Position numbers and translations under genes: made by a program. From the NCBI RefSeq assembly GCF_018143015.1, contig NC_054758.1, forward strand, positions 5,567,001 to 5,631,000: a DNA stretch of 64,000 nucleotides. The letters are read 5' to 3'. The DNA is from Lytechinus variegatus (Eukaryota > Echinodermata > Echinoidea > Temnopleuroida > Toxopneustidae). Below, piece after piece: positions 1 through 64,000 of the stretch. The notes under the pieces are model-generated. The model did not search any database and was not told where the DNA came from. It saw only the letters and a program-made list of their open reading frames with translations. Positions within the stretch are counted from its first letter, which is position 1. Every line of letters starts with the position of its first letter.

Positions 1-239
1 AGCACCCTCTGTAAATCTGGTGGAAAAGTGGAAATTATATTTTGCTGATAAAATTTCTCGTGACAAATATTATCTTCATTTTGTTGTGAAAACCTTTTTC
101 TTCTTCTTCTTCATTTCATTTCATTTTCAAATTCAAGCCAGCACCCCGCCGTGTTCTTACGGTCCTGGTTTATTTTCACGCTTTATTTTTTGTTACTGAA
201 AAGATGGGGGCTATCCTGGCAACTCGTCTTGCTACTCAC

Positions 240-582
240 CTTCTGATCTTTGCTTCCTTGCCACTGAAGACAAACTTGATTCCAGAGACACCAACGGCAC
301 CCCCGAATGACTTCGACAGGACGTTCCACCAGCTAGGTTTCTCGAGGTCGTGTCCCTGGTCTCTTGCTTGATGCGTCCATCCATCGAGGTCAGACTGTCC
401 AGTGGCTACAGCGCCTCCTGGATCACAGGGAGACATCGAAAAGACACGGTTGTCGCACGAGGCCCCTAGAGCCATGTTCAGCTTCTTCATAGAAGTTCTA
501 GAAGAAGGTGAAACTCGAGCCAGTTGCCTCTTGCAGTGGAGCTTTTCGTGGAAGGATTTGTCGGATGTTTTATCCGACGATT
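240..582 (-). CDS. Probable coding exon of an unrecognised gene (partial, runs off left edge)
   Basis: On the minus strand a reading frame is open from about 582 down to 240 and ends exactly at a strong splice donor (AG|GTGAGT; exon end at 240, phase 2). The frame has a varied, protein-like composition: a basic stretch (HEKLHCKRQLAR), then Met residues at 490 and 475 (MKKLNMALGAS), then a mixed Gly/Asp/Ser segment (SMSPCDPGGAVATG) and a Trp pair (KPSWWNVLSKSFGG). A weak acceptor (CCTTTAG) lies just upstream near 583, so it may be an internal exon; alternatively translation starts at Met 490 or 475. I recognise no domain. The rest of the gene would lie left of the window. It could still be a chance frame, since no second exon is visible in bases 1-235. 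Confidence 0.4.
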
Positions 583-2064
583 ACTAAAGGTACTGTGCTT
601 CTTAGTTAATCAACATCAAGGAAGGTGCCAGAGTCTACAACCTGGCTGTCAGACTAAATGTGTTGGAGACACGATCCTTTGCGGGCCGTTGCAGAAGAAT
701 GCCAACCCCCAAAGTCAAATGCATACAAGTTCCGAATGTGTGTTTTTATTGAGTGAAAATTAAGATGCCTTTGCTTACAACTGTCTCTTTAGACTCAAAG
801 TAAAAATGATTGGAAAAATATTAACTTCTGCATGCTCTAAAAAAAAACATCACAAAGTTCTTGGTGTAAAAAGCGATCCTATAGCGGTGCACTTACGAAC
901 TAAAAATTCGCCTATAAAATCCGAAGGTAGATCTGTGCAGAACGTTTAAACATGTTTAAATGAAAAAGGGGCATATATCAAAATAAAGACGTTTCTAAAT
1001 TTAATGTAGAAATCACTCAGATATTTGATGATAGCGTTTCGAATAACCTGTATACAGATGTAGGTGATCTGTTGGTGGGAAATTATAGCATGGGTCTATC
1101 GATCTCTTGTTTAAAGGTTTGAACAGCGTCCGATGAAAATCGCTTGGAACGAAGTCGTCAAACTTCAGGAGACTATGGAATTTTCACTTAGTTTGTGATT
1201 TTTTTACTTCAAGAGATAGTTTCTTCTCAGTTCTGTCTTAGATGGTCGGGTCCAGCACAAACTTATCTGAAGTTCGGTCTATTAACGGATGTGATGAACT
1301 CAATCCCTCCAATGATTTATTAATTTCTGCAGATATTATACTCGTCCTTACACGGGCGGAATGTTGAAGAAAAAATATCAAAGTCGGATCAAGGAAGATC
1401 ATTATCATCGCGGGATACTGTTGCACTTCTATAAATCAAAATAAAAATCTTTAAAGATGGCAAACGACGAAAGCTTGCGCTGTGTTTTCTGATCTTCAAA
1501 TCAGTTTACTCATTTTCAATTTACAGGAGTAGGCCTAATGACCATGATTCCCTTCCGCGACTCTGCCATCTAAGAGAAAGCAAACACTGTCGTTTTTAAT
1601 TTGGCTCCACCGGTAAAGATTCGAGTTCAAAATTGGTTCAGCATGAAAAACTTTAAAAGGCCTCCGCTTTCACCGATTCCCATTAAAGTCGCGAGGATGC
1701 AGTCACACCTACAAAACAGGCCTATGACCGATCAAAATAACAACCTTATATTTTCAATGACAATATCATCGACGAATTGGTATCGGTTATCTGGGTGTGA
1801 CTGCTTCATGATACTAGTGTAGAAATGTATCTCGAGTACTGTTTGCGAAAATGAATTGAGCGTTGCGTTTTCTCATTAATTAACAATAATGGGTTTCCAT
1901 TGTGCTGGGCATGAAGAGTGCATCGAAATGAGACAGAGGGAGCAAATAATGTCACATGTTGTGTGCGGCCGATAGGGAAAGGGTGTGGTTGTTGTGTGAA
2001 TATTTTGTGTGTGTGTGTGGAGGGGGGGGGGGGGTGCCGAGGTCATGTGCTCCAATGCCCCGTC
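583..2064. other. Non-coding stretch, no gene recognised
   Basis: Only short frames on both strands, without splice context or recognisable domains. Near 2010-2035 there is a (GT)n run followed by a G-rich run. Nothing else supportable. Confidence 0.5.
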
Positions 2065-2486
2065 TAAAGGCGACCGCACACCTTACGATTGGTCTGCGAC
2101 CCGATTTCAGAATAAAATGTAGTAGACTTTGATGCTAATTGAGACTTGGAATATCTTTACTGCGTAATGTTCTAAACCATCGTACGAATACCTTTGTTCA
2201 AATCTGCGACTATATGCTATTATCCTTCTTAGAATAAAAGCGAATGTAATATCTAGTCGTAATGACGTCATAGCAGTCGTAAGATTGGCTACGATTTGAA
2301 ACTAATTTGACCTTTACTCGAAAAAAAGGCTTGCTATCTTTCAAAATGGTTATATTAGTATACTTTCAATTAATTTCAACCTCAAATAAAATGATATGTT
2401 CCATTCACATATTCAGAAAATGAGAAAAATGCGATTTGTTCCAAAATCCGATCGCGAACAGTCGTAAGGTGTGCGGTGGCCTTTTA
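2065..2486. mobile_element. MITE-like inverted-repeat element (AAAGGCGACCGCACACC ends)
   Basis: The two ends are inverted copies about 40 bp long: the left reads AAAGGCGACCGCACACCTTACG and the right reads its complement with a few changes. The 340-bp interior is AT-rich and has no coding capacity. This is the form of a non-autonomous DNA transposon. Confidence 0.7.
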
Positions 2487-2567
2487 ATGCACAAAATAAA
2501 AGTCAGAGGTTTGATTCCCTACGTAGAAATGCTAAAGGCAATGTTGATAGCAATCTTTTCGTTTAAA

Positions 2568-2700
2568 TTTATGTGTGTGTATATGTGCGTGTGTGTATGG
2601 GAAAGAGAGGGAGAGAGAGATAGAGAGAACAGAGGAGGGGTCGAGATGAGGGTAAGAGAGCGCGAGAGAAGGAAAGAGAGAGAGAGATCGAGCGGGGGAG
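2568..2700 (+). repeat. GT- then GA-rich simple sequence
   Basis: A GTGT tract at 2570-2600 passes into a GAGA-rich purine tract to about 2700. The overlapping 104-residue frame is low complexity and is not a gene. Confidence 0.8.
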
Positions 2701-2858
2701 GGGGTGGATGTGGTAGGACTCCAACAGATGAATATAATGAAGAATTATAGTGATGGATGGAAAACGAAGAGAAGGATGGAGGATTCAGAAGAAAATTAAA
2801 AGGTGAGACGGAGGAGGAAGAAGAGGAGGAGGAGAAAATACATCAGGGTCCCACTTCA

Positions 2859-3470
2859 TTAAAGGACAAGTCCACCCCAACAAAAAGTTGATTTGAAAAA
2901 AGAAAAGGAGAAAAATCCAACAAGCAAAACACTGAAAATTAAATCAAACTCGGATGTAAAATAAGAAAGTTAAATATGACATTTTAAAGTTTAGCTTAAT
3001 TTCACAAACAGTTGTATGCACATCCCGGTCGGTATGCAAATTGGCAGACTGATGACGTCACCCACTCACTATTTCTTTGTATTTTATTATATGAAATATT
3101 CTAATTTTCTCCCCCTTGTCAAGTGAAACAAAGTTTCATTTCTCCCTGAACATGTGGAATTACCATTGTTTTAACAGTTTATGGTTAAGTTAAGTTGGTC
3201 CTTCTTGTCAAGTCTGTAAAAATTGAAAAATTGTATTATTCAAACAATAAAAAACAAAAGAAATAGTGAGTGATGAACATCATCGACTCTCTTATTTGCA
3301 TATCGCTGAGTTGTGCATTTAACTATTTTGTGAAAAATAAGCGAAACTTAAAAATGTCATAACTTTCTTATTTTACATCCGATTTCGATGAACTTTGCAG
3401 CGTTATGTTTGTTTGATTTTTCTCTATCGATTCAAATCTACACTTTTCTTGGGTGGACTTGACCTTTAAG
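2859..3470. mobile_element. Inverted-repeat element, family A (TTAAAGG..AAGTCCACC ends)
   Basis: Begins TTAAAGGACAAGTCCACCCC and ends with the inverse GGTGGACTTGACCTTTAA. The two halves are inverted copies of each other over most of about 600 bp, including the words for AAATTTCATCAAAATCGGAT and ATAACTTTCTTATTTTACAT. Further copies in this window: 9000-9408 (partial), 14698-15307, 20568-21158, 37790-38114 and 60143-60754. No coding capacity; a foldback or MITE-type DNA transposon. Confidence 0.8.
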
Positions 3471-5001
3471 ACTTGTATATAGTAACAAAATAATGAACGG
3501 TTGCTATGACAAATGTTAAAATCGGCCGATCAGATTGGAGGATTTCAGTAGCTTTTAACTGTTATTGCAAATGTGTTATTGTAACAAGTGCTCATGGCGC
3601 GAGTGCATGTAAGACTACACCAACAATTATTTTGCAATTAAAATGCATGTACACACTAATTACAAGATTACAAAAGTACACAAAATTAATACTGTTTGTC
3701 TGCATGTGCACTAGAATAACCTTCTGCCACTAATATTAATGCTTCTACATAATTATGCCTCTCACAATAGGCAACATGACAACAGAGGATCAGAAGGGCT
3801 TAACTAAAGATCATCGTCTCTGCTCGGCTAGACACACCGGAGTCAACATTAATTAATTACAAACTCCTAATTCACATTCGGCCAGTGCAACAATTAAGCG
3901 ATTATTTATCCGATGATAATTAAAGCAAGTATTATGGGAATGAACATTCAGTTTATGGATTACTGTGAAGGCATGCACATGGATCACATTTTATTATTTT
4001 TTTATTTTGATTTTTTTTAATTCATTTATTTTTTACTTTACATTCCTAATGCGATCTGATCATGCTGATAGACCGAACATTCCTCTCCTCGTTCATTGGC
4101 CTCTAACTCAATCAGAGGCGACGTCACGTGTGAAACAAACAGAAAATTGCGGAGAAAAAAATATGAAAAAGGTGATGGAGAAAAAGAAGAAGGGAGGATA
4201 TTACAAAAAAAAACGAGAGAAGGGTATGAGGCTATGAGCCATGAATAAGTACTCTAATTATAATTGAGGAAATTTATTATGTAGTATTTGGGTCGTATTG
4301 CCCCCGCCCAAATCCAAATATCCTCTGACCCCGCCCCTGACTATCGATTGCAAGGCCCGACAATGTAAAATATTACAAAACCAAAAATAATTGTTTGATA
4401 TTTTTTAGTGGAGTAATAAGATGGCTTCTTTTTTTCAAAATTTAAAAAGTGAATTGTATTTCCATTATATTTGTAATATGCTTTCTTTCTTTCTCTACGT
4501 ATTTTTATTTCGAAACAATTAATTTAGGGGACCAGATATGGCGCATCGGGCAAAATTCCAATACTGTGATAGATTTTGACAATATTCAGAAAACAATATT
4601 CACCCTTTCCTTTTTCCTTCCTTTCCTCCTTTTTTCTTGGCCGTGAAAATTTGGGGTCAATGGAACTCAGGCACTTCCTTTATAGGCCTACGAAAGTGCA
4701 TGCCTTTAGTGAGCGACGATCATGAGGGGGAGGGCATGTCCACCTCAAATTTCGACTTGGAGAGAGGATCCCCGGACCCCCCCCCCCCCCGATCGAGGGG
4801 CAAAATCGAATTCTCACAATACATCGCCGCACACGATCCCCTTTATTATTTTTTTTCATATCGTCTGTACAGGGGTCGACGGTCTTTCCTTTTCCTCGTA
4901 TCCCCGAGTCGGTCATCAACCGAGAGACAATTCATCACAATAACTTATTCGATTTTGACCCGGGGATTTTTACTATATTTGTTCGGTCTAATACATATCA
5001 C
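3471..5001. other. Non-coding stretch, no gene recognised
   Basis: AT-rich sequence with T-rich runs (about 3990-4050) and a poly-C run near 4780. Short frames here are not supported by codon pattern, splice sites or known domains. Confidence 0.5.
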
Positions 5002-6274
5002 CAGTGGGCCGGCGTAGCTAGGATTTTTTTCCTGGGGGGGGGGGGCACCGGCCATTTTTCCGGTGTGTGTTTACGTGTCACAAGGGCGGATCCGACTTTC
5101 GCCAATAAGGGACGGGGCCCGAAATTATCTTCACCTATATTTTCCCTAAACAGTCATTTCTTAGTTTTATTCTTATAAAACAAAATAAACATGAAATAAT
5201 CTCAAAAGCCTCATAAAAAGTGCGAGCGCGAAGCGCGAGCCATTTTTTTTTACTTTCATGTATTTTGTCCTGAAAATTTCAATTCCAGGCAATGTTATGT
5301 GTGATCCTGAAAAAGATTTGTATGTAACTAGATGGTTAAACGAGCAGAACTTTGTATTGATTGTTCTAGCATTATCGAAAATGGACCTGTTAAGGACTGC
5401 TTACAGTTACCCACGAAGACGATATATGTTTCAATAATGCGAGCGCGAAGCGCGAGCAATTTTTTTTTGACATTCCAACCTAAGAAAATGGTTATTCTAA
5501 GCACTTTTTGTATTAATAAATGGGATAGGTATGTAACTAAACAATTGATGCAAGCGCGAAGCGCGAGAGAAAGAAAATTGAGATTTTAGACCTAAAAACA
5601 GGACACTCTATTCATATTTTGTAAATCATAAATAGGATATAGTTAATTGGGTATCATTAATAATGCGATCGTGAAGCGTGAGCAGACAATTATTGATATT
5701 CTGATGTGAAACTGGATAATTTAAGTACATTTTAAATAAAGAACATGCATGTTTTAGATTTAGACCTAGAATCTAGGCATTCTGAATACATTCGTTTAAT
5801 GGAACAGTTATGGAATTCACGTAGACAATATGAACTTGGCAAATCAAACGATGTGATCACGCAGCATGAGCTTAAAATGCTGATATGTAGACCATAAAAC
5901 GGACATTTTACAGAGCACTTAAATTTGTAATGAAAAAAAAAATAATGAAAGCTCGATGTCCGAGCTAAAATATGTTTTGTATATTGACTTCAAAACTTGA
6001 AGATATGAATCTCATCGAACAGGCATTTCTGGCGCGAAGTGCAAGCAAAAATTGTATATAGTAACATGAAAGATTTTTTTTAATGCAAATCTTCCCCTCA
6101 CATTATTTCATTCACTCGTCTCCTCTTATTTTCCTCTTCTGTCTTTCTTCTTCTTTTCCTTTTTTCTTTTCCTCTTCTCCTTTTTTTTTGCTCTGCCAAT
6201 TTTTTTCTGGGGGGGACACACCAAATCTCCGGGGGGGGGGGGGCAGGCCCCCCCTCCCCGTAGCTACGCCACTG
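5002..6274. mobile_element. hAT-like non-autonomous element with periodic GCGAGCGCGAAGCGCGAGC palindromes
   Basis: Starts CAGTGGGCCGGCGTAGCTA and ends TAGCTACGCCACTG, an imperfect terminal inverted repeat. Flanking 8-mers are CATATCAC (left) and AGTATCAC (right), sharing TATCAC, which fits a decayed 8-bp target duplication as made by hAT transposases. The interior has poly-G/poly-C near both ends and about seven spaced copies, progressively decayed, of a GC-rich palindromic word (best copies at about 5222, 5440 and 5552) in otherwise AT-rich DNA. A better preserved relative sits at 40415-41655. No transposase is encoded. Confidence 0.75.
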
Positions 6275-6408
6275 AGTATCACAGCCGGCTAATTGTCATT
6301 TCTGCTTGTCCTTTTGATCAATCCATTTTTTTTTTATTAAGTGCAAAAAACATCAGAATTACAAAATAATATAAAACACTGCACAGAATCGAGGAAATAA
6401 AGCAATAA

Positions 6409-6720
6409 TTGGCGATGATTATGATGATGTTGTTTTTTATGATGATGATGATGTTGTGGATGATGATGGTAATGATAATGATTGATGTTGACGATGATGA
6501 TGGCGAAGACTATACGATAATTTTGATAGTGATAATGATGACAACGACGCCTGGTGATGGAGATGATGATGATGATAGGTGGTGGTGGTGATGATGACGA
6601 TGGTATTGATAATGATATGATGTTGATGGTGATTATCATGAAGATTAGGAGATGATGATGAGGATGAGGACGGGATGGTGTATGATGATGATGATGATAA
6701 TGTTAATTAAAATAAAAATT
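6409..6720. repeat. GAT/ATG trinucleotide microsatellite
   Basis: Degenerate (GAT)n on the + strand, ending about 150 bases before the GSKIP start codon. The Asp/Met or Ile/His-rich frames over it are low-complexity artefacts. It may lie in the GSKIP promoter or 5' UTR. Confidence 0.9.
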
Positions 6721-6875
6721 ATGACGATAATAATTATGACAAAATAATGAATTATAATATATCAATAACATCACATCAACATCAGACAGCAAGAACATTA
6801 TTTCAAGACAGTCAAGCAAAAATAACACTCCTATTACAACGCACATGGCCTGCCATACAATTTTCATGTTGCAAG

Positions 6876-9800
6876 ATGGCATCTGACACGGACAGTAGTC
6901 TGCTCAATGAAAGTGACATAAAACTGATGAAAATCGAAGCTGATGCAGCTGTTCAGGAAGTAGCATTTGCCGTAAAACATGTGGAAATATCTTCCAAGTT
7001 ACCCGCTTCAGACGATGTCGTGTACCTCAACATAGTCACCAAGGAAAATGACACGTTTTGCATCGAACTCACAGTGCAAGGCTTTCGGGTAAGTGGACTG
7101 AAGGAGTGAAGCGAGTGACAGGAATAGCCGGGCCGCTCAAGACCGCGGCAGTCGTCTGTCGAGTTCCGCTATTCGGCTTGAATTGATCGTGATTCGTTGA
7201 CGTCGCGTCGTTGAGTCATCTGCACTGATCAGTAACAGTTTCAATTGCCGAATAGTAGAACTGTACAGACCCTGGTACAATTTCTGGTTTTGATTATCTC
7301 TTGTCATTTTTGTTACTTAATTATTGATGTCATGATCATCATCATGTTGTTGATTAATGATTGTCTTATTTCAACTTTCAAGATTGTTAATTATTTTAAT
7401 TGATGAATTAATTAGAAAAAATTAACTTGTGTGAGTTTACGTTGGTCATTGGTGCAAGTTTATTGTGAAATTGAGGGGGTTGGGGGCTGGGGATGAACTT
7501 CAGGATTAAATATTCTCAGTTACAATTTTTTACATCCAAACTAAGTAAAAGGTAAACACAGACTGACAGAGGTCAGAAATCAGATGCAGACCTTCTTTAT
7601 CAATTAGAGATCTAATTCATATCTTTACCTCTTTTTTCTTTCAAAATTTCTTTTCTTTTCCTTTTCCTCTGATTCTGTATATTTGGAAAAGTCATCCTTT
7701 CCAAAAGTTGGTCTGTAATTTTACAGCTACATGTACATACATGTAGCTATGTGACAATGCTAGATTTTGTATTTTTTAATGTGATCTCACTGTTGAAATA
7801 GGCAAATATATTTGCTCCATGACAGTAGAGGCCACTAGACTAGACTGCCTCCCCCCCCCACCGCCACTCATCGTCGAAGGTGAGTTCCCAACTAAGTCTC
7901 AAATGAATCATTTGAGACCTCATTCTCCATCACAGACAATATAGTTCCCCCAGCGGGGGTTGGGGGGATGGCATTTACATTGACGAACGGATACCATGCA
8001 CGACCCAAAGAACATGTAAAAAGGATGTTGTTGTCAAGATTGGGCATGTTACGTATATAACGTAATAAGGGTATCAAAAACAATAAAATAATGAAAAAAG
8101 GGTATCTATTTTGCGAAAAAAGAAAACAAAATTGTGCAAGCCCATTCTTGCTTCCACCAACAGAGGACCATACATGTACAAGACTGCGATTGGGCAAATA
8201 TTACTCTTTAAAGGGATAGTCCAGGATGAAAAGATTTATATCTAAATAAATAAGAGTAAAATTCACAGAGCAAAATGCTGAAAATTTCATCAAAATCGGA
8301 TAACAAATAACAAAGTTTTTGAATTTTAAAGTTTATCAATATTTTGTGAAAATAGTTATATGCACATCATCATGAATATTCATTATGTGAGCTGATGATG
8401 TTCTGTCCCCACTTTCCATTTCCCTAATGTTATTACATAAAATCACAATTTTTTTTATTTTTTCTTTGTAGATGTTGTGTCTCCATTATGATGAAAAAAG
8501 TTGTGGCAGAAAAAAAGTAATGCACTTAATCAGTTGTCGATCCAATTTTTTCAGTTCTCGGTAGAAAAATTTTGAATAAAACTTAAAATACAAAAGAACA
8601 AGTGGAGATATGACATCTTCAGCCCAGTTAATGAATATTCATAAAGACATACCTAGCACTGTTTCACCTGAATAATGCAAATCTTTGAAATAACTTTGTT
8701 ATAAATGTGTTATCCGATTTTGATCAAATTTTCTGCATTTTGCTCTGTGAATTACACTCTATTTATTGAGATATAAATATCTCCAGCCTGGACTGGTATA
8801 GAAGTCCTTGCTACGGTTAAATTGTAGCCCTGGGAGACAGGTACATGTATTTCGTGAATTTTCTGCTTATTGATGCCTCGGTCACATTTGATCTACGGTG
8901 GCCGTACAGCGAGTCGAAAACAGCCGTTTTATTGATATTAATTCAAACCACCTATATGTAGGCTACAAACATGTATACAGTCCGACCTCTCTTATCCGGA
9001 CATCACTCACTCACTATTTCTTTTGTATTTTATTATATGAAATATGAAATATTTTTATTTTCTCGTCATTGTCATGTGAAATGAAGTTTCATTCCTCCCT
9101 GAACACCTGTGCTTCAGGCAAGGAGGTCCTAATCGTCAAATTCGTAAAAATTGAAATATTGTATAATTCAAACAATAAAAAAACAAAAGAAGTAGTGAGA
9201 GAGTGACATCATCGACTCTCTCATTTGGATGTAACTGGCTCGTTCATATAAATATTTTGTTGAAAATTAGCAAAACTGGTCCTACTTTGAAATGTCATAA
9301 CTTTCTTACTTTACATCCGATTTTGATGAAATTTTCAGTGTTATGCTTGTTGAATTTTTCTCTTTTTATTCATATCAAGTTTTTGTTGGGGTGGACTTGT
9401 CCTTTAAGTGTTGAAATTTCAATGTGGGTGGCAAAATTGTTACAAAATGCTTAAATATATCCCTTTTATTTCCATTGACTAAAAGTGCAAGGGAAATGTA
9501 TGAGAAATGATTCACAGGGTACATGTAAGTTTGATTTTGCCCTTTCCCCTTGACACAGCGTGAAAACCAGCATTTTTACGCAAACAGATTTCTGCGAGCT
9601 TTACAAAAATGGACCGTACTCACTCAAGTGCAACATTCTGTCAAAACTTTTATACTTTCATTGGATAGGTGAGACCCATCCCCAAGATTATTTGTGAAAA
9701 AATTACCCACATGTTGTATATTTTTCAATTCCCAGGGCTTTTTCAAAGTGTAAAATTTTTTTTGATATGCACTGTAGATTGAATTGAAAAAAAAATCTTG

Positions 9801-12800
9801 GCAAGTTTGCGTCCGGATGATAGAGAGATCCGGATAAGTGGAGGCCGGATAAAAGAGGTCGGACTGTATATGGTTTGAATTGAAATTAATAAAATGGCTG
9901 TTTTCGAATTACAGTAGAGCAAATGTCATGTGACCGAGGTATAATAAACCAACTAGTTAAATCCAAGGGTAGCGTTCCCCTCTTTGTGTGTAACTGTATG
10001 ATACTATGATTGAAGTTTTATCAGTGTACAGTTCCATTGATTCACGGGCATACATATGGGGGAGGGGGGGGGGTGCTCCCCTCTCCCCCATTAAAGTTTC
10101 ATGACCAAGAAAGAAAGGAGGAAAGGAAAGAAAAAGAAAGGGAGAGAGTGAGTGAAATTCTGAATATTACCTGTAATTTTAAAATCTATCAAAAAATTAT
10201 ATTTAATCTATTTTTGGTTCCCTTGCTTTGTTCACTCGCATCCATGTCTTCAGAACTGTAGCTCCAAATTATATTATATTTTTGTATTAAAAGAGTTCAA
10301 ATTTATTTATTGATTCACTTGCTTTGCTCACTCGCATTATTTGCATGTCCTTAGTAGAACTGTTGTTCCATCCGCCATACTTGGCCCCTTAAAGTTTTTG
10401 GCTCAATTATGACACTAGTTCTATTGTACATGATTGTTACTTTAACCATCATTAGGAAAAAAAATTCTTCCCATTTGGAAGGTGAGTAATGATGACTGAT
10501 GTACTTGAGAACGGTGATCAATGACTAATAGTAGAAATGAGATCATTTTATGAGCTCCGGTAATCAAGCATTTGGAGAAATGAGAACAAGTCACACATCT
10601 ACCATCTGTTATGGCTTGGCCTATCCTAAAGATGGTTCCCCTGAATGGGGATGTTCATGTACATGTACACATGCTTTTGGTTTCTTTCTTGTTTTAAACT
10701 TGGTTTATGGATTATTCAATGAATTTTCTAATTGATTGATTAATTGATTGATTGATCAAATCAATTTGTATTATGTACAATGTATATTTTATTCATAAAT
10801 TTCATTCATAATATTCTAGTTACAACTGTACATAATCATTGATTATAAACTGTAATTCATTTATTTAATCGATATCAAAATTTATTCATAATGAATTAAT
10901 AATGCATTCATTTGTTCATTTTGAATTATATTTTTTACGCAGTTGTTTGACTTTGCAACCAAATGGCATGGTTTATACCTTGGTCACATTTGCCCTACGG
11001 CGGCCGTACGGCGAGTCGAAAACAGCCGTTTTCACATTTTACGAGCTGCATAGAGTTGGTTTGTATTAAATGAATAAAACGGCTGTTTTCGACTCGCCTT
11101 ACGGCCGCCGTAGAGTAAATGTGACCATGGTATTAGTTAGCAAAGGAGATACATTAGGGAGGATAACAATTTTTTTTTTTTTGCAAATTGATTTGGATGA
11201 TGCACTACTTTAGGGTTTTCTTTTTTGGTGAAAACAACTAAATATAAAGAAAATTTATTTGAGAATAGTACAATGACTCAAACATGGGTTATGGCAGAAT
11301 TATTTTCTTCCCTCTTTCTACAAAATTTCTACATTCATTGTTATTCCTTTTTTTCGATAAAGAAATGGAGTATTCAGTCTGTATTGGGCTATATACCTAG
11401 CATTGTAACACAGCTTTTCATTTTCAGTCTACTGAAGTCCATGACTTGATGGGCCTCAATTCACCTTTCACTGGCCTTATAGAGTTTTCATGCCTTTAAA
11501 AAATTTATCCCATTTGTGTTGTAATATGAATGTGCCTTTATGAAAGAGGTCCTGTCCAAAGAATCATTCAAAATTGAAAGTCTTGTAAAATGCACACATG
11601 TAGTACCCAAGTTGCTATCAATAATTGCACTCACTTGGTGGTTTCAAACCACCTCGATCATAAGAATCCCTGTTAAATTACGAGATCTTTTTTAGGCTGA
11701 AAAATACCCATTAATTATTCCTGCATTCACACCGCCCCGAAACATACCCTTTGGGATAAGTTCCTGAAGTTACGAGCATGCACAGTATGGTCTGATAAGC
11801 AGGCAAGACGCGAGATTCAAAATCACTAGCCCAGCAGCCACCCACGGCACCCGCGCCCAATGACACGCTGGGCTAAAAGTTCCCGTAAATTGCTGTCACT
11901 TTGCCAAAATACCTGCGACCTTGGAAACATCCCCGCGAAAGTTCTCGTAATTTCGCCAAGTACCTACTATTTTGCGGGTACATGTATTTTCTTTCGGGGA
12001 AATTACGCATAGTTTGCTTTCACATTCCCAAAATACCTGGTATTTTCTGATCGGGGTAAATTTCCTGATCAGAGAATACCTGGAACTGACGAACTTCGAG
12101 GTGGTCTGAAACCACCCACTGATATGTATGGCATGTACATGCATGCATACTATTTTAGTTTTGCATACCGTTTTTAGTTTCACCTTTGAAGCATAAATCA
12201 AAGGGCAGTTTTGACAGTTAATGAAGCAGTAAATGCTAATGGTTGTTTTAATGAGATCTTCCAAAGCAAATATGTGTACTTACAAAACATACATACTAGT
12301 ATACAGTGTATTTACATGTACACATAGAGAAAAGATCTAAGTAATGTATGAGGAGATTCAATTCAATTTCAATTCAGTTAAATACATTTTTTTTACTCTA
12401 TTCTCTCAGTCTTCTCGTTGAAGGGAATCACCTGCACAAAATAAGACGTAAAATTAGAAGCATTTTCCCCATATTTCATTCTTTTTTCCCCACTTTCTAA
12501 ATTACCTTATCACCTTTCACTGTTACTGGAATCTTCACACCAAAATACATAGTATTTGATTTGAATGAGAGTACTGTAGTAGGCCTACATGCTAGACAGT
12601 ATCAGGAAACTGTTTTTGCCCATTGCAATTTTAATTGGAACAGCCAATGGTGCAGTCAACTCTTTCTGACAACACCATGATGTATGTCTATTGGCCCTGT
12701 TCACATTTGATTGTGGTTTGACCTACTGATCAATGCAGGAACATTTCTTTTAAATTGATAAATTGTGTGTAAATTGCAAAACAGTGAAAATTGATACTAG

Positions 12801-15800
12801 GTTTCCCAATCTAGACCTATGCTCAATATCAGCCAGTCAAAGCCAGAGATTTGATGGAAATCGTCAGCTGATAATTTTTATTTACTGTTGACAATTTTAA
12901 AGAAACACCCCCAGATCATAATTTGAATCTTCATCCTGAATTAATTATTGGTGACATAACATTTACTCCTGCGACAGGTGTTATTTTGTCTAGATAATAG
13001 GGTTAGGGTTGCGATAGGGTTTTATGTTAGGATTAGGGTAACGAAGGTTTAGGATAGGGTATATAGTGTTAAAACCAGGATTCAAATTAGTCATCCATTA
13101 GTGTAATTTACAGCGGAGCAATTGTCTTGGAAACTAATTATTTGGTCTGAACAGGTTGCTCATTAACAATTTTGAATGCAACTCATTTTAAAATTGATAT
13201 TGGATCTCAAATGTAGTACAGTTCACTCTTCAGTCAAAAGAAAAAAAAATCATTGAAATCATCAGTGCTGGCAATTTTCATGAAATGCCTCCTTCAATTG
13301 AATCTTGATCCTATTTGGTGTGAACAGAGTACACATTTTGGTTTGCAATATATTTGAATGTAAGACATTTGAAAATTGATATTGGGTTTCTTATTACAGA
13401 GACTAATGTGGTGATGTCTTTTAAATCCTGATTGCTAAGAAAGCATGAATGCTTGTAAGCAAGCAACCATATGACCGACAGCTTAAGGTCCTCTCTGAGG
13501 GACCTGGTAATGAGGACAAATGCCTTACCACAGGACACTAGCGCACCAAGTGGGAATTGATCCTGGGTCGCCGGAATCCCCAAACCCCCCTCTACAACTG
13601 AGCTTTCCAGCCAATTAAAAAAATCGAAAGAAATGTTGATACCGAATTAATTATTTGATGTGAATAGGGTCTCATCATTCAGTGCCTGTATCTCATTACT
13701 AGAGTTGCTCCACACTACGATCTTCATCCAAACGAAAGACTACAGTACAGTGTAGATACCATGCATTGATTGGCTTTTTCATACTGGGAGGAAAGGGGGA
13801 CCCTAATCACTCGGCGAATGTATCTCATTATCAGCCTCATGCTAGCTGAGTTTACATACCATACCATGCCTAGCTACAGTGGGTGTGTTCACACGAGATG
13901 ATATTGTGTAATTAGAAACTTAACATGAATTTCTCTCTTTCTGTGTGTTTGTGGGTGATTGACCATTGATCGTTTCTTTTCGTTTTTACTGAGAGACTAA
14001 CGGGACCCCAATCACTCAGTGAATGTACCTCATTATCAGCCTCATCCTTGAGTTTACATACCATGCCAATGTAGCTACAGTGGGTGTTTTCACGCGAGAT
14101 GAAATTGTGTAATTAGAAACTTAGCATGAATTACTCTCTTTCTGTGTGTTTGTGTGTGTGATTGACCATTGATCATTTCTTTTCTTCATTTTTTTTACTG
14201 AGAGAGAAATGGGACCCCAATCACTCAGTGAACAAGGGTAGGAAATGTGTCATTAAAAATGAAAAATGAGGATTGTTATTTTGTTAATAAGGATTGTTAT
14301 TTTGTTATTTAATTGAATCTCTCTTTCTTTTTGTGTTTACACGTAATTGGCCATTGGTTGTTTCTTTTTCATACCGAGAGTAAACAGGGACCCCAGTCAC
14401 TCGATGATTGCATCTCATAATATGAGCCTCATGCCGTCAGAGTGGACATACCAAGTCTAGCTGTACTGAGCTCTTTCACACGAGATGAAATTGTTTCATT
14501 CAAAATGTAAAGCAGTGTGATAGTCATTACCCTCTGTACTGTGTGTATGTGTTTTGCCTCTACTTCTATTTTTTCCTCCATTTCTCTTGTCTCTGTTTTA
14601 CCCCCCCCCCATATTTTCAAATCAATACAGCATAGTGAGCATACTATCTAAAGTAGATTGGAAGATATTCACTTGCTACTACTAGTACTTTGGAGACTTA
14701 AAGGACAAGTCCACCCCAACAAAACTTGATTTGAATAAAAAGAGAAAAATTCAACAAGCATAACACTGAAAATTTCATCAAAATCAGATGTAAAATAAGA
14801 AAGTTATGGCATTTTAAAGTTTCGCTTATTTTCAACAAAATAGTTATATGAACGAGCCAGTTACATCCAAATGAGAGAGTTGATGACATCACTCACTCAC
14901 TATTTCTTTTGTATTTTATTATATGAAATATGAAATATTTTCATTTTCTCATCATTGTCATGTGAAATGAAGTTTCATTCCTCCCTGAACACGTGGAATT
15001 CCATTATTTTAACATTTTGTGATTCAGGCAATGAGGTCCTAATCATCAAATTCGTAAAAATTGAAATATTGTATAATTCAAACAATAAAAAACAAAAGAA
15101 ATAGTGAGTGAGTGACGTCATCGACTCTCTCATTTGGATGTAACTGGCTCGTTCATATAACTATTTTGTTGAAAATAAGCGAAACTTTGAAATGTCATAA
15201 CTTTCTTATTTTACATCCAATTTTGATGAAATTTTCAGCATTGTGCTTGTCTGATTTTTCTCTATTGATTTAAATCAACATTTTTCTGAGGTGGACTTGA
15301 CCTTTAATATCTCCATGAGATTTTTTGCACATGTACTTTTTGGCTACTAACCCAATTTGCTACTACGCTATGTAATAGCTCATATTGAACTTATGGAATT
15401 TTTTTTCAGGGGGACGTGCTCAACACTAGTAAAGACAGGCCTGAGTATAGAGAGCATTTTCCCTTTATAATTAGAATGACAAGAAAGACAATAGGTGAAT
15501 AGGCCATAGAAAATGGTACACAGTATGCTCTATTTGCCCCAATCAGTGGCATATAGATTAGGGGGTGCTTGGTGGCATTTGCCCCCCCCCCAAAAAAAAA
15601 AAAAAAAAATCCGACCAAGAATAATAGAAATAAAAGGAAAGAGACTAGAGTGAAGTATATTTTTTCTAAATATGTCAAAATATATCACAAATAAGAATTT
15701 TTATGATGAAAAAATACAATTTTTTTTCTAGCTTGCTTGCAACTTTTTATAAATTTTGCCTGATACGCCATATCTGGCCCCCTCAACATTTTTGGCTCAT

Positions 15801-17523
15801 TACGCCACTTCCCTCCATGATCAAATAGCAGTACAATAAACTTCCCCTTGAACATGGGTCATATTTGTGTCATAAGAGGGTACAGTGTCCTGCTGTGAAA
15901 AATTATTTCAACATCATTCTTCAAATACTATGTCACCCGTATGGGACAACAGCTGACTGTGAGGAGGTGACTGTACTCTTTTGAGCACTTGGGAAACTTT
16001 AAAATATAAAAGGATTGTGTTTTGTGAGAACTTTTTATGTAATTACATGTACATGTATGTTTATGAAACTTTGCTGTTATAAAATGCCAATGATGCCTTG
16101 GTTTTTTGTTGGTTGTATAGTCATGTTACCATGGTAACTTCCAATACAGTAGAAACTGTATATCGGACCAACAGCTTTCGCCTAATACAGAAATGTTGTT
16201 AATCTGGTCATCGATTTTTGGCTTGCCTGCATTCAATGTATGCACTTTCTCCACTCCCTGGGGGACATTTCCTGCAAGTCTTTCCGTCTCAAGTTTAATG
16301 ACCTCTTAAGTTGGCTTTATGTTTGATCTGTTAGGTTTCAATTTCAATGAACATTTTTTGTTGTTGTGGCAAGCTTGTGCGTTGGCTCAGTTGGTACTTT
16401 TGGTAGAGCGTCCGTCTCACTACCAGGAGGTCGGGGGTTCAAACCCCAGCTGTGTAAGACCTAAAGACGTTAAAAGATGGGAGTGGCTGCTACCCTGTTT
16501 GCCGTTCAACGATTAAAGGGATAGAGCCTTGTTGGTCTGGTGCTGCACAACGGCTGCCGGGCCCATGAATCATTGGGCAAAGCAGATTTTCACAGTAGTT
16601 TATTTCATGTTTATTTCGAACAATATAATATGGATTTTCATCATTTTCATCATGATGTATTTCAAACCATCGGCGTTATCAGCATCACAGACTGTAAAAA
16701 GAATCCCACAATCTGAAAAGTTGTTTTTCATCTCTCATTTCTTTTCCAGATTATGCAATGAATGCATGCACTTTCTCCATTCCCTGGATAGCATACCAAC
16801 AAGAGTTACAATTACATGTACTTGTACATGTATGAACCCCTCTGAAATTAAAGTGTTTTGATTAATGGCAATCCCTTGTTCTCAAAATCATTTCTCATTT
16901 CTCAATTTCTCTTTCAGTTCATTGGACGTGAATTCATAAAAAAAAATTCATGTGATTTTATATGAAATACAGATGTATTTGAAGTGAATTAAATTTGTGA
17001 ACCTTTTGTGACATCTGGAGTCTTAAGTAATTACAATGTGGAGTATTGTGGCCCAGTTGATAAGTCTTCTGACTTTGAAACACAGGGTCGTGGGTTCAAA
17101 TCCCAGCATTGTTCTGCACTCAACGCAGGTGAGGTGAATGGCTGTTCTGGAAGGAATTTATTCCCTGAAATGCCACCACATTGTAAAAGGCTGTGGGGCT
17201 AAAGCCAGGGTAATGATATTAAATGGAGCGCATAGGGACGCACTTGGCAGTGATATGCGCTATATGTTGTTATCATTATTACAGTTATTACAATTCCATG
17301 TATCACATTTTCTTTCTATCTCATTTCTCATTTTTCCTAGATTATTGGACATGAATACGACACCATCTCCAAGGACATCACAGCCCCATACTTTGAGACC
17401 ATCTATTCCCTCTTGGACCATTACAGCCCCAAGTATAGACTGACGTTTGGACAGGCTTTAGCCGATAAGCTCTCAGAACTCCAGGAAACGGACATAGATA
17501 ACCATGAGAAGGAGGAGAATTAA
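6876..17523 (+). CDS. GSKIP: GSK3-beta interaction protein (GSKIP), two coding exons
   Basis: Coding exon 1 is 6876-7088 (71 codons, ends CGG|GTAAGT, phase 0) and exon 2 is 17341-17523 (acceptor TTTTTCCTAG, stop TAA at 17521). The spliced protein is 131 residues; human GSKIP, as I recall it, is about 139. Residues 14-70 match the family body (KIEADAAVQEVAFAVKHV, then DDVVYLNIVTKEN and CIELT), which in vertebrates includes the helix that binds the PKA RII subunit. Exon 2 carries the GSK3-binding tail (PYFETIYSLLDHYSPKYR, then FGQALADKLSEL), matching the human ETVYSLLDTLSPAYREAFG segment. GSKIP is a small cytosolic A-kinase anchoring protein that docks PKA and GSK3-beta and inhibits the latter. 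I chose Met 6876 (AAGATGG, good initiation context) because conservation starts just after it; an in-frame Met at 6747 would add 43 unconserved residues. The intron is unusually long, 10.25 kb, for so small a gene. Confidence 0.9.
7959..8135. repeat. Fragment of the 44421-44955 element family
   Basis: Shares the words TTACATTGACGA, GGATACCATGC, GTAAAAAGGATGT and AATGAAAAAAGGGTATCTAT in the same order as the element at 44421-44955. Lies in the GSKIP intron; one end only. Confidence 0.7.
8205..8800. mobile_element. Inverted-repeat element, family C
   Basis: Left arm starts TTTAAAGGGATAGTCCAGG and the right arm ends CCAGCCTGGACTGG; the words for AAATTTCATCAAAATCGGAT and CAGAGCAAAATGC occur inverted in the other arm. 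About 595 bp, no coding capacity. Intronic in GSKIP. Confidence 0.7.
8978..9866. mobile_element. pogo/Tigger-like non-autonomous element with TA target duplication
   Basis: Ends CAGTCCGACCTCTCTTATCC and, inverted, CAGTCCGACCTCTTTTATCC, flanked on both sides by TA. Terminal repeats with CAGT and TTATCCGG words are typical of pogo/Tigger members of the Tc1-mariner group. No transposase. Contains a family A half-element (9000-9408). Confidence 0.75.
9000..9408 (+). mobile_element. Partial family A inverted-repeat element
   Basis: Corresponds to the right-hand part of the 14698-15307 copy, ending GGTGGACTTGTCCTTTAA; the left arm is missing. Confidence 0.75.
10050..10425. mobile_element. Degenerate relative of the CAGTGGCGTA-ended element
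   Basis: A poly-G/poly-C patch followed by spaced words such as GCTTTGCTCACTCGCATT and a distal GGCCCCTTAAAGTTTTTGGC, the same order as in the element at 40415-41655, but without clear ends. Confidence 0.5.
10976..11132. mobile_element. Short hairpin MITE
   Basis: Starts ACCTTGGTCACATTTGCCC and ends with the inverse; arms of about 55 bp containing CGGCGGCCGTACGGCGAGTC fold on a loop of about 35 bp. Same family as the outer element at 8875-9944. Confidence 0.8.
11631..12121. mobile_element. MITE-like element with GTGGTTTCAAACCACCTCG ends
   Basis: Left CACTTGGTGGTTTCAAACC and right GGTCTGAAACCACCCACTG are inverted copies; further inverted similarity runs inward. A GC-richer centre at 11800-11870. 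No coding capacity. Confidence 0.7.
12951..13140 (+). mobile_element. Small element, family E, with telomere-like interior
   Basis: Starts GGTGACATAACATTTACTCC and ends near AGCGGAGCAATTGTCTTGG, with an interior of loosely repeated GGGTTAG-type words (about 13008-13065). Relatives are at 22306-22811 and 44136-44348 (reversed). Confidence 0.65.
13680..14530. repeat. Tandem repeat, unit about 200 bp, four decayed units
   Basis: Each unit carries GGGACCCCAATCACTC, then CATTATCAGCCTCATG, then CACACGAGATGA and a CTCTCTTTCTGTGTGTTTG tract (unit starts near 13797, 14002, 14213 and 14390). Intronic in GSKIP. Confidence 0.75.
14698..15307. mobile_element. Inverted-repeat element, family A, complete copy
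   Basis: Both ends intact (TTAAAGGACAAGTCCACCCC and the inverse). Two near-mirror halves of about 300 bp. Intronic in GSKIP. Confidence 0.85.
15544..15810. mobile_element. Short CAGTGGC-ended element
   Basis: Starts CAGTGGCATATAGATTAGG with a poly-C/poly-A run and ends GGCTCATTACGCCACTT. Resembles the hAT-like elements at 5002 and 40415 but is internally deleted; no clear target duplication. Confidence 0.55.
16376..16580 (+). mobile_element. tRNA-derived SINE (type 1)
   Basis: A-box-like TGGCTCAGTTGG at about 16384 and a good B box GGTTCAAACCCC at about 16437, at tRNA spacing, then a unique-looking body. Inside the GSKIP intron. The short frame overlapping it is not a gene. Confidence 0.75.
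17042..17292 (+). mobile_element. tRNA-derived SINE (type 2), 50 bp upstream of GSKIP exon 2
   Basis: tRNA-like head with B box GGGTTCAAATCCC (about 17091), body words CTGCACTCAACGCAGGTGAGG and a GCTATATGTTG-ATTATTA tail. Same body as the copies at 22407 and 38132. It ends about 50 bases before the exon 2 acceptor. Confidence 0.75.
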
Positions 17524-18240
17524 AGATGGAACATTCTATTCAATACTTCCAAGAGGAAGGCACAGACAATCTTGAATTTCACGGAAGCCAAAGAGAAATA
17601 AAATTAGTCCTCAATTCCGGGCTTAGAGAGGAGAAAGAAACTGGTGATGAGGCAACGGAGAGGACAAGAAGGTTCAAGTTCATTAAAGAATTTCAGGATC
17701 TGGAGGGTTTAAGCAAATTTTGATAAAAGCTAGGAAGAGAAATTTTCCCATTCCAGAAAACTCGTGAGGTGAATGCATGCTCCAATTCAAGAAGGTCAAG
17801 GTTTAGAGGATTGCCAGATATATTCTGAGAATACTGAGATGGGTTGTGTGTAGGACAAGAAGTCTCCCATTCCAGGATTTGAAGAGAGATGGAGATGATT
17901 AGAACAAGGCAAGTCATGAGAAGGATGTTCCAGTTCAAGAAGATCAAGGTTCAGAAATTGCAGGAGATATACAGAGAATTTAGAGGAGCTGTGTGTAGGA
18001 CAAGAAGTCTCCCATTCCCGGATTTGAAGAGGGATGGAGAGGGTTAATAGTACAAGGAAAGTCGTGAGGACGTTCTTGTTCAAGAAGATCAAGGTTCAAA
18101 AATTGCAGGAGATATACAGAGAATTTAGAGGAGCTGTGTGTAGGATGAGAAGTCTCCCGTTTCAGGATTTGAAAAGAGATTGACAGGATAAGGAGAACTC
18201 CAAGAGACAGAGGATTCTGAGATAAGCTAGGGAGGGAATC
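17524..18240 (+). repeat. GSKIP 3' UTR region with tandem repeat of about 160 bp
   Basis: After the stop, an AATAAA lies at 17598. From about 17770 to 18190 three units of about 160 bp follow, each with TTCAAGAAG(A/G)TCAAGGTT, a GAGAAT word, GTGTGTAGGA and AGAAGTCTCCC. If transcription passes the first poly(A) signal these lie in the UTR. Confidence 0.65.
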
Positions 18241-18701
18241 CTGTTTCTAGCATATATACATGTTCATCATGTGGATGTGATTGCATTTACCAATATTCCA
18301 GTTTCAGCAAAGATAAATTATGCAGTAAGAGAAAGTTCTTTTTAAATGTGAATGATAATTATCCGGTAAAAAAAAATAATTTCATTATTTTCGAGGGCTA
18401 CTTTTCACAACTTATTGCCTAATTCTGAGGTAAATGCTCTTTTGAGCATTTCGGGGCAAAATTGCCCCCAGCCTCATGTATTTTTTTACTGATATTTTTT
18501 TGTTATTCTTTCTATATCAAGTCTTCCAGTGGATCTTCCAATGAAAGAAAGGCTACCGGTACAAGACTATGTAACACAAACCTTTGCGATTGTTTAGAGA
18601 GCAAATTTTTAGGAATGATTGCATTGACCATGATGTCATAGAAATCAATCACATGATCAGTTCTTAAACTGTAGTCATCCCAGTTTAGATTGGAAGAACT
18701 G

Positions 18702-18850
18702 GGGTCTGTTGCAGAAAGAGTTGTGTGTTTAAACGCAAGTCAAATAATCAATCCCAAGTCCCAAATGCACGCTGTTGATTGGTTGAAAATCAAGTTGCGC
18801 ATGATTTTTAATGTTGCAATTGATTGCAACTCTTTCTGCAATGGGCCCCT
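18702..18850. mobile_element. 150-bp hairpin MITE
   Basis: GGGGTCTGTTGCAGAAAGAG at the left is mirrored by CAACTCTTTCTGCAATGGG at the right. No coding capacity. Confidence 0.75.
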
Positions 18851-19553
18851 GCTTAAAGGGATTACTTCTTCAAGGTTCAAGGTTATGGGACCCTGGACTG
18901 AGAGGAGATAATGATTCAATGAAAAACCCTGGTGAGGAATGATATTGGAAACCTGACTCCTAGATAGGGGCTAAACATAGGTGACGGAAGCGGGGGGACG
19001 GGGGGTTCTGTCCCCCCTAAATTTGAGGTCGCCCCCTAAATTTTTTGGCTTCTGCCGTCAATGGGCTAATAGGTATTTTCCTGGTTTTTCTCTGAAAGTT
19101 AAAGAGAGAAAAGTAACACCATTCCCAGTATTAAGCTAGATTATATTTTGGCCCAAATACAGATAAGTTTATTAATGATTCGTTACACACCTGCGTATTT
19201 CAAGTCAAACCTAAAAAAAAAATAGTTTAAAGTAAAAACTAATGTGAACCCAAAATGGCATGCCATACTCCTCCCCACTTTTATTTCATTTTACAAACAG
19301 CTTTATTAAACACCCTGCATTAGTCTTTAGGAAGGAGAGTTGGGAAATCAAAAAGTGCATATAAGATGGAAAAAAATGTATGTATTCGTGGATTATTTTA
19401 CATGAATATTGCCAAGTATTGGATTTGTATGAACAATTGCGTGCATGCCTTCTGATAGTAGTACTATCAGTCTGTGTAAATATTTTTCTTGTAAAGATTG
19501 AAGTTTGTAAATTACCATGGTGACGAGTATGTGATGATGGCAATGTTACATGC
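18851..19553. other. Non-coding stretch with an element scrap
   Basis: A 100-bp piece near 18975-19060 (poly-G, then GTCCCCCCTAAATTTGAGG) resembles the ends of C/G-run elements. Otherwise nothing recognised. Confidence 0.4.
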
Positions 19554-19785
19554 ATGTTTGAGATGATGATGATGATGATGATGGCAGCCCTGGATGATGG
19601 TGATGATGATGGTGATGATGATGAGGATGATGATGATGATGGTGATGATAATGATGATGATGACATTGATGGTGATGTTGATGTTAATCGTTTTTATGAC
19701 GATGATAAAGATGATTATCGTGACAATGACGATGACAGCAACTACATGTGTGACATTGATGATGGTAATGATGATGAAGAACATT
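19554..19785 (+). repeat. GAT microsatellite
   Basis: (GAT)n with scattered changes; the overlapping frames in all phases are low complexity and not genes. Confidence 0.9.
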
Positions 19786-20567
19786 AAGCAGAAAGCAGCA
19801 TTTATTTGTCTGAAGCATTCACAGGCATTCACGATCACGATGATATTGTTAATTAGGTTGTGTTTTCAGAAATTCATTCAGATGCATAGTGTGTACACAT
19901 ATACATATGTGTATGATATGAATGAGATAGTCGATTTTGATACAAATACTTCTCTCTAGAATGTTCAACTCAGTTTTTATGTGAATTCAATTAAATGACA
20001 TTCATGTTCTCTGATTCAAACATTTCAAAGTGGCTTTTCATTATACATGCATGTTCAATCAACCATGTCTTCTCTAAAAGTATTGATGACTATTGCTGCA
20101 TTAATGTTGACACATTTTGTACTAGTAAATGGTCACATTTGTAGATATGTATTTCATTTTTGTATGATGCATACATGTATGAAGAAAGGAAAAGCATCTT
20201 CCCGTACATATGCAACCACATATTTCTTGAATCTTGATTTGTATTTTGTGGTATTTATAGTTTGTCGAATCAGTACTGATCTTCCATTTGATACAGTACA
20301 CTTATCCAGGCTGAATATATGTCAATTTTTTTTTGTTTGCTTATCCCATTTCTTGCCTCCAAGTCCAGCTTGAGTTTTCTGGTCGAACAACGGATCAAAA
20401 TTGTTTCACAGTACATTAGTACAGTATACGTTTGTTAATTTGTAATTATGAAATGATCGTGTGGACAATCTGTTGGAACCTTATTGTTGTTATAAAATAT
20501 GATGAATACATAATTATCAAAGAAAGACATATAATTAAGCATTCATGTAGTTCAAAGTTAAAGTTTA
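19786..20567. other. Non-coding stretch, nothing recognised
   Basis: AT-rich; short frames without splice context. Confidence 0.5.
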
Positions 20568-21158
20568 CTAGTCCACCCCAACCAAAACTTGATTTGAATA
20601 AAAAGAGAAAAATTCAACAAGCATAACACTGAAAATTTCATCAAAATCGGATGTAAAATAAGAAAGTTATGGCATTTTAAAGTTTCGCTTCATTTCACAA
20701 AACAGTTAAATGCACATCTCGGTCGGTATGCAAATGAGGAACTGATGACATCACTCACTATTTCTTTTGTATTTTATTATATGAAATATGAAATATTCTT
20801 ATTTTCTCGTCATTGTCATGTGAAATGAAGTTTCATTCCTCCCTAAACGTGGAATTCCATTATTTTAACATTTTGTGCTTCAGGCAAGGAGGTCCTAATC
20901 GTCAAATTCGTAAAAATTGAAATATTGTATAATTCAAACAATAAAAAACAAAAGAAATAGTGAGTGACATCATCGACTCTCTCATTTGGATGTAACTGGC
21001 TCGTTCATATAACTATTTTGTTGAAAATAAGCGAAACTTTGAAATGTCATAACTTTCTTATTTTACATCCAATTTTGATGAAATTTTCAGCATTGTGCTT
21101 GTCTGATTTTTCTCTATTGATTCAAATCAACATTTTTCTGAGGTGGACTTGGCCTTTA
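20568..21158. mobile_element. Inverted-repeat element, family A, left end altered
   Basis: Starts inside the terminal repeat (GTCCACCCCAACC) and ends GGTGGACTTGGCCTTTAA. AAAGTTTACTA occurs immediately on both sides, either a target duplication or a chance change of the left end. Confidence 0.75.
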
Positions 21159-22305
21159 AAGTTTACTATTAAGCCTTCTAATGTCAAGATATAGCCTATG
21201 TAATTTTCCTTTCAATCATCAAATACAACTATATTGCTGTGATGTTTTTGCTCTTGTTTATAGTGAATAAATAATGATAAATATGAATTTTATGATAATA
21301 ATAATAATATAGGTGTATTTACCCAGGGTAGCCACTTAAGTTTTGAAAACTGTTCTACCAGCGGGCCCTGCTATTATTATTACCCCGGCTTTAGCTTTTG
21401 CACATTTATGAAAATGCCTGTACATGCACTGCATTGAACAGTTAAATTTCTCATATAATCAGGAAAAAAAACATTTAAAATATTGCATTGAAAGAATAAG
21501 AAAAATTATTTAACATTTGTACCGCTCCCCCTATTTTTTGTTATCTAAATACACGGGATTCCTAGCACTTGAATAGATTTTCAGTCATAATGTAATCATA
21601 CTTGATCAATTCATCTTTAACCCTTGGGTCGATTTAGGGGATGTTATTAGAGAATGATTTACAATCGATTGTTAGAGTATGATTGATTATCTGATCTAAG
21701 ATCGATCTACATTTAATTGTAAACTTCTTGCCACACCCCCATAATCTTTACATGTTGTTTAGCAAGTTAAAGGCAATATGGCTGTTATTGAAAAAATGCA
21801 TTTATAAAAAAAATTTCTGACAGGTTATTGAAAGCCCTTTTTAGTGATGTCTTCAAAATTAACAGAATCACATTATTTTTTGTAGGAATTTGAATATGTA
21901 ACAAAGATAGGGCAAATTGACTCAAATGCTAATTTTGGCTAAAGGAAGGGCAGTATAACTATAAATTGCACCTGTCATTATTGATTTTTGATAAATAATA
22001 TCTTATCCATTTTTTTTGCAAATGATTGTTTTATGCTTCATGATAGATGATGTATCAATGTAGACAATGGCTTGAAATTGGACAGTCAAAATATGGATTC
22101 AAAATGTGTCTTCAATTGTCTTCTATCAATGAATGTCAGTACTGTGATATTTAAATGTATGAACAGGGAATGTCTTCATAATTATGCACTTGTTTTCATT
22201 TCTGTGTCAGGAACATTCAATAATTAAAAGTACTCTTTCATGCAAATTGATATTAGCATTGGAGTTTGCCTACTTTGTACATATGGAATGGTGTGTGTTG
22301 ACTAT
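21159..22305. other. Non-coding stretch with SINE-tail scrap
   Basis: An (AAT)n run at 21295 and TTATTACCCCGGCTTTAGC near 21375 look like the reversed tail of the type 2 SINE. The rest is AT-rich and unrecognised. Confidence 0.45.
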
Positions 22306-22811
22306 GGTGACACGACAATTGCTCCTGCGACAATTACTCTGGTCTTGAGACCTCAGAGGGCATAGATTTATAGGATTATAATAGAGTTATAGAGGATTGT
22401 AATAGAATTGGGCGCGTCGTGGTCTAGTGTTTCTGACTCTCGTCTTTAAAACAGAGGGTCGTGGGTTCGAATCCTAGCCATGGCGTTTTTTCCTTCAAGA
22501 AATTCATCCACACTGTGCTGCACTCGACCCAGATGAGGCTAATGGGTACCCGGCAGGATTAATTCCTTGAATACACCAAGCCGCGGCGCCTTTAGCAGCT
22601 GGAGCCACAGCCGGGGTAATATATAGTGTGCCACTGAATAGACAACTAGATAGATCGGCGCCTCATAAATGCTATATATTAATAGTTTTTGGTTCAGAAT
22701 AATGTAAATTTAAGGATTATGGTTTAAATTTTGGAGGTTCAGTTTTATGTTTGGCTTCATGTGCAGACTTTCCATCAGAGCAATTGTCGCCAGAGCAAAT
22801 GTCATGGAACC
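22306..22811. mobile_element. Family E element split by a SINE
   Basis: Left end GGTGACACGACAATTGCTCC and right end AGAGCAATTGTCGCC...GTCATGGAACC are the two ends of family E (compare 44136-44348). The roughly 280 bases at 22407-22685 between them are a SINE inserted later. Confidence 0.65.
22407..22685 (+). mobile_element. tRNA-derived SINE (type 2)
   Basis: tRNA-like head with GTGGTCTAGTG (A box) and GGGTTCGAATCCT (B box), body CTGCACTCGACCCAGATGAGG and GGGTACCCGGCAGGATTAAT, and a TGCTATATATTAATA tail. The head of this family (see also 38132) resembles tRNA-Glu. Not a functional tRNA: no cloverleaf acceptor pairing at the body end. Confidence 0.8.
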
Positions 22812-24195
22812 GTTGACTATTGTAGGGTAGCCATGAATAGAAAGAATGAAAATCTCTGCAGAGATAATTGTTTAGCCAAGTAGAGCCAAAGAATGCTGAA
22901 AAGGAATGAATTGTACCTTTTCTGAACAATAGCGAATGAAAAACATGAAGAGAGGAGAGAGAGACTAGACTTTTAACCCGGCTCACACTGCGATTCGTTG
23001 CAATCCAAGTTTCAAACAAATTGCAATAAAATTTGATCTAGACATACCGACCAATAAAATCTTAGTGATCAATATCTTAGAAATCGAAATTGAGTCTAGT
23101 TAAAGTTCCAACCTCCCTGTATGATAAAAAACAAATTCAAATCCAAATAATGACGTCATCATTGGCTGCGACTTGAAGCCGATTTGGACTTTACTCTGAC
23201 CACAGGGCATGCTGCGAAGCAAAATTATGTTTTGATTATTCCTAATATGCCGAACTTAAAATGAAATAATCTTACTTCTTGGAACTTTCGCATTTAATGC
23301 AAAAATCATTAAATCGCTTCGTGTTGCATAGCATGCACTGGCCATTAGAAGGGAAGTGGGAGGGGGGGGGTAATCAGTATAGAGGAGTAGAATGAGAGAG
23401 TAGAAGGGAGAGAAAAAGGAAGAGTGGAGGGTATATATAGCAATTCAACATAATTTACACATGTCCAATGTGACACAAAAAATGTGTAAAGACAAAGAAA
23501 GACTTGAGTACATTGTAGAAAAGGAGAGAGTGAGAGAAAGAGGGGGGGGGCAATTATGATCAGAATGAGTGATGGGTTGCAATCAAATGAGGACAAGGTC
23601 CATATTCTCAAAAGAGTCTTCACTTGTACCATGGTACAACACCAAGAACAAAGCACATTTCTGCTACATAATTACGCTTATTTCATTGTGTCCGCTATTA
23701 AAGAAAAATCCAATTACACAAGCATGTTTTTTGTAAAGCGCACTAAAATACACGACTGAATGGAGCTGATAGTAACAAAAAATTTGCATGGTACAATTGA
23801 AATTTTTATTGAGAATATGGGTCTAAGAGATCAAAACACCAATAATTCAGACAGTTACAGTGCACTGTGAAGTATTCTCTTTATATTTACAGATATATTT
23901 CATACCTCCTGAAACACATAATATGCACTGATCAAGTGCATATACCAGTACGCACATGCATGTATCATAGATTCATATATTAGTTTCTCCCTTTCCTTTA
24001 TCCTTTTATACAATAATTTCAAATTCATGTCAGTCGATACTGAAAATATTCTTTAATAATTTATATTGTTTATAGGCTGATGCTACAATATCTCCAACAA
24101 TAATCAAGAGTAAAAATAAATGATAAAACTAAACTGATGTGTGTTTTGATTCATCATGGAAGAAAGTCAAATTACGAAAGAGAAAATAAACCTAT
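22812..24195. other. Non-coding stretch
   Basis: A purine-rich patch at 23350-23560 and a possible single end of a terminal-repeat element at 22975 (AACCCGGCTCACACTGCG). No gene recognised. Confidence 0.45.
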
Positions 24196-24372
24196 TCATC
24201 TGGACTTACTTTCATGAAGCAGAGAAAAGTTTCATATTGGATCCTGGACCCTTCTTTAGCTTGTCTGAATTGGCGGGAAATTGTCGCTGACATTATTCCC
24301 GCCAATTCAGATGAGCTGAAGAAGCGTCCCAATGGGACGTAAAACTGTTCTCTGTTTCATAAAAGTCCAGGT
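24196..24372. mobile_element. Long hairpin (foldback MITE)
   Basis: Arms of about 80 bases: the inner part CTGAATTGGCGGGAA pairs with TTCCCGCCAATTCAG across a loop of about 17 bases, and outward CTTCTTTAGC pairs with GCTGAAGAAG, then CAGAGAAAAG with CTGTTCTCTG. A strong hairpin if transcribed. Confidence 0.8.
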
Positions 24373-25065
24373 AAGTGTTTCTTAAAGCTGTAAAATTACC
24401 CACAACTTTACGCCAGACTGGAACATATTTTAAGGTCATAAATCAATTCTGTAGGGATATCACTTAGCCCAAGAAAGGATCACCAGTCATGCCTAAAGTC
24501 ATTTGTATCTTACAAACTGCTTTATGAAACACCCACAGATGGAGTATCTATTTTCTACTTCGTAAATAATACTAAAAAACATATGTAACCTTCAGATGTA
24601 TATTCAATCAAAGGACAAGTTTACAGAATATTAACCATCATATTAAAATTAACATTTTAAAAACAGAAAAAATGCTAAACGTGCTAGCATCACTGCATAC
24701 ATTTGCATAAATAAAATGAGTTGCTTTATCCATGGACGTATCAAACTGCTCCAGAACCCCCCCCCCCTTCCTAAAACAAAATCCCCATTCGAAGTAGATT
24801 GCATTTTGAATGAATTCAAAGTACTCTTACAAAATTCCTACAGCATTCTAAACATATTGAACACATTGTGAGAGCTGAATAGCGGGGGGAAACTTGACCA
24901 GCTGATGATTGTACAACAGTCATTCCAATTTTGCTTGATTCAGAATAAATGTGATGGGGCCTTAAGTATTTTTTTTCATAACTATTATAATTCTGTTCTA
25001 ACCAACTAGCTCCAAATAGTAAACATCAACCCCATAGAGATGCGATTCATTTGGCACATCAAGAG

Positions 25066-25410
25066 TTAAAGGTAAATGCCAGTTTTGGTAACGATATCAA
25101 AATGAGTTTGTACAAAATCCAATGAAATGACCACCAAAGTGTCTGTTTGTATAAATAAAGAATATGTGCCAAAGGATTCTGGAAGAAATTGTGTAATTGC
25201 TGAGAAATTAGCGAACAAGCACGGGATTCGGGTCAAGTGTCGGGCACGACATTCAAAGCAATAATAATACACTGTCCCACGTGCGCTTATCTGTGTCGCT
25301 GATCTTCAGTGTGAATATTTTGCAGCGTAGATTTCAAGATTTCACAAAGTTCAGTTTATGTGACTGTACCAGATCTAGATCCTCGATGATATACTGACAA
25401 TTAAGACTTC
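25066..25410 (-). mobile_element. Element of family D (TTAAAGGTAAATGCCAGT ends)
   Basis: Reverse-oriented relative of 45505-45912 and 63686-64000. Shared words include CAGACACTTTGGTGG inverted, GTGCGCTTATCTGTG inverted and CTGACAATTAAG. No coding capacity. Confidence 0.7.
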
Positions 25411-26127
25411 AACTTTTGCTTCAACCATCCCAATGTTTTTTAAAATAATTTGAAACATCAACAAAATTCATGTTACAACGCTGAATCCTTTATTCTTATT
25501 TTCCTAAGTGTACCAAAGCTGTGAAAAAACAGAGTTTCCATTTTCAGGCAACCTTAAATAAATATCACATCTAAAATGACAGGATTTGAACATATTCATC
25601 ACCCCTACACACTTATAGTATTTCATATTGCATAATAAGTACACATTTATAAGACGGGGGAGCATTTCATGGGGTGAAGTTTGCTTTCTGCCGATCAGAT
25701 GCAAGGTTTTCCATAGCTTTTAACAGCATCAGACAAAATCAAAAACCTATCACTTCATGAAATGCTCCCCATTTCTGACATCCAACGACAAAAAGGAAAT
25801 AAGAGCAGATCATGAAACTCCATAGTTATTTTGGTCTTGATTTTAAATAAAAAAATATTTTTCGTTACTCCTGTAACACAATGCTTATCAACATGGAATT
25901 CTCAATTAGAGTAGGCATGGGCGCCTTTGGGTGGTGTATCGTCAAATTTCGAAAATTTAACAGTCATAAGGGAGAGGGTTTTGTCAAGCTAGAGAGACGG
26001 AGAGTGTTATATCACTGCTGCCTATGATAGCAAGGTGATTGGTCTTCACTGAGGAAATAGTGAAAGTCTATTCTTGTAATTTTTGGACTTTCATTTGGAT
26101 GATATATTGTAATGAACCTATCAAATA
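25411..26127. other. Non-coding stretch, nothing recognised
   Basis: AT-rich, only short frames. ATTTCATGGGG(T)GAAG near 25665 and its inverse near 25755 (CATGAAATGCTCCCC) form a weak inverted pair about 90 bases apart. Confidence 0.4.
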
Positions 26128-26335
26128 AAAGGCATGGTCACACCGCCCGAGCATTGTTGGAGCGGTCGTGGAGTGGAGAGAAAAAAATCATCACCGCTCG
26201 CTACCGTTCACCATTTTCGATTTCGATTGTTTTTTTCATTTTTGTTTTCGATTTTTTTCCCCAAATTTTATGACCGAAATTCGACCCTCTCTTCCTACTG
26301 CTCCAACAACTCTCGGGCGGTGTGACCAGGCCTTA
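26128..26335. mobile_element. 200-bp MITE with GGTCACACCGCCCGAG ends
   Basis: Left AAGGCATGGTCACACCGCCC and right GGGCGGTGTGACCAGGCCTT are inverted copies, extended by AGCATTGTTGGAGC and GCTCCAACAACTCT. Complete short DNA element. Confidence 0.85.
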
Positions 26336-27261
26336 ATGACCCTTGCACAAAACTCTCTACAAATATGGTACTACATGGATTAAATTTTTACCACAAAATA
26401 GATCAATGTCACTTATCAATTACTGTGCATCTCTTTGGTATCATTGTATTTGAATGATTTCAATATCATTGGGGATTTACATCATAACTTAATCTAGTTT
26501 GGACATGCTCCTAGAGTCAGTAGCATGTCCGAATCCTTTACCCAGCGACCACTGTGGACTCAGAAAAGTTCCCCCATATTCGCCTCTCAATAAATAGATT
26601 TGGAAATGACTTCTACCTTCCCTTGTAACAAATAAAATTTTAAAAGAATTATTTTTGATGAACCTATCCAGTGGAATAGCATACCAGCAATCATCAAAAA
26701 ATTATAAATCTCTGCAACATCTACTGTCTGGCTCTGTGCTGTCTTGTGCTGTACGTGTAAGTTACTTGAGATGTAATGTGTTGTATTGTGACCCTGTGTT
26801 GTCTCATAAGATACATATACCTTTTCATGGAGATGTATGATACTATAGGACTATTATTAATATGTTATATTCAATACATAAATACAAAATAAAAATCTCT
26901 CTGCAACATCTTGAAGGTTTATTCAAGGCTCATTTTCGTGACCATTGCAATGTTTCCTAATTCAACATAATCTTCCCAAATATTTTTCCTTCCTAATCTT
27001 TTCTTGTGTCCTATCTATAGCTTTCATTATTCTCTACTCAATAGCACCTTGTGTGTATCACTTATGTAGTGTAAATGTTAAGTATTTTAGGGGGTGTCAT
27101 CACTGAACAGCAAAGAGCATATTGGGACGACCCTACATCCTCAATAATCATGTTGATGTCGATACAATGTCAACATATACAATGTCAACATATTTGTTTT
27201 TCAAATGTGAACAAAAAATCAAAATGTCCCTCTTCACAGGCTCAAAAACAAACTCTGACAA

Positions 27262-27800
27262 GGGCATTTGAGGAACTGCGAGGGAATACTCAGACTATTT
27301 GTTAAGTGGCGACCCCATGCCAGAAATCAGCATCAGAATAGGCAGGTGGGATCATATGCTACAGCTCTGGAGGAATTCTGTGCAAGACAGAGGAAAGGAC
27401 ATGGTGGCGTTATGGTAAAAATACATGGATGCGAAACTGACTCATCAGTTAATGTGAGGATTCAGTGACGACGAAGTCTGTTCCCGTCTAACCCGTATGA
27501 GGCCAAGGAAAATGGCCTTCAGTGCACTTAAGAAGTGAGGATAATGGACCGAGCAGTGTGAAACCTTGGTGGTGAAGCTAGACGATTGGTCCTTAATGAC
27601 CCTCCTCATAAGCAAACACGAAAAAGAGCATTAAAGGAATTGCAGTAGGAATACTCAGACCACTATTAAAGCGGCGACCCCAAGGCAGAATTCAATGCCA
27701 CATCTCAGCATCAGCATGAGCAGGTGGGTCCATATGCCATTGCATGCTCTGGAAGGCATTCTGTGCACGATAGAGGAAAGGACTTATAGAGGCATTATGG
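27262..27800 (+). repeat. Tandem duplication, unit about 365 bp (two units)
   Basis: GCATTTGAGGAACTGCGAGG... at 27262 recurs as GCATTAAAGGAATTGCAGTA... at 27628, each followed by AATACTCAGAC, GGCGACCCCA, CAGCATCAG, AGCAGGTGG or GGCAGGTGG, GAGGAAAGGACAT or GAGGAAAGGACTT and TTATGGTAAAA. About 75-80% alike by eye. Function unknown. Confidence 0.6.
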
Positions 27801-27834
27801 TAAAAGACATTCTTCCAATAAAGTATTGTCGCAA

Positions 27835-29220
27835 TCACATACCTGACCTGTGTTTGACCTGACATGTCATATAGTTAGGCAGATGTAACATTTTGACCAC
27901 CAGATAATAAGTAGGGCCTCTATTTCCACTGACCAGAGGAAGTGGTCCGATACATAAATTTGTCTGGGAAATGACAGGCCCAAGGTACATGAATGTCTTA
28001 CATTGTATGTGATGACAAAAACATGTTTCCAGGGGTGGTCGAGTTTTGACCATCACCAGGGTATATAATGGGGTGACATTGATTGGAAGAGAGAGTTATT
28101 CTTCGATATGAGAAACTTCTCTGGATAGTTTGATCTGATTAAAATGAACCAAATGAACCTGCACATACGCCTGTAGTCTACATTTTGTATGAGTTCGTAG
28201 CAGACTTAACAGTGTAGTAGCGGCTGCCTTGGGGGCCGGGGTTCAGATATTCTCGGAGGACTTCGTGAAGACTCGGCGGGGTTTCCGACCTGTGACCCGA
28301 GGTCGCGGGTCGTATACTCTCCATGGCTCACATGTGTCGGGACCTTTGAACTGAAAGCATAATTTTGCCGAAACTCCTGAAAGAGCTGTTTCTTGTTTTG
28401 ATACCAAGCTGGGCAGACTTAAGTACAGGTAAGTGGATTCTTTATTTGAACTTAGGACCTGCGCGGCTTCATTGGCGTCACGGATTGGACCTGTGAAATT
28501 TTGGGCCAAACCTAGCTCAAGAAAATTAGGTTAGGTTATGCACCAATTTGTATAGTACCCGTTTATATTTGAATTGCTTTTCTGCGATAGTGCTGTGATT
28601 TATTATTGATTTGTTGTTCCGATTATTGTGTTAATTGCATTGTGTAGCGTGTGGACCCACCTACTCATTTTAGTGGGGAGTCCGTTGATCTTTAATAATT
28701 GCTAGTCTGTGTGCCAGACTCGGTTTGACAAATTTTGCCGGTTAGTCTGGGTTTCAGACTTATTGTTGTTTATACTGCTTTAATCAGCGATTAACGTTTG
28801 GATAATACTGGATATATCTATATAGGAATATAGAAGCCATATACATACATTCAGCTGCAATTGTAGCTGTGTATAATTAATTTGCTACCCTTTCTTTTTA
28901 AGGGTGATAAGTATTGGCTTATTTCCAGTACATTGATGAGAATAATTCCGATCAGTTTGTTATTGAAATTAGGGGGAGGTTACGTCTTCTGCGATTTCTC
29001 GTTAGCATACTGTGCAGGAGCCATCACAAGGGCGGTGGTGGATCGACTACCGGGCACTTAATTCGGTGACCCGGAAAGATGTATATCCTCTGCCTAATAT
29101 AGAGTAGTGCCTGGATACTTTGGCTGGGAATTCGTGGTTCTCCAAACTCGATGCCAATTCGGCATATTATCAAGTTAAGATCAAGCCGGAGGACTGTAAT
29201 AATATAATTAGAGAATAATC
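27835..29220 (+). mobile_element. Fossil Ty3/gypsy-like LTR retroelement remnant
   Basis: At about 29030-29200 a reverse transcriptase block of the Ty3/gypsy type is recognisable (YRALNSVTRKDVYPLP, then FSKLDANSAYYQVKIKPED). The DNA before it (about 27835-28980, with a TATA-like word near 28061) could be an LTR and leader, but I cannot define its ends, so the left limit is a guess. It is a broken, heavily truncated fossil with several breaks; integrase, protease and the second LTR are not seen. It stops abruptly at the LINE tail that starts near 29221. Confidence 0.6.
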
Positions 29221-29637
29221 AGAGACGGGAGCTGCTATTGGAACAACTCAAAGGCAGTACGAGACTACCTCTTAGTCGATCTTTTCGATTTTGGAATAAT
29301 TTACCGTATTTTATTAAAACATGCCAAACCCTCAATTCTTTCAAACGTTACTACAAATTACATCTTCCAAGTTTGTATTCTTCATTTGCTTGTATAACTA
29401 CGCTATATATTTTGAAATTGTGTGTTAATATCTGTTTTCATTTATGTTATCTGTTTTTGTAATATTTATCGATTTTGTCTTATCGTTGTTGGCTCAAGAA
29501 GGCTGCTCCTTTTTGTTGGCCCCTCATTCTCATTAATATGTTTTTTGTATGTTGTGACAATGTTTTACTTATGAACCTTAGGTATGTTTTTAATGTTTTT
29601 ATTTGAAGTATTAATAAATTGAATTGAATTGAATACA
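29221..29637 (+). mobile_element. LINE 3' end (non-LTR retrotransposon), 5' truncated
   Basis: A short frame at 29238-29462 reads like the C-terminus of a LINE reverse-transcriptase polyprotein (LPLSRSFRFWNNLPYFIKTC, then LNSFKRYYKLHL), the RSF..WN.LP..I motif common to CR1/Rex/jockey-type elements. A 3' UTR follows, ending in tandem TTGAA units (29618-29637), a simple-repeat tail of the kind CR1/L2-like elements use. Severe 5' truncation is normal for these. Subfamily not determined. Confidence 0.7.
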
Positions 29638-30502
29638 CAAACTTCCATTTGCTACAGCAATACATGAAACCAGTATTTCTTCTGGAGATTCTTCTTCTTC
29701 AGCAGAGGCTCATTCAGAGAGTGAGACATCAGCCATCCTTGGCAGTTTCACTTCAAATTCGTATAGTTCTGCTGTGTCTTCTTCTGCTTACATGTCTACC
29801 TCTGCTTCACCTTCTGCTTCAACTTCTGCTGTGCCTTTTACTTCCTCTTCAAGTCCTGCTGTGATTTCTTCTACTAGGTCTATTTCGGCTGGCACTGAGC
29901 CAAGTTCTTCAAGAAGAGTGGTAACTACCTCGACAGAAACAGTTGGTGACTATTATAACTACTGTCGAGAAAATTGTGATTGGGTCATCACCAACAAATT
30001 GGACTGCATTCCCCCCTTTGGTGGACTTGGTCTGACTGTTGAGATCGACATATCAAAGTTTGGTAAACGCAAGTACCATCGAGGGCGTGCCGTTGAAGGG
30101 CAGTGGGTGTTTGGAGGCATCTGCAGAGAGACGAGGGACATTTTCTTGGTTCCTTTAAAAGATAACAAGAGGGACAGAACAACTCTTGAACCACTCACTT
30201 TACAGCACATCAAAGCTGGTAGTACCATAATCAGTGACTGCTGGAAGGCATACGACCAACTTGGACTTCAAGGATTTAATCATTCCACAGTCAACTATTC
30301 GTTACATTTCGTCGACCCGCAGACAAACGAACACACAAGGTCTATGGTGTGAGGTGAAGAGGCAGTTGAGCGAAATGTACGCAAGACAAGGAAATTGGCA
30401 TCTTCATCTGTTACAATATATGTGAAGGCAGCACAACCGAGACAAAGATTTTTTTGAAAAGTTTCTGAAGGATGCAGCAGAACTGTACAACCCCAACAAG
30501 TA
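29638..30502 (+). pseudogene. Merlin (ISXO2-like) transposase, copy 1, decayed
   Basis: After a Ser-rich lead (about 29650-29930), the ISXO2-like DDE core runs VEIDISKFGKRKYHRGRAVE, GQWVFGGICRETRDIFLVPL, HIKAGSTIISDCWKAYD, then FVDPQTNEHT. Merlin transposons are cut-and-paste DNA elements related to bacterial IS1016/IS1595. The first Asp (in EID) and the second (in SDCWKAYD) are present. After NEHT the frame is shifted and the segment with the catalytic Glu (NNIEG in copy 2) is deleted; the C-terminal part continues in another frame (VKRQLSEMYARQGNWHLHLL, KDFFEKFLKDAAELYNPNK). No terminal inverted repeats were recognised. Inactive. Confidence 0.75.
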
Positions 30503-30579
30503 AATAAATGGTAAGTGAACTCGATTACATTAATTATCTTGATATATAGTACACGGTTCAAATGTAATGAAACATTTTG

Positions 30580-31205
30580 TCCATGCTTCTGCTTCAACTT
30601 CTGCTGTATCTTCTATTTTTTCTTCAAGTCATGCTATGCCTTCTACTTATACTAGTTCTACTTCTGCTGGTTCTGAGCCAAGTTCTTCAAGAAGAGTGGT
30701 AACTACCTTGACAGAAACAGTCAGTGACTACTATAATTACTGTTGAGAAGTTTGTGAGTGGGTTATCACCAACAAATTGAACTGGAATCACCCCCATTGG
30801 TGGACCTGGTCTGACTGTTGAGATCGACGAATCGAAGTTTGGTAAACGCAAGTACCATCGAGGGCTTGTCGTTGAAGGGCAGTGGGTGTTTGGAGTCATC
30901 TGCAGAGACATTAGGGACATTTTCTTGGTTCCTTTAAAAGATAACAAGAGGGACAGAACAACTCTTAAACCACTCATTTTACAGCACATCAAATCTGGTA
31001 GCACCATAATCAGCGACTGCTGGAAGGCATACGATCAACTTGGACTTCAAGGATTTAATCATTTCACAGTCGACCATTCCTTATGTTTCGTCGACCCGCA
31101 AACGAACGAACACACAAACAACATTGAAGGCCTATCTATGGTGGCAGGTGAAGAACACAGGACGAGGAAATTGGCATCTTCACCTGGTGGAATATATGTG
31201 GAGGC
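30580..31205 (+). pseudogene. Merlin (ISXO2-like) transposase, copy 2, decayed
   Basis: Direct repeat of copy 1, starting in the Ser-rich lead (GCTTCTGCTTCAACTTCTGC). The core is better kept here: VEIDESKFGKRKYHRG, DIFLVPLKDNKRD, ISDCWKAYD and NEHTNNIEGL, so all three D, D, E residues can be found, but stops and frame changes separate the lead from the core (near 30745-30790) and a shift follows NNIEG. The copy stops at about 31205, where an unrelated GC-richer sequence begins. Only DNA-level similarity to copy 1 (about 90% by eye) shows how recent the duplication is. Confidence 0.75.
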
Positions 31206-31836
31206 AGGTTCTGGTGGAAGATGTCGGGGGTGCACCCGCATGCCCTGTTGGCCCGTTGGCTTGTGGAATGGGCTCAGTCACGACAACTGTTACACCCCAA
31301 CTTCCTGGTGAAAGCTGGGAAACTCCATTCCTTGGAGTTTTGTCTAGAACTGGCTGATAGCCAGTATATGCTGGCACGCGAAGCTGGCGACGCTATCTGG
31401 GTGGAGTGTCTCCAGGACAGGGACAGGGAACCAAATTGGCAGAAATGCGAGAAGAATTATTTAATTGAAGTAATAGCAGACAGGATCCACATAATCAATA
31501 ACAAGGCTACAAATCACACTACAAATTCAAGGAAAATCAATGCATGGAAAGAGATTTATCAACAATTTGTTAATAAGTATGGACAGAAGTGGAGTCTGAC
31601 TCAAATGAAAGAGCAGTGGAAGAGGTGCAGTGTCACTGCGAAAAAGGAGTATGGGGCATACACCAGGGTGACAAGAAAAACTGGGGGTGGGCCTCCACCA
31701 TAGGCCCCCTCCCAGATGACCTAGTTCATAAAGGACATTCGTCCCAATAATTTCATCCAATTGAACAATCGTTTTGATGACGACGCCGATCAGGACAACG
31801 ACGCAATATCGGCGTCGGAGTTTATCTAATTTTCTA
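31206..31836 (+). pseudogene. Myb/SANT-like gene, copy 1, joined to a GC-rich segment
   Basis: A frame at 31221-31703 has two parts. The first (about 70 residues: HALLARWLVEWAQSRQLLHP, ..., DAIWVECLQD) is GC-richer and unrecognised. The second, from PNWQKCEKNYLIEVIADR to WSLTQMKEQWKRC, is a Myb/SANT-like trihelix DNA-binding domain with its spaced Trp residues (W-K-E-I, W-S-L, Q-W-K-R-C), as found in Harbinger-type transposon partner proteins and in MSANTD host genes. After GGGPPP two in-frame stops interrupt a still recognisable tail that ends FDDDADQDND and SASEFI at TAA (about 31828). Confidence 0.6.
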
Positions 31837-31889
31837 ATTTTGTAATTCAGTTTTTAATGTGGGCTACACACAAAATGCATGTGAAAGTG

Positions 31890-32201
31890 CGAATTCTGCA
31901 ATATGGACACGTCTTCCAAAAGAAACCTTTGTTTCCAACACTGTATTCAAGAAAGGAGTTGCAATGGGTGTGGTGACTTTCAACGATGGACAGTGAGGAA
32001 TAGCATCTATTCTGCTGGAACTGGGCATCAAAGCAGGAGCACACTCAATACAAGCCTACCACGCAATGGACTGGAAACGCGTACAACAGAGTGAAAAACG
32101 TGCCAAAGAAGAAGAGAATAGCGGTAAGACAAGCACATAAATCAAGGGAAGAAACGTTTATTGAGGAAGGGGGAGTTACTTATGAGGCTGGTGCCTTCTA
32201 A
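31890..32201 (+). pseudogene. Mutator-like transposase, C-terminal tail fragment
   Basis: Broken frames give an N-T-V-F-K-K-G-V-A-M-G-V-V-type start, then FNDGQ, ELGIKAGAHSIQAYHAMDWK, RVQQSEKRAKEE and a GVTYEAGAF ending at a stop (32199-32201). This order (F-N-D-G, then L-G-I.x.G, then D..R....K) is what I recall from the C-terminus of Mutator-like transposase proteins in invertebrates. At least one stop and one frame change occur. The family name is from memory and would need a profile search. Confidence 0.45.
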
Positions 32202-32828
32202 GATAGTAAATTAACCACTTTAAACTGTATGAATGAAGTCCAAATTTCACTTGAATTGTAATTTTTCCCAAATATCTCCTGTCTAATTTTCGTCATATTT
32301 GAACTACTTGACTTATATTGCGATTTTCTCAAAATACATATTTAAACACAAAAATTCAAATTTCTCAGTAACTGTTTACACAAATCCAAATTACTTCATA
32401 TTTGGCACTTTGGTTCATTTTGACATGACCTATGTCTCTACAGAGCCATTTTTGCATTATGTTCCCCTTAATTTGAGAAAATGAATTAGGCATTTACTGC
32501 CAAAACTGATTGTGGAGGGTCAAAAAGAGTACTAGATGGGTAAAAAAAGATGAAAAATGGCTCTGTACGGACATTCGGGATGCTTTTACCTTCAGATTAC
32601 AAAAAAAATTGCAGCAAAACAAAGTTTAGTTTTCTCTAGATTTGTGTTTTTCTAGGTATCTATGTATTCTATTGTTTTGCGGTTGCCATGGTAACCGCGA
32701 AAGTGAATGCGGAAAAAAACAGTGTTAAGTTACAATGCCTCTGAGAGACCATTTTATAGTGGTTTTGAGTGTAAAAAAAATCAGGATTAAGAAAATAGCT
32801 TTCTTAGAAATGAGTCCCCTTAATAATC

Positions 32829-33173
32829 ATGGAGGATACAGGAATTAAGAAGGACAGAAAACCAAATTGGCAGAATTGTGAGAAGAATTATTTAATTGAA
32901 TTAATTGCAGATAGGATCCACATAATCAATAATAAGGCTACAAATCATACAACAAATTCAAGGAAAATCAGTGCATGGAAGGAGATTAATCAACAATTCG
33001 TAACTAAGTATGGAGAGAAATGGAGCTTGGCTCACATGAAAGATCAATGGAAGAGGTGCAGAGTCGCTGCAAAAAAGGAGTATGGCCTTTACACTAGAGA
33101 AATCAGGAAAACTGGAGGTGGGCCTCCACCAAAGACCCCCTCCCAGATGACTCAATTGATAAAGGACATTTGA
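32829..33173 (+). CDS. Myb/SANT-like DNA-binding protein, copy 2 (114 residues)
   Basis: Opens with MEDTGIKKDRKPNWQNCEKN and carries the same trihelix-type domain as copy 1 (residues about 13-90: W13..., ADRIHIINNKA, W(K/E)EINQQFVTKYGEKW, DQWKRC). It ends GGGPPPKTPSQMTQLIKDI and a stop, where copy 1 continues in frame to an acidic tail (DDDADQDND); the matching DNA is present just downstream (33190-33252) but out of frame, so this copy is probably C-terminally truncated. Role: sequence-specific DNA binding, either as a transposon accessory (Harbinger type) or a derived host gene. Whether it is expressed cannot be told. Confidence 0.5.
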   Translation: MEDTGIKKDRKPNWQNCEKNYLIELIADRIHIINNKATNHTTNSRKISAWKEINQQFVTKYGEKWSLAHMKDQWKRCRVAAKKEYGLYTREIRKTGGGPPPKTPSQMTQLIKDI

Positions 33174-33799
33174 TTTCACTCAATTATCCAATCCCTTCGA
33201 TGACGACGCCGATCAGGACAATGACGCAATATCGGCGTTGGAGTTTATCTAATTTTCTAATTTTGTAATTCTGATAGTTTTTAATGTGGAATATGAAATG
33301 AAATAAAATGAAAGTACAATTCCTGGAATGAAGTTGGCCTAGCTCAAGTGGTAAAAGCTGCAACTCAATTTGAGTCAATTGAAAAACAGTAAAGAGGCAT
33401 ATTTGCGCTTGATACAGTTCAAGTCTGTCAACACTGCATGACAAGGATCAATTTTCTACCAGAGAGGGGTGATGTAATGGCCAATGTGGACACACCCATT
33501 TCTTCAGTCGGGCACAAGAATCACACGTCTAGTCAAAAACAGAGTCTCTTCTAACTTCATTTTCTAAAAGGAAACCAGATCAGACAGAATCTGAAATTCC
33601 AGTTGGGGGGATACAAATCATCATATCTGTCATGGATATTTCAACACAAAAGTCACATACGGTAATGCATATGATATTGGATACATGTACTATGACACCC
33701 AGCTGTTGATACAAATAATTTGCCATTATGGTGTGTGGAACCAAACAGACAGATTCCAGATCTGCATCTATCAAGGTAGAAAATAATTTTCACTTTTAG

Positions 33800-34390
33800 G
33801 AAACCAAATCATGACCCTCATCAGTTGGAACGTTGAGAAGCGTGGACTGCACATTTGCCACCCACAATAATGACATGCAAGAACTTTGCGAAGTGTTCAC
33901 TGCACATTTGCCGACAATGATGACAACATATGTGCAGAGTGTAGAACTCCAACCATCCAAAGTCTACGAAATAGAATAACTTGACATCAAGAAGAACAGC
34001 ATCATGAGCTTACTGCCACCCTCTAAAAAAAACGCAGGTACATGGGACTAACAGAGAGCACTTTTTGTAAGATGGGGCCCTGAAACTCTTTCAAGGCACT
34101 CATCAGTTGGAATGTTGACAAGTGTGCACTGCAAATTTGTCACACACAATAATGACAACATATGAGCACAGTGTCGTACAATTCCAACCATCCAAATTCT
34201 ACAAAAAAGAATAACATCGCTTTCTGCCACCCTCTTAAAAAAAATGCAGATTTATGGGACTAACAGAGAGCACTTTTTGTTAGACGGGGTCCTGAAATCA
34301 ATTCATGGCCTTCATCAGTTGGAACGTTGAGAAGCGTGGACTGCACATTTGCGGCACACACTGATGACGGCATGCAAGAGGTGTTAACAT
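33800..34390 (+). repeat. Tandem repeat, unit about 240 bp, two and a half units
   Basis: CTCATCAGTTGGAACGTTGA, GCACATTTGCC and ATGACAACATATG recur near 33818, 34090 and 34312, followed by ACTAACAGAGAGCACTTTTTG at 34048 and 34259. Function unknown. Confidence 0.7.
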
Positions 34391-35160
34391 CATTACCAAA
34401 ATAATTGTTGAAGCACAAGGTCTACTAAAAAAAAGGAACCACCTGTTGTGGTAGAACAAGCCTAGGAGGGGATGTGCAACTGGACAATGAAAAGGCTTAC
34501 TCAATCAAGGACCACACGGTCAACAGCAAGAGAAAGGGATAAAGGAATAAAAATCATCCCAATGATCGAGACGGATTGAGTGTTCCCATGGTGTTGAGGT
34601 CAAAATTTTGATATGACCTAGAATTGAAGAGAGTGGGACCAGAACGGAATCAATGTTGTGCCAGTATTGACTGGAATATAAAATGCATGTGGACAGAAGC
34701 AAGTGCAAATAAAATACTATGTAAAGTAAGGTATGAAAAGTAAATGGCCCCAATGCTAATATTTTGTTTAAACACAGTTAATTTCAAGGCAGAAATAAAC
34801 AACACGGTGTATATGTTAACTTTTCAGATTTAGTCACCAACGATATTTACTCTACATACAGCAACCCATTTCTCTTAAAAATAATCTCAGCCGCACTTTT
34901 TCTTTTCTTCTTTCCTGTCCTTTCTTATGCCATTTGTATTTTTAAGATGTATTATGTTTTATGCATTACGTACTCTTCTGAATGTTATTTTAGGCTATCC
35001 AAACAAGCCTGATGAGCTTTCGCTTGGTCCACTCCTATTTTAAAATATATTTGTATATTGCTTTGTATATATTTAATTTTGCGAAAATAAATGAAATGAG
35101 ATATGTTAGATGTTGATTAAAACGTTGCAAAAGTGAGTTGTCTATGGTTCTTTGATTAAT
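34391..35160. other. Non-coding; possible LINE 3' tail at 34880-35100
   Basis: CTATCCAAACAAGCCTGATGAGC followed by an AT-rich run ending AAAATAAATGAAATGAG looks like the 3' tail of a CR1-like LINE. Weak call; the rest of the stretch is unrecognised. Confidence 0.35.
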
Positions 35161-35164
35161 TTTC

Positions 35165-36140
35165 TCATAAATATTGGAAACCGATATACAAGCCAAGGCA
35201 TGGCAGAGTTTCAGGAAAGAAAATTTGACAGTGTTACATTGATGTCAGTGTATAGATCAAAGATATATTTAACACTTTTGCAGGAAATTTCATATTTGAC
35301 TCTTTGTTTCCTTTTACCGTTGGATGTATTAGAGTTGAAATGCTATCACTGAAAAGCATGTTTAGGTGGGATACTACATTGACCTTACTGAACATGTATG
35401 TAGATGAAAGGCGCATTTTACAGTTTCGCAGGAATTCTACACTTTTGCTTCCATTCATCGTTGGATGTAGTTGAGACACCATCATTGACAGCATCTCTTA
35501 TAAAAGAAAGAGGGCGCTCTGAGTTGTTATGCCCCTCTATACTTCCTCAGCCAAATCAGATTTAAATCTTCAGAAATAAGAAATCACACGTAATATCTCT
35601 GTATCACATTGAATGATTTTTTCCAAAAAATGTCAAGGAACATTTTTGCAGGAGATTTTACATTTGTCTCTTGTTCTTTTTGTCGTTGGATGTAGATAAC
35701 ATGGAAATGCCGTCACTGACAACATTGCATCACATTGATGTCGGTGAATATAGATTACAGATACATTCTATCGTTTAATGTAGCTGAGATGCAGTCATTG
35801 ATAACATGGCATCACATAGCCTTTTGACAAGGTCTTGTGACTTGGATATATTCCTCGTCAAGTATTTGCCGAAATGAGATCAGCAGTCGACGAAGAGAGT
35901 TAGCGGGACCCGGGTGAGCGCTTCGTCGAGCGACCCAAAGCTTTGAGCGACTAGTCACTTGGTCTCTGATACACGAGTCACATCAGACACAAGGTCTTGT
36001 CTAAAGGCTTGACATCAGCGCACATAAATTACAGATACATTTTATCGTTGGATGTAGTTCAGATGCCGTCAATGACAAACATAGCATCACATTGATGTCA
36101 GTGTATATAGATTACAAATACATTATATCATTGGATGCCG
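35165..36140 (-). repeat. Tandem repeat array just 3' of the RWD-RING gene
   Basis: Several decayed units of roughly 100-200 bp share CATCACATTGATGTC, GTATA(G)ATTACAGATACATT, (T/C)GTTGGATGTAG and a (G/T)CCGTCA(C/T)TGA word. The array reaches to within a few bases of the stop codon at 36152 of the minus-strand gene, so it probably forms its 3' UTR or downstream region. A 160-bp insertion at 35839-35988 is bracketed by ACAAGGTCTTGT. Confidence 0.6.
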
Positions 36141-36151
36141 TTGGGATACCG

Positions 36152-39100
36152 TCATTGAAGGAAGTCTACCACTTCATCAAGTTCTCTCCTTCTGGCTTCC
36201 TGGTGAGCCCATCTCTCCTCCGCTACCTTCGGGGTGATGTTCCACTTGTCGTGATAGATTCGTTTCCCACAAGATGGACACTTCTTGCCTCCTGTTAGAA
36301 ACAATAAGAGATTGTCATTCATAAAATAAGAAGCTATCTCATGTTATAGGTAACACTACATAAGTGGAATTTCTTGGAACCCAAGAAATATGTTAGATTT
36401 CGTGTGACCTTGAGGTTGATAACTCATAAGGCATGTCTTGAATAATTTGGTCTGAAATTGTTTTGAATATACAGATGATTATTTGCAGACTTACGAAGAC
36501 TTTTGCAGACTTATCTCTACTTTCGAGAAATTATCATCCGTAATGCAGGATTATGAATCATTGAATGTGATAAAGCAAATCTTTCAGACCTTTCTGTGAT
36601 CATTCAAAAGTAATGTGCAATGCTTCAAAGGTCAGGACATATTTTTAATTTTTTGAGAGATGAGATGACATCTTTTCATTTGATATGAAATTCTTATACT
36701 TTCCATTGATTTATCAATTTTCACACGAAATGAAATGCCAAATATGAACCTAATTGCAACCCTTGTACAAAAGTCAATGAGGAAACATCATCAGTCCAAA
36801 ACTGTTTGTGAAATAAATAATAGCAATTGAAATATTCAGAATTATAAATAAAATGACAGGATATCATTTACTTTCTCATATTTCTTAATTCACGCAATTG
36901 GGTGGGTAATACAACACTTGATCCTGCGACAATTCCTCCAGGCTTTATTTACCATTGGGTGATCCATGCCTGGAATTTCACATTACGTCAAAACCTCGTT
37001 ACAGAACGACCGCACTAGCTCATGGAATTTATTGCTGTCGTATACCCCGATAATAAAATCCTCATTGGAGGAACCAAGATATTTCATTTCCAAGCGCTAT
37101 CAACTCTGAATCGCCCGATAATCCCTCTTATGTAACACTTCTCCGCAGCAGGCGCAAGCCCAAGGGTTAGACCATAAATATCAGCTGTGATATTATGTAA
37201 GAGCAGCTCTGCCTCTCGTAGGCCTTTCGGAATTAAATCATTGTATTTGATATTTAATCAAGTTTTCAAAGGCATGTATTTTAAAATTCAATGTTAATTT
37301 GTTTTCAATTTCGAATGAAGAAAATTGGCCCCGAAATAAGGAAACTATTAAAGAGAAATAAAAATGAATGCATGCGATGGCGAGCGATTTTGCTCGAATC
37401 GGGGCACTGCATATGTAATTGCGGTTTAGTTTTTTTCGGACCCATTAAGGTCAAGAAACACATGTCTAGATACTGAAATAACTGGCGCGGGGTGATTTAG
37501 GTTTTTCATGGTTCGTAACGATGGTTTTGCCTTATGAGCAGAAAAAGCATGATAGTATGAGAAGAAATAGCCTGATAGTATGAGAATAAATCTTTCAAAG
37601 CTCTCCAGTGTTAGACTCACCTGTAAATGGAGGCGTCTTGAAGAATTCATCGAGACATCCTTTATGGAATATATGACCACAATACACCCACACTACAAAC
37701 CGCCCATGCGTCTCATCTTTGACGGCATGCTGGGAAAAGAAAGGAAAGTGTTCAAGGTCAGTGTTTGTATACATAAACAGAGTTGTCAACTTAATGGACA
37801 AGTCCACCCCAACAAAAAGTTGATTGAACAAATACAGAGAAATTCCAAGTAGCATTACACTGAAAATTTCATCAAAATTAGATGTAAAATAGGAAAGTTA
37901 TGACATTTAAAGATTTGCTAAATTTCGCATTTTTTCATTTGATATGAAATTCTTATACCTTTTATTCATTTATCAATATTTACAGGAAATGAAGTGCAAA
38001 CCCTTGAAAAAGTCAATGGGGCAACAGTAGTCAGATATTCATTTGTCAAAAATATTTGTGAAATTTCTATATTGATTCAAATCAACATTTTTCTGGGGTG
38101 GACTTGACCTTTAAATATTTCATTCAGGTGTTGGGCACGTCGCAGTCTAGTGGTTCTGACTCTCGCCTTTCAAACAGAGGGTTGTGGGTTCGATTCCCAG
38201 CTGTGTTTTTCTTCAGCAAGAAATTTATCCACACTATACTGCACTCAACCCAGGTGAGGTGAATGGGTACCCAGCAGGATTAATTGCTTGAATGAACTGA
38301 GCACCGGTGATGTATATACACAAACTTAACTGTTGCAAGAGCAAAGGTCCTTGTTTTACTACCTTGTAACATGACTATTGTAGTATAAACAGTATTGAGT
38401 AGTGGATTGGTGTGTTGCCATTCAAGTGGGTCTATATAACAAGACTATACAGGTCAGAATGTTGCATTATGGGTAACAAACCTGGCCAGATGCAAGTATC
38501 TGAGGACTTGAGATGGTGCTATATAAACATGGCTGCTAGTTCGTATGCCCTTTAAAGGGGGAAGTTCACCCTGAAGAAAAGCTTGTTGTAAATTAGCAGA
38601 ATACCATAAAATATTGGTGAAAGTTTGAGGAAAATCCATTAAAGATTAAGAAATTTATTCGATTTTTTAGTTTGGGATTTGTAACGTTATAAACAAGCAG
38701 CTGCCCCATATTCATTTAATATAAAATGCATAAATTTCAATTTTTTACGGTTCTTGATGTCTTGTATTTCTTTTTAGGAAAGGGAGCGAAATGATTGACT
38801 ATTGATATACTAAATGTACAGTAAATCCATTTTCTATCTTCTGATAAAATGACAAAAGGTAGAGTAAAAACTATTTTCAATTTTTTGAGAAAATGACATT
38901 TCTATGATTTTCAAAAATGCAATATGTAGGAAAGCTGCTCGCATGTGGTACCACAAATCGAATAATTAAAATTCTAATAACTTTTTTAGTCTTGGATAGA
39001 AGGGTTTTTCTCAAACCTAAGTCAGCAATATTTTTTATCATTTTTTTCCCTCCTATTTCAACAATAAACTTTTTGCCAGGGTGGAATTCCCCTTTAACTT

Positions 39101-42100
39101 TATTCAGACTAAATTACCTCAGGATTGGGTGTAAATGCTCTTTCTCTACAGATAGGGCAGATGGATCCTGGGTACGTCCGTAAACAGTCAATTAGATAGA
39201 CCGCTACTTTCTTCAGGGAAGGTGATGGCTCAAATGGAGGATCCCTGAAAATAAAATAATAATACACAGCAATAAATCTAAATGATTTCTGCAGGTTTCA
39301 TATATTAACACATTTTATTTGGAAATTGCCTTTTGTAAGATACAAAACGCATAACAATTATGATAATATAGGATTTGTATAGCTCAAGGCACTCCTATAT
39401 TACCCCGGCTAAGCTAGTCTACCGATTCTGGTGCGCACAGCTTTTTGAGGAATTACTTCCTGCCAGTACCCATTTACCTCACCTGGGTCGAACATAAAAC
39501 AAGAAAATGGGGGGGGGGTCTACAAAAATCGAAAAACTAATGAAATATAACAGTCAAGTTACAATAAGTAAAAGACAGGATTCTCTGTAATAAGCTAGGA
39601 TAGCAATTTGGGCTTCATAGGACAAAACTTACGACTTGACTTAATTTATCTGAAAGAGTCCACAGTTTTAAATCCGTTTTGACTAGGGGTGACCGGATCC
39701 ACCTAACAATCGCATCAAACATTCTCACCCCTCCTCCACCTTGCACAATTCAGTACATCCTCAATTCAACACTCCTACATACTCTCTGCCTCCAATTGCT
39801 TCTTCTATGTCTTCTTTAGCCATCCCCTCCTCTTCGTACTATCAACCCCAAAAATACAAACCCTTTCTTATTTGGAAAAACGACGCCTTGTGGCATTTTT
39901 CTAACCAAATTGACAACATGGCCTTTATTGTGAAATTTGGTTTAACTTAAGCTATGGTCTAACTGTGCTAAAATCAGTGTTGTAGTGCCTTGATGCTCGG
40001 CCTTGGCCTTAAGGCGCCTTAAGGCCTATTTTTTCAAAGCCTTGGCCTTGAACATTCAGGCCTTGGCCTTGAGAGGGCCTTGGCCTTGAGGATTTTGAGC
40101 CTTGAAATTTCAAGGCATTTTCAAGGCTTTTTCAAGGCATTTTGTATTTTGTACTTTCATTTGTTTTATACAAGTAATTATAAATGTTTCAATTGTTCTG
40201 TACATCTAATGACACTAAATACTACCAGTCAGCAGCAGCAGAAGCAGTAAGTGTACTTAGCAGTGCCATCAATTGCAATTATCATCACATAATTATGTAA
40301 CAAAGAGAAGTGATGAAAATTAATATTATTTATTGGTAATATGATGTAATCATGACTAATAAGGATAATGACAATATCAATAATAATGATAATAATTATG
40401 ATTAGGATTATAGTCAGTGGCGTAACTACAGGGGGGAATGGGGGCACGTGCCCCCCCCCCCCCATCGGCTGACTAAAAAAAAAGGAGGAAAAGAGGGAGA
40501 AAGGAAGAGAAATGTAGTGGGAAAGAAGACATTTATGTTCATTATAATGTTATAATTATGTTATGTTACATTACATAAGAAACTTTTTTTTCATATAAAT
40601 GAAACATAATTTGCTCAGGGCATATGTCTTCATTGTTCCTGGTGCTCCCATTGTCTGTTTACCGAGATATATAATCCTGTTATACTAAAACCTCCTGTTT
40701 TCAAGTCAATAATAATAATAATAATAGAGGATACTTATTAAGCGCATAATAACTGGTCTAGTTCTCTATGCGCTTACCACCAAACAAATATACACAAATA
40801 AACTACCAAATATATTTGCTCGCACTTCGAGTTATTCTTTTACATGTACAATAGTATGCTTCTTTTTCATGAATACTTTAAGTGATTGTCCCATTTTAAG
40901 GTCTTAATATAAAACATTTCCTGTCCGTGCTTACGTTCGCAGTAGTGGATTTCTGAAAGATGTCTGCTCTCCATCAATTCCTAGAATGAGTCCTTAAAAT
41001 GTCCCTTTTCTGTTTTCTGATCTGAATATCAAAAATTTTCAGCTCGCGCTTTGCGCTCGCATCATTTGGTTAGTGAACTACGTAATGTCTTCTTGAATTC
41101 CTACAAACAAGCCTTAAAATGCCCCTCTTCAGATCTGAATTTCCTAAATTTTCAGCTCGCGCTTCGCGCTCGCAAGATTTGATTAGTGAGATGGGTATGT
41201 TAATCATGATTACAAGCGCTTTATGTGCATGTTTAGATGTAATTCTAACAAAATCAGCAAGCGCTTATTGGCACTCCCATTAGATGACTATGGTGAGATG
41301 TGTATAATCTTAATAGATAAAAGATTCCTAAAATATAGTCCTTAAAATCTTCCTGTTTGGGGTCAATATTTACAAAAATTTATTATTTAGCGAGACAGGT
41401 ACGTATCATGATTACAAAAGATTGATTGTAATGTCCCTTTTTAGGTTTGAATATCAAAAATTTTAAGCTCGCGCTTCGCGTTCGCATTATTTGACAAGTG
41501 AGATACACTGTACATGTCCGTTTATTGGCACTGTCCTTATAAAAATATCTCTATTAGGTCAGTATACCTGGCAACTGGGCGCGCTTCGCGCGCTCATAGG
41601 CAATTCCAAGTTTTTGCTGGTGCCCCCCAATGCCGTGACCCACGGTACGCCACTGATTATAGTGATTTTATGACAGGAATAATTCTGACAGATTTGACTG
41701 CAATTTTGACAACAATTTTCATACTTTAAAAATAGCTTACTCTAAAGAATGATAACAAGGTTGATTTCTATTCCATTAGGTTTTCCTTGTATTATTTTCT
41801 TTGACCAACAAGAATGTTTAAGTCTTAAATTCTGAAAAGATTCGGTAAACTTAAACACAAACTTCAATTTCGTCATTTCCAAATGGGCTATGGCATCAAT
41901 GGCATGATGAGCCCAACAATTTTGAGGGCCAAGCATGGCATACAGAGCAAAATTTTAGGTTTCAAAATCAACAAATTTTGGATTGTGCTTGCATAAATTA
42001 TTGTAAAGTAAGGTTCGCATTCAATTTACAAAAAAAAAATGCTTAGAATGTCTAGTTTTAAGGTCGGAATATTACAAATTTTTGAGCTCGCGCTTTGCGC

Positions 42101-45100
42101 TCGCATTATTTGATTGGTGAGTTATGTATCCTATTTATGAGTCACTAAATGCAGTCCAGAACAGCCTCCTCTTCTGGTCAGTAAAAATTTCAGCTTGTGT
42201 TTTGTGCTCGCGTTAATTTGTTTAGTAAGATGCACACCTTTTTCATGATTACAAAAACAGCTCGAAATATTCAAATTTCATTTCTTATTACATCTTATTA
42301 CAACATCTCGCAAGGATGCCCTTTTAACAGTGATTAGCACCATAATTGACCCAAAATCGAGTTTTACAACTTCAAAATTGATTTTTTTTTCAAAACCACT
42401 TGCTCGCTATGCTTTCTATAGCGGGAAATTAAAGCCTAAATCAAAATATATGTCTTATCAATTAGAAATCACTTAAAAAAGCTTTGCTGAACTGCACCAA
42501 AATTCTCATTTTGACTTATACTGTAAGTGCATTTTTGGCTTTGACCTCCCCCCCCCAAAAAAAAAAAATACATTCTGCCTCCCCTGTCCCAGGTAGAGGA
42601 GAAAGACATATGTTGAGAATGGGCATGCCAGGATCAGATCACCTTGGTAATAATTATTGCAATGTGAATCGCCTAGAACAATAATTAAATGTACAAAGGT
42701 AACTACATATTTATCTTAATTTTATGGCTAAATCTACATGATCTATCATGAAATTATTTTCGTTTTAAATGTACAAGGGTAAAAAATTTTGCTCGCTCAC
42801 ACCTTTTATACATTTGGTCCTGTGTGTCATGTATGCCGCCTAAGCATTGTTGTCTAATTTTTTTTCTCCATATATTGTACAATTGAAATGCCTTGGCCTT
42901 GGCCTTGAGGTTTTCAGGCCTTGGCCTTGGCCTTGGGTTTCCATGCCTTGGCCTCAGCCTTGGTTATTGAAGCCTTGGCCTTGGGTATTAAAGCCTTGGC
43001 CTTGGCCTTGGCCTTGGAGGTTTGAGCCTTGACTACAACACTGGCTAAAATTATGGGAAGCAAAAATAAATCTTTTTTTTAGATTGTATGTTTTTTTGTA
43101 TTCACTATACTCTTTCAACATGCTATAATGAAAAAATAGACTTATTGATCCCGGACAGTTATGAATGATCTGAGTAACAGACGAGTTGATAAAATAGAAT
43201 TTATATTAATCTCTATTTGTTTCACAAATGGCTGTCCATAGTTAAACCAAAACTTTAAACCAGAGTTACAATCAAACCCGAATTGAGAATAGGGGTCCCA
43301 AGTCTTACTTAGGTTTCCTTTTTAGTGGAGGTTGAACGCATCGTCTTGCCATCTCCTCCGTCTGAGCTAAGAACATCTTGTGAAATAATTCAGGAAAGTT
43401 GTTTTCCACGTTCTCTAGCCTAAAGAAAAAAAAATCATCAAAAATGGACATAAAATTTGGAAAGTTTTAACACTTACAGTTTTGCTGATGTGGTTTACGG
43501 TACACCATGTGGAGTGTTATAGAAACAGTGGATAGAAGAAGTGGATAGGCGAGAAAGTGGAGAAGACGGACAGTCAACCCGTCCGAAACGTCGAGTCTCT
43601 CTACTACTCATCATCTCTACTCGCCGACTCAAGCCAGCATCTCCTCATCAGCTCTACTACTCAAGCTGTTCTCACTCAACATTCCTTCTGGTTTACAGTC
43701 CTTTTCAGGACTATTTTCAAGAAAGAATACTCTACTCTCAAATCTCCACTTTCTCGCCTATCCACTTCTTCTCTTCTTCTATCCACTGTTTCTATAACAC
43801 TCCACATGGTGTACCGTAAGCCACATCAGTAATTGTACATGCCACCATGCAAACCTTCAAACAACAACTTACAGTTTTGTTTGGGTTCTCAAAACAGTAA
43901 TATGCACAACACAATATACAAAAGGGAGCTTAGATGCTGTCACATACTATTTCTTTTTGCATCTTAATCACACATTGTCTCACTTGTTTGTACATTTGAT
44001 AACAAGAGATGCCCTTACAAAATGTTCTACCATGACACATACCAGATTTATCAACTTCTTTATCAAATGAAGTAAAATATATAATTCAATTATTTAATAT
44101 GAAATTAACTACAGTATAACATTCAGCATTACAATGTACGGTTCCACAACATTAGCTCCAGCGACAATTGCTCCACTGTAAATTCCACACACTATCAGAA
44201 TGATCAACTTCAACCCTAAATATATACGATACCCTCTCCTAAATCTAGCCCTAAACCTAACAAAACCCTTTTGCAACCCCAACCATATATGTATATCTTA
44301 CATGAAATAAAGCCAGGAGCAATTGTTTCTGAAGCAAATATTGTGTCACCCAAAAATACCATAAATTTACCTTTTACATGGGGGCGGGGTGGGGGTACTC
44401 TTTACCATTATTACTTTTTTGCCCGGGGGGGCCACTTACATTGACGAGTGGATACCATGCGCGACCAAAAAACACGTAAAAAGGATGTCCTTTTCATGAT
44501 AGGGCACGTTACGTACGTAACGTGATAAGGGTGTCAAAAACACAAAAATAATGAAAAAAGGGTATCTATTTCGCTAGGAAAATTACGTGTTTAGGGTCGA
44601 ATATGCGGGGATGATAAAACAAAATTAAAATGTTTTATAAAGGATGTCCTTTTGCCCCAATACTACGTGTTTAGAGTCCTATTTGCGCGAGGTGTAGAAT
44701 GTGAGGTCGTACTAAACCAAATAAGGTAAAGCCGACGACCGAAGGACCCGTAACAATAAAACATTCCTGTACTTGTTTAGGGGTTCATTTCAGGAAATAT
44801 TTTGTTTCCAATACTTAATAAGGGTAGTGTTTCACACGCCAATACTTGTTAAGGGGTGCATTTTGAGAATATGGAAATTACGTGTTTAGGGTGCTTTTCG
44901 AGACCCCATGGTCGCGCATGGTATCCACTCGTGAATGGAAGTGGGCCCCCCGGGCTTTTTTGTTTACTCACACTATCTGTTGTTCTGGATATAGATCAGG
45001 AACCTTTAATCTGAACTTCATGAAGTATTCTGCTTCTCGTATCGTGATAACGATGACTCCCGACTTCTGCTTCATCTTTATCTCGTCTTTCTCCGTGATC

Positions 45101-48100
45101 AGTTCTCGTTTGATGAACGACACTTCTTCGCTGCATACACTGAAAGGGTTGTCAGCCAGGAACTGTTGAACAAACTTCACAACATGAAGGATCTGAATAT
45201 TTAGAGAAAGAAAGTATGAGATTTTATTAAACATTAAAAGTGTACATAATCATGTTTTCAAGAGTGATACACTCTTTAAGAAAGTCACTTAAAACTATGT
45301 TTGATATGAAGTTGCACTACAAATGCCCGAAATCCCTAAATTGATGCAGGCCTTAAATTTTTGCTATTTTTAGGGTAAGGCCGCTTTTCAAAAGGTCACA
45401 TGTATCAGAAATATTTATGAAGGGCAGAAACAATATCCAAGACCAATGAAAAGGGCACTGAGGCCAGTCAGCAGGGCATCCACTGCCATAGCCTTGGATC
45501 AATTTTAAAGAGAAATGCCAGTAGTTGCAGTAAACACTGATTTCATGAGAAAGTCTGTAAAACAAGGCTTAATTGTCAGTATATCATCGAGATCTAGATC
45601 TGGTACAGTTACATTAACTGAACTTTGTGAATCTTGAAATCTACGCTGAAAAATGTTCACACCGAAGATCCCTAACATAGATAAGTGCACGTGGGACAAT
45701 GTATAATTATTGCTTAGAGCGTCAGGCCCGACGCTCTACCCGAATCCTGTGCTTATTTGCTGATTTCTCAGCAATTACACAATTTCTTCCAAAATCCTTT
45801 GGCACATGCGTTTTATTTATACAAACAGACACTTTGTTGGTCATTTCATTGGATTCTGTATGAACTCATTTTGATATCATTACCAAAACTACATGTAGCA
45901 TTTACCTTTAAAACCTGTTATGTGCGGTATCCCTTGTGATATAAATACGGATAAGTATAAACATGCTTTGCATTGGACCGGTAGTCTCTTAATTTTGCAG
46001 GAGAAAATGGTGCTGGGACAAATTTCACAAGATGAAGGTGTTGAGCTTGCAGTTATCAATAATTTGTTTTGCATCATGTTTACAAACATAGGCCTACAGA
46101 ACAGGTTTGGAACTGGGAGAGGCAATCTGAATTGTACTTCCAACATCAAGCACAAACACCAAACTTTAAAACAACATATTCAACACAAACACCAGCACCA
46201 ACACTAAACTTGAAATCACCCTATGTCCTTTAGTTCTTACCTGAGGTTTTCCAAGGAGTTTCTTGGCTTGTTCATAACAGATCTTAGTCAAGTCCTCTCT
46301 CAGTTTGTTTGGAAGTTTCTTACTCTTTATCTTGGTGCTAACGAAGGCAATCTGAATTTTGTTTCAAACACCAACACCCACACTGAACTTGAAAACACCC
46401 AATGACCTTCAGTTCTTCCCTAATGTTTTCCAAGAAGACTCATGGTTTGGTCATCATAGATCTTAGTTAAGTTCTAAGTTTGTCTGAGAGTGACCTACAA
46501 TATCTTGGTGCTAACAAAGGGTCATTTTCAAACAAAAGTGGACATGGGGGTGAAAATTAAAACTTGCTAGAAATCATTAGGCTTCAATGTTTTTTGAAAC
46601 TAGACATCTTAAAGTATATTTTTCCATTTCATTTACATAAAATTATTAATTATTTCTTGAGATACAGTGAATTTTATGCAAGGGAAATTAAATGTTACAA
46701 AATGTTGATTTTTGCATTAAAATTCACATATTGCCTATCACAATATAAAATTTGTATTAGAAGCACATTTGTTGGCAAGATACAAGCTGTGTATTGTATC
46801 TAACTCCTAAATAGCAAAAAAAATTCTGTGAAGTGTTTTTCTGAAAAAAATTGGGTTTTGAAGTTTTCAAAACTGGTTGTCGTGTCACTCACGTTTTAAA
46901 TGCAAAAAGTTTTCTAGAGCTGTGTATTCTGAAAATTAATTTATCCCAGTACTGGAGCAAATACAGTTTATCTGTACCTTATTGTATATAAAGTAACTTG
47001 GTCCAATGTGTTAAGGTAAAGCTAAAATTAACTGTTAAAGTTGTGTCGTGTCACTCACAATGTCGTGTCACTCACGGTATTATATTGTGTATAAAAAAGG
47101 ACATCCAGTAATTTTTGAAGCGTTTTACCAGGGATACAGTCAAAATGTTGTTCCTGACATCATTTAGGCCTATTTTAGGCTAATAATTTCCTCCATCTTC
47201 CTAATTTTACTCCTTTTTATGGAAATATTGAATTTGACATTGAGTTCATCTATTTTCTCTCCTCTCCATGGTTGCCTTGGTTTAAAAAATCCTGACAATT
47301 TTCCATTGGTGTGAAGACTCGGATCCTAATTCATATTTTGGTGAATGTACTGTGATTAAGAATATAACAACATAATCAACACAAAATTATGAATGTATCA
47401 AGAAAAAAACGCTATACATGTACTTTAGCAATGGACATATTTACAATGCATAAAGGGTTGGTGATGGTGATGGTCCAAGTCATACCTAGGTATTACTCGA
47501 ATACTCTCTGTCTCCATTTACAGAAATGAGCAGAAAGTTCACCTTTCTTTTGAGCAATATGTTATTTCTTTGTTATACTCATAGCTAGAAAATTCAGGGA
47601 TCCTTTTTTGATATTTGCAGGAATTTAGTGGTAAAGTAGTGTGAGATATAAGAGATCACCATGAACACCAAACATTTTTTTCAAATTCGGAAAAAAAAAT
47701 TCTTTTCCTTCTGATTGATTAAATCAACCTTTTCATTTGCCATAAAACTTGTATTCCAGGACATGAAATAAACAAATTTGCAAGAAAACATAAACATTTC
47801 AGGTGAGAATGTACTGAGATTTGATGGAAAATTTTGGATATTACTTGAAGCAGCTACATGCCAAGTTCAAAATCATTATTTGTTCGGCAACCATTCATAC
47901 CGCTAGTGATTAACTACATGTAGGGTCTGAACAGCTAACTACCGTAAGCGGGCCGATGTGTGTTCAGAGCAGATTTGCATTTACACATATTCATTACAAC
48001 AAAATGATGCATGTTCATGTAGGTCCCAACAAGTCCCAACCGAGACCGCATTTTGATTTGAGCAACTTTGGATGGGTTGCCATGTACCAGTAAATCAATT

Positions 48101-50526
48101 TTTTTTGGGGGGGGGGTACCCTGATAAGAACAGAGCTGGACCTCGAGGGGAAAAAGCTATTGAGGTATAAAGGGAGCCTGGTTGGGATGCTGAATTGGAT
48201 TTTAGTGTGACATCCAAGGGCTTAGAAAAGGAAAGGCTAATGACTTGTAGTTGTTATGTAATAGTAGCAGACTGCAAGAATCAGGTACTGACTGCGTCTT
48301 TCACCTTGTGGCTTTCCCTGGATTCCTGTGGTACATGTATATGGTATATGATCAAATAATTAGCAATGAAAAGGCGCTTACAAGATTCCAGCTAAATTCA
48401 TAGCTCTGAATTTTGGTAGAGTGCCTTGGGAGGGTCCACATACAAGCAGTGTTCAGGAGAAAACCTATGCTTGTTGAGTTGAATTCCCAAGTTTCTCAAG
48501 GATTTGCTGATAGTCCATCTGAAGTGTGCAGCAATGTGATTGTGGTTTGGTACCAAAAAAGACATTGAAACTGCCATGTCCTATTTGGACAATGCCTAAA
48601 ATATTAAAGGAGGATAATATTGTAATCCAATATTTCAAGAAAAAGGAGTCATACATGTACATGACATCATTGGCTACCAGACCATGCCAGATGATGTGAG
48701 TGACTATTGAGAATACCTTTCTTACAAGGAAAAATTATTCCATCCGTTGTGGATGCTGAATTGTATAAGCCTGTAAACTTTCATATACAAATAGGGAGAA
48801 AGAGTTAAAGTTTTGAATGATATCAGGCCACAAAAAGAATGTTTGAGTTGATGTCAATGCCAAGACCTCATAACACCTCCTTCAAGTGCCCCCTCCTCCT
48901 CTAAAGAGGAGAGTGGTAGAAGCCCTAGTGTGACAATGGTATGGTATAGGGAATGTGAGTTGATGGGCAAATATGACCATAAACCAAGAATAAAACATCA
49001 GGATGACATATTATGAACTTTAAAGAAAGCAGTTATTATGTAATTAAGCTTGTTTTTTGGTTAATGGTATTTTTCTCTTCTACATCATGCAAAAAATACT
49101 TTGAATGTTGAGATAAATGTTGTATTTTTGCACTTGTCGTGTCACTCACGTTTTGGATGTCGTGTCACTCACGGTATATAGGAGGGTACCATTTTCCATA
49201 GAGAAGGTTTGATTGATTTTGACTATATGTGTTGGATAGGTACACTATTTATGTCCATTTACTGGTACTCACAGTACTCCATGACAACTACTTGGGCACG
49301 AATCCAACCATATGTGTTAGTGGTCAGAAACCCATGTCCAAAATTTGTCGTGTCACTCACGCACCGTTTTTTAATCATATCTACTAAACGAATTGTTGAA
49401 TTCAAATCAAACTCGTAGTGGCCCATGCCAGTCCTATATTGTATATAATATAGTAGTCATGATTGATTCATAACCTTTAAGTTTGAAGATATGAGCCCTT
49501 AAACCTCTCCGATTGTCGTGTCACTCACGTTTGAAAATGACCAAAGGCAATCTTAATTGTGCTTCTAACACCAACACCAGTTTAACACTGAACTTGAAAT
49601 CACCTTAAGTCTTTCAGTTCTTACCTGAGGTTTTCCAAGGAGAGTCTTGGCTTGTTCATCACAGATCTTAGTCAAGCCTTCCCTAAGTTTGTCTGGAATT
49701 GTCTTACTCTTTATCTCAATTATTATTGCTTCATCAGGATACTTCCCTTGAAACTGCATGCAAACTTCCAACTTCTTGTATTTTGTTCTCCTATATCCAA
49801 GAAAAAAAAACAATTGGTTACTCATATTTATCAACTATTTCTTACATTGTTCAAACATCTGTATAAAGGAACTGGTTTCACTTTCCTTCTTCACATACAA
49901 AAATATACCCCCAAAAAGGTGTACATTTCAAATAATGACAGAGTGTGTGATGGCATCATTTGCATATTACATATTCTGTGCATAAATCTGTTGAATTAGT
50001 ATGAAATGTATAACATTCTTGTTGTATATTTGATTTGATGAAATTTGAAGATACATGCTTGTTTGATTTTTTTTACTTTTATTCAATTCAATTGACAGTG
50101 GATTTGACATAAATCAGATTATTCATAAAGATTAATCAAGATTCACAGGATGTATAATCTTCTTTTGCTCCTAAATGGGCAAATTCCTGAATTTTCTTTT
50201 TACTATGGAAATAATAAACATATGAACGTGTGTAGAAAAAAACGATAATATGCATTTTTAAAGTGATTAAATTGAAAGTAACAGATAATGGCTATCACTT
50301 GTATCAAAATTAATGATAAAAGGAGACAGTGATTTTGTTGCATTGCCAATTTGAAGTGTATAATGATTGGCTCAAGTTTAACAGCTTATCATTCAGGAAC
50401 GTACACGATCCTTATCCTGACGGCAGCAGGATGGCAAGCTACAATCTCGGACCCAGGAACTTCATCAACACATCGTTTTCTAACGTCCTCCAATTCCTTA
50501 TTGATGAAATCCATGTTGGAAAGCAT
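36152..50526 (-). CDS. RWD-RWD-RING-H2 protein, probable E3 ubiquitin ligase, seven exons
   Basis: Coding exons (minus): 50405-50526, 49625-49790, 44972-45192, 43309-43419, 39118-39244, 37621-37729, 36152-36291. All join in frame with GT-AG sites (phases 2, 0, 2, 2, 0, 1) into 996 bases, 331 residues plus stop. Residues about 6-96 fit an RWD fold (INKELEDVRKRC, YKKLEVCMQFQGKYPDEAII); 100-195 look like a second (IREAEYFMKFRLKVPDLYPE). A complete RING-H2 follows: C236-x2-C239, C266-x-H268-x2-H271-x2-C274, C290-x2-C293 (SICPICRERA, VYCGHIFHKGC, KKCPSCGKRI). The tail is charged and helical, ending EVVDFLQ. RING-H2 fingers bind E2 enzymes and RWD folds bind partners, as in RNF25 and FANCL, but the sequence matches neither by eye, so I give no name. 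The start is uncertain: the first exon has an acceptor upstream (50543), so a 5' UTR or extra coding exon probably exists; Met 50514 is an alternative. Confidence 0.85.
36292..37620 (-). other. Intron 6 of the RWD-RING gene
   Basis: AT-rich; 36640-36800 carries a scrap related to 37920-38050 (GATATGAAATTCTTATAC) and 36905-36945 a family E-like end (CCTGCGACAATTCCTCC). No gene inside. Confidence 0.5.
37790..38114. mobile_element. Family A element, internally deleted
   Basis: Both ends present (TTAATGGACAAGTCCACCCC and GGTGGACTTGACCTTTAA) but only about 325 bp long. Intronic, 60 bases upstream (minus sense) of the 37621-37729 exon. Confidence 0.8.
38132..38310 (+). mobile_element. tRNA-Glu-like SINE (type 2), truncated tail
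   Basis: Head TCTAGTGGTTCTGACTC with anticodon-loop-like CTTTCAA and B box GGTTCGATTCC, body CTGCACTCAACCCAGGTGAGG and GGGTACCCAGCAGGATTAAT. Ends early compared with the copy at 22407. Confidence 0.8.
38551..39097. mobile_element. Inverted-repeat element, family B
   Basis: Left TTTAAAGGGGGAAGTTCACCC and right GGGTGGAATTCCCCTTTAA are inverted; no coding capacity. It ends only about 20 bases from the donor of the 39118-39244 exon. Confidence 0.75.
39355..39490 (-). mobile_element. SINE (type 2), 3' part, reversed
   Basis: Reverse copy of the SINE body: ATTACCCCGGCTAAGC, CAGTACCCATTTACCTCACC, GGGTCGAAC. The tRNA head is missing. Confidence 0.6.
39975..43043. mobile_element. hAT-type element with GGCCTTG subterminal arrays
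   Basis: Ends CAGTGTTGTAGTGCC and, inverted, CAGTGTTGTAGTCAAGGC; flanked by a perfect 8-bp direct repeat GCTAAAAT (39967-39974 and 43044-43051), as expected for hAT insertion. Just inside both ends are dense runs of GGCCTTG/GCCTTGG words (39995-40100 and 42885-43030), plausible transposase binding arrays. No transposase frame is visible, so it is non-autonomous. It carries a second hAT-like element (40415-41655), a SINE tail scrap (40709-40790) and further GCTCGCGCTTTGCGCTCGC words (42085-42220). It sits in intron 4 of the RWD-RING gene. Confidence 0.85.
40415..41655. mobile_element. hAT-like non-autonomous element nested in the 39975-43043 element
   Basis: Starts CAGTGGCGTAACTACAGGGG and ends CCACGGTACGCCACTG; flanked by a perfect 8-bp duplication ATTATAGT (40407-40414, 41656-41663). 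Length 1241 bp. Inside are spaced copies of GCTCGCGCTTCGCGCTCGC (about 41044, 41156, 41467, 41579). Same family as 5002-6274. No transposase. Confidence 0.9.
43484..43829. mobile_element. Foldback element with arms of about 80 bp
   Basis: Left arm CTGATGTGGTTTACGGTACACC onward is matched inverted by the right arm ending GGTGTACCGTAAGCCACATCAG. The centre includes GTCCGAAACGTCGAG at about 43580. Lies in intron 3 of the RWD-RING gene, 65 bases from an exon. Confidence 0.8.
44136..44348 (-). mobile_element. Family E element with CCCTAA-like interior
   Basis: Starts GGTTCCACAACATTAGCTCC and ends TGTGTCACCC, with an interior of CCCTAAA/CCTAAC-like words (44213-44285). Reverse relative of 12951-13140. 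Confidence 0.7.
44421..44955. mobile_element. TIR element with GCCCGGGGGGGCCACTTAC ends
   Basis: Left GCCCGGGGGGGCCACTTACA and right AAGTGGGCCCCCCGGGC are inverted; inward GAGTGGATACCATGCGCGACC pairs with GGTCGCGCATGGTATCCACTC. The interior has a perfect 18-bp palindrome ACGTTACGTACGTAACGT (about 44507). T6 on both sides may be the target duplication. Ends 17 bases before the donor of the 44972-45192 exon. Confidence 0.8.
45505..45912 (+). mobile_element. Family D element
   Basis: Starts TTAAAGAGAAATGCCAGTAG and ends CTACATGTAGCATTTACCTTTAA, an imperfect terminal inverted repeat. Copies at 25066-25410 (reversed) and 63686 to the window end. Confidence 0.75.
46241..46331 (-). pseudogene. Duplicate of RWD-RING exon 2, 3' part (copy 1)
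   Basis: Copy of the exon at 49625-49790, about 88% alike at DNA level over 90 bases. Translated in the same frame it reads KIKSKKLPNKLREDLTKIC then YEQAKKLLGKPQ against the exon's DKLREGLTKIC and DEQAKTLLGKPQ. The donor is intact (CAG|GTAAG at 46240), but the exon's 5' part and its acceptor are absent, so it should not splice in. Confidence 0.75.
46421..46505 (-). pseudogene. Duplicate of RWD-RING exon 2, 3' part (copy 2, donor lost)
   Basis: Second, more diverged copy next to copy 1. The donor GTAAG is changed to GGAAG (positions 46416-46420). Both copies end in TATCTTGGTGCTAAC, showing that they are units of one tandem duplication of exon end plus flanking intron. Confidence 0.7.
46521..49541. 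mobile_element. 3.02-kb TIR element with seven GTCGTGTCACTCACG repeats
   Basis: Perfect 13-bp terminal inverted repeats GTCATTTTCAAAC / GTTTGAAAATGAC, flanked by a perfect 6-bp duplication CAAAGG (46515-46520 and 49542-49547). Removing it restores the tandem unit sequence GCTAACAAAGGCAATCT, seen uninterrupted as GCTAACGAAGGCAATCT at 46345. The 15-mer occurs at 46879, 47045 (last base A), 47062, 49136, 49159, 49347 and 49515, all in the same direction, four of them in the last 400 bases. No transposase is recognised inside. A 6-bp duplication does not fit hAT (8), Tc1 (TA) or piggyBac (TTAA); superfamily unknown. Intronic in the RWD-RING gene. Confidence 0.85.
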
Positions 50527-50589
50527 GATTGCTGCAAGATAACTGAAATGAAAGGAAAGAAAGAACAATCTCAATTTCCTGCTTATTAA

Positions 50590-51040
50590 GCCATTTGTTA
50601 AAATAATGCATAATGGTTTAATCTGTTCGGCTCAGGTCGCTGAGGGCCAATCTGCCAAGATGCTTGTGCTCAAGACCAAAGTTGTGCTTTGCCTTTATGT
50701 TATTCTGCCATACGCAGAAAAACCACTGCCAGAGTAAAATCACACTAACAACTCTAGTAGATCTAACTTACGGTGAGACAGAGTGCCTAGCCCTGGCCCA
50801 GTTTCTGCCCATACTCAATCTCCGAATCTCGAATTTGACTCACTTGTCTAAAGTCATGTCTAACACCAGACCTGCCAAGCTCTGGGAATGAAAAATTGTA
50901 TTCTGTGATAAAACTAGCACATAAATGATGTGGAGCTCATCCGGCATCTCGCAACACAATTTTAATTTCAGCCCAGTTGACACTGTAGTGAATTATATTG
51001 GTGACATAAATTGAGGATATAGAATTGAAATTGATGAAGA
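50590..51040. other. Intergenic / upstream region of the RWD-RING gene
   Basis: Between the first recognised exon of the minus-strand gene and the satellite at 51040. No TATA box or clear 5' exon recognised, but an upstream non-coding exon is expected from the acceptor at 50543. Confidence 0.35.
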
Positions 51041-52030
51041 AATGACATAGAAGCATTTTTAGTGATCTATGAATAAATTTCATAAGAATTAAGTATTAAT
51101 TATTATCTAGTCAAAGTTTCTTAACTCTGTGTAGAACCTTGGTGAACCTAAAGTAGCTCTCAGATGGAACAAAAATAACCAAAATCAATCAACAAATAAG
51201 TAAGCAATTTTTGTGAGTTTTGAAAATATATGAATAAATAGCAGATTCAATGAGTTTCAAAATTCTATGTTTAAATTTTGTATCACCACCTCGAGCTATC
51301 ATATAAAGCAAACAAAACTGAAATTGATCAACAAATGAAGAAGAAAAAACATTTTTTGTGATTTATGAATAAATTTTTCATAAATTAGAATAAATAATTT
51401 TCCAGACAAAATTTCAAAATTTTGTGTACAAGTTTGGTGAACCTCATGCAGCTCTACCAGATGGAAGAAAAAATCGAAATCTGTAAACAAGTAAAGAGGA
51501 ATATTTCTCTGATTTATGAATACATTTCGCATAAATTAGCATAAATAATTTTCTACTGAAAAATTTTCAAAATTCTGTGTAGAAGTTTGGTGGGCCTCAA
51601 AAGCCTCATGAACTTCTACCGGATGGAAGAAAAATATCAAAATCTGTCAACAAATTAAGAAGAAGAGACATTTTCTGTGATTTCTGAATAAATTTTGCAT
51701 AAATTAGCAAAAGTAATTTTCTACTGAAAATTTCAAAAATCTGTGTAGAAGTTTGGTGAACCTCATAAAGTTCTACAAGATGGAAGAAGAAAAAAAGTAA
51801 AAATCGGTCAACTGAAGAAGAAAAAGCATTTTATGTGAAATTTTAAAAATATGAATTTCGAATAAATTAGCATAAAAATTGTTCTAGTCCAAATTTCAAA
51901 ATTCTGTGTACAAGATTGGTGAACCTCATGAAGCTCTACCAGATGGAAGAAAAAAAAATCAAAATCGGTCAACAAATAAAGAAGCATTTTATGTGAATTT
52001 TTTAAAATATGCATAAATTAATTTCAAATA
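51040..52030 (+). repeat. Satellite-like array, unit about 150-160 bp, six units
   Basis: Repeated order: ATTTATGAATAAATTT, CATAAATTAGCATAAAT, TCAAAATTCTGTGTAGAAGTT, GGTGAACCTCATGAAGCTCT, ACCAGATGGAAGAAAAAA, AAAATC(G/T)GTCAACAAAT. The minus-strand frames inside it repeat themselves and are not genes. Confidence 0.85.
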
Positions 52031-52046
52031 ATAATTACAAATATAA

Positions 52047-52705
52047 GCGCCACCAACAGGCTTCCTTTTTATTTCTGTAGTCTAGAAGAGACATGCAAAG
52101 TCACTTTCCAGCATGTCCAGGCCAAGGTAAGCTGATTTGCTGTTTTGACTTTGTATGATTTTGATTTATGAATTCAAAACTAAAATTACGATTGTATGGC
52201 CAGTAGAGGCCCACGGCCAATATTGGAGACTGTCTCCAATGTGGGAGATAATCAGAGATTATCTCCAATATCAGAGACTTTTATAAAGAATTTGGGTATC
52301 CAATTTCAGAGACAGTCTCCAGTTTTGGAGACTAATTTCCTTTGTTTACATTTGCGGCAAAAGGATTACCTTGGCGGCAAATAAAAATGTGATAAGCAGC
52401 ACTCACACATTGTACGAGGTTAGTATGTACTAACCTCGTACAATAGACCGTGTTTGACCCTGGATTTCGAAGTAGTCGGCAAACATCGCTTCATTGCTGA
52501 AGTAATATTTGCCGAAGCTCCTTCTCGCTACGCACCGGGGCTCTTGCCGGTAAGTAGCAAGAGTTTGTTGAATATAAAATAATAATAAAATAATAATCCG
52601 ATAAAAAAAGCACATTTTGCTTACCTCGGCCTCGAAAGTGACTTCGCTTGTCTCTTCCACGGTAATACAAGGAAGCCCGTTGGTGGCGCTAATAATTTCA
52701 CAACC
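52047..52705. repeat. Inverted repeat pair, arms 52047-52128 and 52624-52705
   Basis: TAAGCGCCACCAACAGGCTTCC with AAGAGACATGCAAAGTCAC on the left is matched inverted by GTGACTTCGCTTGTCTCTTC and GGAAGCCCGTTGGTGGCGCT on the right. The left arm is outside and the right arm inside the 52201-53646 element, so the two structures interleave. Confidence 0.65.
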
Positions 52706-53646
52706 TTGATTCAGCTCCTCGGTAATTTTATAACTGTATCTAAATTCTTTGAATGCGCAATCCTCATGATTAATTTACTAATTATGGGCACCAATTAATG
52801 AAATGCCTTCAAAAAACATAATTAATGATTATTATTGGTGATGATAACACTCATTTGCATTAATTTAAAAAGATGACTGATAAAAAAAAAATGAAAATAA
52901 TATAAGTGCCTGGAAAGAAACCAGCAGTACAAGCTTTGACGAACGTCAATAATACGTATACGGTGTACCAAAGTCTATACAATGAAAAGATTGGACACTT
53001 CACGGACTTTGCGTAATGCCTTGCGTCGATATGCGTGTAAAATAGTGTAGGTGCCTATTCTTTCCCTTGTCGTGTCTTTGATATGAATATAAATCGCGCG
53101 CCCTCTTCAGGAGAAAATTGATATCAACGCTGACTGATTTCTATCTCCGTAAAATCTTCACTAAAGATCAAGAAAATATACATATTTTTAGAAAGAAACT
53201 TCAAGGAGAAGTCACGGAAGGATCTAAATGATTCGGTAAGTGTCATAGCAGGATGTGGAATGTTTATTTAAACATATTTTATGTGGGCAAAAGCCCACTG
53301 TATTTTCGAAGTGTACTGGTGTGTCGCGTGCGTATGACTGATAATCCTTCACTCGCGAGACGATATGAACCCATGGGTGCATAAGCAGATTCCTCATGAA
53401 AATTTACACCTTTTCACCGTCTACTTTAAAAATTCACCGTCTACTTTTGTTTTGATAAGGATTTTTGTTGTCATCCACACACAAAACAAATGGGCTTCTG
53501 ACCTCAGCGAGACAAACTTTTGAGTGGTAAAAATTGTGCTTTTGTTGGTGTTGTTTCTTTTGTCCTTTTGCAAAGCAAGTCTCCAATGTGAGAGATTGTC
53601 TCCCCTATTGGAGAGAGTCTCCCATATTGGCCGTGCGCCTCTACTG
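52201..53646. mobile_element. TIR element with CAGTAGAGGC ends and ATGGC target duplication
   Basis: Left CAGTAGAGGCCCACGGCCAA and right TTGGCCGTGCGCCTCTACTG are inverted, continuing inward with GGAGACTGTCTCC-type words. ATGGC flanks both ends (52196-52200, 53647-53651). Length 1446 bp. No transposase. It lies in the space between the divergent genes. Confidence 0.75.
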
Positions 53647-53875
53647 ATGGCTCAGCGTTGGTATGGCTACTCACCGGAAAGAGCCCCGCCCCCAGTGAGT
53701 AGCGAGAATGATTTTTTTCAAAAAAAAATAAGAAAATAAATTCTTCTGCAAATGCAATGTGAATGCCGAGCGATGTTTGCCGACTACTTTCTTACTTAAA
53801 ATTAGATCTAGAAATCCAGGGCCATATAGATCCTACGCGGTTATGACTGAGGTTATACTAACCTCGCAATGCGTT
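52427..53875. repeat. Inverted repeat pair, arms 52427-52563 and 53655-53875
   Basis: Shared words: ACTAACCTCG / CGAGGTTAGT, CCCTGGATTTC / GAAATCCAGGG, AGTAGTCGGCAAACATCGCT and its inverse, GGGGCTCTTGCCGG / CCGGAAAGAGCCCCG. Left arm inside and right arm just outside the 52201-53646 element. Confidence 0.65.
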
Positions 53876-53879
53876 GAAT

Positions 53880-54480
53880 CGCAATACCTGTGAGTGGTCT
53901 AAATCTAACACAACGAGCTGGCATCTAACGTCTATATTATAGTCGTGTACAACAACAACAGACGGTTTCTTGCTATCTATAAATATCTGCCAGTGGCAGT
54001 CTTGTCTTGTAAAAAAAAACACAACGCGAAAAAGGGTGAGTGGGACTGAGACAAAGATTACAATGTACCCAGTGACGTGACAAACTATCAAAAAATCACC
54101 ACCTAACTAATCGATTATGATGAAAATTATTATCCCTCTAAAAAACAGACTTCGATGTCGCTAAATGAAATATCAAAAGAAGTATATTTCACGGGATTCC
54201 TCCGAAAATGTGATTAATAATCAGAAAATAAGAAGGTACCTTTTTTGTTCTGTGTGAGACTGAACTACGATTTTAATAGTGCACTGAGCTAGCTTGGTGT
54301 GCAATATATTCACATACGTACATTATGAAGTCGATCGACACAGTACGAAGAAATGACAACAATCTTTACCACTGCATGCGCACACATTACACGGACGTAA
54401 ATTGGCCTTTCCGATTGTCGTGATCGTGCGAATCTCTGTCGTGTGATTTCATCTCCAAAAGTCTAACAAATATCTTTAAA
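53880..54480 (+). promoter_or_regulatory. Probable promoter and 5' UTR region of NADSYN1
   Basis: Repeat-poor stretch directly before the NADSYN1 start codon. No TATA box recognised. The only support is position. Confidence 0.3.
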
Positions 54481-57400
54481 ATGGGAAGAAAGGTGGTTTT
54501 AGCTACCTGTACACTCAACCAGTGGGCTATGGACTTTGAAGGCAACTATGAGCGAATTTTAAAAAGTAAGCCTGTTTGATTTTTGTCTCGTTTCAATTTT
54601 GATGCATGTTCTAATTTGCACCTCTATTTCTTCTCTCTCTATCAATTGCAGCTAGCTAGTGCATTGCGCTCCGCTGAGTTCCCCACCCCCGGCCCCCCGG
54701 GCTCCCGGGGCCGAGCTCGGTGTCGTGATAGAGCTTCAAAGTTTTAGCCGGTGTCAGTTCGGCGCCAGTGCAGTTTCACATCCTGTCGCAAATATTCTCA
54801 TTTTTGTCTCACCTGCGAAGCAAAGCGAGACTATAGGCGCCGCTTTTCCGACGGCGGCGGCGGCGTCAACATCAAATCTTAACCTGAGGTTAAGTTTTTG
54901 AAATGACATAACTTATTTATATGGACCTAGTTCATGAAACTTGGCCATAAGGTTAATCAAGTATTACTGAACATCCTATTAGAGTTTCATGTCACATGAC
55001 CAAGGTCAAAGGTCATTTTGGGTCAATGAACTTAGACCATGTTGGAGGAATCAACATCGAAATCTTAACCTGAGGTTAAGTTTTTGAAATGTCATCATAA
55101 CTTACAAAATATATGGACCTAGTTCATGAAACTTGCATGACTTGGACATAAGGTTAATCAAGTATCACTGAACATCCTGCATGAGTTTCACGTCACATGA
55201 CCAAGGTCAAAGGTCATTTAGGGTCAATGAACTTTGTCTGAATTGGGGATATCTGTTGAATTCCCATCATAACTTTGAAAGTTTATGGATCTGATTCATG
55301 AAACTTGGACATAATAGTAATCAAGCATCACTGAAAATTTTGTGCAAGTTTCAGGTCTCATGATTAAGGTCAAAGGTCATTTAGGGTCAATGAACTTTGG
55401 CCGAATGGGGGGTATCTGTTGAATTACCATCATAATTTTGAAAGTTTATTGGTCTAGTTCATTAAACTTGGACATTAGAGTAATCAAGTATCACTGAACA
55501 TCCTGTGCACGTTTCAGGTCACATGACCAAGGTCAAAGGTCAATGAACTTTGGCCGAATTGGGTGTATCTGTTGAATTACCATCATAACTTTGAAAGTTT
55601 ATGGATCTGATTCATGAAACTTGTACATAAGAGTAATCAAGTATCACTGAACATCCTGTTCGAGTTTCAGGTGACATGATCAAGGTCAAAGGTCATGTAA
55701 GGTCAATGAACTTTGGCCATGTTGGGGTTTTTTGTTGAATAACCATCATATCTCTGTAAGTTTATTGGTCTTGTTCATAAAAAGTGGACATAAGAGTAAC
55801 CATGTATCACTGAACATCTTGTGCGAGTTAGAGAAGTATTCAAAGTCAGCACTGCTGCTACATTGAACCGCGTGATGCAGGTGAGATGGCCAGAGGCATT
55901 CCACTTGTTTTCTATATATAGTCACTATCAGCTCAAAAGGAAGAAGATAGTTTTTTATTGATGATGCCGATGGTGATATATCAAACTCAAAGATGAGCAT
56001 GATGATGAGAACTGATATTAGACCTAACAACATGATGAATGACAATATTTGATTTGAATTGTCTGCCTTAGCCGTACGGCGTAGGATCGGGATATTTGGA
56101 TAGTTCATAGTTGTTAGTTACTATTTTTTTACCATGTGTCTTGCTCGTTCATGTTGACAAATATCTTTACAATGTAAGATGATGAATGGTGAAGGCTGAA
56201 GTAGGTGATAGAGTATGTAAATTAGTATTAAGGCGGAAGAAGAAGTCGATGGTGGTGATGATGAAGATGATATTGATAATAATACAGGTGCTTTATGACC
56301 AATGATGACGGAGGTGATGATGATGAGGATGATGATGATGATGGTGATGATGATGAGGATGATGATGCATCATGCATGCATCTCGGCCTCGGTGATATCT
56401 GCTTAATGATGATGAGTGAATGATTGTGAATTAATGATGGATCAATGATGATGATTGTGTTGATAATGATGAAGATGTGGATGTTAATGATCATAGACAT
56501 AGGATATGAAGGACATTTCCCAAGAAACTGTTTATTGCTTATGTTTACTTTAAGGCATTATTTGTACGCCAGTTAAACTGTAGTCAAAAATAAGATCTAA
56601 GAGTAATGTTTGATCAGTGCAAGTGTTAGAAATTGGACAAAGCTACTGCTGATGATGATGAGGTGATACATTATCTTGGTGATATCTGCTTTGTCTTTGA
56701 GTGAATGATTGGGAAATTGATGAATTAATGATTGTGTTGATTGATGATGATAGTAATGATGTTAATGATGTATGGACACTGCAAGTTATATAGGATGTTT
56801 CCTAAGAAAATGTTCAGTGCTTTATGTTTCTTAAATAAGGCATAATTTTAAGCCAGGTAAAATGCAGTTAAGACTGCAAATAAGACTCTAGAATGATGTT
56901 TGACCAGTGCAAGTGTTAGATATCGGACAAAGCTCGGAATTAAAAAGAAATTGATACAACTGGTATAATTAAATCTGAGCGTAAGTCCCAATCCCTAAAA
57001 GCGTTTGTTGAAACTGTACTAAATTACTTTTTGAGTCTTAAAGTTGAGAAAGACATTGTCTGTTTTTACATAATTTCTTTCTATGAGACTCTAGAGCAAA
57101 TGCTTTTGATATACAGCTAGAATGTAATTGTAAGATCCTTAATTTTGTACATAGCTGACATTCAAGCAAAATTTGGTCATAAATGTCTGAAACATGTAAA
57201 ATACAAACATTGAATGGGTATCATGAGGCGAGACTTGCCGCTTTTGGGGTGATTTGTAAAAAAGTTGTAAAACACTGCTGATCGAACACGTACTTTGGAT
57301 ATCCTCTTGATAGTGTTGTTGAAAGAGAGCTTGAAAATATTCCATCTCTTTTTTTCAGTCTTAAAAGAGAGAAGAGAAGGTAATTACATTTGTAATAGAC

Positions 57401-60400
57401 CATTTCCTTGTAAACTTAGAATGACTCAGCTCTTTGAAAAAGAAGGAAAAAATGTCCTATTATTTTTCTTTTGTTCCTGCACACTATATACATTACATCA
57501 TTGCTGTTGGCTTGCAGCTAAAAACCCAACTGAGAAATTAGCTGCCTTTTGCACCAATTTTGTAATTGAATTATAGGAGGATGTTAATTAAGTGTGTTGC
57601 ATCAAGCGGGCAGTAGAGTAATGCTGCCTGCCAGTGGTGCTCAATATATTCAGTGAACCCTAAATTAGTACTTCCAGGTTAAAGGTAAACTCAAGTAGTC
57701 ACATCAAACAATCAGAAAATCTTTTTTTCAGTTGTCACCATATATCATCTTTGATGCAGATCACATGACAAGAATACATGTACCATACTTATTTTGCTTT
57801 TTTTTCTCAGTTGTATGTATTTTTACAGTAATTTGGCACATACATTTGAATGTTTATTTTATTGGCTACTCACACCATTTAAAGACCTATCTACATTCAT
57901 ATCGACCATCACAATCTACATTGGTCATGCAACTTTTCCTGTCCTAGACTAGTCTGCTGTGCAAACCTCTCACTGAGGTTAAAGGGTCTAAATGTGCAGC
58001 CTACAATAACTTTTGTTCTGAAGACCCTTTGCTTTGTCCTAGTCTTGCATGAAGACCCACTTGTTGATCAAAGTTTCAATCAGGGTCTGTGCCTGCAGAC
58101 TAGTCCTAGGCCCTGCCTTACAAAGAGTTGCAAGATCCAAATAAACTATTTGTGATTGATCTAGATTGGTATGGCAGGGCTCCACACTAACCCATTTTTT
58201 CTACTGGTCCAACCTGTTCATGTCGGACCAGTAGATACCCAGTTTTTCAAATTTTTACTGGTCCGAACCTAAAATCTACTGGTCCCAAAAAGTAAAGAAA
58301 ACATTAAAAAAAGGCGCAAGTTTATTTTTCTAGCCTTTCGTGACCCCCCCCCCCCCCCGTAAAACGAAGGAATGAAGGACAAAAAGAAAGCAATACAGAA
58401 ACGAAGAGAGTAAGAAAGAAGGAAGGAAGGAAAGTCAGAAAGAAAGAAAGGATGGAAGGAAAGAAGGAAGGAAAGAAGTAAGGAAAGAAGGAAGGAAAGA
58501 AGGAAGGAAAGTAAGAAAGAAAGGATGGAAGGAAGGAAGGAAAGTAAGAAAGAAAGGATGGAAGGAAGGAAGGAGGGAGGAAGGAAGGGAGGAAAGAAGG
58601 GAGGAAAGAAGGAAGGAAAGAAGGAAGGAAAGTAAGAAAGGATGGAAGGAAAGAAGGAAGGAAAGGAGGAAGGAAGGAAGGAAGGAAGGAAGGAAAGAAG
58701 GAAGGAAGGAAAGAAAGAAGGAAGGAAAGAAGGAAGGAAAGTCAGAAAGAAAGGATGGAAGGAAGGAAGAAAAGAAGGAAGAAAGGATGGAAGGAAGGAA
58801 AGAAGGAAGGAAGGAAAGTAAGAAAGAAAGAAAGGATGGAAGGAAGGAAGGAGGGAGGAAGGAAGGGAGGAAAGAAGGGAGGAAAGAAGGAAGGAAAGTA
58901 AGAAAGAAAGGATGGAAAGAAGGAAGGAAAGAAGGAAGGAAAGAAGGGAGGAAAGGAGGAAGGAAGGAAGGAAAGAAGGAAGGAAAGAAGGAAGGAAGGA
59001 AAGAAGGAAGGAAAGTAAGAAAGAAAGAAAGGATGGAAGGAAGGAAGGAGGAAGGAAGGGAGGAAAGAAGGGAGGAAAGTAAGAAAGGATGGAAGGAAAG
59101 AAGGAAAGAAAGAAGGAAGGAAAGGAGGAAGGAAGGAAGGAAAGAAGGAAGGAAAGAAGGAAGGAAGGAAAGAAGGAAGGAAAGAAGGAAAGAAGGAAGG
59201 AAGGAAAGAAGGAAAGAAGGAAGGAAGGAAAGAAATAGAGAAAAAAAATTAAAAGAAAGATTGAAAAGAAAGAAGGAAAGAAAACAGGAAGAAAACAGAG
59301 GAAGAAAGCTAAAACTATTTTCATAAATAATTTATGTTTCTTTTTTGGCTCAATAAAAATAGCTATGAAAGAAAGTCAGAAACCAAGTGTATCAACACAC
59401 ACATAAATGCATATGTGGGGCTAATATGTATTCAGACGATACCACCCGAGACCCGATCTGTTTGAACCAAACAGAAGTGAAAATTTACCCTTTTACTGCT
59501 TACAGATGACAGAGTTACTCCAATTTTTAGGAAATATGGACATTATAAGAGCCTTTCAGGAGTATGAACCGTGAATTTTGACAGTTCTGTGAGAGATTTC
59601 TGCCAGAGTTTAGCCAGGCTTTGTTCGTGCGGCCAGTGGAGAATTCACCGTGTGGATTGTGTGGCTGACTACATGTACACTGTATGCATGCTGTATAGTA
59701 CTCTAGTAACACGTGCGATTCATTCTGTGTGTATTCTGTGTGTGAATTGCAGAATTTAACGGGGGAAATGGTTTGCTGTGAATTTGACCATTTCTGGAAA
59801 AGTTATTGGCCCAACAATGGTTTTTATTACTGGTCATGTCGGACCCTTAAATCTTGCTATTTTTGGAAAAATTACTGGCCCGACAATGATATTTTTTACT
59901 GGTCATGTCGGACCAGTAAATCTTCCAATTTCTGAAAATCTACTGGCCCAACAGCGATTTTTACCGGTCTGGGACCGTCGGACCGCCGCTACCCTATTGA
60001 CTCGCCCATTCATTGGATTTTTGGTGCTCTTTTCTATTTTCCCATTTTTCGCTGTAATAATAATGTTACAAATGTGCCCTACAATCATGTAGCCTCCCTC
60101 TGGAAGTATCAAAACTAAGGCCTGGCATTAGTCGTTAGATATCAAAGGACAACTCCACCGTAACAAAGAGTTAATTTCATTTTGAATAAAAGGAGAAAAA
60201 TCCAACTTGCATAACAATGAAAATTCCATCAAAATCGGATACTTGTAAATTAAGAAAGTTATGGCATTTAAAGTTTTGCTTAATTTCACAAAACAATATG
60301 CACATCCTGGTTTGTATGCAAATGAGCAGACAGATGACATCACCCACTCACTATTTATTTTGTATTTATCATATGAAATATTAAAATTCTATTTTTTTCT

Positions 60401-63400
60401 ACATTCTCATGTGAAACAAAATGTTATTCCTCCCTGAACATGTGGAATTATCATTATTTCAAGAGTTCATTGTTAAGTAAAGTTGGTAGTTGGTACTTAT
60501 TGTCAAATCTGTAAAAATTGAAATATTGTATAATTCAAACAATAAATGAGTGAGGGACATCATCGACTCTCTCATTTGCATGTCACTGAGTTGTGCATAC
60601 ATTTCAACTGTTTTGTGAAAATTAAGCGAAACTTTGAAATGTCATAACTTTCTTATTTTACATCCGATTTTGATGAAATTTTCAGTGTTATGCTTGTTTG
60701 ATTTTTCTCTTTTGATTCAAATCAACAATTTTCTGGGGTGGACTTGACCTTTAAGTTTGATGTCTTTGTTTCAAATTCTGATATGATGCCTTTGTTGTTT
60801 ATTTTGTTGTAGGTATAGCCATAGCCAAGGAAAAGGGAGCCAGATACAGATTAGGACCCGAACTCGAAATCACGTAAGTGTCATTTACTAAAATATGTAA
60901 TGTGCAAACACAGGTCTGTGCAATGTACATGTACAATCATCAAAATTAGGGACTGAAATATTATCAGTTCCTGAGTGAGTTATGTCAGTTATTTTGTAAA
61001 CCAAGTTGAACCATCTTACTGTGCTCAATTTTCAGTTCTGTGTTTGAAGGAAAAATCTCTGACAACTTTTTGAAAATGCTTAGCAGCATTCCTGTAGGGC
61101 TTCCGCAGCATCTTGTGATAGATACATGTTGGAATTATTCATCACTAGCTTTATGTAGTCAGCTGATGAAGCAAAGATTTTTATCTCTTCTCAAGTCTAA
61201 AAACAACATACAGCAACCAGATATTCAAGGACTGCGCTGACTACTTTCCTCCAAAAATATTTTCTATCAATGATATTAGCAATTAAAAAGCCCATGTTTG
61301 AGGAAAAGTTTGACAGGCAGGATATCCTGCAAAACCGTTTATTACAATTTACAGTGATGGTAATGTTAACAAATGTCAGTACAAGTTTCTGTAATGTTTG
61401 ACATGAGAAGCACAATATGCATATTTTTGATGGTCTTTAAACCTAATACTAAGCTCTCCATTTTCTCTAATTCTCTGTTATTTTTTCATTGATATATTGT
61501 TTAATGTATAATGGTAAAAATTGTTAAATATCATCTTTTAACCATCACTGCCAACACCACACTCGTCATCAACATCTCCAATCATCTTGAAACTTAAGTG
61601 AAAATTTTCCAAAAAATAGAGTATTAAGTTGCTTGCTAGTGTTGTGATTTTTTTAATTACTATTTTTTATTTTTAACAGAGGTTATGGGTGCAATGATCA
61701 TTTCTATGAATCTGACACCAACCTGCACTCATGGCAGATCTTGGCCAAGCTTCTTGAAGCACCGGAGACACAGGATATCATATGCGATGTGGGAATGTAA
61801 GTATATGTAGTAGAGGACTAGAGACACAGATGAGTTCTGCATTTCGACTTCCCATAACTCTAAGGCCGTGTTTATGCTTCCACTTTTCAGGCCAGAATCA
61901 GCGTTTCCATAAAACATGGTTGCGTCCATGCTTACATTCAATTAAACGACGTTTCAAAACACTGATCGTAAACTCACAAAAAGGTGCGTTTTTAAACGTT
62001 GTTTGACTAGAATCAGGTTTTCTGGGGAAGTATAAACAGAACCACGATAGTAAACATGTTTAAATGACGTCATTTGGTACATGTCAGGTGAGATGAAAAT
62101 CTGTTGGCAAATACAGTCGCATTGCTCCATGGTTGCATGTTACCTCCACGGAATTACCTCTCATCTCCCTTGTTTTGCATGTGTAGTAGTACTATTACTA
62201 GTATTACTCTTCCAATTTGTCATCACGATGAACGTTGAGGGATTTACAAAAAACCTGGAAAATGAGTTATAATAAGGAGACATCGCCAGATGCCCCATTA
62301 GCCTAAACAAATATGCTACTGGGGCATGTTTTATTATTTTATTATGTATATTCTAATATTTATTTTTTTCACTGCTATCCTCACCATGGTAGAAATTACA
62401 TGGCTATGTAAAATAGCTCCATGCAGTGACTAAAATATCGGCTTTTTTCCAATTGTATATTATTTGTACATATAGATCAGGGGAAAAGCCCCTTCGCTCT
62501 ACAGAATGAGTTTTAGGGTTCAATTCCCAATGTTGCAGCATTGTTATCCTTTCATTCATTAATGTACTTTATTAAAATCTCGTGCAGGTTCTTAACTTTT
62601 GCTTTTGTCTTTTTTTGTGTGTTTGTTACAGGCCAGTAATGCACAAGAATGTCCGCTACAATTGCCGAGTTATCTTCCTTAACAAGTAAGACTTCATTCC
62701 TGATTTCCTGCCCCTTTCTTGGTAGACTATATACCTATAAACCCAAATTGGATTTTCCCATTTTTCCCACCACAAACATGATGGTCAGCAATAGATGTTG
62801 ACAAATCTTTTGTGATATACAGGTCAGCTCAATCCTGTGCACATGCTAAACAAAGGAAAATGATAGAATTATTAAAATACTTCCCTCTTTTGCAAAAAAT
62901 GGAGCCATGAAAAATATGGAGCCATGAAAAATAACAGACTTATGAAATGTTGTTCTCTATGCTGTAAAGTGATACCATTATATTAAAATGGTTACTTCAG
63001 AATTCATTGTCTTCATTATCTTGACTGAAACGCTCTCATTTCATTGGTATCCTATAAAGGGGAAAATCTCCCTGGAGTCGAATAGGTTGTTATTAAAGCA
63101 GGAAGGTATTATTAGATGTACTTATGTGTGATGTGCAAGGCTGATGTTAGCCTTGAGGAGTACTACAATATTATAAATGTTTTTCCAAAATTATTCGAAT
63201 AGTTTTTCTTTGTTGTTGAATATTTGTAGCTTCATCAATTAACTCTTTGCCCGCCACGGACGACTTGCGGCACATACAGCGGACTGCCAACGACGACTCA
63301 AGTCACAGTTCGCACACAATGCATACTGCACCCCAAAATTAATGTGGCGCAGGGGGGATAGTGTACGTGGCAGGCAAAGAGCTGCATCAAGAGCTTCTTT

Positions 63401-63561
63401 ACACTTGTCTTGTTTTTAGGAAAATAATCTTGATCAAGCCAAAGACTGACATGGCTAACAATGGCAACTACAGAGAGCTTAGATGGTTTACTGGATGGGC
63501 TAAACTCAGGACCGTTGAACAGCATTTTCTCCCACGTATGATCTCAGATATCACCAATCAG
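54481..63561 (+). CDS. NADSYN1: Glutamine-dependent NAD+ synthetase, 5' exons (partial at right edge)
   Basis: Exons: 54481-54565, 60813-60873, 61680-61796, 62632-62685, 63420-63561; all GT-AG and in frame (phases 1, 2, 2, 2, 0), giving the first 153 residues of a protein of about 700. The start reads [20 protein letters not shown], matching the human N-terminus almost residue for residue. These residues belong to the carbon-nitrogen hydrolase (glutaminase) domain, which releases ammonia from glutamine; the later synthetase domain uses it with ATP to turn nicotinic acid adenine dinucleotide into NAD+ in the cytosol. Catalytic Glu45 (RLGPELE) and Lys114 (ILIKPK) are at the same numbers as in human; the nucleophile Cys (about 175) lies beyond the window. 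Other matches: [52 protein letters not shown]. Intron 1 is 6.2 kb and full of repeats. Divergent from the RWD-RING gene. Confidence 0.95.
54811..55830 (+). repeat. Satellite array with AGGTCAAAGGTCA in each unit (NADSYN1 intron 1)
   Basis: Five to six units of about 155-200 bp: (T)ATGGA(C/T)CTAGTTCATGAAACTTGG, ACATAA..GTAATCAAGTAT, CACTGAACATCCTG, TTTCAGGTCACATGACCA, AGGTCAAAGGTCA, GGGTCAATGAACTTTGGCC. The 13-mer is at 55003, 55204, 55367, 55530 and 55683. The array starts with a GC-rich GACGGCGGCGGCGG patch at 54850. Confidence 0.9.
56225..56480 (+). repeat. GAT microsatellite (NADSYN1 intron 1)
   Basis: (GAT)n with interruptions; more GAT-rich runs at 56645-56770. Overlapping His/Ser-rich minus frames are artefacts. 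Confidence 0.85.
57943..58110. mobile_element. Short inverted-repeat element
   Basis: TCCTAGACTAGTCTGCTGTG and, inverted, CCTAGGACTAGTCTGCAGGC close a roughly 165-bp piece without coding capacity. Confidence 0.6.
58174..59995. mobile_element. hAT-like element with ACTGGTC..GTCGGACC repeats, split by a polypurine tract
   Basis: Starts CAGGGCTCCACACTAACCC, typical of hAT-like ends. Near it are TACTGGTCCAACCTG and GTCGGACCAGTAGAT words (58198-58290); at the right (59800-59990) ACTGGTCATGTCGGACC, ACTGGCCCGACAATG and ACTGGCCCAACAGCG occur repeatedly. The right end corresponding to the left terminus was not found, so the element is probably truncated. The middle is the purine tract. Confidence 0.55.
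58372..59300 (+). repeat. Polypurine GGAA/GAAG microsatellite of about 930 bp
   Basis: Almost pure A/G on the + strand (GGAAGGAAAGAAGGAAGG-type words) broken by regular GTAAGAAAG and GGATGG interruptions, showing a higher-order period of about 80-110 bases. The 351-residue Phe/Ser/Pro frame on the minus strand and the Glu/Lys/Gly/Arg frame on + are products of the repeat. Confidence 0.95.
60143..60754. mobile_element. Inverted-repeat element, family A
   Basis: Left TCAAAGGACAACTCCACCG, right GGTGGACTTGACCTTTAAG; ends about 60 bases before NADSYN1 exon 2. Confidence 0.8.
61859..62050. mobile_element. Probable MITE in NADSYN1 intron 3
   Basis: CTAAGGCCGTGTTTATGCTTCC at the left and GGGAAGTATAAACAGAACCACG at the right form an imperfect inverted pair; interior AAACGACGTTTCAAAAC and AAACGTTGTTTGAC are also partly mirrored. 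Confidence 0.5.
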
Positions 63562-63685
63562 GTAATGAAAGTTATTTGTATCACAGAATGAGTATTGAAA
63601 ACCCCACAGTCTTATTGGTCGGTGGCTGCAAATATAATTTTACTGGGCAGACAGTAATTTTGAACATGCCTAAGACTGACATAGT

Positions 63686-64000
63686 TAAAGAGAAATAAAT
63701 TGCAGTAAAAACTGATTTCATGAGAAAGTCTGTAAAACCAGGCTTAATTGTCAGTATATCGTCGATGATCTAGAACTGGTACGGTTACATAAACTGAACT
63801 TTGTGAAATCTTGAAATCTATACGCTGAAAAATGTTCACTCTGAAGATCACCAACACAGATAAGCGCACGTGGGACAGTGTATTATTATTGCTGGAATAA
63901 AGACCCAACGGAAGTGACCGAATCCGCGCTTATTTTACTTATTTCTCAGCAATTAAACAATTTCTTCCAGAATCCTTTGGCACATATTTTTTATTCATAG
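63686..64000 (+). mobile_element. Family D element, cut by window end
   Basis: TTAAAGAGAAATAAATTGCAG, CTGATTTCATGAGAAAGTC, GGCTTAATTGTCAGTATATC, CACGTGGGACAGTG in the same order as 45505-45912. Lies after exon 5 of NADSYN1. Confidence 0.75.

Follow-up and report, generated by a model that had tools for sequence, protein, structure and literature searches.

The genome of Lytechinus variegatus contains a stretch of about 3 kb that is bordered by short inverted repeats and carries several copies of a short word in a single orientation. This raises the questions of where the stretch ends, whether it is a mobile element and, if so, of which kind, and what the repeated words are for. In the following, the window denotes the whole stretch of DNA that was analysed, with a length of 64,000 nucleotides.

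The element in the window and its empty site

The element, its flanks and its words are located in the window as follows, with the boundaries that result from the comparison of 39 copies described below.

46520..49542, plus strand: whole non-autonomous element; longest open frame at most 89 codons
46520..46533, plus strand: left terminal inverted repeat (TIR), 14 bp, GGTCATTTTCAAAC; outer G in 39/39 copies
49529..49542, minus strand: right TIR, 14 bp (GTTTGAAAATGACC on the plus strand); outer C in 38/39 copies
46516..46519, no strand: 4-bp target duplication AAAG, left copy
49543..49546, no strand: 4-bp target duplication AAAG, right copy
46328..46500, no strand: uninterrupted insertion-site paralogue; partial RWD-domain exon copies on the minus strand
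46879..46893, plus strand: 15-mer word, left cluster (consensus position 360)
47045..47059, plus strand: 15-mer word, left cluster, final G to A (consensus 526, same variant there)
47062..47076, plus strand: 15-mer word, left cluster; a single word in place of two in the consensus (543, 562)
49136..49150, plus strand: 15-mer word, right cluster (consensus 2643)
49159..49173, plus strand: 15-mer word, right cluster (consensus 2666)
49347..49361, plus strand: 15-mer word, right cluster (consensus 2854)
49515..49529, plus strand: 15-mer word adjoining the right TIR (consensus 3022)

The perfect 13-bp terminal inverted repeats of the original prediction are present and pair at 13/13 positions (46521-46533 versus 49529-49541), and a CAAAGG pair flanks them at 46515-46520 and 49542-49547. 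Perfect 13-bp inverted pairs alone occurred at a mean of 13.8 per shuffled window and say little by themselves. Their combination with an exact 6-bp flanking repeat was seen 0 times in 60 shuffles and three times in the real, repeat-rich window. An uninterrupted version of the insertion site had also been proposed to lie close by. This agrees with a paralogue 173 bp to the left, to which the joined flanks are identical at 252 of 309 aligned bases, without a gap at the junction. Pfam searches with the six frames of the window copy gave no match up to an E-value of 10, and no RNA family at gathering score was found within the window.

The seven co-oriented words could be recovered as six exact 15-mers and one with a single mismatch (47045), all on the plus strand. 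Shuffled windows contained on average 0.51 words with up to three mismatches, 0/100 reached seven, and no further match within three mismatches was detected in the whole window. The rightmost word (49515..49529) adjoins the right TIR, as had been described. The proposed clustering of the words towards the right end did not hold, as the window copy has three words near its left end and four near its right end. The diverged inverse of the word that had been suggested for the left end is at background level, with 16% of random 20-base segments scoring equally well. The window element has 34 CpG sites, 13 of which are inside words.

The surroundings of the element consist in part of other repeats. 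Three partial minus-strand copies of an RWD-domain exon lie at 46182-46520 and 49544-49834, and the element is inserted between the second and the third of them. Only the third has a Pfam match, and a splice donor was recognised by eye. A palindromic repeat of about 610 bp with long inverted arms is located at 14691-15315, 20558-21159, 2858-3470 and 60141-60755 and, in part, at 8999-9408. Its copies are about 80-93% alike by direct alignment, several have a GATGACATCACTCAC-like middle, and part of the repeat was also seen by eye in a further locus (L206). An open frame is present in two copies that are 84% alike (29811-30431 and 30586-31207), which we take to resemble an ISXO2/Merlin-type transposase.

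A young family of non-autonomous elements

The exact 13-mer end occurs at 513 places in the genome (869.6 Mb, 33 contigs) compared to 44 for a reversed control. Among the first 100 of the 513 places listed there are 40 convergent pairs, most of them about 3.0 kb apart, so that the two ends do recur together elsewhere. All 40 pairs were retrieved, namely 38 loci (L118-L155) and two longer ones (L156/L158 and L157/L159). L157/L159 is an end pair without family sequence and was dropped, while L156/L158 belongs to the family but contains a nested insert; its flanks show by eye a 4-bp ATAT pair, and it was excluded from the flank table. The table thus comprises the 38 retrieved copies and the window copy. 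Two of these 39 copies, L139 and L140, share their flanks and probably represent one insertion that was duplicated with its surroundings, which would leave 38 insertions. The enrichment of the ends and the 39-copy table bear out the proposal of a DNA-transposon family.

A family consensus of 3,048 bp was derived from 26 full-length copies of 2.95-3.07 kb. It contains eight co-oriented words, four near each end (360, 526, 543 and 562; 2643, 2666, 2854 and 3022), and the middle between the two arrays is free of words. Word cores numbered eight in 22 of the 39 copies, seven in 13 and four to six in the remaining 4. The longest open frame of the consensus comprises 93 codons, and the copies differ from the consensus by 0.9-2.3%, with L118 as an outlier (4.9%). 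Because of this low divergence and the lack of a longer frame, the family is young and, among the copies read, non-autonomous. Inverted ends, a target duplication, multiple copies, an empty site and the absence of a transposase gene characterise it as a non-autonomous DNA transposon of the TIR order.

Target duplication, true ends and superfamily

The original prediction regarded CAAAGG as a 6-bp target duplication. The base to the left of GTCATTTTCAAAC is G in 39/39 copies and the base to the right of GTTTGAAAATGAC is C in 38/39, whereas the corresponding positions on the far side vary (right +6: G in 19, A in 16, T in 3 and C in 1; left -6: C in 27, T in 9 and G in 3). Since G and C are constant next to the 13-mer but not at the far positions, they are the element's own bases, and consequently the TIR is 14 bp long (GGTCATTTTCAAAC) and the target duplication is 4 bp and ANNT-like. 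Perfect 4-bp duplications are found in 29/39 copies and perfect 6-bp duplications in 9/39, and the 6-bp sequence therefore does not stand as the target site of the family, although the flanking CAAAGG pair itself exists. The 6-bp reading was derived from a single copy, and the agreement of the two outer bases of its CAAAGG pair is coincidental. In the left copy of the duplication, the first base is A in 34/39 and the last base is T in 28/39 cases, with a middle that is frequently, though not always, A/T. C or T is preferred before and G or A after the four duplicated bases, so that the target is roughly (C/T) A(A/T)NT (G/A).

It is very improbable that the duplication is a true 6-bp one and that a superfamily with 6-bp duplications, such as IS3EU/GingerRoot, Dada or hAT6, includes the family. 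The perfect CAAAGG pair of the window copy and the perfect 6-bp pairs in nine copies would fit such an assignment, but the predominance of perfect inner 4-bp pairs and the outer bases that are fixed towards the element and variable beyond it speak against it. So do the superfamilies themselves. IS3EU/GingerRoot elements, which duplicate 6 bp and end in TA..TA (or TG..CA) according to an excerpt of PMC10045372, are ruled out by the GG..CC termini and the 4-bp duplication found here. Dada elements are characterised, in an excerpt of PMC3706591, as lacking TIRs and inserting into small RNA genes with 6-7-bp duplications; here TIRs are present and no RNA family reaches the gathering score in the window. 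The 4-bp duplications of the 39-copy table likewise rule out hAT6, with its 6-bp duplications. The mostly 5'-CA..TG-3' termini of the CACTA/Chapaev/Transib (CMCT) group do not agree with GG..CC. PiggyBac elements generate 4-bp duplications of the sequence TTAA, while ANNT was found here. Their termini are 5'-CC..GG-3' according to an excerpt of PMC10045372 and thus differ from GG..CC as well.

The elements are most likely a Sola2-like non-autonomous family, with membership in Sola2 unproven. Sola2 elements are described, in an excerpt of PMC3627910, as having short TIRs, of 12-13 bp in Dictyostelium fasciculatum, and 4-bp duplications that are AT-rich (AWWT). The TIR of 14 bp and the AT-rich, ANNT-like 4-bp duplications, perfect in 29/39 copies, resemble these features. 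The present family differs in being without a transposase, and the likeness is drawn from descriptions of TIRs and duplications only. No use of the words or ends as transposon sequence was found in the papers searched, with Repbase outside the search, and the family may already be catalogued there. A 12-letter part of these sequences occurs in two Fusarium papers.

The words are protected from change

Outside the TIRs, which had been selected as perfect, we counted mismatches of the copies to the consensus. At non-CpG positions, 2/2,292 (0.09%) were mismatched in the words compared to 1,150/73,350 (1.57%) elsewhere, and at CpG positions the counts were 24/740 in the words and 134/1,234 elsewhere. 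Singletons were analysed without the outlier L118 and the duplicate L140. Here, the words had 1/2,124 non-CpG singletons versus about 0.76%, and 0/20,000 random sets of eight 15-bp blocks were as low; singletons in this sample of 24 may be common to unsampled copies, and selection after insertion is therefore not demonstrated by the test. The exact 16-mer TGTCGTGTCACTCACG occurs 1,236 times in the genome and its reversed control 0 times. In the base contexts tested, the word core is preceded by another base at only 3 places in the genome, and at 0 places by CT. In a subfamily represented by L119, the sequence outside words and TIRs is 86.9% identical (MAFFT) compared to 96.7% for the six alignable words; the main BLAST piece of this copy has 80.5% identity.

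This strong protection suggests that the words are probably transposase-binding sites, which is consistent with the role originally proposed for them. The pattern of conservation is what would be expected of sites that are needed for movement. Subterminal repeats of hAT Ac/Ds and CACTA elements are bound by transposase, and their words occur in both orientations, whereas the words described here are co-oriented. Moreover, hAT duplications are 8 bp and CACTA duplications 2-3 bp long, with other termini, in comparison to 4 bp and GG..CC in the present family. Non-autonomous copies with short subterminal repeats, described in an excerpt of PMC3260210, are a trait that these elements have in common with the present family.

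Search for an autonomous partner

None of the copies and loci examined is an autonomous partner carrying these ends and words. A longer, transposase-encoding relative, for which a search had been suggested, did not emerge. The long copies examined (L119, L120, L130, L131, L134, L141, L152 and L156) consist of the 3-kb element and unrelated inserts nested in it. Long TIR pairs were rejected as autonomous copies for this reason, and a truncated copy (C1:11370481) was rejected as a partner because it contains a nested insert. One search for ends that lead into foreign sequence gave no result. A second one gave 20 matches; of the 13 that were inspected, eight belonged to one unrelated repeat, two were ends of the family (L198 and L202) and three were unrelated single stretches. 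A THAP-like relic seen by eye at 48171-48570 had no Pfam match, whether it was searched piecewise, as a joined reading or in six frames, and a THAP-domain transposase, the membership feature of P elements and THAP transposons, was not found in the element. Phages and plasmids contained no family-like DNA, and viral and prokaryote contigs contained no exact patterns of ends and double words. The 14-mer matched 109 stretches in IMG/VR, with one match each in the 80 listed, which is chance level by our own arithmetic.

The nested inserts contain repeats of their own. A 3-kb repeat with inverted ends that starts with GAGCATGATCGGTTAAGGG, or nearly so, lies at L131:1767-4769 and L130:2594-5609 (reverse strand) and also in L156. 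Compared with the L156 copy, its main pieces are 97.7% (L131) and 92-93% (L130) identical. A 163-bp tandem array at 54797-55910 of the window has relatives whose best pieces are about 92-94% alike. As these relatives lie in inserts nested within L141, L152 and L156, the array probably travels within a mobile element.

Family X and a relative with a long open frame

A second family, here termed family X, was found in the insert of L156 and is represented by the loci L161-L189, including L168 from about position 277. Its ends are GGGCCTGTTTCAAAATTG. Perfect 4-bp duplications flank all three copies for which both junctions are available (L165, L173 and L174), and the copy in L156 has ATTG versus ACTG by eye, a match of 3/4. 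Within L168, an open frame of 671 codons runs off the locus, and other readings give 877-879 codons. Several copies have internal deletions. Searches of Pfam, NCBIfam and PDB with the encoded protein gave no convincing match, and phage records and viral contigs gave no match. We infer that it is a transposase because the element in which it lies has TIRs and shows 4-bp duplications.

Family X and the present family have in common GG...TTTCAAA ends, 4-bp duplications and co-oriented words at similar distances from the right end. They differ in that family X has another word (TTCCGTCCGACATG, unrelated to TGTCGTGTCACTCACG), extra words, some inverted words and a long open frame. Oriented by this frame, the X words have their edges at distances of 26, 191, 383, 402, 562 and 581 bp (right end) and 181, 365, 536 and 556 bp (left end, taken from L168 alone). 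The corresponding distances in the present family are 14, 182, 370 and 393 bp on the right and 361, 527, 544 and 563 bp on the left. All 8 present-family words lie at most 13 bp from an X word (p about 5e-5, both orientations allowed) and 6/8 within 9 bp at a tighter tolerance (p 0.001), in a test that was post hoc, as the likeness was seen first and the tolerance chosen afterwards. With family X in reversed orientation, a first run gave p-values of 0.14-0.23. The X words at 181 bp on the left and at 562 and 581 bp on the right are without counterpart. The similarity of the end DNA of the two families was not above that of shuffled sequence, and no X-like transposase relic was found within the present element.

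Relatives of the X protein in the genome are 23-34% identical to it over longer alignments, with pieces of about 60 residues reaching up to 53%. One of them, at C4:26467921, was read in three pieces and has an uninterrupted 711-codon frame with 33% identity over residues 215-437 of the X query. Upstream of this frame, about 80 bp from the place predicted from family X, lies the TIR-like GGTCATTCTCAAAA, which differs from GGTCATTTTCAAAC in two letters. By our own arithmetic, the chance of meeting a 14-mer with up to two mismatches in a piece of this kind is 0.2-1%, and this figure has to be multiplied by three because three places were tried. The three pieces read contain five co-oriented words of the form TTAACNTCC(G/A)TAAC(G/A), at 392 and 581 bp from the start and three further on; the first two are not within 13 bp of the left words of the present family. 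One piece each was read for two other relatives, C7 and C13, without a TIR or an exact word being found, and the C13 piece has one match with three mismatches, inside a copy of the palindromic repeat of about 610 bp.

How the family may move

We consider it highly probable that these elements are a non-autonomous cut-and-paste family on which a foreign transposase acts, binding the words, cutting at the TIR and producing a 4-bp stagger. The transposase would be provided in trans by another element and would bind the 16-bp word TGTCGTGTCACTCACG in the two subterminal arrays. The ends would then be brought together, cut at the 14-bp TIR GGTCATTTTCAAAC and inserted with a 4-bp stagger at (C/T) ANNT (G/A)-like targets. 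A transposase of the lineage of family X and C4:26467921, perhaps Sola2, most likely mobilises the family; this lineage, like the word binding and the cut-and-paste mechanism, we infer, whereas the ends, the 4-bp duplications, the empty site, the existence of the family, its lack of a gene and the protection of its words are directly shown. Some features run counter to this scheme. Transposase sites are usually inverted between the two ends, whereas the words have the same orientation at both, and the left TIR has no adjoining word. Furthermore, protection of the words in inserted copies requires that most divergence arose before insertion, yet 10/39 copies have imperfect 4-bp duplications.

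The equal orientation of the words at both ends would also suit sites for a host protein, such as a transcription factor, an insulator or a silencer, which might be exploited by the element or used by the host. The distance between some words and an end, which reaches about 560 bp, and the depletion of even singletons in inserted copies point in the same direction. We nevertheless think this unlikely, as the last word adjoins the right TIR and the arrays lie on either side of a word-free middle. Furthermore, family X has a different word at similar distances and the C4 element another co-oriented word. A transposase and its word changing together fit these differences among the three better than a single host factor. 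A reading of the words as satellite or tandem-repeat units unconnected with the ends can practically be dismissed, since, despite several copies with a short spacing of 17-23 bp, word positions are stereotyped in the tabulated copies, the word is hardly met in the other base contexts tested, and the first 100 of the 1,236 word places listed are grouped as in family copies.

Returning to binding by a transposase, it may be speculated that its lineage keeps a conserved spacing ruler, in which the geometry of the ends is inherited and the recognition word is replaced. We regard this as a tentative idea with the odds against it. It is based on two families, in which the right distances of 14, 182, 370 and 393 bp would correspond to 26, 191, 383 and 402 bp in family X, and the left distances of 361 and 527 bp to 365 and 536 bp. 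With spacings near 165-171 and 184-192 bp, the end complex might be wrapped or of nucleosome size. The C4 element shares co-orientation and one spacing of 189 bp but not the distances; the ruler may have drifted there, and we have lowered its odds because of this misfit. The kind of element described here is known, and any surprise would lie in a spacing ruler that holds across unrelated words.

Starting from one suspicious stretch, a family with corrected ends and a corrected target duplication has been defined. With 1,236 exact words in one genome, it constitutes a clean natural data set for studying the recognition of arrayed subterminal sites by a transposase. Should the ruler prove real, the replacement of recognition words under a constant end geometry would become open to study.
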